This document shows positions 1-64,000 of a stretch of 64,000 nt of DNA, one piece after another (the stretch's first letter is position 1; the number at the start of each line of letters is the position of its first letter). The stretch lies in assembly GCF_023516555.1 (NCBI RefSeq), contig NZ_JAMGBD010000001.1, positions 682,001-746,000 of the forward strand, in the 5' to 3' direction. Both the position numbers and the translations under genes were made by a program. The notes below the pieces were generated by a model that was not told the DNA's origin, searched no databases, and was given only the letters and a program-made list of their open reading frames with translations. The stretch is from Sphingomonas alba. Its GTDB lineage: Bacteria > Pseudomonadota > Alphaproteobacteria > Sphingomonadales > Sphingomonadaceae.

Positions 1-255
1 CGGCACCTTGACCGCAATATTGTCGGCGATCTTCCGCAGCACTTCGGCTTCGCGCATCATTCCTGCGTGATCGAGCGCGACGACCTCGGCGGAAACGGGG
101 CCCTTCACGATGCCGGCAATTTCCTTGACCACCTCGATGAAGTCTCGGCCGGATTTCTGCACCAGGCTCGGGTTAGTGGTGACTCCGTCCAGCAGGCCTT
201 GGTCGGCGAGCTCACGGATTTCGGAGATTTCGGCGGTGTCGGCGAAGAACTTCAT
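1..255 (-). CDS. tal: Transaldolase / fructose-6-phosphate aldolase family, partial
   Basis: The first 85 codons are visible and the gene runs off the left edge. Translation starts [10 protein letters not shown], the usual opening of the small transaldolase/FSA family, with Asp6, the TTNPS motif near residues 26-30 and an IAVKVP motif at the edge whose Lys83 is the position of the Schiff-base lysine in this family. Family members transfer dihydroxyacetone units in the non-oxidative pentose phosphate pathway or cleave fructose 6-phosphate; the fragment cannot separate the two. It is divergent from the enoyl-CoA hydratase, with 83 bases between the two start codons. Confidence 0.93.
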
Positions 256-338
256 TGCGGTCCTCAGGATCAGGCTGGCTTGAAGCTGCGATAGCGACTG
301 CTATCCCTCCCGTCATCCTATTCGCGAAGGACCCGTTG

Positions 339-1106
339 ATGAGCGAGCATATCCAGGTCGAACGGCGAGGCGGTCGCCTCAGCATCCGCATGAACCGGCC
401 GGAGCGGCGCAACGCCATCACCGTCGCCATGTATGCGGCGCTGGCCGACGCCATCGAGAACGCGGCCGACGACGACAGCATTCGCCTCATCACGCTGGAG
501 GGCGTTGGCGAGGATTTCACCGCGGGCAACGACCTTGCAGACTTCATCGCCGAGATGCCGCCGCCTGGCACAACCGATATCCCGGTCTGGCGCCTGCTGA
601 GGGCGCTGGCGAAGAACCAGGTTCCAATCCTCGCTGCAGTGCATGGCAATGCGGTGGGGATCGGGACCACCATGCTGTTCCATTGCGACATCGTGCTGGC
701 CGAAGAAGGCAGCCGATTTGTCATGCCGTTCGTCGATCTCGGCCTGGTGCCGGAAGCGGCGAGTTCGCTGATCCTGCCGCGGCTGGCAGGGCGGCGCCGC
801 GCGGCGCGCTATTTACTACTCGGCGAGAGCTTCGGCGCCGAGGAAGCGATGGAATTCGGGCTGGTGAGCCATGTCGTGCCGAGGGGAGAACTGGACTCAG
901 CAGTGGTTTCCAAAGTCGATGCTTTGCTCGCAAAGCCTACAGAGGCCTTGCGCTTGACCCAGCGATTGCTGCGGCGGGAGGACACGGACGAAATCCTACA
1001 GCGAATGGAGCTGGAAAACGGCCACTTCGGCGAGCGGCTCACGTCCGACGAGGTGAAGCAGGCCATCGCCGCCTTCTTCGCGGCGCGGACCAAGAAGGCG
1101 TCCTAG
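339..1106 (+). CDS. Enoyl-CoA hydratase/isomerase family protein
   Basis: A 255-residue crotonase-fold protein of normal family length. The ATG at 339 is chosen because MSEHIQVERRGG matches the usual N-terminus; an in-frame ATG at 255 would add an unlikely extension. The oxyanion-hole segments are visible as AGNDLADF (near residue 61) and GNAVGIGTTM (near 105). Of the two catalytic acids of classical hydratases only the second, in GLVPEAASS, is present; the first is replaced in GIGTTMLFHCD, which is more usual in isomerase-type members. Substrate is unknown. Its TAG stop overlaps the stop of the convergent TadE-like gene in the tetranucleotide CTAG. Confidence 0.88.
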   Translation: MSEHIQVERRGGRLSIRMNRPERRNAITVAMYAALADAIENAADDDSIRLITLEGVGEDFTAGNDLADFIAEMPPPGTTDIPVWRLLRALAKNQVPILAAVHGNAVGIGTTMLFHCDIVLAEEGSRFVMPFVDLGLVPEAASSLILPRLAGRRRAARYLLLGESFGAEEAMEFGLVSHVVPRGELDSAVVSKVDALLAKPTEALRLTQRLLRREDTDEILQRMELENGHFGERLTSDEVKQAIAAFFAARTKKAS

Positions 1107-1504
1107 CTCGCGACCCAGACGCGCTTCGAGCGCGTGACGGAAATATCCGGCCCCGGGAAAAGGAGCATGTCGGTCGACTGTGTGTAGGTCACGGTCAGGT
1201 CGAGATAGTTGGCGCCGTCAGCGGCGCCGGGGACCGGATCCTGGATCGTGAAATTCCCGGGCCCAATGCCGTAGACCGCGGCTTCGATCTTGTCGTGGAT
1301 CTCTTGGTTGGTGGGTTGCGGATAGAGGGTCGCAAGACGTGCACCTTCGCCCAGGCCGTGCTGGATGCCCGACATGGCGCGGAAGACGAGGCCCATCTGC
1401 ACCAACATCCAGAGCATGATGATGAGGGTTGGCAGAGCGAAGGCCATTTCGATGACCGCCGCGCCGCGCTCGTTGCGCCGAAGCTTGCGAAGCAGGCGCA
1501 TCAT
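1103..1504 (-). CDS. TadE-like pilus assembly protein
   Basis: A 133-residue protein with a short basic N-terminus, the ERGAAVIEMAFALP motif and one hydrophobic segment (about residues 17-38), followed by a periplasmic region. This is the TadE architecture: a prepilin-like pseudopilin cut before the conserved Glu and linked to Flp pili or tight adherence. It is the last gene of a three-gene run and overlaps the preceding TadF-like gene by four bases. The tad ATPase and secretin genes are not in the window, so function in adherence is inferred from family only. Confidence 0.85.
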   Translation of the reverse strand: MMRLLRKLRRNERGAAVIEMAFALPTLIIMLWMLVQMGLVFRAMSGIQHGLGEGARLATLYPQPTNQEIHDKIEAAVYGIGPGNFTIQDPVPGAADGANYLDLTVTYTQSTDMLLFPGPDISVTRSKRVWVAS

Positions 1505-1998
1505 TCCGTCCTCATGCCGGCGATTGTCGTGATGTGATACTTGCCGTTGTCGATCGCGGAGAAGTGATACGAGAAGAGCGGGTCGTAGTCGTAATCAACC
1601 TGGACCTGGATCCACCGGGACTCTTTCTGGCCCACCGGGCAATCATCGTCAGTGGCGGTCGTCTCCTTAAGAACGCCGTCGCACTCAAGCCGGTGCGTAA
1701 CCGTGACGTCGGAGGTTGTCAGCGGCGCCGACTTGCAGGTGCCGTCCTCGTTGGTGCCATTGTACTGGCAGACGGCCTCGTTCGCGATCGTGTCCTCGAC
1801 GGTCAATTCACCCGTCGTCTGCATGACCTTCTCGATCGAACGCTGAGCAGCCTGCTCCAGCCGCAGCTTGGAGCCAAATGCGTTCGCCATGTCGACGGTA
1901 CCGATCGTCAGCAAAGCGAGCACGGGCGCGACGAGCGCCAGCTCGATGATGGCGGCGCCATCCTCGTCCGAACGAAGAGAGCGAACCAGGCGGATCAC
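1501..1998 (-). CDS. TadF-like pilus assembly protein
   Basis: A 165-residue TadE/F-type protein with the motif DGAAIIELALVAPVLALL followed by a periplasmic domain containing four cysteines that could form disulfides. I place the start at the GTG at 1998, whose GTGA overlaps the TGA of the upstream TadG-like gene; the longer open frame reaching 2094 carries a low-quality leader and overlaps that gene deeply. The two 4-base overlaps on either side indicate translational coupling in a tadG-tadF-tadE-like operon read leftward. Confidence 0.84.
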   Translation of the reverse strand: MIRLVRSLRSDEDGAAIIELALVAPVLALLTIGTVDMANAFGSKLRLEQAAQRSIEKVMQTTGELTVEDTIANEAVCQYNGTNEDGTCKSAPLTTSDVTVTHRLECDGVLKETTATDDDCPVGQKESRWIQVQVDYDYDPLFSYHFSAIDNGKYHITTIAGMRTE

Positions 1999-3344
1999 GC
2001 GACCAGCCTCACTTTTTGCGGGGCGGTGATCGCCGTGATGCCCTTGAGCGTGCAATTCTTGGTGAAGTTGTTGAGGCCCGAATTGCCCGACCAATAGATG
2101 CGCTTGGCGACGAACTGCGTGCAGGTCGCGGTGCCCGTGCCGGTGCCGTTATAGGTCAGCTGCTGGCTCGGGAAGTAGAGCACGCCCGTGACCTTCTGGG
2201 TCGAGTTGCCGTTGACCTTGTTCGGGCTCGACGCAGTGATGTTGCCGGTCGGTGCATCGTCGACGGCGCGGCGGTCCTGGTAGAGCGCCATTCCGGCCCA
2301 TTTACCCGAGGTCATGGCTGTCGCGCTGATCGTTCCACTGGCGTTGTTGTCGAACTTGCCGATGGAGGCGGTCGTCGACGAATCTTTGTTCGTCAGCAAC
2401 AGGACCGCATTGTCCAGAATCAGGTTACCCTGAATATCGGCGTTGCCGCCGTTGACGACAAAGACACCGTTTTTGAGCGTCAGCGCACGATTGCTCTGAA
2501 CACTTAGCGAGGCAAAGCAGGCGCCGCCCGAAGTTGCGGCATCGGCGCCGTTGATCACCAAGCCGGTGTTGCCGTTGTTCACGGTCAGGGCCTTGCCTTT
2601 GTAGGCGGTGGTCGTATCCACGCAATTGTCGAAGTCGCCGTCAGCAGCCGACGGCGTCAGGTCCGCATAAGGATCTTCGAGCGACGGCGAGTAAGGCTGA
2701 TAGCTGTTAATGTTCCAGGTCTTCGACTGCTGGATGCCGCCAGATGCCGCGAGCGTCGTGGCCGTCACGTTGGCGCTACCCTGACCCGCCGCTGCGTTGG
2801 TCGCCGTCGAATTGGTCATCATGCCGCAGTCCATGGTAATCGAGTTGTTACCCGTCGCCTGGATGCCGGTCTTGCTGTTGTTCTGAAGGCTGAGCACGCA
2901 GAATTCGCCCGAAACACCGACAGTGGCCGCCTGCGCGGTCGCGGTGATCATTGGCGCGGCGGCCATGAACATGGAGCTGAATGACAGCGAGCGCTGGACG
3001 CGCAGAACGACCCGAACCTGGTTCTTGTTGCTGCCCGCGTCAGCCGGATAGCTGAGCTGCGGATAGTTGGTCATCAGGTTGATGTTGGTGTGCTGGTTCA
3101 GCGCAAGATCGTGATCGACCGCCGTCGGCACGTTGTCGGTGCCGCCAGTATGCGCGACGCGGTCGTAGACGCCCGCAATAGCGGCCGAATCGGCTGCCCG
3201 CTGCAGCTGGCGCTTCCAGAGGGCCCACTGGATGGTGTCGGTGGCAAGGCCGGCCGAACCCAGCAAAAGCGGGAGCGCGGCAGCCGCCAGGATCAGCGCG
3301 TTGCCGCGCTTGTCATTCCACAAATTGCGAAGGTGTTTACGCAT
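1995..3344 (-). CDS. TadG-like Flp pilus assembly protein
   Basis: A 449-residue protein starting MRKHLRNLWNDKRGN, with one N-terminal membrane segment (LILAAAALPLLLGSAGLA, about residues 17-34) and a long periplasmic part rich in Asn, Thr, Ser and Gly that looks like beta-helix repeats (NNSITMDCG, NNGNTGLVING). This fits TadG proteins, which carry a membrane anchor and a large outer domain. The ATG at 3344 has a GAGGA ribosome-binding site seven bases upstream; the longer open frame to 3413 is not supported. First gene of the tad-like operon; no obvious promoter was recognised. Confidence 0.85.
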   Translation of the reverse strand: MRKHLRNLWNDKRGNALILAAAALPLLLGSAGLATDTIQWALWKRQLQRAADSAAIAGVYDRVAHTGGTDNVPTAVDHDLALNQHTNINLMTNYPQLSYPADAGSNKNQVRVVLRVQRSLSFSSMFMAAAPMITATAQAATVGVSGEFCVLSLQNNSKTGIQATGNNSITMDCGMMTNSTATNAAAGQGSANVTATTLAASGGIQQSKTWNINSYQPYSPSLEDPYADLTPSAADGDFDNCVDTTTAYKGKALTVNNGNTGLVINGADAATSGGACFASLSVQSNRALTLKNGVFVVNGGNADIQGNLILDNAVLLLTNKDSSTTASIGKFDNNASGTISATAMTSGKWAGMALYQDRRAVDDAPTGNITASSPNKVNGNSTQKVTGVLYFPSQQLTYNGTGTGTATCTQFVAKRIYWSGNSGLNNFTKNCTLKGITAITAPQKVRLVA

Positions 3345-3480
3345 GCCGTCCTCTAGCCGCCGGTTAGATAGATGACGTGCATGTAGGCCGAACAAGGTGA
3401 GTAAAGGGTTCAAGCCAATGGTTAACGTTCGGCAAGCGGAACGAGTGTTCCAAATAAGGATGGCTAACCCAGAATAGTTT

Positions 3481-3981
3481 TCAGGAGTCGGCGAGCCCGA
3501 GCTGCATGTAGAGGGTGTCCAGCCAGCGCCCGAACTTGAAGCCGACCGACTTCATCCGGCCAGCCTCGACGAAGCCGAGGGAGCGGTGAAGGGCGACGGA
3601 GGCCGGCTCGGCACCGCCAACGACGGCGATCATCTGCCTGAACCTCTTGCCGCGCGCGGCAGCGATCAATTTGCCCAGCAGGGTTTTGCCGATACCCTGC
3701 CCCACATGGTCGGGCTGGATGTAGATGCTGTTTTCGCAGGTGAATGCATAAGCAGGACGGTCGCGGAACTGCGTCGCATAGGCATAACCGACGACCTGCC
3801 CGCCGGCCGTTGCGACGAGGAAGGGCCATCCTCTTCCCAAGACTGCTTCGATCTTCTCCTTCCAGAATGCGGCGGGCGGAGGAATCTCGTCGAAGCTGGC
3901 CGTCCCGTGGAGGACATGGTGGCCATAGATGGCGGCGATCGCGTCCGCGTCGTCAGCAGTGGCCGGCCTTATGTCGATCAC
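3481..3981 (-). CDS. GNAT N-acetyltransferase, phosphinothricin acetyltransferase-like
   Basis: A 166-residue single-domain GNAT protein. It opens MIDIRPATADDADAIAAIYGHHV and carries the acetyl-CoA loop HVGQGIGKTLLGKLI near residues 92-106 and ASVALHRSLGFVEAGR near the C-terminus. This is typical of the Pat/YncA branch, which acetylates small amines such as phosphinothricin, methionine sulfoximine or methionine sulfone. The substrate here is not known. It stands alone, between the tad-like operon and a 194-base intergenic gap in which I see nothing further. Confidence 0.88.
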   Translation of the reverse strand: MIDIRPATADDADAIAAIYGHHVLHGTASFDEIPPPAAFWKEKIEAVLGRGWPFLVATAGGQVVGYAYATQFRDRPAYAFTCENSIYIQPDHVGQGIGKTLLGKLIAAARGKRFRQMIAVVGGAEPASVALHRSLGFVEAGRMKSVGFKFGRWLDTLYMQLGLADS

Positions 3982-4175
3982 GTGCGGCCTCCCCTTCGTG
4001 CAGGTCAGCGCGGTTATCAGAGATATTGAGCGTGGTTTCCAGCCGGCCGGTCAAACTGGCGTAGAGTCTGCTTTCGATCCAAATCGGCCTCTAGCCTTGG
4101 CCCGAAATCTCGACCCGCTACAGACATTTATCGATCAACGCCCTATCCTGTCTCTGGTGAAGACCTGGGGACGAG

Positions 4176-4361
4176 ATGGATAAGAGAAAGCCACAAGGCC
4201 AATATCGGACGCAGCCCCAAGGAGGCCACGTACCGATGGTCTATGTCTGGGGCAGCGGCAGCCCGACCTATGTCACCGAAGCCGTCTACCGGGCGAAGGG
4301 CTATTTGCCTGCCTTCGAGGATCTTCCCACAGAAGACGAGTACGACGCCGCGAAGCCTTAA
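4176..4361 (+). CDS. Small hypothetical protein, 61 aa
   Basis: A 61-residue soluble, polar protein starting MDKRKPQGQYRT with no recognised domain. Support for a real gene is a well-placed GGGGA ribosome-binding site five bases before the ATG and a balanced composition with several aromatic residues (VYVWGSGSPTYVTEAVYRAKGY). It faces the small-protein cluster on the other strand. No function can be given. Confidence 0.55.
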   Translation: MDKRKPQGQYRTQPQGGHVPMVYVWGSGSPTYVTEAVYRAKGYLPAFEDLPTEDEYDAAKP

Positions 4362-4381
4362 AGAACGAGAGTCGCGCGAAA

Positions 4382-4600
4382 CTATCGCCTGGCGCTCTTG
4401 GTCGACCCATCGGCGTCCTTGTCGATCGGCATTCCCGCGTTGGCCCGGTCCCGAGACTGGCGGTCGAAGTCCTTGTTGGCGAGCCTTGCCGCGAGAGCAT
4501 AAATTGCGATGAGTGCGGCCAGGCCACACCAAATGCTCACGAAGAAAAGGGGCATCACGGCAATCGTGAGCGGGACCAGCGCCAGTTTATACCAGTCCAC
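4382..4600 (-). CDS. Small hypothetical membrane protein, 72 aa
   Basis: A 72-residue protein with a GTG start at 4600. Residues about 5-40 are strongly hydrophobic (LALVPLTIAVMPLFFV then WCGLAALIAIYALAA), giving one long or two short membrane segments, followed by a charged tail with many Asp, Arg and Lys. It begins three bases after the stop of the 96-residue gene upstream, so the two are probably co-transcribed. Family not recognised. Confidence 0.6.
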   Translation of the reverse strand: MDWYKLALVPLTIAVMPLFFVSIWCGLAALIAIYALAARLANKDFDRQSRDRANAGMPIDKDADGSTKSARR

Positions 4601-4603
4601 GAT

Positions 4604-4894
4604 TCATCCGAGGCGGCGGCGGTTTTCGCGCACCCGCTTTGCGTAAATACTGAGCGCCTTGCGAGCGGCCGATTGGGGAGAATTTACCTTGCCGCCAATC
4701 AGCGCCCCAGCCAGCTCCGCCCCAGCTTCGACCTTTTCGCTGATCATCCGCTCGACTTCCTGCCGGGCGACGGCGGGACCGCCCGCGATGATGCGCCAGG
4801 AGCGGAGGGCGACTACCATGGCGGCGTCGTCCCATAGTTGCGAGGTATCGAGCATCAGGCGAGGCCATTCGGCGGTCGTATTGGAGCGGGTCAT
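4604..4894 (-). CDS. Hypothetical helical protein, phasin-like length
   Basis: A 96-residue helical protein beginning MTRSNTTAEWPRL. The sequence (WRIIAGGPAVARQEVERMISEKVEAG then ALSIYAKRVRENRRR) resembles small phasin-like or granule-associated helical proteins only in a general way; no specific family was recognised. The ATG at 4894 is favoured over a longer open frame to 5002 whose leader is proline-rich and non-conserved in look. It is followed closely by the 72-residue membrane protein and preceded by the 50-residue gene in the same orientation. Confidence 0.6.
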   Translation of the reverse strand: MTRSNTTAEWPRLMLDTSQLWDDAAMVVALRSWRIIAGGPAVARQEVERMISEKVEAGAELAGALIGGKVNSPQSAARKALSIYAKRVRENRRRLG

Positions 4895-5012
4895 GGGGAT
4901 CCTTGGCCGAGGGAGAGAGGCGAGTGGCAACGTATGGTGAATTGGATTGGGCCCAGCCGAAGAGGCAGGAGCCGGAAATGTAAGTGAGGTTTTGCCGGCC
5001 ATTTTGGCGCGC

Positions 5013-5165
5013 TCATCGGTCGTTGGCGGCCTTAGGGTCTGCCGGCAACGCCTGTGCCGACTTGCTACTTTCCACTGGCAAACTCTGTTCGCGGCTGCCC
5101 AGGCCCATGTCGAGGATCATGACGATTGGCGGGTCGCGCAACATGTCCTGAATGGTCTTGCTCAT
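5013..5165 (-). CDS. Small hypothetical protein, 50 aa
   Basis: A 50-residue open frame starting MSKTIQDMLRDPPIVMILDMGLG and ending in a polar tail. An AAGGAA ribosome-binding site lies about nine bases upstream of the ATG, and the gene sits 34 bases after a 29-residue membrane-protein ORF in the same orientation. No family is recognised. Probably part of the same small-protein transcription unit. Confidence 0.5.
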   Translation of the reverse strand: MSKTIQDMLRDPPIVMILDMGLGSREQSLPVESSKSAQALPADPKAANDR

Positions 5166-5199
5166 CTGTGAAATTCCTTCGGTTGAGTGCCGCCAGCGA

Positions 5200-5289
5200 T
5201 CATGAAAAGGCGAAAAAAAGCGCACCTCCGATGGCTGTGACGGTCAGGAGTATCGGCAGTGCCCGTTTGGGCCAGGTATGTTCCATCAT
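5200..5289 (-). CDS. Single-span membrane miniprotein, 29 aa
   Basis: A 29-codon open frame on the minus strand, ATG at 5289 and TGA at 5200. The product starts MMEHTWPKRALPIL and continues as one hydrophobic helix (LTVTAIGGALFFAFS), i.e. a positively charged N-terminus and a single membrane segment. An AGGAA ribosome-binding site lies at good spacing. It falls below usual length cut-offs for gene calling. It follows the cold-shock gene after a strong hairpin and precedes the 50-residue gene. Confidence 0.5.
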   Translation of the reverse strand: MMEHTWPKRALPILLTVTAIGGALFFAFS

Positions 5290-5319
5290 GTTGTGTTCCT
5301 TCATTGAAGCAAAGTGGTC

Positions 5320-5353
5320 GGACAGGCGGAGGATTACAGGCCTCCGCCTGTCC
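5320..5353 (-). terminator. Hairpin after cold-shock gene
   Basis: A perfect 13-base stem (GGACAGGCGGAGG at 5320-5332 pairing with 5341-5353) with an 8-base loop lies directly behind the cold-shock gene. No T-run follows it on the minus strand, so it may act as an mRNA 3' stabiliser or a weak terminator. Confidence 0.6.
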
Positions 5354-5361
5354 CCCTTGCG

Positions 5362-5571
5362 TTAGATCGAGTTCAGGTTGACTGCGCAGGGCTTGCCGTC
5401 CGTGCCCGTCCCCATCTCATAAGATAGGCGCTGTGCGGCCTGGGGATGGTCGCTGCGATTCCATTTGATTGCACTGTTTTCGAAGCGCAGGGCGTCGCCG
5501 CCGGCTTCCGGCTTGATCGAGCCAAAGCCCTTGTCCTTGTCGAACGACTGGACAGTTCCGAAGAGTTTCAT
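5362..5571 (-). CDS. Cold-shock domain protein (divergent)
   Basis: A 69-residue single cold-shock domain. It begins MKLFGTVQSFDKDKGFGSI, with the RNP1-type motif KGFGSI at about residues 14-19; the second RNA-binding strand is divergent (ALRFENSAIKW in place of the usual VFVHFS), so nucleic-acid affinity may differ from standard CspA. Normal family length. AAGGA ribosome-binding site upstream of the ATG. The 246 bases upstream hold no other gene that I can see and presumably contain the promoter and a long 5' leader, as is usual for csp genes. Confidence 0.85.
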   Translation of the reverse strand: MKLFGTVQSFDKDKGFGSIKPEAGGDALRFENSAIKWNRSDHPQAAQRLSYEMGTGTDGKPCAVNLNSI

Positions 5572-5756
5572 GAAATTGATCCTTCCTTCCAGAACGGCCG
5601 GAATTGGCCGCTCGCGGCTAGAGAGGCGTCAAGGAGGGAATCAGGAGTGGCGTAACGCCTGGGACCGTCGATTACGACTGGTAGCCAAGCTTAGATGGGG
5701 ATGAAGAGTGCGGAATGTAAGGAGGCCGCCGACGCCGATTGGCGCCAATGCAAATA

Positions 5757-5780
5757 CGCGCGGCTCTTTCGAACCGCGCG
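5757..5780 (-). terminator. GC-rich hairpin after secreted protein gene
   Basis: Stem CGCGCGG (5757-5763) pairs with CCGCGCG (5774-5780), about 40 bases beyond the stop of the 213-residue gene on the minus strand and followed by TATTTG in that direction. Probable terminator. Confidence 0.5.
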
Positions 5781-5817
5781 CATCCGTGCCCCCGCTCTTC
5801 CGCAATCGCGCAAACTG

Positions 5818-6459
5818 TTACCCGCGGCGATTGCGGCTGATGTTGAGTTCCGTCACCTGGCCGCGATAATCGACGCGGCAGTTGAACCTGAGGTCAGCAT
5901 AGGCCGCGTTATAGGCCTGGTTGCCATAGCCCTGGTTCGGATAACCGGGATTTGGGTAGGCCTGGTTCGGATAGCCAGGATTTGCCTGACCGTACTGTCC
6001 GTACTGGCCATACTGATTGTACTGGCCGTAGCCGCCCATGCGGGTGTCGATCAGGCCCGAAACCTTAAGGCCGTTGCGCTTGCGCTCGACGCCGGTGATG
6101 CCGACTACCTGCGCGTGGCCATAGGCCTGGTTGTACGCCTGGTTGCCATAGCCCTGATTGCCGTAAGCGTTGTTCCAGCGGCCATAGACGCCGCGGCGAT
6201 TGTCCTGACTGACGCGAACTTCCACGGCACGGGCGCACTGGTCGACCGCGACGCGGTCGTTACCCTGGCCATAGGTGCCGTAGCGGCCGCCGCCGAGGAC
6301 CGAATTGATCACCTGCCCGACTACGTTAGGCTGGCCGTAGCCCTGGTTGTACGTCGGCGGATAAGTCGGCGGATAATAAGTCTGGGCCGAAGCCGGAAAG
6401 GCAACAGCGGCGACGCTCGCGCCGGCAACACCGACGAGAAGCTTTGAAAATACTCTCAT
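5818..6459 (-). CDS. Secreted Tyr/Gly/Gln/Asn-rich repeat protein
   Basis: A 213-residue protein with a clear signal peptide (MRVFSKLLVGVAGASVAAVAFPASAQ, cut near residue 25). The mature part has two low-complexity blocks built from GYGNQAYN-type and QYGQYGQ / PGYPNQ-type units (about residues 90-115 and 140-180) around a more ordinary sequence with two cysteines (VAVDQCARAVEV and LRFNCRVDYRG). Function is unknown. The Tyr/Gly/Gln/Asn composition resembles adhesive or prion-like low-complexity domains. A 238-base AT-richer region upstream probably holds its promoter. Confidence 0.75.
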   Translation of the reverse strand: MRVFSKLLVGVAGASVAAVAFPASAQTYYPPTYPPTYNQGYGQPNVVGQVINSVLGGGRYGTYGQGNDRVAVDQCARAVEVRVSQDNRRGVYGRWNNAYGNQGYGNQAYNQAYGHAQVVGITGVERKRNGLKVSGLIDTRMGGYGQYNQYGQYGQYGQANPGYPNQAYPNPGYPNQGYGNQAYNAAYADLRFNCRVDYRGQVTELNISRNRRG

Positions 6460-6697
6460 AACATTTCCTTCAAAAATGCAGCGAATTTCAGCGCTGTCGT
6501 TCAGTACAACAGCTGATGAGCTCTTTCGGATGCATTTAATGTGAATATCAATAAAGACAGCCGTTCATATTTATTCATGAACGTTATTTAAGAGTCGCGC
6601 TATTGGGCGCAGTCATCTGTCCGGCCGAGGCGCGCTCGTGCATGATCCGACACCCAGAGTCCGCTTTCCGCCCATTCCGGACTCTAGCGTGTCGCCG

Positions 6698-8134
6698 TCA
6701 GAACAGCCCTAATCCGCGCACCAGCGCCGCAGCCGCAGCCGCGAGCCAGATGCAGGCAATGGTCGCCGCTCCTCGCCGCGCCATGGTGAAATCGACCGAA
6801 ACCGCGCGCTCACGCAATTCTGCCATGAGCGGCTTCGGGATCAGGCGTGCCGTGAGGAACATGCCGATCGCCAAAAGGAAAAGGTCGTCCATGTAGCCAA
6901 TAACAGGGATGACATCGGGCGTCAGGTCGATTGGCGAAATGGCGGACGCCGACGTCAGGCCTGCGATCAGCTTCACATACCAGGGCGTTTGCGGTTCCCA
7001 TGCCGCGAGCCACAAGGCGCCGGCGTCGCGCTGCGCGGCGTCCATCAGCGACTGGATACCGTGCCAGAGGCCGATGACGGCAGCGCTGATTGCTCCGAAG
7101 GCTGGCGCCACAACGGAAACCGGCTGCTCGATTGCCTCCGCGATGGGGGTCGTCGCCAGATATGCGGTGACGATCAGTGCAGCGGCTGCAGCCGAAGCCG
7201 CGACCGCCGCCGTCTTCGGGCGCAGCGCCGTTCCCGCAAGGCCCTTGTCCCAAAGCTCGGCCCAAAAGCGGCGCATGTCGCGTCGCTTTGAGCCGGAGCC
7301 TTCGGAAGCGGCGACAACGCCAATCTTCCTCGCGCCCTTATTGTTGAGATCGAGAGGGACCAGCCCGACCGGCTTCCCGGTCAACACCGCTTCGGTCACC
7401 ATCGACATGCTGTCGCCCGTAACCACGACCTCGTCCGCGGCCGCGAACATGGCGGCAAGTCCGGATGTGCGCGAGGGTGCGATCCATCCATGCCGGGCAT
7501 GCCGAAGCGCATTCCCTGCCGCGAGCAGAAGCTCGTCCGGAGTCCGCGGGCTTCCGCTGACCAGCAGCGAACCCCCGGCCGCATTGGCCTTTTCGGCGAG
7601 CGAACGGACGGTCTCGGCGACTCTTGCCGGCGCCAGCTCCCAATATTTGATCGACGCGCCAATCAACAGCAGCGTGCGGGGATGCGGAAGGTGGACGGCC
7701 CAATCGGCCGAGACGACATCGCTCGCGGTTGAAGCCGCAAGCGGCATCGGCACGACAACGACATTCGGGCCGCGCGGCTCAAGGTAATCGCGGGTGGCAA
7801 AGACAAGGTCGAAATGAGCCGGGTCGATGCGCGGATTGCCGAGGAAGACGACCCGCGAGCGGCCTTTGCTCCTCGCCTTGATAGCCCGGGCCACCGGCAC
7901 GCTCCAGCGGCCAACGGCGATGACCAGCGGTGGCCAGGGCGGCGCCAGCTGTTTGCGGCTATCGCGATCTAGAGTGAGGAAGGTCGGTCCGAGGCGCAGC
8001 CCGAACCGCCGCAACCAATTATATTTGAGCTCTTTGGTTTCGAACGGCTGGCCGAGCGACTTTGCCAGTGCCAGAGCCTGGTTATTATCGCCGGTACGTG
8101 AGTAGAGCAGGACCCAGTTGCGCGTGTCGTCCAA
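6698..8134 (-). CDS. ELM1-family protein fused to DUF1232 domain
   Basis: A 478-residue protein. Residues about 1-300 match the ELM1 (mitochondrial fission ELM1-like, GT-B-like) family: MDDTRNWVLLYSRTGDNNQ, GNPRIDPAHFDLV, LIGASIKYWEL, GDSMSMVTEA and GKPVGLVPL. Residues about 300-370 hold two hydrophobic stretches. The C-terminus has the DUF1232/YkvA signature SPIDLTPDVIPVIGYMDDLFLL (about 410-432) and a final membrane helix. The two families usually occur as separate proteins. Bacterial ELM1-like proteins often sit near cell-envelope genes, but no function is established. Single gene, divergent from telA. Confidence 0.8.
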   Translation of the reverse strand: MDDTRNWVLLYSRTGDNNQALALAKSLGQPFETKELKYNWLRRFGLRLGPTFLTLDRDSRKQLAPPWPPLVIAVGRWSVPVARAIKARSKGRSRVVFLGNPRIDPAHFDLVFATRDYLEPRGPNVVVVPMPLAASTASDVVSADWAVHLPHPRTLLLIGASIKYWELAPARVAETVRSLAEKANAAGGSLLVSGSPRTPDELLLAAGNALRHARHGWIAPSRTSGLAAMFAAADEVVVTGDSMSMVTEAVLTGKPVGLVPLDLNNKGARKIGVVAASEGSGSKRRDMRRFWAELWDKGLAGTALRPKTAAVAASAAAAALIVTAYLATTPIAEAIEQPVSVVAPAFGAISAAVIGLWHGIQSLMDAAQRDAGALWLAAWEPQTPWYVKLIAGLTSASAISPIDLTPDVIPVIGYMDDLFLLAIGMFLTARLIPKPLMAELRERAVSVDFTMARRGAATIACIWLAAAAAALVRGLGLF

Positions 8135-8217
8135 CGTCGATGCCTTCCGCCCCCGCGCGCCCTTTAGCGCCTGCGTCCGGCAACTGGAACCGAAATCATC
8201 GCTGACATCGTGATCGC

Positions 8218-8246
8218 TTGAAGCGATTCCGTATTACTCTTATAAT
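8218..8246 (+). promoter_or_regulatory. Sigma-70-type promoter for telA
   Basis: TTGAAG (8218-8223), a 17-base spacer and a perfect TATAAT (8241-8246) lie 78 bases before the telA start. Near-consensus housekeeping promoter, unusual for such GC-rich DNA. Confidence 0.7.
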
Positions 8247-8323
8247 ACAGTTGAAGCCTTGCGCGGCGCTTGCCAGTGGTTCATCGCTGGAAGCGCAGTT
8301 TGCGCGGGCAGGGAGACGAACAA

Positions 8324-9547
8324 ATGGCCAGTGATCCGGCAGGCACGGAAACGACGACGAAGACGGCGAACAAGCTGAAGCTCGACCCGCCCGAGGCGCT
8401 GCAGCCGGTGGCCGTGCAAGAGGCCGCGGGCCTGGTGCCGCTGAAGGACAGTGAGACCAGCGAACTCGACGACAAGGTCGCGAAATTCGTCAGCGAATTG
8501 GCGGCGCTGGACAGCAACAGCCCGGAATTCGGCAAGAAGGTCGACCAACTGACGGCGATGGGCCGCAAGGAAATCGCGGAAGCCGCCAATGCCTCGAACC
8601 GCTTCCTCGACCGGCCGGTGAAGGCGATCGACAGCGACACCGGCATCGGCGCCGACCTCGTCGAGCTTCGCCGCACCGTCGAGGAGCTGGACCCCAAGGA
8701 AAACAGCAAGTCCCTGACGACCCGCAAGTTCCTGGGGATCATCCCCTTCGGACGCCGCATCAACAATTATTTCGACAAATATCGCAGCTCCCAGACGCAC
8801 ATTTCGGCGATCCTCGGGCGACTGGGGAATGGCAAGGACGAGCTGTTGATGGACAATGCCGCCATCGACACCGAGCGCGCGGGCCTCTGGAAGACGATGC
8901 ACCGCCTGGAGCAGATGATCCACATCTCCAAGGCGCTGGACGCGAAGCTCGAGGACAAGGCCAACGAGCTTGACGCGACCGAGCCGGCCAAGGCCAAGGC
9001 GATCCGCGAGACCGCGCTGTTCTATACGCGGCAGCGGACCACCGATTTGCTGACGCAGATGGCCGTGACGGTGCAGGGCTATCTCGCGCTCGACCTCGTC
9101 AAGAAGAACAATGTCGAGCTGGTGAAGGGCGTCGACCGCGCGTCGACGACGACGGTGTCGGCGCTGAGGACGGCGGTGACCGTCGCCCAGGCGATGACCA
9201 ACCAGAAACTGGTGCTCGAGCAGGTCACGGCGCTGAACACCACCACCGCCAACATGATCGACTCGACCGGCGAAATGCTGCGGACGCAGACCGGCGCGAT
9301 CCACGAGCAGGCGGCAAGCTCGACGATTCCGCTGGAGACGCTGCAGCGCGCCTTCCAGAACATCTATGACACGATGGACCAGATCGACCAGTTCAAGCTG
9401 ACGGCGCTCGCCAACATGAAGCAGACGGTCGATACCCTGGGGAACGAGGTCGAGAAATCGAAGGGCTATATCGCGCGGGCCGAGGGCGTGGCGCAGAACA
9501 AGCTGGAAAGCGCCGCATCCCCGTTCACGCCCATTGAGAGCAAATGA
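8324..9547 (+). CDS. telA: TelA-family toxic anion resistance protein
   Basis: A 407-residue, almost entirely helical protein with the TelA-family middle section (LDRPVKAIDSDTGIG, IPFGRRINNYFDKY, RQRTTDLLTQMAVTVQGYLALDLVKKNN). The start MASDPAGTETT has a GGGAGA ribosome-binding site; an upstream in-frame ATG at 8270 would overlap the promoter region. TelA proteins were first linked to tellurite and toxic-anion resistance, but the biochemical role is unclear. The ATGA overlap with the next gene and the TelA-XpaC pairing known from other bacteria suggest a joint envelope function. Confidence 0.88.
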   Translation: MASDPAGTETTTKTANKLKLDPPEALQPVAVQEAAGLVPLKDSETSELDDKVAKFVSELAALDSNSPEFGKKVDQLTAMGRKEIAEAANASNRFLDRPVKAIDSDTGIGADLVELRRTVEELDPKENSKSLTTRKFLGIIPFGRRINNYFDKYRSSQTHISAILGRLGNGKDELLMDNAAIDTERAGLWKTMHRLEQMIHISKALDAKLEDKANELDATEPAKAKAIRETALFYTRQRTTDLLTQMAVTVQGYLALDLVKKNNVELVKGVDRASTTTVSALRTAVTVAQAMTNQKLVLEQVTALNTTTANMIDSTGEMLRTQTGAIHEQAASSTIPLETLQRAFQNIYDTMDQIDQFKLTALANMKQTVDTLGNEVEKSKGYIARAEGVAQNKLESAASPFTPIESK

Positions 9548-10272
9548 CCGGAGTAACCGACAAGGTTGACCGCGCGGTCGCACGCTTCGACCGCGTTACT
9601 GCGCAGCTGGATAGCCGCAGCGGGCTGGTGCGCGACGCGCGCAGGCGCGAACTCAAGCGGCTGAACGAGGGGCTGGTCGCGACGATCGTCAAGATCGGCC
9701 TCGCCGTCGGCGTCATCAGCGTGCTGACGATATTGGTAGGGCTCGTGACGCCGATCGGCATGTTCGGGTTCCTCGCTGCGGTCGGGCTCGCGATCGGCAT
9801 AGGCGCGGCCATCGCGTTTTCCGGCGGCAAGGAAATCGCCAAGCCGGAAGTTACGCCGGACCTGCCGAACGGCGAAATGGTGCAGAGGTTCGACAGCTAT
9901 ATCTACCGGACGCGGGCGGCCCTGCCCGCCCCTGCGCAGGCCGAGATCGACCAAATGTCCGCGGCGCTGCCGGATCTCAAGAAGACGCTGGAGCGGCTGC
10001 CGACACTCGACCCCAGTGCGCAGGACGCGCGGCGGTTGATGTCGGTGCATTTGCCCGGCTTGATCGACAGATATCTGCACGTGCCACCCGCCTATCGCGG
10101 GGAGCTGGATGGCGAAGGTGTCAGTGTCGACGGGCGGCTGGTCGAAGCCTTGAACGCGGGCCGGAAGGCGCTGGCCGATATTTCCGAGAGTTTGGCGAAG
10201 GCCGATATGGCTGCGTTCGAGACGCAAGGGCGCTTCATCCAGACCCGCTACGGTGAGGAAAAGATCGACTAG
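9544..10272 (+). CDS. XpaC-like membrane protein paired with TelA
   Basis: A 242-residue protein overlapping telA by four bases (ATGA). After a basic helical N-terminus there are two adjacent membrane helices (IVKIGLAVGVISVLTILVGLV and GMFGFLAAVGLAIGIGAAIAF, about residues 48-95) and a soluble helical C-terminal domain. This layout and the position next to telA fit the XpaC (5-bromo-4-chloroindolyl phosphate hydrolysis) family; sequence identity is judged only by eye. It ends convergently with the CoA-transferase, sharing the bases CTAG. Confidence 0.65.
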   Translation: MTGVTDKVDRAVARFDRVTAQLDSRSGLVRDARRRELKRLNEGLVATIVKIGLAVGVISVLTILVGLVTPIGMFGFLAAVGLAIGIGAAIAFSGGKEIAKPEVTPDLPNGEMVQRFDSYIYRTRAALPAPAQAEIDQMSAALPDLKKTLERLPTLDPSAQDARRLMSVHLPGLIDRYLHVPPAYRGELDGEGVSVDGRLVEALNAGRKALADISESLAKADMAAFETQGRFIQTRYGEEKID

Positions 10273-11495
10273 GCGATGACACCGGCGCTACGGAGGCGCT
10301 CGATTTCGGCTGCTCCTAGCCCGAACTCCGTCAAAACCTGGTCCGTGTGCTCGCCGAGCGCGGGCGGCGGGAGATCGGCGTCGGCGCGCTGGCCATTGAA
10401 ACGCAGTGGCGATCCGACGGTCGGGATTTCGCCGAGCGCGCCGGAGCCGAAATGGCGGACGGTTTTGCGGTGCTCCGCCTGAGGGTCACCGAGGGCCTGG
10501 CTGATGCGGTTGATCGGTCCGGCCGGGATGCCCGCAGCTTCGAGCCTGTCGAGCCACTCTGCTGCGGGCTTGCTGGCGATGCGTTCGGCGATCAGCGGCA
10601 CGAGTATGTTGCGGTTGGCGACGCGGTCGGCGTTGGAGGCGAAGCGCGCGTCGTTTGCCCATTCGGGGGCACCGACCAGGTCCGCGAGTCGGGCGAACTG
10701 GCGGTCGTTGCCGACGGCGATGATGATCGGCTGATCGGCGGCCTCGAACGGCTGGTAGGGCACGATATTGGGATGCGTATTGCCCTGCCGCGGCGGATCC
10801 TTGCCCGAGATGAGGGCATTGGTCGCCTGGTTGGCGAGCATCGCGAGCTGGGTGTCGAAGAGCGACAAATCGATGGTCGCGCCCTCCCCTGTCACATGGC
10901 GCTGGTTGAACGCGGCGAGGACAGCGTTGCTGGCGTAGAGGCCGGTGAAGAGGTCGACGACAGCGACGCCGACCCGCATCGGTCCGCCGCCGGGCTCGCC
11001 GTCGGGCAGGCCGGTGATGCTCATCAACCCGCCCATGCCCTGGATGATGTAATCGTAGCCGGCGCGATCGGCGTAGGGGCCGTCCTGCCCGAAGCCGGTG
11101 ATCGACGCGTAAACGAGGCGCGGATTTGCGGCACGGAGGGTCGAGGCATCGAGGCCGAACTTGGCGAGGCCGCCGACCTTGAAGTTTTCGACGACGACGT
11201 CGCTGGCCGCCGCCATCTTGCGGACGAGCGCCGCTCCTTCAGGCTGGGAGAAATCGATGGCGGCGGACTTCTTGCCGCGGTTGGCGGCGAGGAAATAGGC
11301 GGCGACCTTCTCGTCCCCATGGCTGTGCCACGGCGGACCCCAGTGGCGTGTGTCGTCGCCGGCGCCGGGCCGTTCGATCTTGATCACTTCCGCGCCCAAA
11401 TCGGCGAGCAATTGCGTGCACCAGGGGCCGGCGAGGACGCGGCTCAAATCGAGGACGCGGATTCCGTCGAGCGGCTTCAACGGCGACGGCGCCAA
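10269..11495 (-). CDS. CaiB/BaiF (family III) CoA-transferase
   Basis: A 408-residue family III CoA-transferase: GIRVLDLSRVLAGPWCTQLLADLGAEVIKIE at the N-terminus, NRGKKSAAIDF, and RAGYDYIIQGMGG containing the catalytic Asp (about residue 148) that forms the acyl anhydride intermediate. Length is normal. Acyl substrate unknown. Its start lies inside the 3' end of the upstream oxidoreductase gene (19-base overlap), so the two are co-transcribed and may act on the same CoA-linked compound. Confidence 0.9.
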   Translation of the reverse strand: MAPSPLKPLDGIRVLDLSRVLAGPWCTQLLADLGAEVIKIERPGAGDDTRHWGPPWHSHGDEKVAAYFLAANRGKKSAAIDFSQPEGAALVRKMAAASDVVVENFKVGGLAKFGLDASTLRAANPRLVYASITGFGQDGPYADRAGYDYIIQGMGGLMSITGLPDGEPGGGPMRVGVAVVDLFTGLYASNAVLAAFNQRHVTGEGATIDLSLFDTQLAMLANQATNALISGKDPPRQGNTHPNIVPYQPFEAADQPIIIAVGNDRQFARLADLVGAPEWANDARFASNADRVANRNILVPLIAERIASKPAAEWLDRLEAAGIPAGPINRISQALGDPQAEHRKTVRHFGSGALGEIPTVGSPLRFNGQRADADLPPPALGEHTDQVLTEFGLGAAEIERLRSAGVIA

Positions 11496-13063
11496 GGCTT
11501 GCGGTCGGCGAGGATGGCGCGGGCTGCATTATGGCCGGGAGCGCCGGTGACGCCTCCGCCAGGATGCGCGCCCGAGCCGCAGAGGTAGAGGCCCTTCAGC
11601 GGCATGCGGTAATCGGCATGGCCGACCATCGGCCGGGCGCTGAACAATTGGTCGAGGCCCATCTTGCCGTGGAAGATGTCGCCGCCGATCAGGCCGAAGC
11701 GCCGTTCGAGATCGAGGGGTGAGTGGATCTGGCGGCCGAGGACCGAGGCGGCAAATCCGGGCGCGTGCGCATCCACCGTCGCAATGATCTGGTCGGCCGC
11801 CTTGTCCTTTTCCTTGTCCCAGCTGCGCCCCGGGCCAAGATTGTAACGGAAGTGCTGGCAGAACAGCGATGCGACATGCTTGCCCTTGGGCGCGAGTGTC
11901 TTGTCGAGGGTCGAGGGAATCAGCATCTCGATGATCGGCTGCTTCGCCCAACCGTCCTTCTTCGCATCGACGAAGGCGCGATCCATGTAATCGAGGCTCG
12001 GCGCCATGATGATGCCGGCTGTCAAATGATCGCCTTTCTTCGGAAGTACGGTGAACTTGGGCAATTCCGACAGTGCGACATTCATCCGGAAGGTCGCGCT
12101 TTCGCAAGACCAATGCTCCATATGGCTTTCAAACGTCTGATTTACCGCGCCTTTTGGCACCAGTCGGTCGAACAGCAGGCGTGGATTTACGCCTGCGGCA
12201 ACAATTGTCGAACGCCAAGCTTTGCCGCCTGCAACAACGCCCGCGGCTCGCCCTTTGTCGATGATGATTTCCTCGACCGGATGGCCAAGCAGGATGTCGA
12301 CCCCTTTTTCGCGGCAGGCATGAGCCATGGCCTGGGTGATGGAGCCCATCCCGCCGATGGCATGGCCCCAAGCGCCGGGGACTCCTGCGGCTTCGCCGAA
12401 CAAATGGTGGAGAAGCACGTAGGCAGTGCCAGGCGTATAGGGTGAAGCGAAGTTGCCGACGATGCCGTCGAAACCGAACAGGGCCTTGGCAAGGTCGCCC
12501 TTGAAGTGACGGTCGAGAATGTCGCCGGCGTTCTTGGTGGCGAATTCATGGACGATGCGGATTTCGTCGGTCTTCAAACCAGCAAGGTCACGGCCCATCG
12601 AGGCCAGCGCCCTCAGTCCGCGCACTCCTGAGCCAGCGTTGGGAGGGGTCCGCAAAATCCATTTCTGGATCAGCGGGACGACCGTCTCCAGCTCCTTCAT
12701 GTAGCGGTCGTAGCCGTCGCCGTCGGCGGCGTTGTGGCGGACGATTTCCTTGCGGGTTAGCCCGCCACGGCCGGCAAGCAGATAGGCGCCGTCGCCGGGC
12801 AGGAAATTGTCGAGCTTGCGAAGCACCACCTTCAGCCCATGCCGCTCCAGTTGCATGTCGCGGATGACCTTGGGATTGAGCAGGCTGACGGTGTAGCTGG
12901 CGGCGCTGTTGCGGAAGCCGGGCAGGAACTCGTCGGTGATCGCGGCACCGCCGACATTCGCCGAGGCCTCGAGGACCGCGACCTTGAGGCCCTTCTTCGC
13001 CAAATAATAAGCGCAGGTAAGGCCATTGTGGCCGGCCCCGATGATGATCGCGTCGTGCTGCAA
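11477..13063 (-). CDS. FAD-dependent phytoene-dehydrogenase-like oxidoreductase
   Basis: A 528-residue flavoprotein with the dinucleotide motif HDAIIIGAGHNGLTCAYYLAKKG at the very N-terminus and the C-terminal GLYLCGSGAHPGGGVTGAPGHNAA motif of the NAD(P)/FAD-dependent oxidoreductase (PYROXD2/CrtI-like) family. I choose the TTG at 13063 because family members begin directly at the Rossmann motif and a GGGGGA stretch precedes it; the next upstream ATG would overlap the end of gor. Substrate is unknown, and there is no carotenoid context. Confidence 0.82.
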   Translation of the reverse strand: MQHDAIIIGAGHNGLTCAYYLAKKGLKVAVLEASANVGGAAITDEFLPGFRNSAASYTVSLLNPKVIRDMQLERHGLKVVLRKLDNFLPGDGAYLLAGRGGLTRKEIVRHNAADGDGYDRYMKELETVVPLIQKWILRTPPNAGSGVRGLRALASMGRDLAGLKTDEIRIVHEFATKNAGDILDRHFKGDLAKALFGFDGIVGNFASPYTPGTAYVLLHHLFGEAAGVPGAWGHAIGGMGSITQAMAHACREKGVDILLGHPVEEIIIDKGRAAGVVAGGKAWRSTIVAAGVNPRLLFDRLVPKGAVNQTFESHMEHWSCESATFRMNVALSELPKFTVLPKKGDHLTAGIIMAPSLDYMDRAFVDAKKDGWAKQPIIEMLIPSTLDKTLAPKGKHVASLFCQHFRYNLGPGRSWDKEKDKAADQIIATVDAHAPGFAASVLGRQIHSPLDLERRFGLIGGDIFHGKMGLDQLFSARPMVGHADYRMPLKGLYLCGSGAHPGGGVTGAPGHNAARAILADRKPWRRRR

Positions 13064-13082
13064 ATGGTCCCCCGGAACGAGC

Positions 13083-14423
13083 TTAACGCATAAGCACAAG
13101 CTCTTCCGACATGGTCGGGTGGAGCGCAATGGTGGCGTCGAAATCGGCCTTCTTGAGGCCGGCCTTCACAGCGATGGCCGCGGCCTGGAGGATCTCCGGC
13201 GCGTCCGGGCCGATCATGTGGATGCCGACAACGCGGTCGTTCGAACCATCGACGACCAGTTTGTAGAGCGAGCGCTCGTTGCGGCCGGCAAGCACGTTCT
13301 TCATCGGCCGGAAGTCGGAGGTGTAGGTGCGGACGGAGCCGAGCTTGTTGCGGGCCTGCCCCTCGGTCATGCCGACCCCGGCCAAGGGCGGGTGGCTGAA
13401 CACGGCGCTGGGGATGCAATTGTAGTCGACCCGCCACGGCTTGTTGCCGAAGACCGTGTCGGCGAAGGCATGGCCCTCGCGGATGGCTACGGGCGTCAGC
13501 TGGACGCGGTCGGTGACATCACCGACGGCGTAGATGCTGGGCACGTTGGTGCGACTGTCCTCATCGACCATGATCTCGCCCTTTTCGCCGACCTTGATGC
13601 CGGCCGCCTCGCAGCCGAGGCCTTCGACATTCGGCTGGCGGCCGGTGGCGAACAGGACCGCATCCGCCTCGATATGGTCGCAGCCTTCCATGGTCAGGAA
13701 CAGCGAACCGTCGTCGCGCTTCTCGATCTTCCTGAAGATCGAATTGAAGCGGAATTCGATGCCCTTGGTCAGCGAAATCTGCAGCAGGCGGTCGCGGATC
13801 TGTTCGTCATAGCCGCGCAGGATCACGTCGGACCGATTGACGATCGTCACATGGCTGCCGAACTGGTGGAAGATGCCGGCGAATTCGTTGGCGATGTAGC
13901 CGCCGCCGGCGATGACGATCCGCTTCGGAAGCTGTTCGAGCAGGAACGTCTCGTTCGAGGTGATCGCATGTTCGATGCCCTCGATGTCCGGCATGGCCGG
14001 GCGTGCGCCGGTGGCGATCAGGATATGCTTGGCCCGAATTTCCTCGCCCGATGAGAGGCGAACGCTGTTGGGCCCGGTCAGCTCGGCACGTTCATGGAAG
14101 ATCTTCACGGAATGGTTGTCGAGGGTCTGCTTATAGAGCCCCTCGAGTCTGCCGACTTCGGCAAGGACATTGTCGCGCAAGACGGGCCAGCTGAATTCGC
14201 ACTTGGGGACGTCCCAGCCGAACATGGCAGCGTCGTTCAAATCCTCGGCGAAATGCGCGCCGTAGACGAGCAGCTTCTTGGGCACGCAGCCGCGGATGAC
14301 GCAGGTGCCGCCGACCCGGAACTCCTCGGCGACTGCGACCTTGGCGCCGTGCGCGGCGGCGATCCGCGAGGCGCGGACCCCGCCGGAACCGGCGCCAATG
14401 ACGAACAGGTCGAATTCACTCAA
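13083..14423 (-). CDS. gor: Glutathione-disulfide reductase
   Basis: A 446-residue class I flavoprotein disulfide reductase. FAD motif GAGSGGVRAS near residues 10-19, redox-active CVIRGC (Cys41, Cys46), NAD(P) motif GGGYIANEFAG, the FAD motif YAVGDVTDR and the C-terminal HPTMSEE active-site His435/Glu440. The Arg-containing loop after the NADPH motif (VNRSDVILRGYD) fits NADPH specificity and the glutathione reductase branch. It overlaps pgi by four bases and precedes the oxidoreductase by 19 bases. Supplies reduced glutathione in the cytoplasm. Confidence 0.92.
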   Translation of the reverse strand: MSEFDLFVIGAGSGGVRASRIAAAHGAKVAVAEEFRVGGTCVIRGCVPKKLLVYGAHFAEDLNDAAMFGWDVPKCEFSWPVLRDNVLAEVGRLEGLYKQTLDNHSVKIFHERAELTGPNSVRLSSGEEIRAKHILIATGARPAMPDIEGIEHAITSNETFLLEQLPKRIVIAGGGYIANEFAGIFHQFGSHVTIVNRSDVILRGYDEQIRDRLLQISLTKGIEFRFNSIFRKIEKRDDGSLFLTMEGCDHIEADAVLFATGRQPNVEGLGCEAAGIKVGEKGEIMVDEDSRTNVPSIYAVGDVTDRVQLTPVAIREGHAFADTVFGNKPWRVDYNCIPSAVFSHPPLAGVGMTEGQARNKLGSVRTYTSDFRPMKNVLAGRNERSLYKLVVDGSNDRVVGIHMIGPDAPEILQAAAIAVKAGLKKADFDATIALHPTMSEELVLMR

Positions 14424-15934
14424 AGCCCTGCCCTTTCGATGAGCGCGCGTGTCGACGCGTCGAAGCCGTCGCGGGATTCCGGTTCGCCGAGCTGGCGCGC
14501 CAGGCGCTTGCCTAGCTCGACGCCGAACTGATCGAACGGGTCGATGCCGAGCAGGACCGCATTGGCGAAGACGCGGTGTTCGTAAAAGGCGATCAGCGCG
14601 CCAAGCGTCCGCGGGTCGAGACGGTCGAGGAGGATGGTCGCGGACGGCCGGTTGCCGGGGCAGGCGCGATAGGGGTCATCGCTCTGCTCGCCCGCCATGA
14701 GCGCGGCTCCCTGGGCGAAGGCATTGAGGAGCAGCGCGCGATGGTGCGCGGGGTCCTGCCCGTCTTCATGCTCAGTGACGGCGATGAACTCGACAGGGAT
14801 CGTGTCGCTGCCCTGGTGGAGCAATTGGAAGACGGCATGCTGCGCGTCGGTGCCGACGCCGCCCCAGGTGACAGGGGCTGACGGCCGTCCGAGAGGCTTG
14901 CCGTTTTCGCTCACGGACTTGCCGTTCGATTCCATCTCCAGCTGCTGGAGGTATGAAGACAGCAGGCGAAGCCGCTCATCATAGGCAAAGACGGCGCGCG
15001 ACTGGCAGCCGAGCTTCTGGCGATAGAGCAAATCGGCGAAAGCGGCGAGGATCGGCGCGTTCGCGGCGGGGGGAGCGAGGCGGAAATGGCGGTCCATCTC
15101 GGCTGCGCCCTCGAGCAATTCCTCGAACGCCTGCCAGCCGAGCGCCAAAGCCGCCGAGAAACCGACCGCCGACCAGAGCGAGTAGCGGCCGCCGACGCCT
15201 TCATCGAAGGGAAGGATACGGGTTTCGTCGATGCCGAAACGCAGCGCCTCGTCCGGATTGGCGGTGATGGCGATGACCCGGCCATAGGGATCGTCGATCC
15301 CGGCATCCTTCAGCCATTTCAATGCGGATTCGAGGTTGAGCAGCGTTTCCGAGGTCGTGAAGGTCTTGGAGACGGCAACGATCAGCGCCGTTTCCGGATC
15401 GAGCGGGTCGACGGCGTCGTCGAACGCCTGGCCGTCGATGTTGGAGAGGACGCTGACGCCATAGCCGCCTAGGTTGCGGCCCAATGAGTCGAGCAACAGT
15501 TCCGGCCCCAGGGCCGAGCCGCCGATGCCGATATGCAGGACGCTGTGGACCTCGCCGAATGCGCCGCCTTCGATGGCGTCGATCAGCGAGCGCATGCGCT
15601 GGTGGCGGCCGGCGGCCTGGGCGACATGAGCCGGATCACCCTGCCCGCGCTCGGCGACGTGGGTCGCGGCGCGGCCTTCGCTCACATTGGCGATGGTACC
15701 GGCGAACAGCTCATTGCGAGCACCGGCCAGGTCCTGCGCCTCCGCGAGGTTGTCGAACGCGTCGATCAGCGCCGCATCGAGGTGGGTCTTCGACCATTCG
15801 AAATGAATGCCGGCGATGTCGAGCGACAGGCGCGAAAGGCGGTCGGGCTCGGCAACAAACAGATCGCCGAGCGGCACCAGCTCATGGCCTTCAATCTTCG
15901 CCCAGGGATCGCCGCTTTTGGCCCGTTCGCTCAT
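14420..15934 (-). CDS. pgi: Glucose-6-phosphate isomerase
   Basis: A 504-residue protein starting MSERAKSGDPWAKIEGHEL, slightly short for the family but complete. Family signatures: GIGGSALGPELL, AVSKTFTTSETL, GGRYSLWSAVG with the catalytic region, and the GKSVSENGK segment typical of alphaproteobacterial enzymes. Interconverts glucose 6-phosphate and fructose 6-phosphate. First gene of a leftward run pgi-gor-oxidoreductase-CoA-transferase with overlaps or short gaps. A longer in-frame start at 16012 would cover the lepB start and is rejected. Confidence 0.94.
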   Translation of the reverse strand: MSERAKSGDPWAKIEGHELVPLGDLFVAEPDRLSRLSLDIAGIHFEWSKTHLDAALIDAFDNLAEAQDLAGARNELFAGTIANVSEGRAATHVAERGQGDPAHVAQAAGRHQRMRSLIDAIEGGAFGEVHSVLHIGIGGSALGPELLLDSLGRNLGGYGVSVLSNIDGQAFDDAVDPLDPETALIVAVSKTFTTSETLLNLESALKWLKDAGIDDPYGRVIAITANPDEALRFGIDETRILPFDEGVGGRYSLWSAVGFSAALALGWQAFEELLEGAAEMDRHFRLAPPAANAPILAAFADLLYRQKLGCQSRAVFAYDERLRLLSSYLQQLEMESNGKSVSENGKPLGRPSAPVTWGGVGTDAQHAVFQLLHQGSDTIPVEFIAVTEHEDGQDPAHHRALLLNAFAQGAALMAGEQSDDPYRACPGNRPSATILLDRLDPRTLGALIAFYEHRVFANAVLLGIDPFDQFGVELGKRLARQLGEPESRDGFDASTRALIERAGL

Positions 15935-16011
15935 CGCCGCCCTCTTAGAGCCTGCAATGCCAAATGCCACCCCGCTTGACCTGAAGCGGGCGGGTCGAAA
16001 CAAGGCCGCCA

Positions 16012-16842
16012 ATGTCTTACGCCGTAACCGAGACCGACAGGGCCTCCGCCAAGCGCGGGTTGTGGCCGCAAATCCGATTCTATGTGCTCCTGGCGATCGG
16101 CGCGTGGATCCTCCGCAGCCTGATCATCGCCCCGTTCAGCATCCCATCGGGATCGATGCTGCCGACCATGGCGATCGGCGACTATCTGTTCGTGACAAAG
16201 TGGCCCTACGGCTATTCGAAATACAGCTTCCCGTTCCAGTTCCCGGCCTTCAAGGGGCGCATCTTCGCAGGCATGCCGAAGCGCGGCGACGTCGTCGTCT
16301 TCAGCCGGCCGGGATCGGACGAGGACTGGGTGAAGCGGGTCATCGGCCTGCCCGGCGACACGATCGCGGTCGATGACGGCCAGCTGGTCATTAACGGCCA
16401 GCGCATCCCCAAGGAGAGCGAGGACATGATCGGTGTGCCGGTCAGCCCCAACAGCCCCTGCCGGGTGGCCCAGGGCGCCGAGGCGCAGGTGGTCGAGGCT
16501 GGCGGCGAGACGCTCTGCCGGTATCCTGTCTATCGCGAGCGGCTGCCGGACGGTCGCAACTGGCTGGTGATCGACCAGGTCGACGATCCCCGCGGCGACC
16601 ATTTCGGGCCTGTGAAGGTGCGGGCTGGCCATGTCTTCCTGATGGGCGACAACCGCGACGACAGCCTGGACAGCCGATATCAGCCTTACGAGGGCGGCCT
16701 CGGCCCGGTGCCGATCGATCATATCGTCGGCCGCGCCGGCTTCGCCTTCTGGTCAACCGACGGCAGTGCCAGCTATTGGCTGCCTTGGACCTGGTTCACG
16801 GCCCTTCGGCCGGAGCGTATCGGCAAGGGTTACCGTCCATGA
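16012..16842 (+). CDS. lepB: Signal peptidase I
   Basis: A 276-residue membrane serine protease. One N-terminal membrane helix (IRFYVLLAIGAWILRSLIIAP, about residues 21-41), then the catalytic Ser48 in PSGSMLPT and the general-base Lys108 in DWVKRVIGLPGD, and the C-terminal box GDNRDDSLDSR. Removes signal peptides from proteins exported by Sec and Tat. First gene of the lepB-rnc-era operon, overlapping rnc by four bases. The 77 bases to the divergent pgi gene hold both promoters. Confidence 0.96.
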   Translation: MSYAVTETDRASAKRGLWPQIRFYVLLAIGAWILRSLIIAPFSIPSGSMLPTMAIGDYLFVTKWPYGYSKYSFPFQFPAFKGRIFAGMPKRGDVVVFSRPGSDEDWVKRVIGLPGDTIAVDDGQLVINGQRIPKESEDMIGVPVSPNSPCRVAQGAEAQVVEAGGETLCRYPVYRERLPDGRNWLVIDQVDDPRGDHFGPVKVRAGHVFLMGDNRDDSLDSRYQPYEGGLGPVPIDHIVGRAGFAFWSTDGSASYWLPWTWFTALRPERIGKGYRP

Positions 16843-17501
16843 GCGATTTTGCGGCGTTCATCGAAAAGGCCATGGGGCGTCCGGCCGGCGACCTGGCGTT
16901 GTACGAGCGCGCGGTCACGCATGCGAGCGTCGGCAAGGACAGTTACGACCGCCTGGAATTCCTGGGCGACCGGGTGCTTGGCCTTGCCGTGTCGAAATGG
17001 ATCTACGAGCGGTTTCCCGGCGAACCGGAAGGCCAGATGTCGCGGCGGTACAATGCCCTGGTTGCGCGTGAGACCTGCGCCGAGGTCGGGAGGGCGCTGG
17101 GCGTGCCCGGGCAGATCAAGCTCGGCAAGCAGGCGCGCGAGGACCGCGCCAGCGACAGCGACAATGTCGTCGGTGATGTGGTCGAGGCGCTGATCGGGGC
17201 CCTGTTCCTGGAGGCGGGATTCGAGGCGGCGGAGGCTTTCATCCGGTCGGCCTGGGGCGGCTATGTCGATAGCCAGAAGCGCGCCCCGCAGCACCCCAAG
17301 TCGGCTTTGCAGGAACTGGTCGCTGACATGAGCCTTGCGCCGCCGGTCTATGAGGTCATCGGCCGCGCCGGCCCGCATCATGCGCCGACCTTCCGCGTCC
17401 GGGTTTCCGTCAAGAATGGCGGCGAGGCGGAAGGGGAAGCGAAGAGCAAGCAGGACGCCGAGACGGCGGCGGCCGCGGCGTTGCTGGAGAAATTGCGTTG
17501 A
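16839..17501 (+). CDS. rnc: Ribonuclease III
   Basis: A 220-residue protein with the RNase III signature RLEFLGDRVLGL (Glu40, Asp44), the second metal-binding pair in GDVVEALIGALFLEAGF (Asp113, Glu116) and a C-terminal double-stranded RNA-binding domain (PKSALQELVADM, then FRVRVSVKNGGEAEGEAKSKQDAE). Processes rRNA and structured mRNAs. The ATG at 16839 overlaps the lepB stop; the end overlaps the era start. Confidence 0.96.
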   Translation: MSDFAAFIEKAMGRPAGDLALYERAVTHASVGKDSYDRLEFLGDRVLGLAVSKWIYERFPGEPEGQMSRRYNALVARETCAEVGRALGVPGQIKLGKQAREDRASDSDNVVGDVVEALIGALFLEAGFEAAEAFIRSAWGGYVDSQKRAPQHPKSALQELVADMSLAPPVYEVIGRAGPHHAPTFRVRVSVKNGGEAEGEAKSKQDAETAAAAALLEKLR

Positions 17502-18391
17502 CCCAGCGCTGCGGCCTGGTGGCGGTGCTTGGCGCGCCGAACGCCGGCAAATCGACGCTGGTGAATGCGCTGGTCGGGCAGAAGGTCGCGATCGTCAGCC
17601 CAAAGGCGCAGACGACGCGGGCGCGGCTGATGGGCATTGCCATCGAGGGCGACGCGCAGATGCTGCTGGTCGACACTCCGGGCATTTTCGACCCCAACCG
17701 CAGGCTCGACCGGGCGATGGTCGCGGCGGCCTGGGAAGGTGCGGTCGGGGCGGACCGGGTGCTGCTGACGATCGATGCGGCGGCGAAGGTCGGCGCGCGG
17801 GTCGAGGCGGCGCTGGAAGGTTTCGAGAAGCGGAGCGAGCCGAAGGTCATCGTCCTCAACAAAGTCGACATCACCAACAAGGACGATTTGCTGGTGCTGG
17901 CGGCGAAGCTGTCGGAGCGGTTCAAGCCCGAAGCAATCTTCATGATCTCGGCGACCGAAGGCGACGGGGTCGCGGACCTCAAGCAGCATCTCGCCGACGC
18001 CATGCCCGAGGGGCCGTGGCATTATCCCGAAGACCAGCTTTCCGATGCGACCGACCGCATGGTCGCAGCGGAAATGACGCGCGAGCAGCTCTACCTGCAA
18101 CTGCATGCCGAACTACCCTATGCGTCAGCGGTCGAAACGGAGAAATGGGAAGACCGCAAGGACGGTTCGACCGTCATCCACCAGCAGATCCTGGTCGAGC
18201 GCGACAGCCAGAAAGCCATCGTTCTCGGCAAGGGTGGATCCAAGCTGAAGGCCATTGGCGCGGCCGCGCGGGCTGAGATTTCAGAGCATCTCGGCCGCAA
18301 GGTGCATCTGTTCCTGCACGTGAAGGTCAATCCGCGCTGGGACGAGGATCGCGGCCTTTACAAGGAAATCGGGCTCGAGTGGGTCGGCTAA
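17498..18391 (+). CDS. era: GTPase Era
   Basis: A 297-residue GTPase. Walker/G1 motif GAPNAGKST at residues 12-20, G3 DTPGIF, G4 NKVD, and a C-terminal KH domain (GKGGSKLKAIGAAARAEI). Assists 16S rRNA 3'-end maturation and 30S assembly. The start is a TTG at 17498 that overlaps the rnc stop as TTGA; no ATG or GTG is available before the G1 motif, so the TTG must be used. Third gene of lepB-rnc-era, the common alphaproteobacterial order. Confidence 0.95.
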   Translation: MTQRCGLVAVLGAPNAGKSTLVNALVGQKVAIVSPKAQTTRARLMGIAIEGDAQMLLVDTPGIFDPNRRLDRAMVAAAWEGAVGADRVLLTIDAAAKVGARVEAALEGFEKRSEPKVIVLNKVDITNKDDLLVLAAKLSERFKPEAIFMISATEGDGVADLKQHLADAMPEGPWHYPEDQLSDATDRMVAAEMTREQLYLQLHAELPYASAVETEKWEDRKDGSTVIHQQILVERDSQKAIVLGKGGSKLKAIGAAARAEISEHLGRKVHLFLHVKVNPRWDEDRGLYKEIGLEWVG

Positions 18392-18461
18392 CAGCGAGCT
18401 GAAGCTTGCACTGTCCGCTTGAAAGGCGCAGATTCCCGGCCGCTCGGGCAAGGGGGTCGTC

Positions 18462-19481
18462 ATGGCCAGGGCACGAGTTTTCTTCATCTCCAACCGCAAT
18501 TTGCAGCCGGACAACAAGACGGCGGTGTTCGGCGCGCGCTTCAATCCGGATGGGGTCGCGGCGCTTCGCTACGGCTGGGCGGATTTCGAGCCCGGCGCTG
18601 GGCGGGCAGCGCAGGTCAACGTTTATTCCGAAACGCCGGCCAAGGATCCCGCGGGCGGTTTCATCAAGGTGGGCAGCGCCGCCTTCTTCGACGATTTGAA
18701 GGCTCAGATGAGCAAGGGCGGCAGGGACACCGTCGTCTTCATCCACGGCTTCAACGAGAGCTTCAGCGACGCGCTGCTCGCCGCCTCGCGGATCTCGACG
18801 CAGACGATCATCAACGGCAAGCCGGTGAATGTCGTCGTGTTCAGTTGGCCGTCCGACGGCAAGATGATCCCTTGGATGTCCTATTACAGCGACCGCGACG
18901 ACGCCCGCTCATCGGGAGCAGCGGTAGCGCGGGCATTCCTGAAACTCGTCGATTTCTTCGGCGAAATGCCTGAGGCGGAAGTCTGCGGGCAGGCGCTACA
19001 CCTGCTTGCCCACAGCATGGGCGCCTATGTGCTCCGCAACGGCCTCCAGGCGCTGATCGCCAAGGACCCGACGAGGCTCCTGCGGGTCTTCCAGGAGATC
19101 ATCCTCGCCGCTCCCGACGAGGACGACGACGCCTTCGAGACGGACCAGAAACTGCGGCTCTTGCCCAGGCTGGGGCGCCGGGTGACCGTCTATCACAATG
19201 AAGGCGACCGAGCCCTCTTCATCTCCGACAAGACCAAGGCCAATCCCGACCGGCTTGGCGCCGACGGCCCGCGCATGCTCGACCTCTTGCCCAAGAAGGT
19301 CGTCACGGTCGATTGCAGCCGCGTCGCGGCCACCGCCGACGCGACTTCCCGCCACACCTTCTTCATCAATTGCCCGCCGGTCAGCGCCGACCTTGGGGCG
19401 ACACTGCATGGAGTGGATTCGGCGCTGATCCCCAATCGCGACGTGATCCGGGCCGAACGGGCCTATCGCATACGGGGTTAG
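18462..19481 (+). CDS. Alpha/beta hydrolase, DUF900 family
   Basis: A 339-residue protein. The hydrolase fold shows as VVFIHGFNESF (oxyanion region, near residue 88), VVVFSWPSDGK, and the nucleophile elbow LLAHSMGAYVL with Ser in G/A-H-S-M-G (about residue 186). This matches the DUF900 alpha/beta hydrolases, whose substrates are unknown. No signal peptide is evident, so probably cytoplasmic. An AAGGGGG ribosome-binding site precedes the ATG. It ends convergently with the sirtuin, sharing TTAG. Confidence 0.82.
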   Translation: MARARVFFISNRNLQPDNKTAVFGARFNPDGVAALRYGWADFEPGAGRAAQVNVYSETPAKDPAGGFIKVGSAAFFDDLKAQMSKGGRDTVVFIHGFNESFSDALLAASRISTQTIINGKPVNVVVFSWPSDGKMIPWMSYYSDRDDARSSGAAVARAFLKLVDFFGEMPEAEVCGQALHLLAHSMGAYVLRNGLQALIAKDPTRLLRVFQEIILAAPDEDDDAFETDQKLRLLPRLGRRVTVYHNEGDRALFISDKTKANPDRLGADGPRMLDLLPKKVVTVDCSRVAATADATSRHTFFINCPPVSADLGATLHGVDSALIPNRDVIRAERAYRIRG

Positions 19482-20176
19482 GCGAGCACTTCTTCGACCC
19501 ATTCGGGCACAAGGTCCCTGGCGCGCCCAAGACGAGTTTCGTTGAAGAAAAGACTGCCCTGGCTCGGTTCCAGGTTCATTTCGATGCAGTGGGCCCCGCA
19601 ATAGCGGGCGGACTGGACGAAGCCGGCGGCCGGGTAGACCGCACCTGAGGTTCCGATCGAGACGAAGAGGTCGGCATTGCGGAGAGCGGCGTCGATGCGT
19701 TCCATGTCGTAGGGCATTTCGCCGAACCAGACGATGTCGGGACGGACCTGGCCGGTGGTTTGGCAGGACGGGCAACTCGCGCCCTCGCCCATCGGGCCGG
19801 ACCAGCTGAAGCGCTGGTCGCAGGCAAGGCACCAGCCGCTGGTCAGCTCACCATGCATGTGGAGCAGGCGCTTGGCCCCTGCCCGCTCATGGAGGTCATC
19901 GACATTCTGGGTGACGATCAGCAGCTCTCCCGGCCATTCGGCATCGAGCCGGGCCAGCGCATGATGGGCGGCATTGGGTTCGACTTCAGAGAGCCGCGCC
20001 CTGCGCGCGTCGTAGAATTGATGCACCAGCGCCGGGTCGCGGCGATAAGCCTCGGGCGTCGCGACATCTTCAACATGATGGCCTTCCCACAGGCCGTCGG
20101 CGCCCCGGAATGTGGCGAGGCCGCTGTCGGCGCTGATCCCCGCGCCGGTCAGGATGACGATGTTGCGGACGTCCAT
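19478..20176 (-). CDS. cobB: NAD-dependent protein deacylase (sirtuin)
   Basis: A 232-residue sirtuin. NAD motif GAGISADSGLATFR (about residues 11-24), TQNVDDLHERAG, catalytic His in HMHGEL, a zinc site with CLAC and CPSC, and GTSGAVYPAAGF. A Tyr-x-x-Arg motif (FYDARRA) near residue 65 marks class III sirtuins that remove succinyl and other acidic acyl groups as well as acetyl. It stands alone on its strand, divergent from the thioesterase. Confidence 0.93.
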   Translation of the reverse strand: MDVRNIVILTGAGISADSGLATFRGADGLWEGHHVEDVATPEAYRRDPALVHQFYDARRARLSEVEPNAAHHALARLDAEWPGELLIVTQNVDDLHERAGAKRLLHMHGELTSGWCLACDQRFSWSGPMGEGASCPSCQTTGQVRPDIVWFGEMPYDMERIDAALRNADLFVSIGTSGAVYPAAGFVQSARYCGAHCIEMNLEPSQGSLFFNETRLGRARDLVPEWVEEVLA

Positions 20177-20311
20177 CGCCCGACCAATATTCTGTCTCAG
20201 GGGAGACGCAACAGGCGGCGGTTTACTCCGCGATCAACCGTCGCGGCAGCAAAGTTTGCCAGCTCAAGTAATATTATTGACACCAATGTCAGTTATAGGC
20301 GTTATACGTCT

Positions 20312-20710
20312 ATGGTGAGCCAGGCCTACCATCACCCGATCGGCATCCACGCCGAGGACATCGACCACATGGGTCATGTCAACAATAGCGTGTACCTGAA
20401 ATGGGTGCAGGAAGCGGTGGTGCGATACTGGGAGAGCCTGGCCCCGCCTGACGCCATCGCAGGCCACCTCTGGGTCGCGCTGAAGCACGAGATCTCTTAC
20501 CGGCGGCCAACCTTCCTGGACGATATCGTCTTCGCCGATGTCATCGCCGAGAAGGTCGAGGGCGCGAGGGCCCTGTTCACGACCGTCATCAAGCGCGGTG
20601 AGGACGTGCTGGCCGAAGTGCAGAGCACCTGGTGCTGCCTCGATGCGGCGTCGCTGCGGCCCGCGCGACTGGCGCGCGATATCGTCGCAAGGTTCCTGCC
20701 TAAGGATTGA
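20312..20710 (+). CDS. Hotdog-fold acyl-CoA thioesterase
   Basis: A 132-residue single hotdog domain, starting MVSQAYHHPIGIHAEDIDHMGHVNNSVYLKWVQEA, the YbgC/4HBT-type signature with Asp-x-x-x-Gly-His-Val-Asn near residues 16-23. Such proteins hydrolyse short or aromatic acyl-CoAs. The ATG at 20312 is selected; a longer open frame from 19760 runs through the antisense of the sirtuin gene and is not credible. Substrate unknown. Confidence 0.85.
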   Translation: MVSQAYHHPIGIHAEDIDHMGHVNNSVYLKWVQEAVVRYWESLAPPDAIAGHLWVALKHEISYRRPTFLDDIVFADVIAEKVEGARALFTTVIKRGEDVLAEVQSTWCCLDAASLRPARLARDIVARFLPKD

Positions 20711-20785
20711 CCCCGCTTGCGCACGACACCGGCCGGTGATTGTCTCGCCGCCGCACCGACTCGTGCATGACGCAAGGGGGCAATC

Positions 20786-21334
20786 ATGAGAACAGCGACA
20801 TATTTGCTCGTGGGCGTGGCGTTGGGCCTGACGGCCTGCAAACCAGCCGAGGACAAGGCGGCGGCTCAAAAAGTCGACAAGGCTGCCGTAGAGCAAGCCA
20901 TTCGCGACAAGGAAACGGGTTGGATGGCGGCCTATAACAAGCGCGACGCAGCGGCGCTCCAGGCTGAATATGACGACGATGCAGCCGTTGCCGGTTTCGG
21001 CATGGCGATGGCGAGCGATATCGCAGCCCGCAAGACGATGCTGGAAGGCGTCGCGGCCGACCCGGCTCTGAAGGTCGAATTCGCCAGCGACCGAATCACC
21101 GTCGCCGATTCAGGCGAGCTGGCTTCCAGCCGCGGCCATTACACGATCACCTTCACCGACACGGCGACGAAAAAGCCGAAAACCGAGAGCGGCACCTATT
21201 TGACCGTCTATCGCAAGGCTGCCGATGGCAGCTGGAAAGCGATCGAGGATATGACGACGGCAGGGCCGGCAGCCGATGCCGCGGCTGCGACGGCTGCGAC
21301 GGCGACGCCAGCGGCCGACAACGCGACGCATTAG
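20786..21334 (+). CDS. Lipoprotein with SnoaL/DUF4440-like domain
   Basis: A 182-residue predicted lipoprotein: signal peptide MRTATYLLVGVALGLTAC with the lipobox LTAC (Cys18), followed by an NTF2-like fold of the DUF4440 type (VEQAIRDKETGWMAAYNKRDAAALQAEY and the closing YLTVYRKAADGSWKAIEDM) and an Ala/Thr-rich tail. Members of this fold bind or turn over small ligands, but no active residues can be assigned. AGGGGG ribosome-binding site. Confidence 0.78.
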   Translation: MRTATYLLVGVALGLTACKPAEDKAAAQKVDKAAVEQAIRDKETGWMAAYNKRDAAALQAEYDDDAAVAGFGMAMASDIAARKTMLEGVAADPALKVEFASDRITVADSGELASSRGHYTITFTDTATKKPKTESGTYLTVYRKAADGSWKAIEDMTTAGPAADAAAATAATATPAADNATH

Positions 21335-21365
21335 ACTTTCGCGGCGGATCGTTGTTCATGCGGGC

Positions 21366-22112
21366 ATGACCAAGCCCAACATTCGCGTCGGCATCGGCGG
21401 CTGGAACTACGCGCCGTGGCGGGACAATTTCTATCCCAAGGGCCTCGCCCAGTCGAAGGAGCTGGAATATGCCGCCAGCCGCCTCGGCGCGATCGAGATC
21501 AACGCCACTTTCTATGGCCGTCAGAAGCCGGCGAGCTGGGAGAAATGGGCGAAGACGGTCCCCGACGACTTCCAATTCGCGATCAAGGCGTCGCGCTTCT
21601 GCGTGTCGCGGTCGAAGCTTGCCGAGGGTGCGGAATCCATCGCCAATTTCGTCGGCCAGGGCTTCTCGGTTCTCGGACCGAAGCTGGGGCCGATCCTCTG
21701 GCAGTTCCAGGCGCGCCGTAGGCTCGAACTCGACGACATCGCTGCGTTCCTGAAGCTGCTGCCGAAGGAGGTCGACGGCGTCCGGTTGCGGCACGCGCTC
21801 GAACCGCGCCATGAGAGCTTCCAGGACGAAAATTTCTTCGCGCTCTGCCGTGAGCATGACGCAGCCGTCGTGTTCGACGACGCCGACGAATATCCGACCA
21901 TCGAAGCTGATACGGCGAGCTTCACCTACGCCCGGCTGCAGCGGATGAATTCCGACATTCCGACCGGCTATGACGCGACTGCACTCGATCGCTTCGAGAC
22001 CAAGGCGCGCCGATGGGCCAAGGACGGGCGAGATTGCTATGTCTTCATGATCAACGGCGCCAAGGAGCGCGCGCCCGCCGCCGCTATGGCCTTGCAGGAC
22101 TTGCTTCGCTAA
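21366..22112 (+). CDS. DUF72 domain protein
   Basis: A 248-residue protein beginning MTKPNIRVGIGGWNYAPWRDNFYP. The features of the DUF72 TIM-barrel-like family are present: EINATFYGRQKPASWEKWAK, FQFAIKASRFC, LGPILWQFQ and the C-terminal YVFMINGAKERAP. No enzymatic activity is established for the family. The start at 21366 is chosen because the longer frame overlaps the preceding lipoprotein gene. Confidence 0.85.
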   Translation: MTKPNIRVGIGGWNYAPWRDNFYPKGLAQSKELEYAASRLGAIEINATFYGRQKPASWEKWAKTVPDDFQFAIKASRFCVSRSKLAEGAESIANFVGQGFSVLGPKLGPILWQFQARRRLELDDIAAFLKLLPKEVDGVRLRHALEPRHESFQDENFFALCREHDAAVVFDDADEYPTIEADTASFTYARLQRMNSDIPTGYDATALDRFETKARRWAKDGRDCYVFMINGAKERAPAAAMALQDLLR

Positions 22113-22122
22113 CCCGTTGCCC

Positions 22123-22833
22123 ATGCGCAGTGACGAGCAGCCGATCCGCATCACCCTGATCGCCCCCAGCGGCCGCATGGGCCGTGCCATCGCAGAAGCG
22201 GCCGAAGCCGACGGCGGTTTCACGATCGATGCAGATCATGGCGACGTCATCGTCGACTTCTCGGCTCCAGCCGCGCTGCAGGCGAGCCTTGACCGGGCGG
22301 TGAGCGCCGGCGTGCCGATCCTGATCGGGACGACCGGGCTGGACGACCTCGCCGCCAATCGCATCGAAATTGCCTCGCGCGAAGTCGCGGTGCTGCGCGC
22401 CCCGAACACGTCGCTGGGGATCGCCGTCCTCTCCGACCTGGTCGAGCGTGCGGCGGGCATGCTCGGTACCGACTGGGACATCGAAATCATCGAAATGCAT
22501 CATCGGATGAAAGCGGACGCGCCTTCGGGCACCGCGCTGGCGCTCGGCGATGCCGCGGCGCGCGGCCGTGGCGGCAAGGCGACCGAAGAACGGTTCCGCC
22601 TTGGCACCGGCCTAACGCGAGAGCCGGGTGCGATCGGCTATGCCGCGCTGCGCGGCGGCACGGTTCCGGGGGATCATGATGTCGTATTCGCCGGATCGGA
22701 CGAGCGAGTGATCCTCTCGCATCGCGCCGAGAGCCGGACAATCTTCGCCCGCGGCGCGCTGGCCGCCGCCCGCTTTCTGCTTGGCAAGCCGGCGGGGCTT
22801 TATTCGATGCGGGACGTCATCGGCGCGCTGTGA
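22123..22833 (+). CDS. dapB: 4-hydroxy-tetrahydrodipicolinate reductase
   Basis: A 236-residue DapB. N-terminal nucleotide motif LIAPSGRMGRAIAEA (the usual GxxGRMG appears as APSGRMG), GTTGLDD, and the substrate motif EMHHRMKADAPSGTA. Reduces HTPA to tetrahydrodipicolinate in the lysine/diaminopimelate pathway. The region between the nucleotide motif and VIVDFSAP is shortened relative to E. coli DapB, as in other sphingomonads. Overlaps nth by four bases (GTGA). Confidence 0.93.
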   Translation: MRSDEQPIRITLIAPSGRMGRAIAEAAEADGGFTIDADHGDVIVDFSAPAALQASLDRAVSAGVPILIGTTGLDDLAANRIEIASREVAVLRAPNTSLGIAVLSDLVERAAGMLGTDWDIEIIEMHHRMKADAPSGTALALGDAAARGRGGKATEERFRLGTGLTREPGAIGYAALRGGTVPGDHDVVFAGSDERVILSHRAESRTIFARGALAAARFLLGKPAGLYSMRDVIGAL

Positions 22834-23504
22834 AGAAGGACGAGATTTTCGAATTCTTCCGGCGCCTGGCGGAGCTCAATCCGGATCCGCAGACCGAGTT
22901 GGAGTTCAAGGACCCCTATACGTTGGTCGTCGCCGTTGCCCTGTCGGCGCAGGCAACAGACGTTTCGGTCAACCTCGCCACTCGCAGGCTTTTCAAGGTC
23001 GCGGATACGCCCGCGAAAATGGTCGCGCTCGGCGAAGAGGGCCTGAAGGACTTCATCAAGACCATCGGCCTGTTCAACACCAAGGCCAAGAACGTCATCC
23101 TGCTATCCCAGAAGCTGATCGACGAATTCGGCGGCAAGGTGCCGGAGGACCGGGCGGCACTGGAGAGCCTGCCGGGGGTCGGACGGAAGACCGCCAATGT
23201 CGTGCTCAACACGGCCTTCGCGCAGGAGACCTTTGCGGTCGACACGCACATTTTCCGCGTCGGCAACCGCACTGGGCTGGCGCCGGGCAAGACGCCGCTC
23301 GATGTCGAACTGAAGCTGGAAAAGGTCGTACCGCAGCCCTTCCGGCGCGGGGCGCACCACTGGCTGATCCTGCACGGACGCTACATCTGCAAGGCGCGGA
23401 AGCCCGAATGCTGGCGCTGCCCAGTGATCGACCTTTGCGCCTTCAAGCCGAAGACGCCGGCGCCTACCGCCAAGTCCGCTGGAAGCGCGAGCCCAGCCCG
23501 GTAA
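22830..23504 (+). CDS. nth: Endonuclease III
   Basis: A 224-residue DNA glycosylase/AP lyase with a GTG start overlapping the dapB stop. Helix-hairpin-helix LPGVGRKTANVVL with the catalytic Lys, catalytic Asp in VDTHIFRVGNR, and a C-terminal [4Fe-4S] site, CKARKPECWRCPVIDLC. Repairs oxidised pyrimidines. The last 41 bases overlap the 3' end of alr, which is read from the other strand. Confidence 0.94.
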   Translation: MKKDEIFEFFRRLAELNPDPQTELEFKDPYTLVVAVALSAQATDVSVNLATRRLFKVADTPAKMVALGEEGLKDFIKTIGLFNTKAKNVILLSQKLIDEFGGKVPEDRAALESLPGVGRKTANVVLNTAFAQETFAVDTHIFRVGNRTGLAPGKTPLDVELKLEKVVPQPFRRGAHHWLILHGRYICKARKPECWRCPVIDLCAFKPKTPAPTAKSAGSASPAR

Positions 23505-24477
23505 GCAATTCGTATTGCGACATGTCGCTGACCATCGACGAATATTTCAGGTCGAATTCGATCTCGACCCAGTCTCCCTCGGCGATTTGAACGCCGTCGC
23601 AGGCGATGATCAGAAGATCCATCGACACCCTGCCGAGCACCGGGAGAATTTCGCCGCCGAACCTGGCACCGCCGCGGTTGGAGAAACCGCGGAAATAGCC
23701 GTCGGCGTAGCCGATGTTGACGACCACCGCGTCTCGGTCGAAGTCCGGAACAAAGGTCGCGTTGTAGCCCACAGTTTCGCCGGCAAGAATGCGGCGGCGT
23801 TGGATCACCTGAGCCTCAAGAAAAGCGACCTGGCGTATGTGACCTTCGGCTTCCCTGCGCGGAATGCCGCCGTAAAGGGCGAGGCCGGGCCGGACGAGGT
23901 CGAAGCTATAGTCGGTGCCAAGGCAAATGCCGGCAGAATTGGCGAGGCTGTGACGCCGCGCCGGAATGCTCGAGACCGCCGCACGAAAGCGCTCGAGCTG
24001 AATCGCGTTAAGTGGATGATCCTCGTCGGCGCAGGCGAGATGGCTGAGCAATGTTTCGATGTTGAGGCCATCGAGCACGCCCGCTTCTTCCGGCCTTAGC
24101 CCAAGGCGGTTCATGCCCGTGTCGATCATCACATCGCAGGGCTGGCCGCCGCCGATCGCCTTCCATCGCGCAACCTGCTCTGGCGAATTCAGCGTGGGCC
24201 GGGCGTTGCCGATGGCATCGTCGGGACCGGGGCCGTGAAGGACGGACAGTGACAGCCCGTCCAGAATCGGGCCCAATTGCTCGGCTTCCCACCAGGTTGA
24301 AACCAGGAAGTCGCGGCAACCGGCCTCCGCCAGGGCCTCCATCGTGCCGCGCGCGCCGATACCGTAACCGTCGGCCTTGATCGCGGCGCCGGCTGCGGTG
24401 CCCGCCTTTTGCGAAAGCCAGCGCCAGTTGGACTGGAGCGCGGCGCGGTCAAGGGTGAGGCGGAGCGGCTGGTGCAT
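23464..24477 (-). CDS. alr: Alanine racemase
   Basis: A 337-residue PLP enzyme. The cofactor Lys34 lies in AAIKADGYGIG, the general-base Tyr region is VGYNATF, and YADGYFRG and VSMDLL complete the signature. Makes D-alanine for peptidoglycan. The ATG at 24477 (MHQPLRLTLD) is selected; upstream in-frame codons belong to the antisense of the GFA gene. Ends convergently inside nth. Confidence 0.92.
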   Translation of the reverse strand: MHQPLRLTLDRAALQSNWRWLSQKAGTAAGAAIKADGYGIGARGTMEALAEAGCRDFLVSTWWEAEQLGPILDGLSLSVLHGPGPDDAIGNARPTLNSPEQVARWKAIGGGQPCDVMIDTGMNRLGLRPEEAGVLDGLNIETLLSHLACADEDHPLNAIQLERFRAAVSSIPARRHSLANSAGICLGTDYSFDLVRPGLALYGGIPRREAEGHIRQVAFLEAQVIQRRRILAGETVGYNATFVPDFDRDAVVVNIGYADGYFRGFSNRGGARFGGEILPVLGRVSMDLLIIACDGVQIAEGDWVEIEFDLKYSSMVSDMSQYELLTGLGSRFQRTWR

Positions 24478-24487
24478 TACTGACCGC

Positions 24488-24871
24488 CTAGCCAGCGGGA
24501 TTTGCGCCGTCGAGGGATGCTTTGGCATTTTCCCAGTTCCGTCCGTCGAACCGTTCGATCTCCAATTCGACCGGCTCGTCGAAACAATTGGCGTTGAGGC
24601 TCCAGCAGTTGGGATGGCTGCGCGGCTGGTAGAAGCTTTTGACGCCGCAGGTCCTGCAAAAGAGATGCTCGGCAGCGCCGGTGCCGAAGCGGTAGCTGCT
24701 GAGCGCATCTCGGCCGGTGATGAGTTCAAAGTCCGAATGCGGCACCATGACGTGCAGGAAGCCGGTCCTCGAACAGACCGAGCAATTGCAGTCGAGCGCG
24801 GGCACCGGCGGTTCGGGCAGCTCCGCCTCCCACCGTACCGCTCCGCAATGGCATCCGCCGCTGACCTTCAT
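24488..24871 (-). CDS. GFA-family zinc protein
   Basis: A 127-residue protein with the glutathione-dependent formaldehyde-activating (GFA/DUF636) cysteine pattern: GGCHCGAV at the N-terminus, CNCSVC near residue 31 and CRTCGVKSFY, which bind two zinc ions. Most members outside Gfa itself have unknown substrates. The ATG at 24871 follows GGAAAGG at five bases; a GTG two codons upstream is possible. Ten bases upstream of alr in the same direction. Confidence 0.87.
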   Translation of the reverse strand: MKVSGGCHCGAVRWEAELPEPPVPALDCNCSVCSRTGFLHVMVPHSDFELITGRDALSSYRFGTGAAEHLFCRTCGVKSFYQPRSHPNCWSLNANCFDEPVELEIERFDGRNWENAKASLDGANPAG

Positions 24872-25038
24872 CGACACCTTTCCCCATTCAGATTGGAGCT
24901 ATTCATCCGAGACATTCGAAAAGCTTCCATCAAACTACGCCCTTGGCTGCCGCAAATTACATCCAAAATGGAAGTAAATTGCCACCGAATTGGATGAAAG
25001 CTACGGCTCAAGTTGCCCCTGTGAAAGAGTGACAGAGA

Positions 25039-26862
<1,824 letters not shown>

Positions 26863-26863
26863 G

Positions 26864-27778
26864 CTAAGCCGCTTCGGCGGCGCGCTTCTCTTCCAGCATG
26901 CGAATGTGGGCAGTCAGTTTTTCGTAGAGAAAATCGATGACTGCACGGACGCGCGGCGTGTGGCGGACGCGCTCATGAGTCACCAGCCACATCGACCGGC
27001 CATGCCCCGCTTTCGGGGGCACGCACTGGATCAGGTCCTGTTCGGCGTCGGCGACGATGGCCGGTAGAACGGCAATGCCAAGGCCGGAACGGATTGCCGA
27101 CATCATCCCCATTGCCGAGGCGTGATGCATGATGACGCGGTCGTCGAGGTCGAGTTCGTGCAGCCAGGCGGAATAAGCGCGCCACAGCTTGGGCCCGCCG
27201 CCGCCGATGAAGGCATGGGTCTTCAACTGCGCGCGCGTCGTCGGCACACCGTGCTGCGCGGCGTAATCGCGACTGCAGTAGAGCGTCCAATCGTCGTCGC
27301 CGAGCCGCCTTCCGACGACGCCTGAACCAAGGTCGCCGTAGGCGCTACGCAGTGCGATATCGGCCTCGCCTTCGCCAAGGTCGCGGAAGTTCTGGCTGTC
27401 GTCGAGCTCGATCAAAATGTCCGGATGCCGCTCATGCAACTCACGCAACATCGGGCCGAGCAGTCCGACCGCGAAGATTTCCTGGGTCGTGATCCGTACG
27501 ATGCCGCTGACTGCACGCTTCTCCGCATCGGCTGCTTCGGCAAAGGCATTGGCGGCGGCATCCACCTGCCGCGCGCGCTCGACCAGCTCCTCGCCTGCGG
27601 GGGTGAGGGCGTAGCCGGCCTGCCGTTTCTCGAAGAGCGGGAAACCGACCGCTTCCTCCAAAGCGGCAATGCGTCGCGCGACCGTCGTCTGACTGACTCT
27701 CAGCGCCTTGCCGGCGGCAAGCGTGCTGCCGAGATCGGCCACGCCGAGGAAGTATCGAAGGTCGTTCCAGTCGAGCAT
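26864..27778 (-). CDS. LysR-family transcriptional regulator
   Basis: A 304-residue regulator. Winged-helix DNA-binding domain at residues about 3-62 (NDLRYFLGVADLGSTLAAGKALRVSQTTVARRIAALE) and a periplasmic-binding-like effector domain (GIVRITTQEIFAVGLL, GLGIAVLPAIVAD). The ATG at 27778 gives the usual MLDWNDLRYFL opening. It is divergent from the UrcA gene; an inverted repeat lies 36 bases upstream of its start. Confidence 0.9.
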   Translation of the reverse strand: MLDWNDLRYFLGVADLGSTLAAGKALRVSQTTVARRIAALEEAVGFPLFEKRQAGYALTPAGEELVERARQVDAAANAFAEAADAEKRAVSGIVRITTQEIFAVGLLGPMLRELHERHPDILIELDDSQNFRDLGEGEADIALRSAYGDLGSGVVGRRLGDDDWTLYCSRDYAAQHGVPTTRAQLKTHAFIGGGGPKLWRAYSAWLHELDLDDRVIMHHASAMGMMSAIRSGLGIAVLPAIVADAEQDLIQCVPPKAGHGRSMWLVTHERVRHTPRVRAVIDFLYEKLTAHIRMLEEKRAAEAA

Positions 27779-27813
27779 CGCCAAGGTCTTACCCCCGCCG
27801 CATACCATATCGC

Positions 27814-27833
27814 ATTCTGCAATTTCGCAGAAT
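27814..27833. promoter_or_regulatory. Inverted repeat, possible LysR operator
   Basis: ATTCTGC (27814-27820), six bases, then GCAGAAT (27827-27833): a perfect 7-base dyad in the divergent LysR-urcA intergenic region. Candidate operator for the adjacent regulator. Confidence 0.45.
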
Positions 27834-27926
27834 CATAACGCAAACTCGTTGCTTATCAAAACTGATTTTGAGGCATAGATAGACGGTCGCTCCCGAACCA
27901 CCGGGTTTTGAAAAAGGGGAACGACC

Positions 27927-28259
27927 ATGAGGAACACTGCTCTTTTCGCACCGGCGCTGATCGCTTCCGCCGTCACCGTCACTCCGACCGTCGCTCAGGC
28001 GCTGGAACCGGTGACCGCCACCAGCATCGTCCGCACCGCCGACCTCGACTTGGGCAGCGCTGACGGCCAGCGGGAGCTCGACCGCCGCATCGTCCGCGCC
28101 GCCTATGAAGTCTGCGGCGAAGCGTCGGACGTCGATCTCGAAGGCAAGAATGATGTGCGCCAGTGTCGTGCTGACACGGTCGCCGCCGCCGCCGTGCAGC
28201 GCCAGCAACTCGTCGCCATCGCCCGCACCGGCGCCCCGATCATCGTCGCGGCACGCTAA
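27927..28259 (+). CDS. UrcA-family secreted protein
   Basis: A 110-residue protein with an N-terminal signal peptide (MRNTALFAPALIASAVTVTPTVAQA) and the UrcA-family core: VRTADLDLGSADGQRELDRRIVRAAYEVCG and a second cysteine in VRQCRADTV, likely forming a disulfide. The family is common in sphingomonads and caulobacters and has no known function. AAGGGG ribosome-binding site. Confidence 0.85.
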   Translation: MRNTALFAPALIASAVTVTPTVAQALEPVTATSIVRTADLDLGSADGQRELDRRIVRAAYEVCGEASDVDLEGKNDVRQCRADTVAAAAVQRQQLVAIARTGAPIIVAAR

Positions 28260-28292
28260 CCATCTGCAAACAGGCGCCAACCCTCGGCGCCA

Positions 28293-28320
28293 AGGGCGCG
28301 GTCTCCCAGGGCCGCGCCCT
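28293..28320 (+). terminator. Intrinsic terminator after urcA
   Basis: AGGGCGCGG (28293-28301) pairs with CCGCGCCCT (28312-28320), followed by ATTCTTT. The right arm overlaps the glmU stop codon, so it may serve both strands. Confidence 0.65.
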
Positions 28321-29683
28321 ATTCTTTGACTGCGTCCTTCTTCGCCTGTTGGCGCTTGCGGAAGCGGGCGGCCCAGCCGGCCAAGCCCTTTTGGTCGGCG
28401 CGGGTAACGGCGAGCTCGTCGGCTGCGACATCCTTGGTGATAGTCGAACCGGCACCGATGATGGCGCCGTCGCCGACGCTGACCGGTGCGACGAGCGCGG
28501 TGTTGGAGCCGATGAAGGCGCCGGCGCCGATCTCGGTCCGGTACTTGCCGAAGCCGTCGTAATTGCAGGTGATGGTGCCCGCGCCGATGTTCGCTTTCGA
28601 GCCGACGTCCGCGTCGCCGATGTAGCTGAGGTGGTTGGCCTTGGCGCCCTTGCCCAGGCGTGCCTTCTTCACCTCGACGAAATTGCCGACCTTTGATCCC
28701 TCCTCGAGGGTCGCACCGGGGCGCAGGCGAGCGAACGGGCCGACTTCGCAGTCGCCGGCGATGGTCGCGCCTTCGATGTGGCAGAAGGCACGGATGGTCG
28801 CGCCCTCGTCGATGACGACGCCCGGCCCGAAGACCACATGCGGTTCGATTGTGCAGTCGCGGCCGAGCTTTGTGTCATGGCTGAACCAGACGCTTTCCGG
28901 ATCGACGAGCGTGGCGCCCTGCTCCAGCGCTTCCTCGCGGCGGCGGCGCTGCCAGTCGAGCTCCAGGTGAGCGAGCTCGGCGCGGCTGTTGACGCCGGCG
29001 GTTTGCCAGCTGTCGGTTTCGACGGCGACGGACGCGCGCCCTTCGTGCGAAGCGACCATGACGATATCGGGAAGATAATATTCGCCGGCGGCATTGTCGT
29101 TGCCGACCTTGGCAAGCCAGCGCCATAGGTCGACGGACCGCACGGCCATCATGCCACTGTTGCACAGGCGAACCGCGCGCTCCGCCTCGGTCGCATCCTT
29201 GTATTCGACCATCTTCGCGATTGTGTCGCCGGACCCGAGGATGACGCGGCCATAGGCCTTGGGATCGTCCGGGGATGATGCAAGGACGACGACCGCCGGG
29301 GCGTCCGGACGATCCAACCGTTGCAGCATTTCAGTGAGTGTGTCCGCGGCAACGAACGGCGTGTCGCCGTAAAGGATGATGATGTTGCCGTTGAATCCGG
29401 CGAGCACATGCTCGGCCTGCTGCACGGCGTGGGCCGTACCCATCTGTTCTGCTTGGTGCGCAATCTTTACGCCACGGCCGTTCAGCGCTTCCTCAAGCTG
29501 GTCGCGGCCCTTGCCGACGACCACGACCCGTTCCTCCGCGCCCAATCCGTCGACCGTATCGAGAAGGTGCATAAGCATCGGCTTGCCGGCGATCGGGTGT
29601 AGGACCTTGTGCGTGTCGGAACGCATGCGCGTGCCCATGCCGGCGGCAAGGACAATGACGGAAAAAGGGGACGGCGAATTCAT
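28319..29683 (-). CDS. glmU: Bifunctional GlmU
   Basis: A 454-residue protein: N-terminal pyrophosphorylase domain (VIVLAAGMGTRMRSDTHKVLHPIAGKP, ILYGDTPF) and a C-terminal left-handed beta-helix acetyltransferase (GARLRPGATLEEGSKVGNFVEVKKA, NHLSYIGDADVG, NYDGFGKYRTEIG). Converts glucosamine 1-phosphate to UDP-GlcNAc, downstream of GlmS, which lies 1.5 kb away on the other strand. ATG at 29683. Confidence 0.96.
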   Translation of the reverse strand: MNSPSPFSVIVLAAGMGTRMRSDTHKVLHPIAGKPMLMHLLDTVDGLGAEERVVVVGKGRDQLEEALNGRGVKIAHQAEQMGTAHAVQQAEHVLAGFNGNIIILYGDTPFVAADTLTEMLQRLDRPDAPAVVVLASSPDDPKAYGRVILGSGDTIAKMVEYKDATEAERAVRLCNSGMMAVRSVDLWRWLAKVGNDNAAGEYYLPDIVMVASHEGRASVAVETDSWQTAGVNSRAELAHLELDWQRRRREEALEQGATLVDPESVWFSHDTKLGRDCTIEPHVVFGPGVVIDEGATIRAFCHIEGATIAGDCEVGPFARLRPGATLEEGSKVGNFVEVKKARLGKGAKANHLSYIGDADVGSKANIGAGTITCNYDGFGKYRTEIGAGAFIGSNTALVAPVSVGDGAIIGAGSTITKDVAADELAVTRADQKGLAGWAARFRKRQQAKKDAVKE

Positions 29684-29728
29684 CGCCGTCCCCAATGGCA
29701 TGGCCGATTGGCTTTCGCCAGCGGTCGC

Positions 29729-30277
29729 TTAGCTGCTTGCCTTGCCGCCGGTCGGCTTCGTTGTGCGCTTGCGGGATGCGGCGCCGCCACGACGTGCCGG
29801 AGCGCGCTTCGGTTTGGAGACCGAGGATCGCTTCGCAGCCGGTTTGGCAGCGGCCTTGCGTGTCGTCGTCTTGCGAGCGGCCGGCTTGCGGGTCGTCTTG
29901 CGGCCTGTGGATTTCTTCGCCGCCGGCTTGCTGGCCGCGGCTTGTGCGCTGCCATCATTGTCGTTGTTCGCCCAATTGCCGGACAGCACGCGCTGCGCGG
30001 CTTCGGCGACGGCTTCGGCGATAAGGCTGCCGAGCTTGGAGGCGCTGCTCGCCATCGCGTTTGCCGCCGAACTGGCGGTATCAGCGGCGTCGAGGCCTGC
30101 GTCGCGGATCGCCTTGCGGGCCTTCGGGCTGGCGGCAATTGCCGCTGCCGCCGCGGTCAGGCCGGCCGCGAGCATTTCGCGGCTCATCGCCGCCTTGGCG
30201 ATCTTGTCCATCGTCGTCTTGGATCCGGATCCACCACTCTTGTTGCCGCCGCCACTTCTCGAGCTTGCCCTGGCCAT
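29729..30277 (-). CDS. Helical protein with histone H1-like basic tail
   Basis: A 182-residue protein in three parts: a Ser/Gly-rich basic N-terminus (MARASSRSGGGNKSGG), an Ala-rich helical middle (about residues 25-95, KAAMSREMLAAGLTAAAAAIAAS) and a Lys/Arg/Ala/Pro tail from about residue 115 with PAAKKSTGRK-, KPAARKTT- and AAAKPAAKR-type repeats like histone H1 and AlgP. Such tails bind DNA without sequence preference. It sits beside phaR; proteins with this layout (PhaM-type) link polyhydroxyalkanoate granules to the nucleoid in other bacteria, but that role is only inferred here. Confidence 0.75.
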   Translation of the reverse strand: MARASSRSGGGNKSGGSGSKTTMDKIAKAAMSREMLAAGLTAAAAAIAASPKARKAIRDAGLDAADTASSAANAMASSASKLGSLIAEAVAEAAQRVLSGNWANNDNDGSAQAAASKPAAKKSTGRKTTRKPAARKTTTRKAAAKPAAKRSSVSKPKRAPARRGGAASRKRTTKPTGGKASS

Positions 30278-30375
30278 CTGTGACTCTCCTTTGTGTACGC
30301 AACTTTGTGCGCAAAGCGGTCCATAGCCGAAACGGTTCCGTTCGCTAAGGGCACGAAACGAGCGGATACGTAAAA

Positions 30376-30406
30376 GGGAGCTGATGCCACCACGGCACCA
30401 GCCCCC
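30376..30406 (-). terminator. Strong intrinsic terminator
   Basis: A 13-base stem with two G-U wobbles (30376-30388 with 30394-30406) and a 5-base loop, followed on the minus strand by TTTT. It ends the phaR / 18-codon ORF transcript before the H1-like gene. Confidence 0.8.
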
Positions 30407-30458
30407 TTCGACATGGGTCAGCGGCCGGAGAGCTCCAGCCCGGGGCCCAGCGCTTTGG

Positions 30459-30515
30459 TTAGAAGCGCAGCTCCCGAACGAACTTCACCGATCTCCCTGC
30501 TGAACCATGAGACAT
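30459..30515 (-). CDS. 18-codon ORF with near-complete Shine-Dalgarno
   Basis: ATG at 30515 and TAA at 30459 encode MSHGSAGRSVKFVRELRF. Seven bases upstream of the ATG is AAAGGAGGTGATCC (30517-30530), which matches 13 of 14 positions of the complement of the 16S rRNA 3' end. The ORF is followed 50 bases later by a strong terminator. No family is recognised. It may be a translated small protein, a leader peptide, or a ribosome-binding RNA. Confidence 0.5.
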   Translation of the reverse strand: MSHGSAGRSVKFVRELRF

Positions 30516-30548
30516 CGGATCACCTCCTTTCGCTGCGTTGATGGCAAG

Positions 30549-30562
30549 CACAACATGTTGTG
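30549..30562. promoter_or_regulatory. Perfect 14-base palindrome
   Basis: CACAACATGTTGTG (30549-30562), 19 bases upstream of the Shine-Dalgarno of the 18-codon ORF and 79 bases beyond the phaR stop. Possible repressor site, for PhaR or another dimeric regulator. Confidence 0.4.
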
Positions 30563-30641
30563 TGCCAAGCGAAAGAACAAGGCTTGTAATGGTATGAATA
30601 GGGCGTAATCTCTTGCACTTCGCGCGCCGGGCAGGCGGCGA

Positions 30642-31163
30642 TCAACTCCCGAGTTTGTCGACCTTCGCCTGCAGCGCCGCGAGTTCCGCGCGTAGCTTGT
30701 CGACTTCGCTCGCCTTGTCCGCAACATCGGGCTTCGGCTTGGAACCGGAAAATGCGCGCCCGGCTTCCTCGAACATCGCCATGTTTCGCTTGGCGAGGTC
30801 CGCGAAGACTTTTCCGCCGAACGCATCGCGCATGGTTTCCTGGTTCTTGCTGAACGCATCCATCGCTGCTTCGAGATATTGCGGCACCGCCGACTGCATC
30901 GAACCGCCGTAAAGGCCGATCAACTGGCGCAGGAAATTGACGGGCAGCATGGTGCCGCCCCGGGCCTCTTCCTCGACGATGATCTGGGTCAGCACCTGAT
31001 GCGTAATGTCGTCGCCGGTCTTGGCGTCGACGACCTCGAAGTCGCGGCCTTCGCGGATCATCGCTGCGAGTCGATCGAGCGTGATGTAAGCCGAGCTTTC
31101 GGTGTCGTAGAGACGACGGTTCGCATATTTCTTGATCGTCACCTTGGCGCCTGTCTTGGCCAT
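30642..31163 (-). CDS. phaR: Polyhydroxyalkanoate synthesis regulator PhaR
   Basis: A 173-residue protein starting MAKTGAKVTIKKYANRRLYDTESSAY, the conserved PHB/PHA accumulation regulator DNA-binding domain (about residues 7-66), followed by the PHB_acc repeat region (NFLRQLIGLYGGSMQSAVPQYLEAAM) and a C-terminal coiled coil (DKLRAELAALQAKVDKL). It represses phasin and PHA genes and is released by binding PHA granules. Start codon lies only 14 bases from the start of the divergent PhaC-like gene. Confidence 0.93.
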   Translation of the reverse strand: MAKTGAKVTIKKYANRRLYDTESSAYITLDRLAAMIREGRDFEVVDAKTGDDITHQVLTQIIVEEEARGGTMLPVNFLRQLIGLYGGSMQSAVPQYLEAAMDAFSKNQETMRDAFGGKVFADLAKRNMAMFEEAGRAFSGSKPKPDVADKASEVDKLRAELAALQAKVDKLGS

Positions 31164-31177
31164 GCTACGCTCCCCGA

Positions 31178-32224
31178 GTGGTAGACGCTCTAACACCGCC
31201 GGATAGTGCGCCGCAACAAAGGCGCGCGCCACGGCCATTACCGCTGTTTCTCGAATTGGTACGGCAGGTGTCGAAGACCGATGCAGCAGCGGCGCGAAAA
31301 GCGTTGGCGGGACTCGATGCCTATGCCGCGGCCCCGCGCTTGCCGAAGCGGCCCGAGCGCGTTGCCGTTGCCCGAGTCGGCGGCGCGGCGTTGCGCGATT
31401 TCGGCGGCAACGGCTCGCCGATCGTCCTCGTGCCGTCACTCATCAATCCTCCGCATGTGCTCGACCTCGATGACGAAGTTTCGCTGGCGGGTGCCCTGGC
31501 AAAAGGCGGGCGTCAGGTGCTGCTGCTCGACTGGGGCAAGGCCTCACGGCGTGCTGACCTGGACATTGCCGGCCATGTCGAGACCCTGTTGCTGCCGTTG
31601 CTCGACGCGGTCGGCGAGCCGGCTTCGGTGATCGGCTATTGCCTTGGCGGCACCATGGCGGTTGCGGCCGCGCAACTGACCAAGATGCGGCGGCTAGTGA
31701 CGCTGGCCGCGCCGTGGAATTTTTCGCGCTACCCGGACGAATCGAGGCGCGCCCTGCTCAACCTCTGGGAACAAAGCCGCGCTGCATCCGAGCTATTGGG
31801 CGCGTTGCCGATGGAGGTGATGCAAGCCGGGTTCTGGGCGCTCGATCCCGAACGCACCGTCCGCAAGTTCGCCGAGTTCGCGGCGGCGGACCAGGATGGC
31901 GATCTTGTGCGTCGCTTCGTCACGCTCGAAGACTGGGCGAACGAGGGCGAGCCCCTGCCCCTTCCGACCGCGCGCGAATTGTTCGAGAAATTCTATCGCG
32001 ACGACGCGCCTGGATCGGGCCAGTGGACGGTGGGTGGCATAACCGTCGCAGAACGGCCGGGCGTGCCGGCGCTTCACTTCGTTGCCGGCGACGACCTGAT
32101 CGTCCCGCCAGCGAGTGCGCCAAACGGTGACCAGGTCATTATTCCAGCCGGCCACGTCGGCATGATCGTCGGCCGGGCGCGGACGCAGCTCCATCACGCA
32201 TTGAGTGACTTCCTGGCCGATTGA
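31178..32224 (+). CDS. PhaC-like alpha/beta hydrolase
   Basis: A 348-residue alpha/beta hydrolase of the PHA synthase superfamily: GSPIVLVPSLINPPHVLDL, LLLDWGKASRRADLDI and the nucleophile box GYCLGGTMAV, where Cys replaces the usual Ser as in true PHA synthases. It lacks the long N-terminal domain of class I synthases and is near the length of class III PhaC. The GTG at 31178 has no clear ribosome-binding site, so the true start may be further in. A PHA synthase, a depolymerase or a related acyltransferase are all possible. Confidence 0.75.
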   Translation: MVDALTPPDSAPQQRRAPRPLPLFLELVRQVSKTDAAAARKALAGLDAYAAAPRLPKRPERVAVARVGGAALRDFGGNGSPIVLVPSLINPPHVLDLDDEVSLAGALAKGGRQVLLLDWGKASRRADLDIAGHVETLLLPLLDAVGEPASVIGYCLGGTMAVAAAQLTKMRRLVTLAAPWNFSRYPDESRRALLNLWEQSRAASELLGALPMEVMQAGFWALDPERTVRKFAEFAAADQDGDLVRRFVTLEDWANEGEPLPLPTARELFEKFYRDDAPGSGQWTVGGITVAERPGVPALHFVAGDDLIVPPASAPNGDQVIIPAGHVGMIVGRARTQLHHALSDFLAD

Positions 32225-32249
32225 GCGCCTTGCCGCCGTCACAAGGCGC
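32225..32249 (+). terminator. Hairpin after PhaC-like gene
   Basis: GCGCCTTG (32225-32232) pairs with CAAGGCGC (32242-32249), starting directly after the stop codon. No T-run follows; it separates the gene from the tRNA. Confidence 0.45.
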
Positions 32250-32268
32250 CGCTACATCGCCCTCTCAC

Positions 32269-32345
<77 letters not shown>

Positions 32346-32382
32346 TTCCCGTGCAAAACTGGACGTCGCTGGCTCTGTTTGG

Positions 32383-33135
32383 TCAGGCCGTATCTGTCCC
32401 GACAATGCAGCCGTCGGAAAACCACTGCCCGAGCCATTTGCCTAGCGATTCAATCGCTACATCGGGCGTCAAAGCCGCGCAGACTGTGTCGCAGACTTCA
32501 CCGAACCTCGCCCCGGATGAGAGCATCTCCAACGCTTTACCTTCCAGGGGCTCGGCGCGGCGAAACTGGCAAACCTCGTCGGATCGCCAAACCAGGATCG
32601 TTCGCGAAGTTTCGGAAGTATCTGCCGAGGGTATCGGCCTGTCGTGCTTGATGGCTGACCATATGTCAGTTGCGTTCGTATCTTGATGTAAGATCTTGAA
32701 AGAGGGTGCGAGATTCAATCGCGCGGCATCCCAGTCGATGCCTTCGCATCCTTCCATCGAGATGCCCGGCTCATCGCCGCTTACAAACGCCTCGCTTAGC
32801 GCCCATTCAAATTCGGCGAGCTCATGACACTCCGGCGCATCGGGCAATTGCCGTTTGAGGGTTGCCGGGAAGTCCGCGGGGTAGGCATCCAGGGTCCAGC
32901 TTCGCGGCGTTACGGAATCGATGTGGTCAGCAACCGCAGCCTCAAATCTCGTCCAACCGATCCATTCCAGAGTCATTGGGTAGGCGACCTCGAGGCAGGT
33001 GCGGAGCTGCGACCGATAATTGTTTCTGTAGACATCAAGGCCAGCGCGGGCGCCGGATCCCAATTGCGCGGCAAATTGGTCGTCCCCGTCCAGCAACCAG
33101 TCGCGGAAGCCCGACTGCAATTCGCCGAGGTTCAC
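32383..33135 (-). CDS. bufC: BufC-type partner protein (DUF2063)
   Basis: A 250-residue protein. The N-terminus (LGELQSGFRDWLL, AGLDVYRNNYRSQLRTCLEVAYPMTLEWIGW) is the HvfC/BufC-type DUF2063 domain, which in characterised systems works with the DUF692 oxidase by recruiting the precursor peptide. The rest is acidic and helical. It overlaps bufB by four bases. Last gene of the bufA-bufB-bufC unit, just before the tRNA on the other strand. Confidence 0.85.
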   Translation of the reverse strand: MNLGELQSGFRDWLLDGDDQFAAQLGSGARAGLDVYRNNYRSQLRTCLEVAYPMTLEWIGWTRFEAAVADHIDSVTPRSWTLDAYPADFPATLKRQLPDAPECHELAEFEWALSEAFVSGDEPGISMEGCEGIDWDAARLNLAPSFKILHQDTNATDIWSAIKHDRPIPSADTSETSRTILVWRSDEVCQFRRAEPLEGKALEMLSSGARFGEVCDTVCAALTPDVAIESLGKWLGQWFSDGCIVGTDTA

Positions 33136-33962
33136 GCCGCAGCTTTCCCGAACGAGCCCGCGATAAAGCGCGCCGTGTCGAGTTCACTCAGCAATTCCGA
33201 CAATTCGGGGATCGCGTCGTCCCGTTCGATCATGGTCGCGACCGGGCCGAGTTTCGGAAGCACATGCCGATACAGCTGCCATACGCTGTCAGGAACTTCC
33301 TGATCGTGTGTATCGATGAGGAGTTCTGTTCCCTTGCTGTGGCCCGCCAGGTGAATTTGATAGACGTCCTTCGGGAACAATCCGTCCAGGTACTGAATGG
33401 CATCAAAGCCGTTATTGCACGCGCTGACGTAGACGTTGTTGACGTCCAGGAGCAGGCCGCAACCCGTTCTCGCGCACAATTCGCTCAGAAACTCCCATTC
33501 CTTCATCTCGCTCGTGAAATTGAGGTAGCTTGACGGGTTTTCGAGCAAAATCTCCCGGCCGAGCACCTCCTGCGTTTTGAGGACATTTGCCGTGACGACC
33601 TCTAGCGTTTCACCGTTGAACGGCAGGGGCAGCAGGTCATGCGAATTGAATGAGGTCGTGCGCGTCCAAGACAAATGATCCGACACGAAAAGTGGTTCGA
33701 CCTCGTCGACCAGATTTCGCAACCGGCGGAGATAATCGAGATCCACTCCGTCGACAGACCCCACGGACAGGGAAACGCCGTGCAGGATGACCGGATACCT
33801 CTCCCGGACCTGGCGAAGGATCCTACGTGGCCGCCCGCCATCCACCATGAAATTTTCGGAAATCACCTCGACAAAGTCGACGGGCACCCGAGTCTCGAGA
33901 AACTCGGAATAATGTTGCTTTCGGAGGCCGAGGCCGAAACCGTGGAACGGAAGAATTGCCAT
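33132..33962 (-). CDS. bufB: BufB: DUF692 multinuclear non-heme iron oxidase
   Basis: A 276-residue TIM-barrel protein with the DUF692 (MNIO, MbnB-like) residues: GFGLGLR at the start, EVISENFM, LHGVSLSVGS, SDHLSW, ENPSSY, LDVNNVYVSA and IHLAGH supply the His, Asp, Glu and Asn ligands for two or three iron ions. Known members modify cysteines of precursor peptides (oxazolone/thioamide in methanobactin, thiooxazoles in bufferins). It follows bufA after a strong hairpin and overlaps bufC, so the BufA peptide is the expected substrate. Confidence 0.92.
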   Translation of the reverse strand: MAILPFHGFGLGLRKQHYSEFLETRVPVDFVEVISENFMVDGGRPRRILRQVRERYPVILHGVSLSVGSVDGVDLDYLRRLRNLVDEVEPLFVSDHLSWTRTTSFNSHDLLPLPFNGETLEVVTANVLKTQEVLGREILLENPSSYLNFTSEMKEWEFLSELCARTGCGLLLDVNNVYVSACNNGFDAIQYLDGLFPKDVYQIHLAGHSKGTELLIDTHDQEVPDSVWQLYRHVLPKLGPVATMIERDDAIPELSELLSELDTARFIAGSFGKAAA

Positions 33963-33984
33963 GGGCTATCGTCGGGGGAAGCAA

Positions 33985-34008
33985 GGCCCGGCCATGTACG
34001 GCCGGGCC
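33985..34008 (-). terminator. Hairpin between bufA and bufB
   Basis: GGCCCGGCC (33985-33993) pairs with GGCCGGGCC (34000-34008), loop ATGTAC. It lies between the precursor and enzyme genes with no T-run, so probably an attenuator or an mRNA-stabilising element. Confidence 0.65.
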
Positions 34009-34015
34009 CCGCAAC

Positions 34016-34288
34016 TTACTTGCCGGCCTTGAGCGTTCCGCCCTGCGCCTTGCATTCCTTCGCCGTCAGGTCCTTGAAACCCTGGCCCTTGCATTCGTTC
34101 TGGCCCTTGCACTCGTTGTGAGCGCTCTTGCAGTCCGACTGGCCCTTGCACCCATTGACGCCGAAGCATTCGACTTTGGCAGCTTCCTTGCCACCGTCCT
34201 TGGCGAAGGCAGGTGTCGAACCGCCGGCGGCAAACGCGAGGAGGGCGGCCGAAGCGGCAATGCTGATTCCAGACTTTGTGATGTTCAT
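34016..34288 (-). CDS. bufA: BufA-type bufferin precursor
   Basis: A 90-residue exported peptide: Sec signal (MNITKSGISIAASAALLAFA to about residue 29) and a mature part with six cysteines (41, 47, 53, 60, 66, 79) in repeating CKGQ units: ECFGVNGCKGQSDC, ECKGQNECKGQGF, KECKAQGG. This is the BufA2-like pattern of bufferins, periplasmic RiPPs whose cysteines are oxidised by a DUF692 enzyme and which bind copper. The SigF-type promoter 44 bases upstream supports stress induction. Which cysteines are modified cannot be read from sequence. Confidence 0.88.
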   Translation of the reverse strand: MNITKSGISIAASAALLAFAAGGSTPAFAKDGGKEAAKVECFGVNGCKGQSDCKSAHNECKGQNECKGQGFKDLTAKECKAQGGTLKAGK

Positions 34289-34331
34289 TGTGGGAGCTCC
34301 CGAAAGGGTTGAGCCTGATTGGCTCTTCCAT

Positions 34332-34357
34332 TTCGGGGCGCATAAGTACGCGGTTAC
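34332..34357 (-). promoter_or_regulatory. SigF-type promoter of bufABC
   Basis: On the minus strand GTAACC (34357-34352), 16 bases, CGAA (34335-34332): an exact match to the SigF promoter known from Caulobacter. The -10 lies 43 bases before the bufA ATG. The promoter starts one base after the end of nrsF, so sigF-nrsF and bufABC are separate but adjacent units. Confidence 0.85.
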
Positions 34358-34358
34358 A

Positions 34359-35000
34359 TTACCAGCGAAGAAGTCTTGGGCCCGTCAGTATCCCGACCGC
34401 CGTGGAAAGCAGCATCCCAAGACTATACCAAGTGAATACGAACAACGTCGAAGATTCAGGACAATGGAGGCAATAGATCATTGCCGCGCACGCTCCTGCG
34501 GCAAGGCCGGCCATTCCCCCTGCGAAGCGCAGTCGCGTGGGCGCCAGCCGCCGAAGGGACAGCAATAGCGCAGCAAATATCGGAAGTGATAGTGCGAATA
34601 CCAGGAACGGACACTTGGCGGCTGTTTTCCCCAGCCACATCGACATCCAATGAGATTGCGGAGCAGCCGATAACTCCATGATGCCCAGGAATCCCAGGAT
34701 CGTTATTGGCGCGGCCAGCATCCACAGCCATTTGGGGGCTTGATTAGGCCTGCCGAGCCGCAAAGTAGCCAAGATCGCAATGGATGCGATCGAAGCCGCG
34801 TAAACCAGCTTGATCCAGAATCCCGGCTCTTGAAGCGCCGTCAGGAAGTCCGCGCGAAAGCCCAGCGTTCCAGCGACGACCCCCAACGAAAGGATGACTC
34901 CGATGATCAGGCCGCCGGAGACCAGCCGGCTAAGCGCCTGACGCGGAACCGGCTGCAAATCCTCGCTCAACGAGCGAATAAGGGCTTCGGAATCCATCAT
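34359..35000 (-). CDS. nrsF: NrsF-type anti-sigma factor (DUF1109)
   Basis: A 213-residue membrane protein with six hydrophobic segments (about residues 26-47, 61-79, 90-108, 126-147, 154-175 and 184-207) and the short cytoplasmic N-terminus MMDSEALIRSLSEDLQPVP. This is the DUF1109/NrsF family that holds SigF-type ECF sigma factors inactive at the membrane. Cysteines in TAAKCPFLVF and IYCLHCPESS may sense metal or oxidant. Overlaps sigF by four bases. Confidence 0.9.
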   Translation of the reverse strand: MMDSEALIRSLSEDLQPVPRQALSRLVSGGLIIGVILSLGVVAGTLGFRADFLTALQEPGFWIKLVYAASIASIAILATLRLGRPNQAPKWLWMLAAPITILGFLGIMELSAAPQSHWMSMWLGKTAAKCPFLVFALSLPIFAALLLSLRRLAPTRLRFAGGMAGLAAGACAAMIYCLHCPESSTLFVFTWYSLGMLLSTAVGILTGPRLLRW

Positions 35001-35530
35001 TTGCCGCCAACCTTGAGCGCAAGTGCCTTCATTCCGCGATGTACCGAGACCTTGACGTCCGATTGACCCACGCGATTAGCGGCCGCAGCTTCGGCGACAC
35101 TCGCGCCTTCCAGACGCGTGGCGCGGATCAGTCGCGCCTGTTTTTGGGGCAGGGTTTCCAGCAGGCTATTGATATCGACGCTCGCATTTACGACGTCCTC
35201 AAATCCCTCACTCAAGAGAATGTCCTCCAGGCCCTCGATCGGGACCGTCCGGCGCGTACGCCGGTGAAGGTCGATCATCTTGTATCGAGCGATGGAAAAC
35301 ACCCAGGGAGTGAAGGCGCGGGTCCGATCATAGGTCAGCCGACGCGTGTGTATTGCGATGAGCGTCTCTTGGACCATGTCTTCCACATCATCGAATCTAT
35401 CGGACATGCGTTTACGGAAGAAAGCCCGTAGCAGCAGCACGAGCTCGCGCAGTAAGCTGGCGTAATCAGGCTCGCTCCCCTCAAGCGCCGCCGTCATCCA
35501 GACCCTCAGCTGTCGCTCATCTACTCGCAT
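34997..35530 (-). CDS. sigF: ECF sigma factor, SigF type
   Basis: A 177-residue ECF sigma factor. Region 2 is FRKRMSDRFDDVEDMVQETLIAIHTRRLTYDRTRAFTPWVFSIARYKMIDLHRR (about residues 38-92) and region 4 is LLETLPQKQARLIRATRLEGASVAEAAAANRVGQSDVKVSVHRG (about 122-166). Adjacent NrsF and the matching promoter motif at 35547-35572 identify it as SigF-like and autoregulated. The distance from the -10 to the ATG is only 16 bases, so the mRNA is nearly leaderless. Confidence 0.92.
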   Translation of the reverse strand: MRVDERQLRVWMTAALEGSEPDYASLLRELVLLLRAFFRKRMSDRFDDVEDMVQETLIAIHTRRLTYDRTRAFTPWVFSIARYKMIDLHRRTRRTVPIEGLEDILLSEGFEDVVNASVDINSLLETLPQKQARLIRATRLEGASVAEAAAANRVGQSDVKVSVHRGMKALALKVGGK

Positions 35531-35546
35531 GTCATGTCTCGAGCTA

Positions 35547-35572
35547 TTCGGGGTGGCGGGGTAATCGGTTAC
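35547..35572 (-). promoter_or_regulatory. SigF-type promoter of sigF-nrsF
   Basis: Minus strand GTAACC (35572-35567), 16 bases, CGAA (35550-35547); exact match, 16 bases before the sigF ATG. Indicates positive autoregulation. The rest of the 166-base gap to the next gene shows nothing else. Confidence 0.85.
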
Positions 35573-35696
35573 AAATCTCCCGCCGCGCCAGGTGTGTCCT
35601 CCTGGAGCACAGCCAGTCGAAGATCATACCAGTCGCCCCGCATAAGCCAAAGCCCGCCGCACTCCGAACGGTTCGAGATGTCGATTCAAAATTCGA

Positions 35697-36002
35697 CTAA
35701 TCGTTGAAGAGGTGGGTCGCGTGGGTCAGCGCGCCACCGGCCCGGATTGCGGCCGCGACGAGCGCGGTTTCGGCCAGCTGTTCGTCCGTCGCTCCTTCCT
35801 TGCGAGCGGCATCGACATGCAGCTTGATGCAGTATGGGCACTGCGTGGTCAGCGCGACGCCGATCGCAATAAGCTGCTTTTCGCGAGCAGTCAGGGCTCC
35901 TGCTTCAAAGGACGCTTTGTCGAATGCCCAGAACGCGCTCATGCCACTCGAGGCGGTCTTGTCCAGCACTCCCAACTTACTCAGATTGTCCATATCGTAC
36001 AT
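35697..36002 (-). CDS. AhpD-like carboxymuconolactone decarboxylase family protein
   Basis: A 101-residue all-helical AhpD-fold protein with the redox motif CPYCIKLH (Cys55, Cys58, His62), i.e. the E-x8-C-x2-C-x3-H pattern of alkylhydroperoxidase-like proteins. Such proteins reduce peroxides or detoxify small thiol-reactive compounds. Third gene of a leftward three-gene run, 19 bases after the DUF1348 gene. Confidence 0.86.
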   Translation of the reverse strand: MYDMDNLSKLGVLDKTASSGMSAFWAFDKASFEAGALTAREKQLIAIGVALTTQCPYCIKLHVDAARKEGATDEQLAETALVAAAIRAGGALTHATHLFND

Positions 36003-36021
36003 CGAATTTACCTTTGAATGT

Positions 36022-36489
36022 TCAGATGTTCAGTTCAGTCAGCCCCGGATGACCGGCGGGTCGAGGGCCTGGCGCCGGCCAACGGAACAAGCGATCGCTT
36101 TCCGCTATCCCAAGATCATTGATGGTCGCATATCGGCGCCGCATGAGGCCGTCAGGGTCGAACTCCCAGAGTTCGTTTCCAAACGACCTGGTCCAGTTCC
36201 CTGCTACGTCGTGGCTCTCGTAGCAGAAGCGGACCGCCATGCGGTTCTCGCGAAAGCCCCAAAGCTCCTTGATAAGGCGATAATCCAACTCCTTCCTCCA
36301 CTTGTCATGGAGGAAGGCTTGGATCTCATCACGGCCGGCGAGGTTCTCTGTCCGGTTCCGCCAAAGGCTGTCCTCGGTATACGCAAGGACGACCTTCGAC
36401 GGATCGGTAGTGTTCCAGAGATCTTCAGCCAGCCTGACTTTCTTCCTGGCAGAATCCAGGTCGAAAGGCGGAACAAGTGCGTGGGTCAC
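36022..36489 (-). CDS. DUF1348 NTF2-like protein
   Basis: A 155-residue protein with the DUF1348 sequence ([44 protein letters not shown] and [21 protein letters not shown]), an NTF2/SnoaL-like fold of unknown function often encoded next to oxidoreductases or AhpD-like proteins. It overlaps the upstream AhpD-like gene by four bases, so it is co-translated with it. Confidence 0.86.
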
Positions 36490-37031
36490 GCGGCTCGCGA
36501 TACCTTCACGACTGGGAAGTCGATGTCGGTCTGGGCAACGTTGTTGACGAAGTTGGTCAGGACATTTTCCGCAACGAGGGCGACTACGTCGACCATCTCG
36601 GACTCCTGCAGGCCAGCGGCAACTGCGGCGGCAAGGTCCTCATTGCTGACTCGGCCACGCTTTTCGGCGACGAGGGTCGCGAAGCGTACGATTGCCGCAG
36701 TTTTCGGATCGGCGGCGCTGCCCTTGCGGTTGAGCGCGATGTCCTCACCACTAAGACCCGCAAGGTTTGAACCGAGATAGGAGTGGGCGGAAAGGCAATA
36801 GTCGCAGCCGTTCACCTCGGCGACGGCAATCGCGACCTGTTCGCGGATCTTCGGCGTAAAGGCGCCTGCCAGCGACGCGTTTAGCTGAGCGTAACCTTCC
36901 AGGACTCGCGGGCTCACTGCCAGCAAACGGAACAGGTTGGGAATGACGCCGAACTTGCGATCGATTTCATCGAGGACGTCGTGAGACGCGCTGGGCGCAC
37001 CGTCCCGCGTGGGGATGTTGATTCGAGACAT
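36486..37031 (-). CDS. AhpD-like peroxidase-related protein
   Basis: A 181-residue peroxidase-related/carboxymuconolactone decarboxylase family protein with the motif [14 protein letters not shown] (Cys76, Cys79, His83). The ATG at 37031 (MSRINIP) is chosen over an in-frame ATG five codons upstream. First gene of an operon AhpD-like / DUF1348 / AhpD-like, divergent from a LysR regulator that probably controls it. The 106-base intergenic region is AT-rich. Confidence 0.87.
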
Positions 37032-37137
37032 GAACGTGGACTCCAAATGGCAAAAATGCCGGCGCGCCCCATTTAATCTTTCTTAATATGATGATAATCA
37101 GTCCATATCGGGCAATTATTTCTCGGGATTTGGAATA

Positions 37138-38073
37138 ATGGACCGTTTGCATGCCATGCGCTTGCTCGTCGAGGTAAGCGATTGTGGGAGCTTTTCCCGT
37201 GCGGCGCAGAAGCTGAACGTTCCCCTTTCGACGCTGAGCCGGAAAATCACGGACCTGGAAGAGCATGTCGGCACGAAATTCCTCGTCCGCACGACACGAA
37301 AGATAGCGCTTACAGACGCCGGTAGAGCCTATCTGAATTCATGCCGGGACATTTTGGAGCGAGTCGATGCGGCCGAGCAGGCCGCAGCGGGCACATTCGC
37401 GAATCCCAAAGGCGCACTGGCCATGACCTCGCCAGTCATGTTTGGGCAAAGATTGGTGATCCCAATCGTCCAGGACTTCCTTGAGAGATATGCCCAGATC
37501 ACACTTGATTTGGTGCTTTCTGACCGCAACGCGGACCTGGTCGAGGAGGGTTTCGATCTTGCCGTCAGGATTGGACATTTACCCGACAGTTCGATGTCGG
37601 GGGTTCGCCTCGGCGCGACGAGGAGGATTATTTGCGCCAGTCCGGCGGTGCTCGCCAGACATGGCATGCCTCGGCGGCCGGAGGATCTGGCTGACCTCCC
37701 CTGCGTGGCGCATGATTTCCAGGTTTCCACAACGAGCTGGAGTTTCCGCGGCGAGGGCAAGAAAGCTGACCTGAAGGTCGGAGTCTCTCCGCGCCTGTCC
37801 GTTTCAACAGCCGAAGGCGCGCTTGAAGCCGCCATCCAGGGCGCGGGTTTCGTGCGACTCTTTTGTTACCAGGCTGCGGAAGCACTCCGGCACGGCCAAT
37901 TGCGCGTGGTCCTAGCCGAGTTCGAACGCGAGCCAAGCCCGGTAAGTTTCCTGCACGTATCCGGAAGGGCGGTGCCAGCGAAGGTCAGGAGCTTCCTTGA
38001 TTTCGCGGCTCCTGTGTTGAGAGGGCAGCTCACCGAACTGGCAGCGATCACATCGCAGGCGGAGTCGCAATAG
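37138..38073 (+). CDS. LysR-family transcriptional regulator
   Basis: A 311-residue LysR protein: DNA-binding domain MDRLHAMRLLVEVSDCGSFSRAAQKLNVPLSTLSRKITDLEEHVGTKFL at residues 1-49 and an effector domain (GALAMTSPVMFGQRLVIPIV, VEEGFDLAVRIGHLPDSSM). This is the CrgA/DmlR-like branch. Divergent from the AhpD-like operon, which is its likely target. Cys13 lies in the DNA-binding domain. Confidence 0.9.
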   Translation: MDRLHAMRLLVEVSDCGSFSRAAQKLNVPLSTLSRKITDLEEHVGTKFLVRTTRKIALTDAGRAYLNSCRDILERVDAAEQAAAGTFANPKGALAMTSPVMFGQRLVIPIVQDFLERYAQITLDLVLSDRNADLVEEGFDLAVRIGHLPDSSMSGVRLGATRRIICASPAVLARHGMPRRPEDLADLPCVAHDFQVSTTSWSFRGEGKKADLKVGVSPRLSVSTAEGALEAAIQGAGFVRLFCYQAAEALRHGQLRVVLAEFEREPSPVSFLHVSGRAVPAKVRSFLDFAAPVLRGQLTELAAITSQAESQ

Positions 38074-38141
38074 GTTGATGATCTGATTGCGGTTGACTGA
38101 TGCATCGACGCTCACGACGCCGTTTGTCTTGCGTTGTGTAA

Positions 38142-38167
38142 GTAACCAGCCGCGCTCCCCAGCCGAA
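38142..38167 (+). promoter_or_regulatory. SigF-type promoter of doxX
   Basis: GTAACC (38142-38147), 16 bases, CGAA (38164-38167); exact match, 29 bases before the doxX ATG. Between them lies an AAAGGGG ribosome-binding site. Confidence 0.85.
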
Positions 38168-38196
38168 CTTCGATCGAGCATTGCAAAGGGGACCAA

Positions 38197-38700
38197 ATGG
38201 CAGGCACCGCTTCTGTACGCCAACGTTCGATGTTGGCCGCGTTCAATCCACGAAACCCAGAATTCGCGCGATGGGGAGCCCTGCCGTTACGGATAATCGT
38301 TGGCTACGGCTTCTTTGCGCACGGGCTCGCAAAGCTGGAAAAGGGTCCGGAAAAATTTGTCGCGATCGTCGACGCTTTGGGCGTCCCGTTTCCTCATGTG
38401 GCGGCGTGGTCGGCGATCATGGTGGAATTCGCGGGCGGGCTGCTTATGCTGGCTGGCGCCGGGATCACGTTGCTCAGTCTACCAATGATTGCGGTGCTGC
38501 TGGTGGCGATTGTGACCGTCCATCTTCCGTTCGGATTTACGTCGGTGAAATTGATGGAAGTAACCGCTTCGGGTCCGAAATTCGGCCCGCCCGGGATAGA
38601 AGCTGACCTGCTTTATCTCGCCTGTATTGCGGCGATGTTCCTGATCGGGCCGGATCCGGTCTCGGTTGACGGTATCCGTGCGCGGCGTCGGGGCAGCTGA
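38197..38700 (+). CDS. DoxX-family membrane protein
   Basis: A 167-residue DoxX protein with four membrane helices (about residues 28-48, 67-88, 92-112 and 135-152) and the opening LPLRIIVGYGFFAHGLAKLEKGPEKF. DoxX genes are the usual fourth member of buf operons and of the SigF regulon in Caulobacter; here the gene is detached from bufABC by 4 kb but carries its own SigF-type promoter. Probably a membrane quinone- or thiol-linked redox component; the exact role is unknown. Confidence 0.88.
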   Translation: MAGTASVRQRSMLAAFNPRNPEFARWGALPLRIIVGYGFFAHGLAKLEKGPEKFVAIVDALGVPFPHVAAWSAIMVEFAGGLLMLAGAGITLLSLPMIAVLLVAIVTVHLPFGFTSVKLMEVTASGPKFGPPGIEADLLYLACIAAMFLIGPDPVSVDGIRARRRGS

Positions 38701-38711
38701 GGCTCAGACGC

Positions 38712-39104
38712 TTATGATGCCCACCAGATTCGCCACGGTGGATAGAGCCGGTTCCTTCCGGCGGAGTACAGCCGGACATCATGCCCGTCGGGATCGCGCA
38801 TTCGCGCCTCCCTCCACAAATAGTCCATGTCGGTCGGCGCCTGGATGAATTCGATACCGGCCGCGGACAGGTTCGAATGCATCTGATCGACATCGTCGCA
38901 TTCGAAATACAAATGGCACCCGTCAACTGCCGGCGAACTTGGCGACGACATCACTTCGATGGACAAGGTGGAGTCGCTGGCCGGGACGTGGAAGCGCGCG
39001 TAGCGCGGCTCATCCAACACGATGAGACGAAGACCCAACCGCGTGTAGAAATCACGCGAGCGCGCGAGGTTGCTGACTGCAAGTGTTATATGGTTCAGTT
39101 TCAC
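38712..39104 (-). CDS. VOC-family (glyoxalase/bleomycin resistance) protein
   Basis: A 130-residue two-module VOC protein, opening MKLNHITLAVSNLARSRDFYTRLGLRL and ending DPDGHDVRLY. The first His ligand (His5) is present; HLYFECDD and the end region could supply the other metal ligands, but the terminal Glu is missing, so catalysis is uncertain. It follows the 158-residue gene by seven bases and ends convergently with doxX. Confidence 0.82.
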   Translation of the reverse strand: MKLNHITLAVSNLARSRDFYTRLGLRLIVLDEPRYARFHVPASDSTLSIEVMSSPSSPAVDGCHLYFECDDVDQMHSNLSAAGIEFIQAPTDMDYLWREARMRDPDGHDVRLYSAGRNRLYPPWRIWWAS

Positions 39105-39111
39105 GCGTCGA

Positions 39112-39588
39112 TCATCCTATAACCAGCGAGGACAAAGGCCCGACCTGTTGCAGATGACGATCAATGACAGTCGTCACCACGGTCGAGTTGATTTCGTCGA
39201 TTTGTCGACGTCCAATTCCTGACGCGGATGCACGCACAATTTCAGCGTCATCCGGACGGCCCCTGCTTGCAAGGACGGCCAGTGCAAGGCGGAACACGGC
39301 CTGGCGACGATCCGGACGACACGCATCGCCCATCGCGGCCAATCGATTGATGTCGCCAAGGGTAAGCACGCGGCCCAGGCAATCCAACGAAGCAGTAACA
39401 TCCTGCACCGCCTGGTGATCGGAGCCGGCTCTAATGAATGCGTTCAGACACACGCGAATCTGCAGCTCAACCCGGGCAAGCTCGAAGACCGCGTCTTGTG
39501 GACCAGCTTGCGACCAGCCCCGCCTGACCGAGGCAACCTCACGCGGACGACTGCTCTGCAGGGCGAGGCAACGCCCGACGAAACGCAT
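39112..39588 (-). CDS. Hypothetical helical protein, 158 aa
   Basis: A 158-residue mostly helical protein with no recognised family. A GGAGGG ribosome-binding site lies eight bases before the ATG, and the gene is directly followed by the VOC gene, which supports its reality. Visible features are an Arg-rich N-terminus and two long amphipathic helices (LDCLGRVLTLGDINRLAAMG, RQAVFRLALAVLASRG). A one-mismatch SigF-type motif lies just upstream. Confidence 0.55.
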   Translation of the reverse strand: MRFVGRCLALQSSRPREVASVRRGWSQAGPQDAVFELARVELQIRVCLNAFIRAGSDHQAVQDVTASLDCLGRVLTLGDINRLAAMGDACRPDRRQAVFRLALAVLASRGRPDDAEIVRASASGIGRRQIDEINSTVVTTVIDRHLQQVGPLSSLVIG

Positions 39589-39616
39589 GACATGCTCCCT
39601 CCGAAATGAATGCTAT

Positions 39617-39642
39617 TTCGCGCGGAGCGGCGGACCGGTTTC
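39617..39642 (-). promoter_or_regulatory. Weak SigF-type motif
   Basis: Minus strand GAAACC (39642-39637), 16 bases, CGAA (39620-39617): one mismatch, 28 bases before the ATG of the 158-residue gene. Several one-mismatch copies are expected by chance in the window, so only its position supports it. Confidence 0.3.
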
Positions 39643-39749
39643 TAATTGGGTCACATTCTTACCAGCCGAAAATGGAATACAGTTTTCCATTCGGACGTAT
39701 TGGCTGCGGGAGAAATTTGGCGGACTTGCTGCCGCACTCAATCAGTGCG

Positions 39750-39775
39750 GTAACCGATGGTGCATTTGCGCCGAA
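39750..39775 (+). promoter_or_regulatory. SigF-type promoter upstream of acetyltransferase
   Basis: GTAACC (39750-39755), 16 bases, CGAA (39772-39775); exact match. It lies 114 bases before the acetyltransferase ATG, leaving a long leader with a perfect hairpin. Confidence 0.8.
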
Positions 39776-39787
39776 TTAAACCACGCG

Positions 39788-39833
39788 ATGGCCCTGCATC
39801 GCTACGCCGTCAGCTCCCCCAGCTGACGGCGTA
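39788..39833 (+). promoter_or_regulatory. Leader hairpin with overlapping 12-codon frame
   Basis: A perfect 13-base stem (39803-39815 with 39821-39833, loop CCCCC) lies about 30 bases after the SigF-type -10. An ATG at 39788 opens a frame (MALHRYAVSSPS) whose TGA falls inside the right arm at 39824-39826. The layout resembles a leader-peptide attenuator, or the hairpin may end a small RNA; the run CTACGTTTC after it is only weakly T-rich. Confidence 0.45.
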
Positions 39834-39889
39834 CTACGTTTCAATGACGCCTGAGACGCTACCGGGCAGAATGAACCACTGAGCAACCA

Positions 39890-40333
39890 ATGAGACCGCG
39901 CATGACCGAGCAACGGCCACAAATCCTTGAACGACATGAAATGTCACCGGCAGAGGTGAGCGCGCTGGAGGACAAGTTCAACGATTTCAATGCAAGTCGC
40001 ACGGGTTTTCACGACGCTGCATCCATCGGATTCCAGCTCGAGCTACACGGGAGAATCGTCGGTGGTGTGGCGGGCTTCACGTGGGCAGGGTTTTGCGAGC
40101 TTCGCCAAGTCTGGATCGATGAGCCGTTTCGGCGATCGGGATTGGGTACTGAACTGCTCAACCGGGTAGTCGCCGAAGCGCGAGCGCGCGATTGCTCGCA
40201 CATCTACCTCGCGACCTACTCGTTTCAGGCCCCTGAATTCTACAAGAAGTTCGGATTTGAAGCGGTGGCGGTGATCGACGGACGACCCCCGGGGCATCAG
40301 GACATTATCATGCGGCTGTCATTGGCATCGTGA
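39890..40333 (+). CDS. GNAT acetyltransferase
   Basis: A 147-residue GNAT protein: GRIVGGVAGFTWAGFCELRQVWIDEPFRRSGLGTELLNRVVAEARARDC contains the acetyl-CoA loop R-R-S-G-L-G-T, and ATYSFQAPEFYKKFGFE completes the fold. Start at 39890 or, four codons in, at 39902; neither has a strong ribosome-binding site. Likely SigF-controlled through a 114-base leader. Substrate unknown. Confidence 0.85.
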   Translation: MRPRMTEQRPQILERHEMSPAEVSALEDKFNDFNASRTGFHDAASIGFQLELHGRIVGGVAGFTWAGFCELRQVWIDEPFRRSGLGTELLNRVVAEARARDCSHIYLATYSFQAPEFYKKFGFEAVAVIDGRPPGHQDIIMRLSLAS

Positions 40334-40362
40334 GTGGCGCACCGGGGCGGTTTCAACCCAGT

Positions 40363-40388
40363 GTGACCAAATCGGCCGCGCAAACGAA
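40363..40388 (+). promoter_or_regulatory. SigF-type promoter of msrB operon
   Basis: GTGACC (40363-40368), 16 bases, CGAA (40385-40388): one mismatch to the consensus, 30 bases before the msrB ATG at 40419. Position and operon content make it plausible. Confidence 0.6.
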
Positions 40389-40418
40389 TAGCGGGTGAAC
40401 TTCCAGGATCAAACCCGC

Positions 40419-40916
40419 ATGACAATCCTCCAATCACGGCGACAGCTTCTTGCCACGATTCCGGTCGGGCTGGCCGGATTCCTGTGGCTTGGAAGACCCG
40501 AAGCCGCCTCTTCGGCGGCACGGATCAATAAAACGCCCGCCGAATGGCTTCGAGAGCTTGGCCCCGAGCGATTCCGGATCCTGCGCCAGGCTGGAACCGA
40601 GCGACCCTATTCCAGCCCGCTCAATGACGAGCATGGGCGCGGGACATTCGCATGCGCTGGTTGCGCGTTGCCGCTCTTCGCATCCTCGACAAAATTCGAC
40701 AGCGGGACAGGCTGGCCAAGTTTCTATCGGCCGTTGCCCGGCTCGGTTTCGACCAAAACTGACCTGAGCCTGGGTATGGATCGGACAGAAGTGCTTTGCA
40801 CCCGCTGCGCCGGCCACCTTGGACATGTATTCCCGGATGGGCCCAGGCCAACCGGCCTGCGATACTGCATGAACGGCCTCGCGCTGAAGTTCATTCCCGA
40901 TCGGGCGCTTGGCTGA
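40419..40916 (+). CDS. msrB: Tat-exported methionine-R-sulfoxide reductase
   Basis: A 165-residue MsrB with a Tat-type signal peptide (SRRQLLATIPVGLAGFLW at about residues 6-23). The MsrB domain shows CAGCALPLF and CTRCAGHLGHVF, the zinc-binding pairs, GTGWPSF, and the catalytic Cys in RYCMN. Reduces oxidised methionine in periplasmic proteins. The ATG at 40419 is chosen because the alternative GTG at 40395 would leave only six bases after the -10. Overlaps the next gene by one base, and that gene can supply its electrons. Confidence 0.9.
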   Translation: MTILQSRRQLLATIPVGLAGFLWLGRPEAASSAARINKTPAEWLRELGPERFRILRQAGTERPYSSPLNDEHGRGTFACAGCALPLFASSTKFDSGTGWPSFYRPLPGSVSTKTDLSLGMDRTEVLCTRCAGHLGHVFPDGPRPTGLRYCMNGLALKFIPDRALG

Positions 40917-42652
40917 TGGTCTTCTATCTGCTCGCCTACCTGGGCGGCGCCCTCACCATCTTGAGCCCGTGTATCCTGCCAGTGCTGCCCTTTGTATTCG
41001 CCCGGGCGGACCGCAGCTTCGTTCGCAGCACGCTGCCGATGCTCGCCGGCATGGCTGCTACTTTCGCGATTGTGGCAACGCTTGCCGCTTTTGGCGGCGG
41101 TTGGGCCGTCCGTGCAAACTCGATCGGGCGATGGGCGGCGCTCGCCTTGCTGGCGCTATTCGGCATCGCCCTTCTTTTCCCGAGCGTCTCGGACAGGGTG
41201 ACCCGCCCACTGGTCGCACTCGGTTCGCGCATGTCCGAACGAAAGCCGGGCGAGCAGGAAAGCATCTGGTCGTCGGTGGTGCTGGGGGTCGCAACGGGGC
41301 TTCTGTGGGCACCGTGTGCCGGACCGATCCTCGGCATCATTTTCACGGCCGCAGCGCTTAAGGGCGCAAGCGCGGAGACGACATTGTTGCTGCTTGCCTA
41401 TGCATTGGGGGCAGCCACGTCGTTGGCGCTCGCGCTGCTCGTTGGTGGCAAGGTCTTCGCGCGAATGAAAAAGTCGCTTGGCGCCAGCGAGCGAATTCGC
41501 CAGGCCCTCGGCGCGCTCGTCCTTGCCGGGGTCGCCGCAATCTCGCTTGGCCTCGACACGCGCATACTGGCCAAGGTTTCCAGCGCGCAAACAACGGGGT
41601 TGGAGACGACGCTCGCGCAATCGCTTGGCGTGGGCCCCGCAATGGCCACAAGCGGACCACGCACAAGCCAAATGGGTCAGCTTGCATTGCCGAGCGAAGG
41701 AACCCTTCCTGAACTTAAAGCACTCGGCATTGGCCCTTGGTTTAACAGCCAGCCGCTCGCGACAGGCAGTCTTCGCGGAAAGGTCGTTCTGATCGATTTC
41801 TGGACCTACAGTTGCATCAACTGCCTGCGCTCGCTTCCCTATGTTAAGGCTTGGGACGAGCGCTACCGCAAGGATGGCCTGGTGGTGATCGGCGTGCACG
41901 CCCCCGAGTTCGCTTTCGAGCGCGACTCCGCAAACGTCGCGAAGGCCGTGAAGGATCTCGGTATCCACTACCCCGTCGTGATGGACAACGACTGGAAGCT
42001 TTGGCGAGCCCTCCATAACAATTATTGGCCTGCACATTTCTTCATCGACGCCGAAGGCCAGATCCGGTTCCACCATTTCGGCGAGGGAGAATATGATACT
42101 TCCGAACGCGTGATCCGGCAGCTGCTCGCTGAAGCCGGCCACTCAACGGGAGCTTCAGGAAGCAAGGCGCGTACGACGGGCACTGGCGCTGCAGGAGACC
42201 GTGCCGAAAGGAAATCGCCGGAGACTTACATCGGGTACGCTCGTGCTGACCGCTTTGCCTCGCCCGGCGGACTATTGCGCGATCAGCCAAGGACGTACGA
42301 ACCGGCTGCGCTGAATCTCAACCAATGGTCCTTCGAAGGCGCATGGCGGGACCAACGCCAAAGTGCTCGCTCACTTTCCGCCGGCGGGAAGATCAATTTC
42401 CGCTTCCACGCCCGTGACCTTCATCTTGTACTCGGCTCCGCGACTGCAAAGCCGATACGGTACCGCCTGTTGATCGACGGCAAGGCCCCGGGGCGTAACG
42501 CAGGTGTCGACACGCTTCCTGATGGGACTGGCACCGTTACTGGCCAACGACTCTACCAACTCATCCGGCAGAGCGGCCCGATTGAGGACAGGACCTTCAC
42601 GATTGAATTCCTTGATCCGGGTGTCGACGCCTTCTCGTTCACGTTCGGCTGA
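40916..42652 (+). CDS. CcdA-thioredoxin fusion (DipZ-like)
   Basis: A 578-residue fusion. Residues about 1-230 are a CcdA/DsbD-type membrane domain with the redox cysteines in LTILSPCILPVLP and LLWAPCAGPILG. Residues about 265-410 are a periplasmic TlpA-like thioredoxin with WTYSCINCLRS. The last 150 residues form a beta-rich domain as in actinobacterial DipZ. It moves cytoplasmic reducing power across the membrane; being translationally coupled to msrB, it is the likely reductant for it. TGATG overlap with msrB. Confidence 0.9.
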   Translation: MVFYLLAYLGGALTILSPCILPVLPFVFARADRSFVRSTLPMLAGMAATFAIVATLAAFGGGWAVRANSIGRWAALALLALFGIALLFPSVSDRVTRPLVALGSRMSERKPGEQESIWSSVVLGVATGLLWAPCAGPILGIIFTAAALKGASAETTLLLLAYALGAATSLALALLVGGKVFARMKKSLGASERIRQALGALVLAGVAAISLGLDTRILAKVSSAQTTGLETTLAQSLGVGPAMATSGPRTSQMGQLALPSEGTLPELKALGIGPWFNSQPLATGSLRGKVVLIDFWTYSCINCLRSLPYVKAWDERYRKDGLVVIGVHAPEFAFERDSANVAKAVKDLGIHYPVVMDNDWKLWRALHNNYWPAHFFIDAEGQIRFHHFGEGEYDTSERVIRQLLAEAGHSTGASGSKARTTGTGAAGDRAERKSPETYIGYARADRFASPGGLLRDQPRTYEPAALNLNQWSFEGAWRDQRQSARSLSAGGKINFRFHARDLHLVLGSATAKPIRYRLLIDGKAPGRNAGVDTLPDGTGTVTGQRLYQLIRQSGPIEDRTFTIEFLDPGVDAFSFTFG

Positions 42653-42655
42653 GCG

Positions 42656-43417
42656 ATGAGCCCCGAAGCGTCGCGCAGAGAGATGCTGGCACTCATCGCT
42701 GCTACCACGGCGAGCGCGCCACTTTTCGCTCAGACAGCGCCACCCATTCATGCGATCGCATTCGACGCGTTTGTTTTATTCAACACAGACGCAATTGTGG
42801 CGCGCGTCCGCGAGGACCTGGGCGATATGGCCAGTGCGGTGATGGCCGCGGCATCGACGAAACTGTTCGCCTACAGCTGGTACTACACGAGCGCAGGGAG
42901 ATACACTCCGTTCGAGAAACTCGCAGCGGATGCCTTCAAGTCGGCTACGCGAGGTCTTGGGTTGAACCCTGCTAACATGAACATCGACCGGATTGTCGCC
43001 GGATATGGGAATTTGACGGTCTGGCCTGACATCCCGGATGGACTTCAGACATTGCGGCGTCACGGAATCCGGCTGGCAGTGCTCTCCAATCTCTCGGAGC
43101 GGTCGCTTGCGGCAAGCCTTCGGGCCAACGGCATCGACGGTCAGTTCGAGAATGTCCTGAGCACGGACCGAGTTCAACAATATAAACCCAGCCCCAAGGC
43201 TTATGCCGAAGCGGTGCGGGCGTTTGGTGTCAGCAAAGACAAGATTGGATTTGCGGCATCCGCCGGCTGGGATGCTTCCGGCGCGACATGGTTTGGCTTT
43301 CCGACTGTGTGGATCAATCGCCAGGGACTTGCAGCGGAGCCCGTGCATGCAGCGCCACGCCTCGTTGCCAAAGGAGCGGACGGCCTTCTGCGACTTGCAG
43401 GCATTCAAGCCGCGTAG
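42656..43417 (+). CDS. Haloacid dehalogenase type II-like, exported
   Basis: A 253-residue HAD protein of the 2-haloacid dehalogenase type: IHAIAFDAFVLFNTDAI with the nucleophile Asp, LAVLSNLSERSL, and QQYKPSPKAYAEAVRAFG. The residues after the nucleophile (AFVLFNT in place of AYGTLFD) are altered. The N-terminus SPEASRREMLALIAATTASAPLFAQ looks like an export signal, possibly Tat, which is unusual for this family. It starts three bases after the DipZ-like gene, so it is part of the msrB operon. Confidence 0.8.
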   Translation: MSPEASRREMLALIAATTASAPLFAQTAPPIHAIAFDAFVLFNTDAIVARVREDLGDMASAVMAAASTKLFAYSWYYTSAGRYTPFEKLAADAFKSATRGLGLNPANMNIDRIVAGYGNLTVWPDIPDGLQTLRRHGIRLAVLSNLSERSLAASLRANGIDGQFENVLSTDRVQQYKPSPKAYAEAVRAFGVSKDKIGFAASAGWDASGATWFGFPTVWINRQGLAAEPVHAAPRLVAKGADGLLRLAGIQAA

Positions 43418-43451
43418 CTTTAGGCAACAAGTGCCCTTTTGCACTTGTCCC

Positions 43452-44054
43452 TCAGCTCAGGTCGGAGCTGCGGCTCAATGCCAGTTCCAACTCGATGGCA
43501 TCGTTGAGCGGCAATTGCCTGTCCGTCTGTGCCGGATAACCGCGGTCTGCCGTGAACGCATCTCGCAGAATCGCTGAAGCCCGGAATCCATGACGTAGAT
43601 AGAAGCCAAGTGCTTCAGGATCGGCGACCGATGTAGACACCGTCAGCGTGCTGGCTTTGTGCCCATGAGCGTAATCGATGACTGCATTGAGGAGTTGCCG
43701 GCCAATTCCCAATCGCTGGCAGCCTTCGGCAACCGCAATGCTCTTGAGCTCAAATACCTTATCCCCGCGCCTCACAATGAGCGCTTGCCCAAGGACTTGG
43801 CCATTTCGCAATGCGACCAGGAATTCCCCATTGCGCCAGTAGGACCGGATCTGGGTTTCTGAATCATCGGCCAGTTTGAGCAATGGCAACAAGAAGCGGC
43901 GATCACCCAGAAATGGGGCGCATTGAATCACATCGTCACCTGCTCCGGAATAAATCTTGCGCCCAGCGGTCTCGGTCGGGCGCGCCTCGCCGCTGCGTGA
44001 CATCCATCGCCGGTAGAGCGTCAGGCATCGATCACGCAGAAGCTTCGTCAGCAA
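43452..44054 (-). CDS. GNAT acetyltransferase
   Basis: A 200-residue protein with a 45-residue basic N-terminal extension and a GNAT domain: FELKSIAVAEGCQRLGIGRQLLNAVIDYAHGH carries the acetyl-CoA loop QRLGIG, and ADPEALGFYLRHGFRASAILRDAF matches the YhhY/PhnO-like C-terminus. It converges with the HAD gene. A one-mismatch SigF-type motif lies 29 bases upstream. Confidence 0.82.
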   Translation of the reverse strand: MLTKLLRDRCLTLYRRWMSRSGEARPTETAGRKIYSGAGDDVIQCAPFLGDRRFLLPLLKLADDSETQIRSYWRNGEFLVALRNGQVLGQALIVRRGDKVFELKSIAVAEGCQRLGIGRQLLNAVIDYAHGHKASTLTVSTSVADPEALGFYLRHGFRASAILRDAFTADRGYPAQTDRQLPLNDAIELELALSRSSDLS

Positions 44055-44083
44055 GCCGAATTCCCCAAAAAATCATGATGTAG

Positions 44084-44109
44084 TTCGTTCGTCGCGGCGG
44101 AATGATTAC
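44084..44109 (-). promoter_or_regulatory. Possible SigF-type promoter of acetyltransferase
   Basis: Minus strand GTAATC (44109-44104), 16 bases, CGAA (44087-44084): one mismatch, with the -10 29 bases before the ATG, the same distance as for doxX. Confidence 0.4.
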
Positions 44110-44195
44110 TCCGCAAGCGATAAGCCCACCCGCAAAACGGCAATCGCCTCACTGATTGAATCAGAAGGTTCGTGGCCGACGGCGAAAAATTCTCT

Positions 44196-44221
44196 GTAAC
44201 CCTTGATCGGCCCTCGGCGAA
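44196..44221 (+). promoter_or_regulatory. SigF-type promoter of thioredoxin-ccdA operon
   Basis: GTAACC (44196-44201), 16 bases, CGAA (44218-44221); exact match, 98 bases before the thioredoxin ATG. Confidence 0.83.
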
Positions 44222-44263
44222 CTTGTGGAAGCGACACGCCCCATCTCGAAAGAGACGTCGCCG

Positions 44264-44295
44264 CGCCGCCAGCGCTCCCTTCGGCGCTGGCGGCG
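44264..44295 (+). promoter_or_regulatory. Leader hairpin of thioredoxin operon
   Basis: A perfect 12-base GC stem (44264-44275 with 44284-44295) with loop TCCCTTCG sits in the 98-base leader, 24 bases before the ATG. It leaves the AAAGG ribosome-binding site free. Possible stability or regulatory element. Confidence 0.5.
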
Positions 44296-44319
44296 TGCCC
44301 TCCCTTCAAAGGCAAAGCG

Positions 44320-44706
44320 ATGCGAGTAACCAATATCATTTTGGCTGTCCTGGCGATGACGGCTTCAGCAGACGTCCAGGCTAATGGCTTCCGCAGCTTC
44401 GAGCCTTCGACATTCGCAACGATTCAACAGCACCAGTCGCCAGCCATCGTCTTTGTGCACGCCACATGGTGCCCGATCTGCAAATCGCAGGAGGCAACCA
44501 TCAAGAAGCTCCTGGCGACACCCCGGTTCAAGAATGTCTCGGTGCTGACAATCGACTTCGATTCTCAAAAGCAGCTGTGGCAGAAGTTCGGCGCCACCGC
44601 TCAATCGACGATCATTGGCTTTCATGGACGCCGCGAGACATCGCGACTGGCCTACGAAACAGATCCCGCCAAGATCGAGGCCGTGCTGGCCTCGACCCTG
44701 CGTTAG
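44320..44706 (+). CDS. Secreted thioredoxin-fold protein
   Basis: A 128-residue protein with a signal peptide (MRVTNIILAVLAMTASADVQA) and a thioredoxin domain with WCPIC (about residues 50-54). Unlike full thioredoxins it has no obvious cis-Pro strand of standard spacing, only AQSTIIGFHG. It is followed after three bases by ccdA and so probably receives electrons from it in the periplasm. AAAGG ribosome-binding site. Confidence 0.85.
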   Translation: MRVTNIILAVLAMTASADVQANGFRSFEPSTFATIQQHQSPAIVFVHATWCPICKSQEATIKKLLATPRFKNVSVLTIDFDSQKQLWQKFGATAQSTIIGFHGRRETSRLAYETDPAKIEAVLASTLR

Positions 44707-44709
44707 CCG

Positions 44710-45438
44710 ATGGCGACCCCGCTGCTGAGCCCGATCCTAGCATTTGGAGCCGGGTCGCTAACCATCCTGTCGCCGTGCGTGCTGCCGCTCGTCCCGGTTG
44801 TGCTTGGGTCGGCGGCTCAGAAACATCGCCTTGGGCCAGTTGCGTTAGCCCTGGGGCTGATCATCAGCTTTACCTTGGTCGGGTTCGTGCTCGCCGTTTT
44901 CGGAACCAAGCTCGGAGTGACGGCCGAACAAGTGCGCAAAGTCGGCGCCGCCATCCTGATCTTGGCCGGTGCGTATCTCGCGCACCCTGCGCTGCAAGAC
45001 CAGGTCGCCGTTCGCGCCGCGCCGCTTGTTGCCTGGGCCGGTGACCGCCAGCTGGCTATCGACGGCTCCGGCCTCCACAGCCAGTTCGGCATTGGCGCGT
45101 TACTGGGTGTCGTCTGGAGCCCATGCGTTGGCCCCACTCTCGGCGCCGCGATCGCGCTCGCCGCGCAAGGGCGCGATCTTGGATCCGTCGCGTTGACCAT
45201 GGCGGCTTTTGGAACCGGCATTGCTGCAGCACTTCTGGTAATCGCCTTCCTAGGCCGGTCACTATTCAATCGGGTTCGGGGAAGTCTTTCTGGAACGGCG
45301 AAAAGCGGTAAGACGATCCTGGGCTGGGTTCTGCTAGCGGTTGGAATTGCAATTCTAACCGGTGTTGATCGCTTGATCGAAGCCGCGTTCCTCGCTCATG
45401 CGCCGGACTGGCTGATCGCGATCACGACCACATTGTGA
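44710..45438 (+). CDS. CcdA-type membrane thiol transporter
   Basis: A 242-residue protein with six predicted membrane helices and the two redox cysteines in LTILSPCVLPLVP and VVWSPCVGPTLG. CcdA proteins pass electrons from cytoplasmic thioredoxin to periplasmic thiol proteins. Here the partner is encoded immediately upstream. It overlaps the FMN reductase by four bases. A second CcdA domain lies 3 kb away in the DipZ-like fusion, so this region has two parallel systems. Confidence 0.92.
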   Translation: MATPLLSPILAFGAGSLTILSPCVLPLVPVVLGSAAQKHRLGPVALALGLIISFTLVGFVLAVFGTKLGVTAEQVRKVGAAILILAGAYLAHPALQDQVAVRAAPLVAWAGDRQLAIDGSGLHSQFGIGALLGVVWSPCVGPTLGAAIALAAQGRDLGSVALTMAAFGTGIAAALLVIAFLGRSLFNRVRGSLSGTAKSGKTILGWVLLAVGIAILTGVDRLIEAAFLAHAPDWLIAITTTL

Positions 45439-46019
45439 GGGATAGGCTGGTGGCCACTGGCAGTCGACAGCTACACATTCTCGGCCTGTGCGGTAGTCTG
45501 AGGGCGAGCTCCATCAACCGCGCCATTCTGGAAGCGGCGCGTCTCCTTGCCCCAACGCCTATTGGGCGCCTGTCGATCGTGGACGGCTCTGTTGCCCCTC
45601 ATTTCAATCCGGATCTCGACGAACCTGGACGCATGCCGCGAGCGGCCGCCGATTGGCGGGACCTCGTCCAGTCGGCAGATGGGGTGGTCATCAGCATGCC
45701 TGAATATGCTGGCGGAGTACCCGGCGCCTTCAAGAACAGCCTGGATTGGCTTGCGGGCTCGACAGCAATCTATCAGAAACCCGTGGCCATATTTGCCGCG
45801 TCAAATCGTGGTGCCGCCGCACAGAAATCCCTGGCGTCCATCCTCGAAATGCTTGGAACCGATATTGTCGTCGCTTCATGCGTTAATCTCGGCATCAACG
45901 GAGCGGAGGCTACGGCCCGCGGCCTAACGGCCGACCAGGGGATTTCCACCACTATTAGAGCGGCGCTGGGTACGCTTGTGGATCACATCCAGTCCCAGGG
46001 CGAAATTCTAGTGGAATGA
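45435..46019 (+). CDS. NADPH-dependent FMN reductase
   Basis: A 194-residue flavodoxin-like protein: LGLCGSLRASSINRAIL is the phosphate-binding loop of the NADPH-dependent FMN reductase family, and SMPEYAGGVPGAFKNSLDWL the flavin-binding motif. It could generate reduced flavin or reduce quinones or metals. The GTG at 45435 overlaps ccdA; a GTG at 45450 is an alternative. Last gene of the SigF-type thioredoxin operon. Confidence 0.9.
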   Translation: MRDRLVATGSRQLHILGLCGSLRASSINRAILEAARLLAPTPIGRLSIVDGSVAPHFNPDLDEPGRMPRAAADWRDLVQSADGVVISMPEYAGGVPGAFKNSLDWLAGSTAIYQKPVAIFAASNRGAAAQKSLASILEMLGTDIVVASCVNLGINGAEATARGLTADQGISTTIRAALGTLVDHIQSQGEILVE

Positions 46020-46084
46020 CCTCATCACATCGACCAATGATCAAACAATATTCGTCCGAATGATCTAACTGGCAGGGCAGTTTA

Positions 46085-46564
46085 GTGATCGATGAACGGC
46101 AAATAGAGAGAATTCGAGTTCCAGATCTAAGGGCCTATCTATCTGGATTCTGGCAGATCGATCGCGTGTTTCTGGACAGACACAGATCCATTCGTGGCAC
46201 AATGGCAGGCCACGCACATTTCGCCGAGGACGGCGATTCGCTGAAATATAGTGAGCGGGGCTCATTGAGCTTCGGCGACTATGAAGGAGATGCCGAACAA
46301 CATCTCGGCGTAGAATTCACTGAAGGCGTCGCTCGAGCGTCCGTATGCTTTCGCGACGGGCGGCCGTTCTACTCGCTCGACCTGTCGGAGGGTTGGTCTG
46401 TGGTGTCACATGTCTGCGGCGCGGACCGCTACGAAGGCCGATTTTTCGCTTTTGATCACCTCCACTGGCAATCGACCTGGGAGGTTTCCGGTCCGCGGAA
46501 AAATCTACAGATAGTGACGCAATACGCGCGACGGTCCGGGCAGAAGCTCGCCGAGGCCGCGTAA
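46085..46564 (+). CDS. DUF6314-family protein
   Basis: A 159-residue protein with the DUF6314 look: LSGFWQIDRVFLDRHRSIRGTMAGHAHF, LKYSERGSLSFG and HVCGADRYEGRFFAFDHLHWQSTWEVSGPRKNLQIVTQY. Probably a beta-barrel, lipocalin-like fold that binds a small ligand. Start is a GTG at 46085. No function is known. Confidence 0.75.
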   Translation: MIDERQIERIRVPDLRAYLSGFWQIDRVFLDRHRSIRGTMAGHAHFAEDGDSLKYSERGSLSFGDYEGDAEQHLGVEFTEGVARASVCFRDGRPFYSLDLSEGWSVVSHVCGADRYEGRFFAFDHLHWQSTWEVSGPRKNLQIVTQYARRSGQKLAEAA

Positions 46565-46637
46565 CGTCGAGCCTGACCAGCCCCGGCGCCTCCTGCCAAT
46601 CCATCTTTTGTCACCCTCTCAGATCCGAAAGTTCAAC

Positions 46638-47213
46638 ATGACATTCGCACCACGCTCACCTCAGCTCGTACGGCAGGTCGAACTCGGCCGTGCACTTCAG
46701 GGGGCGATTGCCCTCGTATTGGGAAGTTCACTCCTTTGGGCATCTGCCAAGGTGCAAGTGCCTTTCTGGCCGGTCCCGATGACCATGCAGACTTACGTGA
46801 TCCTCTTGCTGGGCCCCTTGCTCGGCTGGAGGCTGGGCGCAGCCGTCGTGCTCACCTATCTGGCGGAGGGCGCAATTGGGCTTCCGGTGTTCGCGGGGCA
46901 CGCGAATGGTTTGGGGCTTGGATATTTTGCCGGGCCGACTGCAGGTTACCTTGTGGGCTATCTTGCGGCGGTCGTCTTGGCCGGCACACTGGCGGAGCGT
47001 GGCTGGGACCGATCTATTGGCGGCAATTTTCTGACACTGCTCGTTGCCGAAATCACGATTCTGGTACTCGGATGCACGTGGCTGGCAACCACCTACGGGT
47101 GGGAGACCGCTCTTTCTGTCGGCCTGTGGCCTTTCCTGCTCGGAGATTGCCTGAAGCTTGCTCTGGCCGTCGGGACCCTATCGGCCTTGAATCGGCGCAA
47201 GCAGCTCAAATAA
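46638..47213 (+). CDS. bioY: Biotin transporter BioY
   Basis: A 191-residue S-component with about five to six membrane helices and BioY signatures: WASAKVQVPFWPVPMTMQTYVILLLG, YLAEGAIGLPVFAG and GPTAGYLVGYLAA. Binds biotin with high affinity and may work with a shared ECF energising module; none is in the window. ATG at 46638 follows a short gap after the DUF6314 gene. Confidence 0.93.
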   Translation: MTFAPRSPQLVRQVELGRALQGAIALVLGSSLLWASAKVQVPFWPVPMTMQTYVILLLGPLLGWRLGAAVVLTYLAEGAIGLPVFAGHANGLGLGYFAGPTAGYLVGYLAAVVLAGTLAERGWDRSIGGNFLTLLVAEITILVLGCTWLATTYGWETALSVGLWPFLLGDCLKLALAVGTLSALNRRKQLK

Positions 47214-47272
47214 GTCTTCCGTAAGACGCGATGGAACGATGCGCCAGATAACTTTGTCAGGATCGATCAAAT

Positions 47273-47302
47273 GGTGGGGGCCGACAACCACGGACCCCCA
47301 CC
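47273..47302. terminator. Bidirectional hairpin between bioY and autotransporter
   Basis: GGTGGGGG (47273-47280) pairs with CCCCCACC (47295-47302); an inner CCG/CGG extends the stem. It lies between convergent genes and probably ends transcription from both sides. Confidence 0.6.
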
Positions 47303-47356
47303 CAATGTACCGGCGCGCTACGTGGCCAAGGTACTCGATGGCCCGTAGGCGCCCGA

Positions 47357-50300
47357 CTAAAGGCCGATGTGAAGGCTGGCGCGCGCCGTAATACCAACCT
47401 TGTCCTCACGGTCCTCGGCGCCGAGTTCGCCCGCAACCTGGAAGGCCGAATTGCCGCCGATGGCCCTCAGGCGCGCGACCCATCCGCTCTTCCGGTCCTC
47501 TGGAGTCAGCGTGAAGCTCTCGCCATCGTCAAAGCGGGCGGTGGTATCGCCAAGCGAACCACCGACGATCTGCCGCCAGCCGCCTTCCGCTTCCACGCGA
47601 AGGAAGTCTGCATCCTGATCCTCTGCGCCAAGCTCGAAGCCGCCGACCATCAGCCCGTTGACGGCCAACTCGTCGCTGGTCCGCTTGTCCACGCTCAGGT
47701 CGAGCGCGCTGCCGCCGCCTTCCTCTTGGTAGCTGTCTTCGCTCAGGTGGTAATATTCCACGCTCGCGGACGGACGGACGAAGAACAGCCCGGACCACAG
47801 TTGCTGGCTCGCGTTCGCCGAGGCCGAGTAGAGTGAGCCATTCCAGTCACCCTTGATCGTCTTGTCGATCGCATCGGTGCCGGATCCGGAACGGAAGAAC
47901 CTTTCGCCGTTGAAGTTGATGAATGAATAGCTGCCTCGCGCTCCAAGGTGGAGGCCGTTCGAATCGAAACGCCAGTGGGCCGCGATGGAATATTGGTTGG
48001 CCCTGACCGTGTTATCGGTCGCCTTGTCGTCGTCCTTGCCGGAGAGGTAGGCGAGCGACAGGCCGGCCTTGCCAAAACCGGTGTCGATCTCGGCACCGCC
48101 GCTCATTCCCCAGCCGCCGATCTTGTATCCGGCCGTGTCGCCGATGCTCTTTGACGAGCCCCACGCGACCTGGCTGAACCAATAACCCCATTTGCCTTCA
48201 TCCTTGTAGGGAGCCTTGGGATCATTGAGGGTGCGGGCCAGCGTTCGGTCGCCCAATGTCACTGCTTCGAAGGTGCCGCCGGCATGTTCGGGCAACAATT
48301 GCCGCAGCGTACCGATGAATTCGTCCTGGGTCCGGATCGCAAGGAAGCTGTCGCCGATATCATCGTCGGTGGTCAGCGCCTGGAAGATCGCGTCATAAGC
48401 CGAGCTTTCGGAGCGATTGAGTCCCAGCTCGGTGGTGCTTTTCCGACTAATGTCGACCGCGACCTGGTTGCCCGTGATCGCCAACGACCCCTTGTAAAGG
48501 AATGGGAGGAAATCGGTGCTGGCGGTAAGGTTGCTGCCACCCGTCAGCGTTCCGGCGGTGATGACGACGAAATGCCCCTCGGCGTCAGCAAGATCGGCGA
48601 CATTCAGCTGCAGTTTCGAGCCGGCCGCGAAGCTCGCGGTGCCACTGACATTCAGCTGGCTGGAGGCACCCGGCGTCTTGTCCAACGTGACTGCCAGCAC
48701 ACCGCCGTCGGTTACATTCAATGACGCGATGTCTGCGGTCTTTACGACGCCGAAAGTACCCTTCTGGACGTTGATCGTGAGGCCGGTCGCGTTGCTCAGC
48801 TGGCCGGCAAAACCCGATGTCCCGCCGATCGTCAGCGTGTCGGCGCCACCGCCGAAATCGACGTTACCGTTGAAGAGGGAGGTCCCGCCGAGAGTGATTA
48901 TGTCATTGCCGGCACCGAACGTCAGCTTGCCTGCGCCGATCGCATCGCCCGAAAGCAGGAACTTGTTATCGCCTCCGCCGAAAGCAACGTCGCCTGTGAT
49001 CTTGCCGTCGGCAATGTCGAGAGTGTCGCTGCCGCTGCCGAATTTGATATCCCCGGTGATCGAAGGGGCGGCAAAACCAGCGGCTACGACCGTCTGTTTC
49101 ACAGTCACGCCCGCGCCATTGGCGCTGACGTCGATGGCAACGTTGCGACCCGAGCCGACCGCCGCGCCCGAAGCGGAAATCGAGCCGCTGTTTTCAATCA
49201 GGCCCACGGTCCCCGACTTGTCCGAGATGGCGAGAGCAGTACCGTTCGCGCCCGTCGTTGCCTTGATCGAACCACTATTGCGCAGGATTGGCAGGCTTCC
49301 GCCGACATCGATGCCGACGGCGGTCGCAACCGACTGGGCGGTGTTTCCACTAGTCGCCGAAATTCCTCCAGCATTGCGCAGCTCCGGAGTGCTCGCACCG
49401 GCGCCGAGCCGAAGGGCGGTCGCGGCTCGGTCAAGGGATGCGGCGTTGACGGACCCCGTCACTCCAATGCCGTTGGCGATCGATACCGTCCCGCCCAAGC
49501 CGCCAATCTGTACGGCATTGCCGTCCACGCCCGCATAGACGCCGCTGCCAAGCACGGCGCCTTCGATGATGAGGCCGAAGCCCGTCCCCGTCCCCTGCGT
49601 CGCGCCGATATTGATCGCGCCGGCCGCGCCGATCCTTAGCGCCGGAGCTGCGCCGAAGGACTGGATGTTGGCATTGCCTTCCTTGGCATCTTCGATGCCG
49701 TCATCATCCTCATCATTGTCGGTGGTGCTCGTGTCCTTTGGCGCCACAGCCAAAATGATCCCCTTGGCGACGTTGCCTTCAATTGAAACGGCGGTTCCGC
49801 CCTGAAGCAGATCGTCCGCGTCCAGTTTGCTTGGATCGGCGGGTGCAGTCGTAAAGCGATATCCGGTGGCACGAATTGTGCCCTGCAGGACCATGGCGCC
49901 TCCAACGTCGCCGGTGGACCGGACCGCAACACTGTTCTGCCCCTGAACACTAATATCGCCCGCGAGGCGGACGTTACCTGTAACACCGGCGAGCTCGACG
50001 CCGACGCCGTTGTTTCCCAAAACCGACGTCTTGCCGTCGTGGCTGAAATTACCTGTCAGGGCCCCGCCGAGCTTGATGCCGGCACTGTCATTCCCCTCGA
50101 CCGTGATCGTGCCGGTGCTTGTGACAACGATATCGCCGGTCATGGCACCGTTGGTGCGGATGCCGACGCGGCCGGTGCCGGTGGCGAATGGACCGTCCAG
50201 GTCTCCGTCATTATCGGCATCGGTTGGAGTGAAGGACTCATCGACGATGACCTTGCCACTCAGCGTGATGCCGCTGGTAACGCCTGCCGCCACATCGACT

Positions 50301-50560
50301 CCAGCGACGTTGTTGACGTTGCCGATCTGGATCGTGCCCTGGTTGTTCAGCTTGTGATTGCTGTCGATGATGACTCCGCCACTGGCATTGCCGTTTACGA
50401 CACCGGTCGAGTTGATCAGAATGTCGTCCGGCGTTCCCCCGGGTGTTTTGACCGTCGAGGTCCGGATCGGGCCGGTCACTGTGTTCGAAATAGTCGTTTC
50501 CGCGACGGCCGGAGCGGCCAGAATGACGAGGCAGGTCGAAGTGAGCAGCAGGTGTCGCAT
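47357..50560 (-). CDS. Autotransporter with beta-helix passenger
   Basis: A 1067-residue type V secretion protein: signal peptide (MRHLLLTSTCLVILAAPAVA), a passenger of about 700 residues with parallel beta-helix repeats (GNDIITLGG, GSGSDTLDIADG, NSGSIKATTG) and a C-terminal autotransporter beta-barrel of about 280 residues starting near GKWGYWFSQVAWGSSKS and ending in the family-type RASLHIGL. The passenger carries an acidic insert (TTDNDEDDDGIEDAKEGN) that looks like a calcium-binding repeat. The ATG at 50560 is preferred over a longer start because the signal peptide begins there. Confidence 0.9.
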   Translation of the reverse strand: MRHLLLTSTCLVILAAPAVAETTISNTVTGPIRTSTVKTPGGTPDDILINSTGVVNGNASGGVIIDSNHKLNNQGTIQIGNVNNVAGVDVAAGVTSGITLSGKVIVDESFTPTDADNDGDLDGPFATGTGRVGIRTNGAMTGDIVVTSTGTITVEGNDSAGIKLGGALTGNFSHDGKTSVLGNNGVGVELAGVTGNVRLAGDISVQGQNSVAVRSTGDVGGAMVLQGTIRATGYRFTTAPADPSKLDADDLLQGGTAVSIEGNVAKGIILAVAPKDTSTTDNDEDDDGIEDAKEGNANIQSFGAAPALRIGAAGAINIGATQGTGTGFGLIIEGAVLGSGVYAGVDGNAVQIGGLGGTVSIANGIGVTGSVNAASLDRAATALRLGAGASTPELRNAGGISATSGNTAQSVATAVGIDVGGSLPILRNSGSIKATTGANGTALAISDKSGTVGLIENSGSISASGAAVGSGRNVAIDVSANGAGVTVKQTVVAAGFAAPSITGDIKFGSGSDTLDIADGKITGDVAFGGGDNKFLLSGDAIGAGKLTFGAGNDIITLGGTSLFNGNVDFGGGADTLTIGGTSGFAGQLSNATGLTINVQKGTFGVVKTADIASLNVTDGGVLAVTLDKTPGASSQLNVSGTASFAAGSKLQLNVADLADAEGHFVVITAGTLTGGSNLTASTDFLPFLYKGSLAITGNQVAVDISRKSTTELGLNRSESSAYDAIFQALTTDDDIGDSFLAIRTQDEFIGTLRQLLPEHAGGTFEAVTLGDRTLARTLNDPKAPYKDEGKWGYWFSQVAWGSSKSIGDTAGYKIGGWGMSGGAEIDTGFGKAGLSLAYLSGKDDDKATDNTVRANQYSIAAHWRFDSNGLHLGARGSYSFINFNGERFFRSGSGTDAIDKTIKGDWNGSLYSASANASQQLWSGLFFVRPSASVEYYHLSEDSYQEEGGGSALDLSVDKRTSDELAVNGLMVGGFELGAEDQDADFLRVEAEGGWRQIVGGSLGDTTARFDDGESFTLTPEDRKSGWVARLRAIGGNSAFQVAGELGAEDREDKVGITARASLHIGL

Positions 50561-50657
50561 AAATCCCCATGAGTCCGACGAGGGGCGTGCCCACCGGTCG
50601 GCGGACACGCTTTCAGACGGTCAGACGGAGCCGCGGCCCGCTTGCCTTGAATCTTTT

Positions 50658-53033
50658 TTAGAAGGTGAGTTCGAAGCCTAGCCGGGCGGTGCGCGGCCTT
50701 AGCGGCGTGATCTGGTCTTCGCTGGTGGCGATAGGAGCGCCAAAGGCGAAGCGATTTCCGACTTCGTCGGTCAGGTTGGTGACGGTCAGCGACAGCGCCC
50801 TTCGGGCGTCGGCCAATCGCAGCACGACGCCGGAATCGACATATTGTCCCTGCTTTTCGCCGAGGTGCTGACCGACGCCAAGCCGCGAATGCCCGACGTA
50901 ACGTGCATAAGCATTGGCCTGAAGAGTCCAGTCGGCCGCCACCTTCGTCTTCCAGTCGATCGCCCCCCGCGCAACAACGCGCGCGATATTGGGGATCGCC
51001 ATGGATTCCGCATCGCTGGTGGCAAGCAAGAAACGAAGCATATCGGTAGGTCGAGTAACCCTTCCGTCATTCCAGGCGAGCCCGGCCTCCAGCCTCAATC
51101 CATCTGCAAGCCGCACTCCGCCATTTAAGGTAATCGTCCAAACTCGACCGTCCCCGATATTGTCGGTCACCGGTAGGCCCGAAGGGTCGAGAAAGTCGGC
51201 CTGGATATCCCGCCAGTGACTCAATGTCGCATTGGCCTGGAGGTCGAAGCGATCATGGCCGGGCAGGCCGTAGCGCATGCCTAGCTCGGCGGTGCCAAGG
51301 TGATCGTTGCGGTACACGCGAACCGTATCGTTGGCGATCGACAGGCCGCCCGGACGAAAGCCCTGCTGGTAACGGGCATAAACAGTCAGCCCGTCCAGCG
51401 GGCGCACCAGCAAGGATGCAGAAGGCAGGAAGCGGTGCTCCTTGCGGTCAGCGTCCTGTGCCTGAAGCTGAGCGAATGCGAAGGGGCTGAGATGCTGGCC
51501 CGATCCCGAGAGGGAGGATCGCGTGTAGCGGCCGCCGATGCTGGCCTCGATGCCCGGCGTAAGCTCGAGCCCCAATTCGCCATATAGCGTTGTTTCTCGG
51601 ACCTTATTCTCGACACCTGAGAGGTCGACCTTGACGCCGCCTTCGAGCAGGTCGCGCGCAACCTCATAGCGATTCGAAACCGTGCTGAAGCCCAGGAGCC
51701 AGCTGAAGCCGCCAGCCATGGGCCGCCACACTCGCGTCTCATTGCTCACGGCCCGGGCGAGGCTGTGCTGGCCCAAGCGGCGGATACGGTCATCGATCGA
51801 TGCGTCGAAATTCTCGTCGACGTCCTGCCGAGTGGCGCCCGTCGTCGAGCGAAATCGAATGGCGCCAGTGTCTTTGCGGACGACCAATCCGGCCAAGGCG
51901 AAATCGGATCCGAAAGGCTGGTCGACCAAGCTTTCGCGCGACAGGCGCTTGCCATGCTTGTCTGCATATTGGCTGTCGTCGCCATCAATGTGCTGGGCGA
52001 TGCCAACGGTATCGACGAACCAGCCCGGGGCCAGCTCGGCGCTCAGGATCGCGCGGCCGCCGGTCGTGTCGATGTTGTTGATATCTTTCCTGCCGGTAGC
52101 AGGATTATCGATATAGCCGCCCTCTTGGGCCCGATAAGCGGTGGCCCGCAATGCGACGGCGGGTCCCAAAGGCAGGTTCACTGTGCCTGATGCATCATAT
52201 CCAGGCTCGCCATGCCACGTGACGGAAGCACCGCTGGCGATCGTGCCGCCGGTCTCACCGAATATCGGCAAGTTGGGCTTCAGAAGGACGATGCCGCCGA
52301 GTGCGCCCGAGCCGTACAAAGTGCCCTGTGGGCCCTCAAGCACTTCGACCGAGGCAATATCAACCAGCCTCAAGTCGGGATCGGGCCCGCTGTAGCCAGT
52401 GCGAAGGTCGCCGAAATATTGCCCGACGGGCGACTGGGTCGGGCCGCTGAAGCTGGAATCGGCGATGCCGCGGATGAAGAGCTTGTTCCGACCGGCGCCG
52501 AGGTGGGTCGAAGAAAAGCCGACGCTGCGCGCCTCGATCGCCTCAGTGCCGGCAACGCCCAAAGGCGTGAATTCCCTGCCGTCGATCCGTTCCCATTGTC
52601 CGGGAAAATGCTTGAGCGACGTGTCGCGCTTGCTGGCGTGGACGATGACGTCTTCGGACGGTGATTCAGGTTGTGCAGCAACTGCCGAGGCCTTCCTGGG
52701 GACAGCAGGGACGCTCTTCGGCTCCTGAGGCGGTCGCGCCGCGGCGGCAAGCAGGTACGAATTCGCGCCGACCTTGGTCAGTTTGAGCCCGCTTGACGAT
52801 GCAAGTCGGTTCAGCGCCTGACCGGCGTCCATCCGCCCTCGAATCGCTGCAGTCCGGCGCTGCAGCAGCTTGCGATCCGGGATGGAAATGCTGACGCCAG
52901 CCTGTCTGCCGATGGCGAACGCCGACTGTCCGACCGTCCCCGCCGGGACATCGATCGGATATGAAACTGCTAAAGCGGCAGAGGGGAGGACGAGCGCGGC
53001 AATGAACGACGCACCGACAAACAGCCCGCGAAT
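50658..53033 (-). CDS. TonB-dependent receptor with STN domain (ATT start)
   Basis: A 791-residue FecA-type receptor: signal peptide (GLFVGASFIAALVLPSAALA), STN signalling domain (about residues 25-100; PIDVPAGTVGQSAFAIGRQ), plug (about 130-240; LFIRGIADSSFSG, VEVLEGPQGTLYGSGALGG) and a 22-strand barrel ending in RTARLGFELTF. The ligand is unknown. No ATG, GTG or TTG includes the signal peptide; an ATT at 53033, eight bases after GGGAGGAAGG, fits best. The first ATG at 52832 would delete the signal and half the STN domain. It follows fecR by two bases. Confidence 0.8.
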   Translation of the reverse strand: MRGLFVGASFIAALVLPSAALAVSYPIDVPAGTVGQSAFAIGRQAGVSISIPDRKLLQRRTAAIRGRMDAGQALNRLASSSGLKLTKVGANSYLLAAAARPPQEPKSVPAVPRKASAVAAQPESPSEDVIVHASKRDTSLKHFPGQWERIDGREFTPLGVAGTEAIEARSVGFSSTHLGAGRNKLFIRGIADSSFSGPTQSPVGQYFGDLRTGYSGPDPDLRLVDIASVEVLEGPQGTLYGSGALGGIVLLKPNLPIFGETGGTIASGASVTWHGEPGYDASGTVNLPLGPAVALRATAYRAQEGGYIDNPATGRKDINNIDTTGGRAILSAELAPGWFVDTVGIAQHIDGDDSQYADKHGKRLSRESLVDQPFGSDFALAGLVVRKDTGAIRFRSTTGATRQDVDENFDASIDDRIRRLGQHSLARAVSNETRVWRPMAGGFSWLLGFSTVSNRYEVARDLLEGGVKVDLSGVENKVRETTLYGELGLELTPGIEASIGGRYTRSSLSGSGQHLSPFAFAQLQAQDADRKEHRFLPSASLLVRPLDGLTVYARYQQGFRPGGLSIANDTVRVYRNDHLGTAELGMRYGLPGHDRFDLQANATLSHWRDIQADFLDPSGLPVTDNIGDGRVWTITLNGGVRLADGLRLEAGLAWNDGRVTRPTDMLRFLLATSDAESMAIPNIARVVARGAIDWKTKVAADWTLQANAYARYVGHSRLGVGQHLGEKQGQYVDSGVVLRLADARRALSLTVTNLTDEVGNRFAFGAPIATSEDQITPLRPRTARLGFELTF

Positions 53034-53035
53034 CG

Positions 53036-53944
53036 CTAAGTCCTTCCTCCCAGTTTCCAGGCCTTGCCTGTTTGCTTGATGGAAACGCCGACCAATGGGC
53101 CGAGCGACTTGGGATCACGCCTGACATCCGCCACCGACAACGTGCCGGTGAAACGCTGTGCGCTGATAGCGGCGTCCGCGGAAATGTCGAGGCCGGTCGA
53201 CCGGCTGAGATCGGCAACGACATGGTTCACAGGTTCATCGATATAGGTCAGTTGCCCGCGCTGGAAGGCGCCGACCGAGGCCACGTCCGCCGCCTCCGCC
53301 TGCAAGACGCTTGCTCCGTCTTTGGCGTCGAGCTTCTGGCCGGCACCAAGCCGAAGCTTCGCGCCATCGGGATCGGCGACGACCGCGCCTTCGCTGACGA
53401 TGACGCGGGTCTCGCCAGCATCGCGCGTCACTTCAAAGACGGTGCCAACGTCTACGAGCTTGAGGTCGCCGCTAGTGACGGCGATCTTACCCTTGGCGGG
53501 ATCACGCAGTTCCAACAGGGCCTGGCCGTTTTCGAGGTGCACGTCGCGCCGGTTCCAGCCCGACAGCGCGAGCTTGGTCGAACCGTTCATCACCAGCCGG
53601 TCCTTGCCGCCCAGGCTGACGACCCGGATCTCTCCGGGCGCGGTCGAATAATCGACTGGCATGAGGCCAGGCGCAATGACGGCGGTAATCGCCGCGGCAA
53701 AGGCGGCGACGCCGGCGACCAGCGCCAGTCGACGGCGTTCGGGGGGCGCTGCCGGTCGTATCTGAGCTTGCTCGACAAGCGGCCGCATCTCGGCCTCGCT
53801 CTGTCCGAGCGCGTGGAAGGCCCCGGCGTTGGCCGAGTCCGCCTCAAGCCAGGCGGTGAACTCGTCCCAACCCTCGAATTCGGGGTCGTTGACCCGCACC
53901 AGCCAGCCTAGCGCGGCCTCGCGTCGGTCCCGATCGATGTTCAT
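53036..53944 (-). CDS. FecR-type anti-sigma regulator
   Basis: A 302-residue FecR protein: cytoplasmic DUF4880-like N-terminus (REAALGWLVRVNDPEFEGWDEFTAWLEADSANAGAFHAL), one membrane helix (LALVAGVAAFAAAITAVIAPGL, about residues 73-94) and the periplasmic FecR domain (GEIRVVSLGGKDRLVMNGSTKLAL) with a C-terminal STN-like region (VNHVVADLSRSTGLDISAD). It relays the receptor signal to the ECF sigma factor. ATG at 53944 has GAGG five bases upstream. Confidence 0.92.
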   Translation of the reverse strand: MNIDRDRREAALGWLVRVNDPEFEGWDEFTAWLEADSANAGAFHALGQSEAEMRPLVEQAQIRPAAPPERRRLALVAGVAAFAAAITAVIAPGLMPVDYSTAPGEIRVVSLGGKDRLVMNGSTKLALSGWNRRDVHLENGQALLELRDPAKGKIAVTSGDLKLVDVGTVFEVTRDAGETRVIVSEGAVVADPDGAKLRLGAGQKLDAKDGASVLQAEAADVASVGAFQRGQLTYIDEPVNHVVADLSRSTGLDISADAAISAQRFTGTLSVADVRRDPKSLGPLVGVSIKQTGKAWKLGGRT

Positions 53945-53980
53945 TGCCACCTCATGCCCCCCAAGACGGAGTCGCGACGC

Positions 53981-54496
53981 TCATTCCTCATCCAGCCGCC
54001 TCCTCAACTCATCGAGCAGCCGGTAGACGAGGCGCAGGTCGCTCTCGATCGTGCTGCTGCTCACGCCCATGGAAGAAGCAATCTGGCGCTGCGTTTGCCC
54101 ATCGATGCGGTGCAACCGAAACACGGCAACCGCCCGGCTGGGGAGGCGTGCCAGTTCCCGTTCCACCAACGCCAACTGCCGCTGCCCGTCGACGGTGCGG
54201 TCGGGCCCCGGATCATTGGCTGGCGATTCGGGAAGGCGGTCGGTCAGCCGCGTCCACTCCACGTCGCGGCGCTGCGCCTGGTTTTCAGAACGCCGCCGAT
54301 CGATCATCAAATTGGTCGCGGCGCGAAACAGGTAGTTTCGGGGCGCTCCGATGGGACCCGACGGAGCCGACGACAGCTTGATCCAAAGCTCCTGCAACAG
54401 GTCCTCGGCCTCCTCCCCCGCGCCATGCGCACGGAGGTACCGGAGGAGCTGCTGACGATGCTGCTCGAAGATTTCCTGCAGGCCGGACTGGGTCAT
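53981..54496 (-). CDS. ECF sigma factor, FecI type
   Basis: A 171-residue ECF sigma factor: region 2 EEAEDLLQELWIKLSS and APRNYLFRAATNLMIDRRRSENQAQRR, region 4 LARLPSRAVAVFRLHRIDGQTQRQIASSMGVSSSTIESDLRLVYRLLDEL. The ATG at 54496 (MTQSGLQEIFEQHRQQ) is chosen; a longer frame overlaps the divergent aminotransferase. With FecR and the STN receptor it forms a cell-surface signalling set. Confidence 0.9.
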   Translation of the reverse strand: MTQSGLQEIFEQHRQQLLRYLRAHGAGEEAEDLLQELWIKLSSAPSGPIGAPRNYLFRAATNLMIDRRRSENQAQRRDVEWTRLTDRLPESPANDPGPDRTVDGQRQLALVERELARLPSRAVAVFRLHRIDGQTQRQIASSMGVSSSTIESDLRLVYRLLDELRRRLDEE

Positions 54497-54622
54497 GCGC
54501 TGAGCGCGTTTATCGCGGCCATTTCGCATGCTCAATGGTTGGGGAGCCAGAATGCTGAAATTGGAGTCCAGCTCTTCCATCGGGCCTACGCATTGCCGGA
54601 AATCTGAGGCTATAAGCGGAGA

Positions 54623-55750
54623 ATGACCATGCCGCTGATCCCGCCCGAGGAACTGATGCTGGCGCCGGGGCTCGTTCATTTGCAGACCGGCGGAGTCGGC
54701 GCGATGCCGAAGTCGGTATTCGACGCGACGGTGGCCGCAATGCGCGAGGTCGAGAGCGATCCGGCACGCGAAACCTACGGTCCCGGCGTGGCCGAGTTCG
54801 CCAAGGTTCGCGCCAAGATCGCCTCGCTCATCGGTGCCGACGCCGAGGACATCGTTCTCACCACCAGCGCGACGCAGAGCATGTTCATGCTCGCGCAGGG
54901 CCTGCACTTTACCCACGGCGACCATGTCCTGACGACCGACCACGAGCATCCCGGCGGGCGGCTCGGCTGGGAATGGGCTGCGCGGCGCTATGGCATCGAA
55001 GTCGACGCCGTGCCGATCGCGCCGGACGAGACGGACCCGAAGACGATCGTCGAACGCTTCGCCGACCGCATCCTGCCCAGGACACGGCTCATCTCAATAA
55101 GCCACATATTGTTCACGACCGGAGTGAAGCTGCCGGTCGCGGAACTATGTGCATTGGCTCGCGATCATGGTTGCCTTGCGATCGTCGATGGCGCGCAGGG
55201 ACCAGGTGCCATGCCGGTCGATGTGAAGGCGCTCAACTGTCATGCTTATGCGGCGAGCGGGCACAAGTGGCTGCTCGGCCCGAAGGGTACGGGCTTTCTC
55301 TACATCAGCCCGGAGATTTCCGGCGCCCTCGATGCCTTGCAGCTGGCGGCTGGAAGGGTGCCGGGATCGGACTCGACCGGCATCGTCAACATCGGCGGAT
55401 TGCGCGGATTGGGAGCGGCAGTGGATTATGTCGCCGCGCTGGATCCGAAGCGGATCGACGAACATAATATGTCGCTCCGGCGCGAGCTCTACGATCGGCT
55501 ATCGCGGTTCAATCCGGTCAGCATTCCCGCGCCGGCGGACGGCCCGCTCAATTCGGCGAACCTGTCCTTCTGCTTGCCCGACGGCGCCGATCTCGCGGCT
55601 ATCCGCCGCAACCTGGTCATGAAACACAAGATTTATATCCGCACGGTTGACCAGGCCGGCTTCAAGGGACTGCGTGCGTCGATGCACGCGTACAATGGCT
55701 CTGCGGACATTGCGCGCCTGGTCGAGGCCCTCACGGAAGAACTGGCCTAA
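54623..55750 (+). CDS. Class V aminotransferase family PLP enzyme
   Basis: A 375-residue fold-type I PLP enzyme with the Lys in ASGHKWLLGPKG (about residue 214) and VDGAQGPGAMPVDVKAL. It resembles isopenicillin N epimerase-like and selenocysteine lyase-like members whose substrates are hard to infer. The ATG at 54623 is used, with a second at 54629. It is divergent from the ECF sigma factor and ends convergently with the E2 gene, sharing CTAA. Confidence 0.85.
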   Translation: MTMPLIPPEELMLAPGLVHLQTGGVGAMPKSVFDATVAAMREVESDPARETYGPGVAEFAKVRAKIASLIGADAEDIVLTTSATQSMFMLAQGLHFTHGDHVLTTDHEHPGGRLGWEWAARRYGIEVDAVPIAPDETDPKTIVERFADRILPRTRLISISHILFTTGVKLPVAELCALARDHGCLAIVDGAQGPGAMPVDVKALNCHAYAASGHKWLLGPKGTGFLYISPEISGALDALQLAAGRVPGSDSTGIVNIGGLRGLGAAVDYVAALDPKRIDEHNMSLRRELYDRLSRFNPVSIPAPADGPLNSANLSFCLPDGADLAAIRRNLVMKHKIYIRTVDQAGFKGLRASMHAYNGSADIARLVEALTEELA

Positions 55751-56949
55751 GCCCAGCCTTCGATGATCTCCACGAAGCGGGTCAGCCAGGCGTTGGTTTG
55801 GTGGCCGTCGACGACGCGATGGTCGATGGTCAGCGTGACGTAGACCATCGGCCTTACAAGGATGGCGTCCTGGCCATTGACCTCGCGGACTACGACCCGC
55901 TTTTCGAGCTTGCCGACTCCCAGAATCGCCGCCTGCGCCTGATGGATGATGATCGGCGAGGCGAGCAGGCTGCCCGACACGCCGTGGTTGGAGATGGTGA
56001 AGCTGCCGCCGGATACATCAGCGCCGGCCAGTTGCCCCTCGCGGGCGCGGCGAGTCATCTCGTCGAGGCGCGCACCGATCTGTTCCAGGCTAAGAGAGCC
56101 GGCATCCTTCACGACGGGGACGATGAGGCCCTTCTCGCCAAGGGCCGTACCAACGCCGATGTCGATGGTCGGCGATATGGCGATGCGGTCGTCTTCCCAG
56201 CGGCCGTTGATCGCCGGCGCAACTGCCATTGCCTCGGCGGCGGCTTTGACGATGTAGGCGGTATAGCTGAGCTTTGTGCCCTTTGCGGCAAGTGCCGCCT
56301 TGTGCGCGGCGATGGCCGAGAAATCGGCTTCGAAGACCGCGGTCACATGGGGCTGATCGGTGACCGCGCGAACCATGTTCTCGGCGATCTTCAGCCGCAT
56401 GCGGTCGTGCGGAATATCCTGCGCGGAGAATTGACGCGGCTGGGCGGTGGCGGAATCGCCGGAGGTCACAATCGTCGCGGTTTCGACAGCCTTATCGACG
56501 TCCTCGCGAGTGATCCTGCCGTTGCGGCCCGTTCCCGCAATGCGCGACGCGTCGATGCCGTGCTGTTGGAGGGCGCGGCGGACGGAGGGGGAGAGGCGGG
56601 ATTCCTGACCTTCACCAAGCTCGTTCGTCCTGAGCGAGGTCGAAGAGCGTGCCTCCGCCGCTTGTGCGGCACGCCCTTCGACTTCGCCCTGCGGGCTGCG
56701 CTCAGGACGAGCGGAATTGTCGGTCGATATACGGCCTAGCAGCGCGCCGGGCACTGCCTCGGCATCCGTGTCCAGCAAGATTTCCGCCAGCACCCCGGCC
56801 GCCGGCGACGGAACTTCCTGTGTCACCTTGTCAGTCTCAAGCTCGACCAGGGGATCATTGACGGCGACCGGATCGCCGACCTTCCTCAGCCAAGAGCGAA
56901 CGACCGCCTTGGTGCCCTCCTGCTCGTCGGGGACGCGGACATCGATCAT
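55747..56949 (-). CDS. 2-oxoacid dehydrogenase E2 (dihydrolipoamide acyltransferase)
   Basis: A 400-residue E2: lipoyl domain (residues about 1-76; ELETDKVTQEV with the lipoylated Lys), a linker, the peripheral subunit-binding domain (SPSVRRALQQHGIDASRIAGTGRNGRITREDV) and a catalytic domain ending in DHRVVDGHQTNAW with the active His and Asp. The linker RPERSPQGEVEGRAAQAAEARSS is translated from a palindromic repeat (56621-56714). It starts one base after the E1 stop; the branched-chain or aryl-pyruvate type is inferred from the operon. Confidence 0.9.
   Translation of the reverse strand: MIDVRVPDEQEGTKAVVRSWLRKVGDPVAVNDPLVELETDKVTQEVPSPAAGVLAEILLDTDAEAVPGALLGRISTDNSARPERSPQGEVEGRAAQAAEARSSTSLRTNELGEGQESRLSPSVRRALQQHGIDASRIAGTGRNGRITREDVDKAVETATIVTSGDSATAQPRQFSAQDIPHDRMRLKIAENMVRAVTDQPHVTAVFEADFSAIAAHKAALAAKGTKLSYTAYIVKAAAEAMAVAPAINGRWEDDRIAISPTIDIGVGTALGEKGLIVPVVKDAGSLSLEQIGARLDEMTRRAREGQLAGADVSGGSFTISNHGVSGSLLASPIIIHQAQAAILGVGKLEKRVVVREVNGQDAILVRPMVYVTLTIDHRVVDGHQTNAWLTRFVEIIEGWA
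56621..56714. repeat. In-frame palindromic repeat inside the E2 linker
   Basis: The arms TCGTCCTGAGCG...AGGTCGAAGAGCGTGC (56625-56652) and GCACGCCCTTCGACTT...CGCTCAGGACGA (56669-56710) are near-perfect inverted copies with a 10-base insertion in the right arm and a 16-base loop. The unit resembles the dispersed GTCCTGAGCG...GTCGAAGG palindromes common between genes of sphingomonads; here it is read in frame as linker. Confidence 0.7.
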
Positions 56950-56950
56950 C

Positions 56951-58975
56951 TTAGAAGCCCACCAGCCGTTCGATTTCCGCTCGAATGCTGTCCACAGACG
57001 GCAAGGCTGCATCCATCAACTTGGGATGATGAGGGCTTGGAAAGTCCGGCATCGTAACGCGCGCGACCGGTGCGTCGAGGTCGAGGAAGGCTTCGTCGGC
57101 GACAACCGCGGCAATCTCGGCGCCGAAGCCGCCCGTCCGCAAATCCTCATGGACGATCAGGCAGCGGTGGGTGCGGCGGACGCTGTCGAGCACCATGGCC
57201 TTGTCCCAGGGCATCAGCGTGCGGAGGTCGATGACGTCGGCGCCGAAGCCTTCGGCGGCCGCTTCGCATCGCGGCACCATCGCGCCCCAGCTGACGATGG
57301 TGATCTTGTCGCCCTCGCGGGTCTTTTTCGCTCTGCCGAACGGCAAGACATAGTCGTCGCCCGGCCAAGGCCGCCGCGCCCAGCTGTCGTCGAGCATGGC
57401 GCGATGTTCGAAAAAGAGTACCGGGTCGTTACCGCGCAGCGCGCCGCGGAGCAGGCCGACTGCATCCTCGGCATTGGAGGGCACCGCAACCAGCCAGCCT
57501 GGATTATGGACGAACTGCACCTCGTTGGTCTGGCTATGCCAGGGGTCGCCGCATTTAAAGAAGCCGCCCGGCACGCGTAGCACCATCGGCGCCGAAAAAC
57601 GGTTGGCGGTGCGCCAGCGCATGGTACCGATGTCGTTGATCTGCTCGGTCGCCGGCTCTGCATATTTGCGAAACTGGATTTCCGGCACCGGCATCAGCCC
57701 AGCCAGCGCCATGCCAGCGGCTCGGCCGACAATGCCTTCTTCGTTGAGGCTCGTGTCGAAAACGCGGGCGACGCCGAACTTGTCTTGCAAGCCGAGCGTC
57801 ACCGCATGGACGCCGCCCTTGGGGCCGACATCTTCACCGAAAACCAGCACCTTTGGGTTGGATTCCAATTCCTGATCGAGCACGCGACGGATGGCGGTGA
57901 CCATGTTGATCCGCTGGCCGTCGGGCTTCGGTTCGTCGGTCGTCGCGACATTCGATCCGGCTCGGCCGCCGACCTCGCTATGCGTTCCGGAGAAGAACAT
58001 GTTGTCGCCTACGCGCGCGACATCGAGCACCGGCCGCGCTTCTGCTTCAGCGGCAGCGGCGTCGACCTCCTGGGCCACGCTGCTTTCGATAAAGTCCCAG
58101 TCGAGGTCCGGCACGAAAGCTTTAAGCTTGGGCAGAGGATCGCGCTCCCACTCCGCCTTGATGACGGCGTCCGGTTTGTAGGTCTGAGTATCCTGGTAGC
58201 TGTGGCCTTCCAGGCGCGGCACGGTCAGGCGGAGCAGCACCGGTCCCTTGCGGCCGCGAACATGGCCGACTGCCTCGGCGATCAGCCGCGCGGCTTCGGC
58301 GGGCTCGGTGCCGTCACCGTTGAGGATGGTGATGCCTTTGAAGCTGGCGAGGTTGGCGGCGATGTCCTTGCCCGGCGTCTGATATTCCGACGGAACGGAT
58401 ATGCCGAAGCCATTGTCCTCGATGTAGAAAAGCATCGGCAGCTGCTGCGTTGTCGCAATCGTCAACGCCGACCAGAACCCGCCCGTCGCGCAGCTGGCGT
58501 CGCCGCCAAGCACGACAGCGATCGCGCCGCCCGGCCCGTCGCCCAGCTCTTCTTCCTTATATTTGATCGCCTGCGCCCAACCGGCCGCCGGCGTATATTG
58601 CGCGCCGACGCCGCCGCACATCGGCAAGGCGTGGGCGCCGCCGGGATTGGGGTAGTTAAAGACGACGCCAATATCGCGGCCGTCGGAATAGCCACCGACG
58701 CGGCCCATTCCGGAGCCGAGCGCGTCGGCCAGCGGCACGCCAAGCGCCAGCAATAGCGGTCGCGAGCGATAATAGCCGTTGGCCGCATCGCCGTCCTTGA
58801 GCTGGAGGCCAAGCAGCACCTGCGCCACGTCATGACCGCGCGCGCTGAACTGGTAGAGGACCTTCTTTTCCGGGACGAGCCGTTCTTCCTCGACGCGGTC
58901 CATTGCGCGGCTGGTCAGGACCAGCCTGGCGACGGTCTGCCAGTCCACGTCCGCGCTCAGCTGGCGCGGGTCCAT
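56951..58975 (-). CDS. 2-oxoacid dehydrogenase E1, alpha-beta fusion
   Basis: A 674-residue single chain joining E1 alpha (residues about 1-300; RGHDVAQVLLGLQL, GGDASCATGGFWSALTIA, IEDNGFGIS as the thiamine diphosphate motif) and E1 beta (about 345-674; VFGEDVGPKGG, FDTSLNEEGIVGRAAGMA, PSPHHPKLMDAALPS). The canonical GDG of the TPP motif is GDA. Such fusions are known for branched-chain 2-oxoacid dehydrogenases of some alphaproteobacteria. It begins one base after the transaminase stop and ends one base before E2. No E3 is present here. Confidence 0.9.
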   Translation of the reverse strand: MDPRQLSADVDWQTVARLVLTSRAMDRVEEERLVPEKKVLYQFSARGHDVAQVLLGLQLKDGDAANGYYRSRPLLLALGVPLADALGSGMGRVGGYSDGRDIGVVFNYPNPGGAHALPMCGGVGAQYTPAAGWAQAIKYKEEELGDGPGGAIAVVLGGDASCATGGFWSALTIATTQQLPMLFYIEDNGFGISVPSEYQTPGKDIAANLASFKGITILNGDGTEPAEAARLIAEAVGHVRGRKGPVLLRLTVPRLEGHSYQDTQTYKPDAVIKAEWERDPLPKLKAFVPDLDWDFIESSVAQEVDAAAAEAEARPVLDVARVGDNMFFSGTHSEVGGRAGSNVATTDEPKPDGQRINMVTAIRRVLDQELESNPKVLVFGEDVGPKGGVHAVTLGLQDKFGVARVFDTSLNEEGIVGRAAGMALAGLMPVPEIQFRKYAEPATEQINDIGTMRWRTANRFSAPMVLRVPGGFFKCGDPWHSQTNEVQFVHNPGWLVAVPSNAEDAVGLLRGALRGNDPVLFFEHRAMLDDSWARRPWPGDDYVLPFGRAKKTREGDKITIVSWGAMVPRCEAAAEGFGADVIDLRTLMPWDKAMVLDSVRRTHRCLIVHEDLRTGGFGAEIAAVVADEAFLDLDAPVARVTMPDFPSPHHPKLMDAALPSVDSIRAEIERLVGF

Positions 58976-58976
58976 C

Positions 58977-60170
58977 TCAGCCACCAATGACACCGGCGAC
59001 TGCAGCCACGAAGCGGTCGATGGCATCGTCCGCCATGCCGAGGATGTTGAAGCGCCCGCTGTCGGCCATGTAGATCGCGTCGCGCTCGCGCAGCTGCAGC
59101 ACCTGTTCGGGCGTCAGCGGCAGCATCGAGAACATGCCCATCTGGTTGCGGATATACTCGAGGCGCGGATCGGCATCGGCAAGCTTGTCGCGAATCCTGA
59201 GGATGCGGTCGCGCATCTCGTCGAGTTCGGCCCGCCAGTCCGCGGTGAGCGCAGGATCCTGCAGGACCGTCCGGACGACAGCGGCGCCGTGATCGGGCGG
59301 CATCGACCACATTTCCCGGGCGATCTGCAGGACATGGCCCATAGCGATGTCGCTGGCCTCGCGGCTCGCCGTCTTGATGAACAGGCAGCCGACGCGGTCG
59401 CGATAGACGCTGAAATTCTTGTCGCAGCTCTGGGCGACCAGGACTTCGTCGCAGGCGTCGAGGATGCCGCGCAAGCCGGCGGCGTCTTCATCAAGGCCAC
59501 GGCCGAGACCTTGGTAGGCGATATCGACCAGCGGCAGAAGGTCGCGCTCGACGATGACGCGCGTGACCTCGCGCCACTGGTCGGCGTCAAGATCGGCGCC
59601 CGTCGGGTTATGGCAGCAGCCATGTAGCAGGATCACGTCGCCGGCGCTGGCGCCCTCAATCGCCGCCATCATCTCGTCGAAGCGGATTCGGCGGGCGTCA
59701 CGATCGTAATAGGGATATTCGACGATCTCGAGCCCGCAACCGACGGTGATCGGCACATGGTTCGGCCAGGTCGGCATACCTACGAACACGCGCGCCGCCG
59801 GGTTGGCGCGGGCGATCAGCTGGATGGCAAGGCGAAGCGCGCCGCAGCCGCCAGGAGTCTGGACGCCGACGATGCGTTCATCGCCGGAATGCTCGCCAAG
59901 AACGATCGGCCGCAGCAAATCCGCATAGGCAATGTCGCCCTTGCTGCCGAGGTAGGACTTGCTGTCCTGGGTCTCCCAAAGCTTCTTTTCCGCCGCCTTC
60001 ACCGCCCGCATGACCGGCGTGTTGCCCTGGCCGTCGCGATAGACACCGACACCGACGTCGATCTTGTTCGGGCGGGAATCGGCATTGGCCAGCGCGATGA
60101 GCTTTAGCAGCGAGTCGCTGCGCACCGCGTCCAGGTCGGCGAGGCGGGCACTGCTCTTGGTCGTCAGCAT
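58977..60170 (-). CDS. Aromatic amino acid transaminase
   Basis: A 397-residue class I aminotransferase of the AspC/TyrB type: GVGVYRDGQGNTPVM, LHGCCHNPTGADL, DIAYQGLGRGLDEDAAG and the PLP Lys in SCDKNFSVYRDRVG. Embedded between paaE (20 bases upstream) and the fused E1 (one base downstream), it most likely turns phenylalanine or a related amino acid into its 2-oxo acid for the complex encoded next. Aspartate activity cannot be excluded. Confidence 0.88.
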   Translation of the reverse strand: MLTTKSSARLADLDAVRSDSLLKLIALANADSRPNKIDVGVGVYRDGQGNTPVMRAVKAAEKKLWETQDSKSYLGSKGDIAYADLLRPIVLGEHSGDERIVGVQTPGGCGALRLAIQLIARANPAARVFVGMPTWPNHVPITVGCGLEIVEYPYYDRDARRIRFDEMMAAIEGASAGDVILLHGCCHNPTGADLDADQWREVTRVIVERDLLPLVDIAYQGLGRGLDEDAAGLRGILDACDEVLVAQSCDKNFSVYRDRVGCLFIKTASREASDIAMGHVLQIAREMWSMPPDHGAAVVRTVLQDPALTADWRAELDEMRDRILRIRDKLADADPRLEYIRNQMGMFSMLPLTPEQVLQLRERDAIYMADSGRFNILGMADDAIDRFVAAVAGVIGG

Positions 60171-60190
60171 GGTGCGGCTCCTAGCGCGCT

Positions 60191-61264
60191 TCAGGCGTCA
60201 TAGTCTACCGCGACCCCCTCGCCCGCGGGGACCGACTGGCAGGTGAGCACATAGCCGGCGGCGATTTCCTCGTCGGTGAGGCCGTAGCGGGCGGCCATCT
60301 CGACCTTGCCCTTGGTGACCTTCGCCCGGCAGGTCGCGCAGACTCCGGCCTTGCAAGCAAAGGGCGCCGGCAACCCGGCGGCACGGGCGCTGTCGAGGAT
60401 ATTGGCTTCGGTGAAATCGACTTTGCGAGTGCGGCCGTCGAGCGTGACGCTGACCGTCAGGCCCGCCGCCTGCTCCTGCAGCGCCTGCATCTGCGCAGCA
60501 AGCGCCGCGGACGGACGGCCGGCGGTGAAGCGCTCGATATGCACGCGTTCCTTGTCGATGCCCTTGTCCAGCAGTGCGGCTTCCGCCGCATCCATCATCG
60601 GGCCTGGACCGCAGATAAACCAGTCGGAGATCGCCTGCGGCTCGTCGATCAGATGCTCGATCGCCTCGTCGCACCGCTCGCGGGTAAGCATACCATTGAA
60701 AAGGTCGACATCGCCCTCCTCTGCATCGAGGAAATGGAAGATTTCGAGCCGCTCTATGTAGCGGTCTTTCAGGCCCGCCAGAGCTTCGAGGAAGATGATC
60801 GAGGTGGAATCGCGGTTGCCATAAAAAAGAGTGAAACGACTGCGGGGTTCTTCGGAAAGCGCCGTGCGGATCAACGACATGACCGGCGTGATGCCCGAGC
60901 CGCCTGCGAAGGCGACGTAGTGGCGCTTCGAGCCTGGATCGAACGGCCGCGTAAATGAGCCGTGCGGCGTCATCACGTCGACCATGTCACCGCTCTTCAA
61001 ATTTTCACCAACCCAGTTGGAGAAGACGCCCCCGGCGATGCGCTTCACGGTCACCATCAGGTCGTTTTCGTGAGGAGCGGTGCAAAGCGAGTAATTCCGG
61101 CGGACCTCTTCCCCGCCGATCTCGGTACGCAGCGTCAGGTGCTGGCCGGCCTTGAAGCGAAAGGCCTCTTCCAGGTCCTCCGGCACCTCGAAGCGGATGG
61201 AATTGGCTTCCTCGGTCTCCGGCACGACCTCGGCGACCCGCAAGCGGTGAAAATGCTCGGCCAT
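60191..61264 (-). CDS. paaE: Phenylacetyl-CoA epoxidase reductase subunit PaaE
   Basis: A 357-residue reductase: FAD-binding RRNYSLCTAP, NAD(P)-binding FAGGSGITPVMSLIR, and a C-terminal plant-type [2Fe-2S] ferredoxin domain (CKAGVCATCRAKV with a last Cys in LTCQSVP). It passes electrons to the PaaA di-iron site. It starts six bases after paaC. No paaD gene lies between paaC and paaE, unlike E. coli. Confidence 0.94.
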   Translation of the reverse strand: MAEHFHRLRVAEVVPETEEANSIRFEVPEDLEEAFRFKAGQHLTLRTEIGGEEVRRNYSLCTAPHENDLMVTVKRIAGGVFSNWVGENLKSGDMVDVMTPHGSFTRPFDPGSKRHYVAFAGGSGITPVMSLIRTALSEEPRSRFTLFYGNRDSTSIIFLEALAGLKDRYIERLEIFHFLDAEEGDVDLFNGMLTRERCDEAIEHLIDEPQAISDWFICGPGPMMDAAEAALLDKGIDKERVHIERFTAGRPSAALAAQMQALQEQAAGLTVSVTLDGRTRKVDFTEANILDSARAAGLPAPFACKAGVCATCRAKVTKGKVEMAARYGLTDEEIAAGYVLTCQSVPAGEGVAVDYDA

Positions 61265-61269
61265 TCGGC

Positions 61270-62040
61270 TTACCAGACTGCGTCGGGATAGGTGCGCGGC
61301 AGATACTGCATTGCCGCCAGCAGATGACCGAGATGCTCACTGTGATGGCCGCGCCGGCCACCAAGGATCGGCCGCTGGTCGGCGGGCATTTCCAATTTGG
61401 CTTCCGCAAGGACATCCCCGATGGCGGCGCGGTATTCGCGTTCGAAGCTGCGCGGGTCGGGCACGGTCTGGCGGGCGATCATTTCTTCCAGCGTCTCGTC
61501 GACCTCGAACAGCTCGGGCACAAATCGCCAGCACCAATCGAGCGCGTCGCGCATGCGGGCTGCGCTTTCGTCGGTGCCGTCGCCGAGGCGCACCGTCCAT
61601 TCGCTCGCCAACTCGCGATGGTAGGCGACTTCCTTCACCGCCTTGGCGGCAATAGCCGACAGGAACGGGTCGCGGCTCTCGGCGAGTTGCTGGAACAGCA
61701 GATGCTGCCAGGTTGAATAGAGCAACTGGCGAACGATTGTGCGGGCGAAATCGCCGTTCGGCTGCTCAACCAGCAGGCAGTTCCTGAAATCGAGGACGTC
61801 GCGCTTGAATGCCAGCTCGTCGCCATCGCCGTTATTCGCGTTGTTGAGGATGTGCGTGGCCTGGCCGATCAGGTCGAGCGCCATGTTGGCGAGGCTGAGG
61901 TCGACCTCGACCGACGGCGCGTGGCCACACCATTCGCTGAGGCGCTGGCCAAGGATCAGGGCGTCATCGCCGAGCCGCAGAAGGTAGTCGTAATAGGCGT
62001 CTTCCAGCGGATCGGCCGCCAGTTCGTCGGCAGCCGGCAT
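61270..62040 (-). CDS. paaC: Phenylacetyl-CoA epoxidase subunit PaaC
   Basis: A 256-residue ferritin-like subunit: YLLRLGDDALILGQRLSEWCGHAP, DLSLANMALDLIGQATHIL, FARTIVRQLLYSTWQHLLF and KEVAYHRELASEWTVRLGDGTDES. It forms the structural partner of PaaA in the multicomponent epoxidase. Its ATG overlaps the paaB stop by one base. Confidence 0.95.
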   Translation of the reverse strand: MPAADELAADPLEDAYYDYLLRLGDDALILGQRLSEWCGHAPSVEVDLSLANMALDLIGQATHILNNANNGDGDELAFKRDVLDFRNCLLVEQPNGDFARTIVRQLLYSTWQHLLFQQLAESRDPFLSAIAAKAVKEVAYHRELASEWTVRLGDGTDESAARMRDALDWCWRFVPELFEVDETLEEMIARQTVPDPRSFEREYRAAIGDVLAEAKLEMPADQRPILGGRRGHHSEHLGHLLAAMQYLPRTYPDAVW

Positions 62041-62324
62041 CAGATGTGCTTCACTTCATCCGGGATGTCATAGAAGGTCGGGTGGCGGTAAATCTTGTCC
62101 TCGGCCGGCTCGAATAGCGGCCCCGCCTCTTCCGGGTCAGACGCAACGATGTCCGTCGATTTCACAACCCACAGGCTGACGCCTTCTAGCCGCCGCGTGT
62201 ACGTGTCCCGCGCGTGGCGGAGCGCGAGCTCCTGGTCAGGAGCATGAACACTGCCAACGTGGCGATGCGCAAGGCCACCCTTGGCACGGACGAAAACCTC
62301 CCAAAGCGGCCAGTCACTGCTCAC
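62040..62324 (-). CDS. paaB: Phenylacetyl-CoA epoxidase subunit PaaB
   Basis: A 94-residue PaaB starting at GTG 62324 (first residues [25 protein letters not shown]) with [21 protein letters not shown] and [11 protein letters not shown]. Needed for epoxidase assembly. The GTGA overlaps the paaA stop; a longer upstream frame lies within paaA and is rejected. Confidence 0.94.
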
Positions 62325-63304
62325 GCTGCCTCCCGAGCCTGTTTCTTGGCGGCATGCGCGGCTGCCGCCTCGCGGACCCAGGTGTTGTTTTCCCAGGCCT
62401 CCCGGCGCGCGGTGATCCGCTCCTTCGCGACCGGACCCTCGCCGCGGACGACCGCATAGAATTCGTCCCAGTCGACCTCGCCGAAATCGTGGCCGCCCTT
62501 CTCGTCGTTCCACTTTAGCTCGGGATCGGGGACAGTGAGGCCGAGGAAGTCGGCCTGCGGCTTGGTGATGTCGACGAACTTCTGGCGAAGTTCGTCATTG
62601 GTCTCGCGCTTGATCCGCCAGCGCATCGAACGTTCGGTGTTGGGGCTGTTGTCGTCGGGCGGGCCGAACATCATCAGGCTCGGCCACCACCAGCGGTTGA
62701 GCGCGTCCTGCGCCATCCGCTTTTGCGCGGCCGTGCCGTTCGCCAGCGCGATCATGATTTCGTAGCCCTGGCGCTGATGGAAGCTCTCTTCCTTGCAGAC
62801 GCGGACCATGGCGCGGGCATAAGGCCCGTAGCTCGTCCGCTGCAAAGGCACCTGGTTCATGATGGCCGCGCCGTCGACCAGCCAGCCGATGGCGCCTATG
62901 TCGGCCCAGGTTAGCGTCGGATAATTGAAGATCGTCGAGTACTTGGCTTTGCCGGAGTGCAGCGCCTCGATCATCTCCTCGCGGCTCGTGCCGAGCGTCT
63001 CGGCGGCGCAATAGAGGTAGAGGCCGTGGCCAGCCTCGTCCTGCACCTTGGCGAGCAGGATTGCCTTGCGCCGCAGCGACGGCGCGCGAGTGATCCAATT
63101 GCCCTCGGGCAGCATGCCGACGATCTCGCTGTGCGCATGTTGCGAAATCTGGCGCACCAGCGTCTTGCGATAGGCCTCCGGCATCCAGTCCTTCGGCTCG
63201 ATGAACTCGTCGGCAGCGACCCGCGCCTCGAAGGCTTCCAGCAGGGCCGGATCCTCGGGCGTCTCGATCGGCTGAACATTCTTGCTGAGCTCGGTCGTGT
63301 ACAT
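62321..63304 (-). CDS. paaA: Phenylacetyl-CoA epoxidase catalytic subunit PaaA
   Basis: A 327-residue di-iron monooxygenase: [10 protein letters not shown]-like region [38 protein letters not shown] with the E-x2-H iron ligands, and [14 protein letters not shown] with the second E-x2-H. It epoxidises the ring of phenylacetyl-CoA. Start at ATG 63304; first gene of the seven-gene operon and divergent from paaG, with 67 bases between the two starts. Confidence 0.95.
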
Positions 63305-63371
63305 GGCTTCGCCTCTAGCAATTGCGCCCTTGCACTTCAAACGCATGAACGAGGCGGCTAGAGCCGCTCCC

Positions 63372-64000
63372 ATGGCCTACGAAACCATCCTCTTCGACCG
63401 CGCGGACGGCGTCGTCCGCATTACCCTCAATCGGCCCGACCGGCTGAACAGCTTTACGCGCACCATGCATGCAGAGGTGCAGGCGGGGCTCGACGACGCA
63501 AAGGACGCGCGGGTCATCATCCTGAGCGGTGCCGGCCGTGGCTTTTGCGCAGGCCAGGATCTGAACGATCGCGCGGTCGCGCCGGGAAAGGCGGTGGACC
63601 TTGGCGAGACCGTCGAGGAAAGCTGGAACCCCCTGATCCGGCGCCTCGCGACGATGCCGCAGCCGGTGATCGCCAAGGTCAATGGAGTGGCGGCGGGCGC
63701 GGGTGCCAATATCGCGCTCGCCTGCGACATCGTCGTCGCCGCGAAGGAGGCAAAGTTCATCCAGAGCTTTTCGACACTGGGCCTGATCCCGGACAGCGGC
63801 GGCAGTTGGCATTTGCCGCGCCTCGTCGGCCAGGCGCGGGCATTGGGGCTGGCCCTGACCGGCGAGCCGCTGCCAGCCGAAAAAGCCGCCGACTGGGGCC
63901 TGATCTGGAAGGCCGTCGACGCAGACGCGCTTGACGCCGAAGTTAATGCCATCGCGACCAAACTGGCCTTGCTGCCGCCCCTCGGTCTCGCTGCGATCAA
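63372..64000 (+). CDS. paaG: PaaG-type enoyl-CoA isomerase/hydratase, partial
   Basis: The first 209 codons are visible and the gene runs off the right edge. Crotonase fold: [34 protein letters not shown] (oxyanion loop), [21 protein letters not shown] and [14 protein letters not shown] with the catalytic Asp of PaaG. PaaG isomerises the ring epoxide of phenylacetyl-CoA to oxepin-CoA. It is divergent from paaA, a pathway neighbour. Confidence 0.9.

Follow-up and report, generated by a model that had tools for sequence, protein, structure and literature searches.

A probable SigF-NrsF envelope-stress regulon, part of it clustered at one locus of Sphingomonas alba

A gene for an ECF16-type sigma factor, sigF, lies with its partner nrsF, a bufferin gene unit and several thiol-redox and acetyltransferase genes in one part of a 64-kb stretch of Sphingomonas alba DNA (the window). 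Promoters listed below are predicted from copies of the motif GTAACC-N16-CGAA; their scores come from a model trained on other genomes, with chance expectations drawn from 40 Markov sequences.

32383–33135, minus strand: DUF2063 partner (bufC by position); PF09836
33132–33962, minus strand: bufB, MNIO bufferin maturase; NF050167, 370 bits against a cut-off of 310; PF05114
34016–34288, minus strand: bufA, BufA2-type bufferin precursor; NCBIfam NF050166 (Cu_RiPP_BufA2), 102 bits against a cut-off of 60
34332–34357, minus strand: predicted SigF promoter of bufABC; exact copy scoring 21.3 (0 expected from the 40 Markov sequences)
34359–35000, minus strand: nrsF, membrane anti-sigma factor; PF06532, 231 bits against a cut-off of 26.8
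34997–35530, minus strand: sigF, ECF16-type sigma factor; PF04542 and PF08281 (Sigma70 r2/r4), over cut-off
35547–35572, minus strand: predicted SigF promoter of sigF-nrsF; exact, score 27.1
38142–38167, plus strand: predicted SigF promoter of doxX; exact, score 16.9
38197–38700, plus strand: doxX; PF07681
39750–39775, plus strand: predicted SigF promoter of the GNAT1-msrB-ccdA/tlpA-HAD unit; exact, score 19.3
39890–40333, plus strand: GNAT1 acetyltransferase; PF00583
40363–40388, plus strand: predicted further SigF promoter, for msrB; GTGACC-N16-CGAA, with one mismatch, score 16.1
40419–40916, plus strand: msrB, methionine-R-sulfoxide reductase; PF01641; start and a twin-arginine-like signal assigned by inspection
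40916–42652, plus strand: CcdA-TlpA fusion (DsbD TM, redoxin, Thioredoxin_10); PF17991 and PF08534 over cut-off, start by inspection
42656–43417, plus strand: HAD-type hydrolase; PF00702
43452–44054, minus strand: GNAT2 acetyltransferase; PF00583
44084–44109, minus strand: weak candidate SigF promoter, for GNAT2; one mismatch, scoring 11.4 (0.5 such sites expected per 64 kb)
44196–44221, plus strand: predicted SigF promoter of trx-ccdA-FMN reductase; exact
44320–44706, plus strand: thioredoxin with signal-like N-terminus and WCPIC; PF00085, start by inspection
44710–45438, plus strand: ccdA (DsbD membrane domain); PF02683
45435–46019, plus strand: FMN reductase; PF03358

Three sequence features of an ECF16 system are present together: sigma regions 2 and 4 in a SigF product 65% identical to its closest named relatives, an adjacent NrsF/DUF1109 gene encoding two conserved cysteines, and a GTAACC-N16-CGAA promoter before the sigma gene itself, from which sigF would be autoregulated. 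In an alignment of NrsF from the window with 62 proteins from 80 sigF loci, Cys130 is found in 61 of 63 sequences and Cys180 in 60 of 63; these were matched to Caulobacter C131 and C181 by residue number only. The bufferin unit has the composition of a BufA2 cluster, comprising the precursor, the BufB maturase and the DUF2063 partner. The bufA translation has six cysteines, counted after the signal, and gives no Pfam match at 1e-3. Pfam matches bear out the core gene set (sigma factor, NrsF, MNIO, DUF2063 and DoxX) proposed in the initial annotation. The BufA2-family gene directly follows sigF-nrsF here, as its relatives do in 32 of 80 sigF loci (the best 80 of 151), and a motif match before bufA is common among sphingomonad sigF loci.

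Downstream of GNAT1, the start of the CcdA-TlpA fusion overlaps the msrB stop by one base, and the HAD-type hydrolase gene follows after 3 bases, probably in the same operon; the fusion's match to PF02683 (26.3) falls just under the cut-off of 27.1. The FMN reductase gene overlaps ccdA and is probably also in operon with it. Of a putative periplasmic Msr redox relay, the methionine sulfoxide reductase, thioredoxin and CcdA families are present, as are SigF-type promoters; export signals were judged by eye only.

Five exact copies of GTAACC-N16-CGAA occur in the window, all at the positions and on the strands reported in the initial annotation and each oriented toward a gene. Dinucleotide shuffles of the window (n = 100) give a mean of 0.10 copies and a maximum of 2, and none gives five. 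Across 80 named sigF loci (the best 80 of 151) the two boxes are separated by 16 bases 143 times, by 15 and by 17 bases five times each, and by any other spacing from 8 to 24 at most twice, which argues that the motif is a real ECF16/SigF promoter. A chance origin for the cluster, denied in the initial annotation, was rejected on the shuffles, the spacing peak and the intergenic placement relative to a reversed pattern. By the simple gene caller used here, the site at 39750 lies inside a called ORF (39434–39826), which we take as spurious. The one-mismatch promoter before msrB had been overlooked; its score comes close to that of the exact doxX site, and 0.075 such sites are expected per 64 kb. 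Two weaker candidates, the one before GNAT2 and another before an ORF (39617–39642, minus strand), are near chance level. A site at 53531 (score 13.5), outside the cluster and within a called gene, was taken as chance. The LysR, CMD and DUF1348 genes between sigF and doxX (35697–38073) contain no exact site, and SigF control of them was set aside; the one-mismatch site at 37957 inside the LysR gene scores 6.5, with 5.3 expected per 64 kb.

The 2.5-Mb genome holds nine exact copies, the five of the cluster and four elsewhere. A reversed-pattern control also yields nine, and the genome-wide total was therefore dropped as evidence in favor of position and clustering. Seven of the nine real sites are intergenic and two lie inside called ORFs that we regard as spurious, the 39750 site in the one noted above and the site before a DUF1223 gene in a short one. 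Only one of the nine reversed-pattern sites is intergenic, eight being inside called genes; two have a start within 120 nt, and their nearest pair is 3.4 kb apart. These fractions depend on gene calls made with a simple ORF and GC3 heuristic. Each of the four outside sites ends close to the called start of a same-strand gene, at most 18 nt beyond it or 19 nt short of it; in the stretches examined, only 2.7% of oriented positions have a start no more than 120 nt downstream. Many copies unrelated to gene starts, the outcome that the initial annotation named as refuting its claim, were not found in the genome search. Downstream of the outside sites are a GNAT1 paralogue (30% identity; C1:900421–900750), a DUF1223 protein, a small secreted-looking cysteine-containing protein, and an rsmE-like gene, identified by eye and followed by a glutamate-cysteine ligase gene. 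The rsmE site sits in an apparent inverted-repeat element and may be due to chance or part of that element. Among DUF1223 relatives, 5 of 29 (29 of the listed matches) have a copy no more than one mismatch away from the motif (shuffled mean 0.15, maximum 5); conservation of this promoter does not exceed the best shuffled motif and is kept as a lead.

Several promoter-gene pairs recur in relatives, which supports trx, msrB and doxX as targets. The relatives were the best-scoring ones: all 26 trx loci besides that of the window, the 29 best msrB matches and all 8 doxX matches. With at most one mismatch allowed, the trx promoter is present in 20 of the 25 upstream regions that are distinct, and 13 of these copies are exact (shuffled mean 0.12, maximum 2); the msrB promoter in 16 of 29, four exact (mean 0.085, maximum 1); and the doxX promoter in 3 of 8 (mean 0.03, maximum 1). 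A ccdA match adjoins 22 of the 26 trx loci, and the trx promoter is also found well away from sigF and in varied gene arrangements. The extension of the regulon to thiol redox made in the initial annotation is therefore upheld for the trx-ccdA unit and MsrB, the FMN reductase joining by operon position only. For the acetyltransferases, exact sites precede both GNAT1 and its paralogue, but none of four distinct upstream regions of GNAT1 relatives has a site with at most one mismatch; the only match found in other genomes, in the same-genus relative G296, has two mismatches. The case for SigF control of the acetyltransferase operon is accordingly weaker. G296, which has the most similar gene cluster, has no exact site within it, the sites there having one mismatch; its genome contains three matches, all outside the cluster (control 11). 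This tells against the SigF reading.

In 12 of 19 relatives both the sigF and trx promoters can be read, and their -10 variant, CGAA or CGTA, agrees in all 12, counting for G241 the sigF copy beside the bufferin genes; this is modest evidence, only two of the 12 having CGTA. In G296 the two promoters also share GTGACC. Exceptions include the second sigF copy of G241 (GTGACC/CGAA), msrB of G071 (CGCA where sigF has CGTA), and bufA of G173 and DUF1223 of G262 (CGTA where sigF has CGAA). At least one motif match is present in 58 of 61 genomes searched, only 17 of these 58 having an NrsF match, a further point against the SigF reading.

The following comparisons draw on the accessible parts of the cited sources. 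The motif is the published SigF motif of Caulobacter, as the initial annotation held (PMC3511200), and appears in PMC3420878 as the consensus for ECF16. Caulobacter crescentus shares with the window the promoter, the sigma/anti-sigma pair and a DUF2282-DUF692-DUF2063-DoxX core, and its regulon includes the MsrPQ/YedY system, a further likeness (PMC3511200, PMC8224329); sigF is needed there for growth with copper (PMC8224329). That regulon comprises eight genes in three units with DoxX inside the bufferin operon, whereas in the window doxX is preceded by a predicted promoter of its own and a 10-kb stretch holds six predicted promoters. Among the Caulobacter genes, no Trx-CcdA, MsrB or acetyltransferase was noticed in those parts. 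The thiol-redox expansion is not supported as a novelty and has a precedent from 2012 in EcfF-OsrA (ECF16) of Bradyrhizobium japonicum, which controls three peptide methionine-sulfoxide reductases, like the MsrB of the window, and bll1027-bll1026, a DsbD core with a membrane-anchored periplasmic thioredoxin (PMC3420878). EcfF promoters are of GTAAC type with spacings of 14–15 rather than 16 and serve seven transcription units; Table 3 of that paper gives 11 genes, several "hypothetical," and names no DUF692 or bufferin. Haemophilus influenzae RpoE2 and Neisseria SigE each join a DUF2063/UPF0276/DoxX cluster with msrAB under one ECF sigma factor (PMC7907618), and in H. influenzae a periplasmic thioredoxin and CcdA are also encoded in the msrAB operon (PMC9404787); the combination is the same, but the sigma factors belong to another ECF group, whose small anti-sigma factor has a ZAS motif and is not an NrsF. 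In Cupriavidus metallidurans, gigPABT-rpoQ-rsqA places genes for a small periplasmic peptide, GigA, DUF2063 and DoxX-like proteins beside an ECF sigma factor and membrane anti-sigma factor and is induced by copper and gold; the gig genes form one operon with putative RpoQ dependence and no redox-relay cluster described (PMC10304878). Buf2 clusters share with the window the six-cysteine precursor, MNIO and DUF2063, but the survey places sigma/NrsF genes in Buf1 and not in Buf2 clusters, whereas the BufA2 gene here adjoins sigF-nrsF (PMC12452194); we infer that NCBIfam BufA2 corresponds to Buf2 from the name and cysteine count.

Taken as a whole, the locus very probably represents part of an ECF16 (SigF-NrsF) envelope-stress regulon. 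NrsF would tether SigF to the inner membrane and release it once the two conserved NrsF cysteines detect excess metal or an oxidant, as inferred from Caulobacter and Bradyrhizobium. In S. meliloti, neither H2O2 nor cadmium nor chromate elicited a response from RpoE7 fusions (PMC6180224), so the inducing signal may differ. Released SigF would act at no fewer than six promoters of this type, those of its own gene, bufABC, doxX, GNAT1-msrB-ccdA/tlpA-HAD, msrB alone and trx-ccdA-FMN reductase. Bufferin likely binds periplasmic copper, and the two CcdA-type membrane proteins would pass electrons outward to the TlpA domain and the secreted thioredoxin, and these in turn would re-reduce exported MsrB and oxidized cysteines; the acetyltransferases may also have a role.

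SigF might instead drive only sigF-nrsF and bufABC, the doxX, GNAT1 and trx sites being mainly those of another ECF sigma factor, or remnants. That Caulobacter sigF transcription depends partly on another regulator (PMC3511200), that GNAT1 lacks close conservation and that some -10 boxes do not match the box of their own genome's sigF would fit such a division, but it is made improbable by the recurrence of the trx, msrB and doxX promoters in other genomes and by the trx -10 variant following that of sigF in the 12 readable genomes. A metal-resistance island could also have arisen from duplicated copies of one promoter-bearing stretch rather than from independently kept regulation. Consistent with this, all 10 genomic motif sites of G026 lie on one contig within 17 kb and 13 of 15 in G258 on one 30-kb contig (both draft assemblies, whose contig assignment could be wrong), and GC content is 0.58–0.62 across 32–47 kb of the window against 0.63–0.66 to the left, the low-GC stretch adjoining a tRNA-Arg (32269–32345). 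The 16 bases between the boxes nevertheless differ among sites of the window and of G026, the trx promoter is not confined to the vicinity of sigF, and no repeat of the tRNA longer than 12 bases occurs elsewhere in the window, leaving duplication highly improbable. Insertion of an island at the tRNA-Arg was set aside on that short repeat and because no integrase was recognized by eye among the called ORFs; it is kept as a lead.

Under the SigF-NrsF regulon favored here, the thiol-redox branch is of a known kind, with Bradyrhizobium EcfF (Msr with a thioredoxin/DsbD pair) and Haemophilus RpoE2 (DUF2063/DoxX with msrAB) as precedents. What appears new from the sequences is the combination under SigF-NrsF and the promoter-dense islands in two relatives; the searches, which covered open-licence full text, showed no account of a sphingomonad SigF regulon or of such an island. 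Five of the nine exact sites of the S. alba genome lie within 10 kb, a density that is exceptional and not the rule, since only one of 80 named sigF loci (the best 80 of 151) reaches five and none has more. Tentatively, and with rather less than even confidence, the SigF regulon of some sphingomonad-like genomes may be a promoter-dense island in which copper-sequestration and periplasmic thiol/methionine-repair units, each with its own promoter, surround sigF-nrsF until one block holds almost every motif site of the genome, and in which sigma specificity and promoters drift together (CGAA to CGTA, GTAACC to GTGACC), a possible case of a sigma factor and its promoters changing together. If so, the island could transfer between genomes as a self-contained regulon. 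Candidate new SigF targets are the secreted thioredoxin-CcdA pair, exported MsrB, and perhaps DUF1223 and the paralogous acetyltransferases. One ECF16 regulon would join the bufferin branch known from Caulobacter to the Msr/thioredoxin/DsbD repair branch of Bradyrhizobium, in parallel with the similar combination under Haemophilus RpoE2 and its different kind of anti-sigma factor, and this would mean that a single stress is met by both metallophore production and the repair of periplasmic thiols and methionines.

An exact search of the window for GTAACC-N16-CGAA returned five sites, precisely those listed in the initial annotation. In 100 dinucleotide shuffles of the window the mean was 0.10 and five was never reached; tolerating one mismatch brings the window count to 14, where 2.4 would be expected. 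Nine exact sites, five in the cluster and four outside, occur in the genome as a whole (three contigs, 2.5 Mb):

34332, upstream of bufA (bufferin precursor)
35547, upstream of sigF (ECF16-type sigma factor)
38142, upstream of doxX
39750, upstream of GNAT1 (acetyltransferase)
44196, upstream of trx-ccdA (trx, thioredoxin with a putative signal)
same genome, outside the window, upstream of a GNAT acetyltransferase gene, a paralogue of GNAT1 (30% identity)
genome contig C1:1104309-1104334 (locus L007), upstream of an rsmE-like gene (by eye), then a glutamate-cysteine ligase gene
genome contig C2:442019-442044 (L008), directly upstream of a gene for a small, apparently secreted protein containing several cysteines
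genome contig C2:479941-479966 (L009), upstream of a DUF1223 protein gene

The genome-wide number alone proves nothing, since a reversed pattern used as control motif likewise occurs nine times; it is position, unlike number, that sets the real sites apart. Measured against the called start of a gene in the same orientation, the four outside sites end anywhere from 18 nt beyond it to 19 nt short of it, whereas in the stretches examined the 120 nt upstream of starts account for about 2.7% of oriented positions. With the same gene caller, seven of the nine real sites are intergenic and two fall inside called ORFs, which are taken as spurious; the control sites are intergenic once, lie within called genes eight times, and have a start within 120 nt in two of nine cases. 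In a search for gene-unrelated exact copies elsewhere, as the initial annotation had proposed, all four outside sites lie near same-strand starts, but the total equals the control. The site of the rsmE-like gene resembles part of an inverted repeat element and may be of chance origin, and no family match was found for the small cysteine-containing protein.

The motif is identical to the SigF-binding sequence published for Caulobacter, as the initial annotation had it (GTAACC-N16-CGAA in the available text of PMC3511200), and the ECF16 consensus is quoted as tGTAACc-N16-CGAA (PMC3420878, available text). A single scan of named records with the window SigF gave 151 loci, of which the best 80, mostly from Sphingomonas, Sphingobium, Novosphingobium and Variovorax, were kept. 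Within the 1.41 Mb of these best 80 of 151 sigF loci, pairs of boxes number 143 at a spacing of 16, five at 15 and five at 17; no other spacing in the range 8-24 yields more than two. Sites in the named loci usually lie upstream of sigF, of bufA and of a divergent second small cysteine-containing bufferin-like gene. Judged from sequence, the motif is the predicted SigF promoter.

Pfam or NCBIfam models support the regulatory and bufferin genes (sigma factor, NrsF, BufA2, BufB, DUF2063, DoxX), the redox genes (MsrB, a CcdA-TlpA fusion, thioredoxin, a second CcdA, FMN reductase), a HAD hydrolase and GNAT acetyltransferases, of which the window has two and the rest of the genome one. Relatives of the window thioredoxin occur in 22 of 298 family genomes, the source genome included, and a ccdA match adjoins the thioredoxin gene in 22 of 26 other loci. 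Among the 25 distinct upstream regions of these 26 loci, 13 bear the exact motif, and the number rises to 20 when one mismatch is tolerated (mean 0.12 and maximum 2 for shuffled motifs); the 20 belong to spacing 16, and twelve other spacings give at most 4. Of the 29 best msrB relatives, 16 have an upstream copy that departs from the motif by no more than one base, four of these copies being exact (shuffled mean 0.085, maximum 1); by the same criterion three of eight doxX relatives bear the motif (shuffled maximum 1). For DUF1223 relatives the count is 5 of 29, which is not decisive because shuffled motifs (mean 0.15) also reach 5. A DUF1223 gene lies about 5 kb or less from an nrsF in 13 of the 72 genomes having one (listed coordinates compared), and the protein is a possible SigF target.

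When the window is scored with a position model built from 84 promoter-like sites of named sigF loci, the five exact sites come out on top (16.9 to 27.1). Lower-ranked window sites are:

40363-40388, sixth-ranked, score 16.1 (chance expectation 0.075 in 64 kb), located 30 bases upstream of the likely msrB start
53531, score 13.5, outside the cluster and within a called gene, near chance level
39617-39642, minus strand, candidate site of an unnamed ORF, one mismatch, score 12.0, near chance
GNAT2 (acetyltransferase) site, score 11.4, two ranks below 39617-39642, near chance level

Since msrB relatives often bear a site of their own, 40363-40388 is counted as a probable msrB promoter. The ORF downstream of 39617-39642 (39112-39588, 158 aa) has no Pfam match. 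Inclusion of acetyltransferases in the regulon, as initially proposed, is more weakly supported: exact sites precede GNAT1 and its paralogue, but none of four distinct upstream regions of GNAT1 relatives has the motif at one mismatch (one does at two), and the GNAT2 site is the near-chance one.

Promoter variants may have drifted together. In some of the genomes compared (G182, G241, G320) the -10 box reads CGTA alike at sigF, bufA and the second bufferin-like gene. Across 19 relatives, the third -10 base agrees between sigF and trx in all 12 readable genomes (10 A, 2 T), seven in which one promoter or the other was not found being left out (G182, G199, G141, G180, G281, G173, G320), and in G296 both promoters share the -35 variant GTGACC. 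Exceptions are a second sigF copy in G241 (GTGACC/CGAA), msrB of G071 (CGCA, with CGTA at sigF), and bufA of G173 and DUF1223 of G262, which have CGTA where sigF has CGAA. The sigF/trx agreement is modest evidence for co-drift, because only two of the 12 genomes carry T.

Exact sites number 0, 1, 2, 3, 4 and 5 in 5, 31, 24, 17, 2 and 1 of the best 80 of 151 loci, and the window, with its five sites in 10 kb, matches the maximum among them; the most similar same-genus cluster (G296) has no exact site. Promoter-dense islands are exceptions. In two draft assemblies, whose contigs may be misassigned, all ten exact sites of G026 (same genus) fall inside 17 kb of one 37-kb contig (reversed control 3), and 13 of 15 CGAA-or-CGTA sites of G258 (another genus) lie on one 30-kb contig (reversed control 15) with two nrsF genes, two thioredoxins, several MNIO genes, DUF1223, DoxX-like, MsrA and MsrB. 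In G320 eight CGAA/CGTA-form sites occupy a 20-kb stretch around sigF. The G026 sites (contig C72, L173/L174) precede, among others, DUF3179, AhpC-like, CMD, VTT-disulfide reductase fusion and isochorismatase genes and, by eye, a radical-SAM-like and two bufferin-like genes; the block adjoins an apparent RND metal efflux pump (by eye). On the G258 contig (C67, L268/L269), divergent SigF sites (29205, minus; 29241, plus) lie between msrA and msrB.

GC content is 0.58-0.62 over the window cluster (32000-47000) versus 0.63-0.66 to its left, and a tRNA-Arg (CCG) gene (32269-32345) stands at the left edge where GC falls from 0.63 to about 0.59, a possible island border; within the window no repeat of the tRNA (attachment site) longer than 12 bases was found and no integrase was recognised by eye among the called ORFs. 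Beside the window sigF, a LysR gene diverges from CMD and DUF1348 genes (35697-38073), a stretch with no exact SigF site. DUF1348-CMD2-LysR also lies near sigF in L012, L016 and L018, and the set is possibly a co-inherited cassette.

In an alignment of 63 NrsF sequences, cysteine occupies residue 130 in 61 and residue 180 in 60. By residue number only, outside the alignment, these match the pair whose replacement weakens repression in Caulobacter (PMC3511200) and the Bradyrhizobium anti-sigma pair, the second cysteine of which is required for the H2O2 response (PMC3420878), in the available text of each. Caulobacter growth with copper requires SigF (PMC8224329, available text). Periplasmic copper or oxidant would release SigF, which would switch on the bufferin, binding copper, and a CcdA-thioredoxin/TlpA relay that would supply exported MsrB and oxidised cysteines. 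In Haemophilus, the msrAB operon includes genes for a similar thioredoxin and CcdA (PMC9404787, available text).

Part of this regulon has precedents. Recurrence of the trx and msrB promoters supports the thiol-redox extension claimed initially, but in Bradyrhizobium Msr and a thioredoxin/DsbD pair are already known under ECF16 control (PMC3420878), and in Haemophilus and Neisseria a single ECF sigma factor, of a different group, governs a DUF2063/UPF0276/DoxX cluster together with msrAB (PMC7907618), according to the available text of both. A BufA2-family (six-cysteine) gene immediately follows sigF-nrsF in the window (34016-35530), and BufA2 relatives occupy that place in 32 of the best 80 of 151 sigF loci. 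The available text of a bufferin survey places sigma/NrsF genes with Buf1 and not with Buf2 clusters (PMC12452194); we infer that NCBIfam BufA2 is the survey's Buf2. As far as open-licence full text shows, the BufA2-type cluster adjoining sigF-nrsF, the rare promoter-dense islands, the recurring trx-ccdA and msrB promoters and the acetyltransferase paralogues are new, as is the union of a bufferin branch and an Msr/thioredoxin branch under SigF-NrsF.
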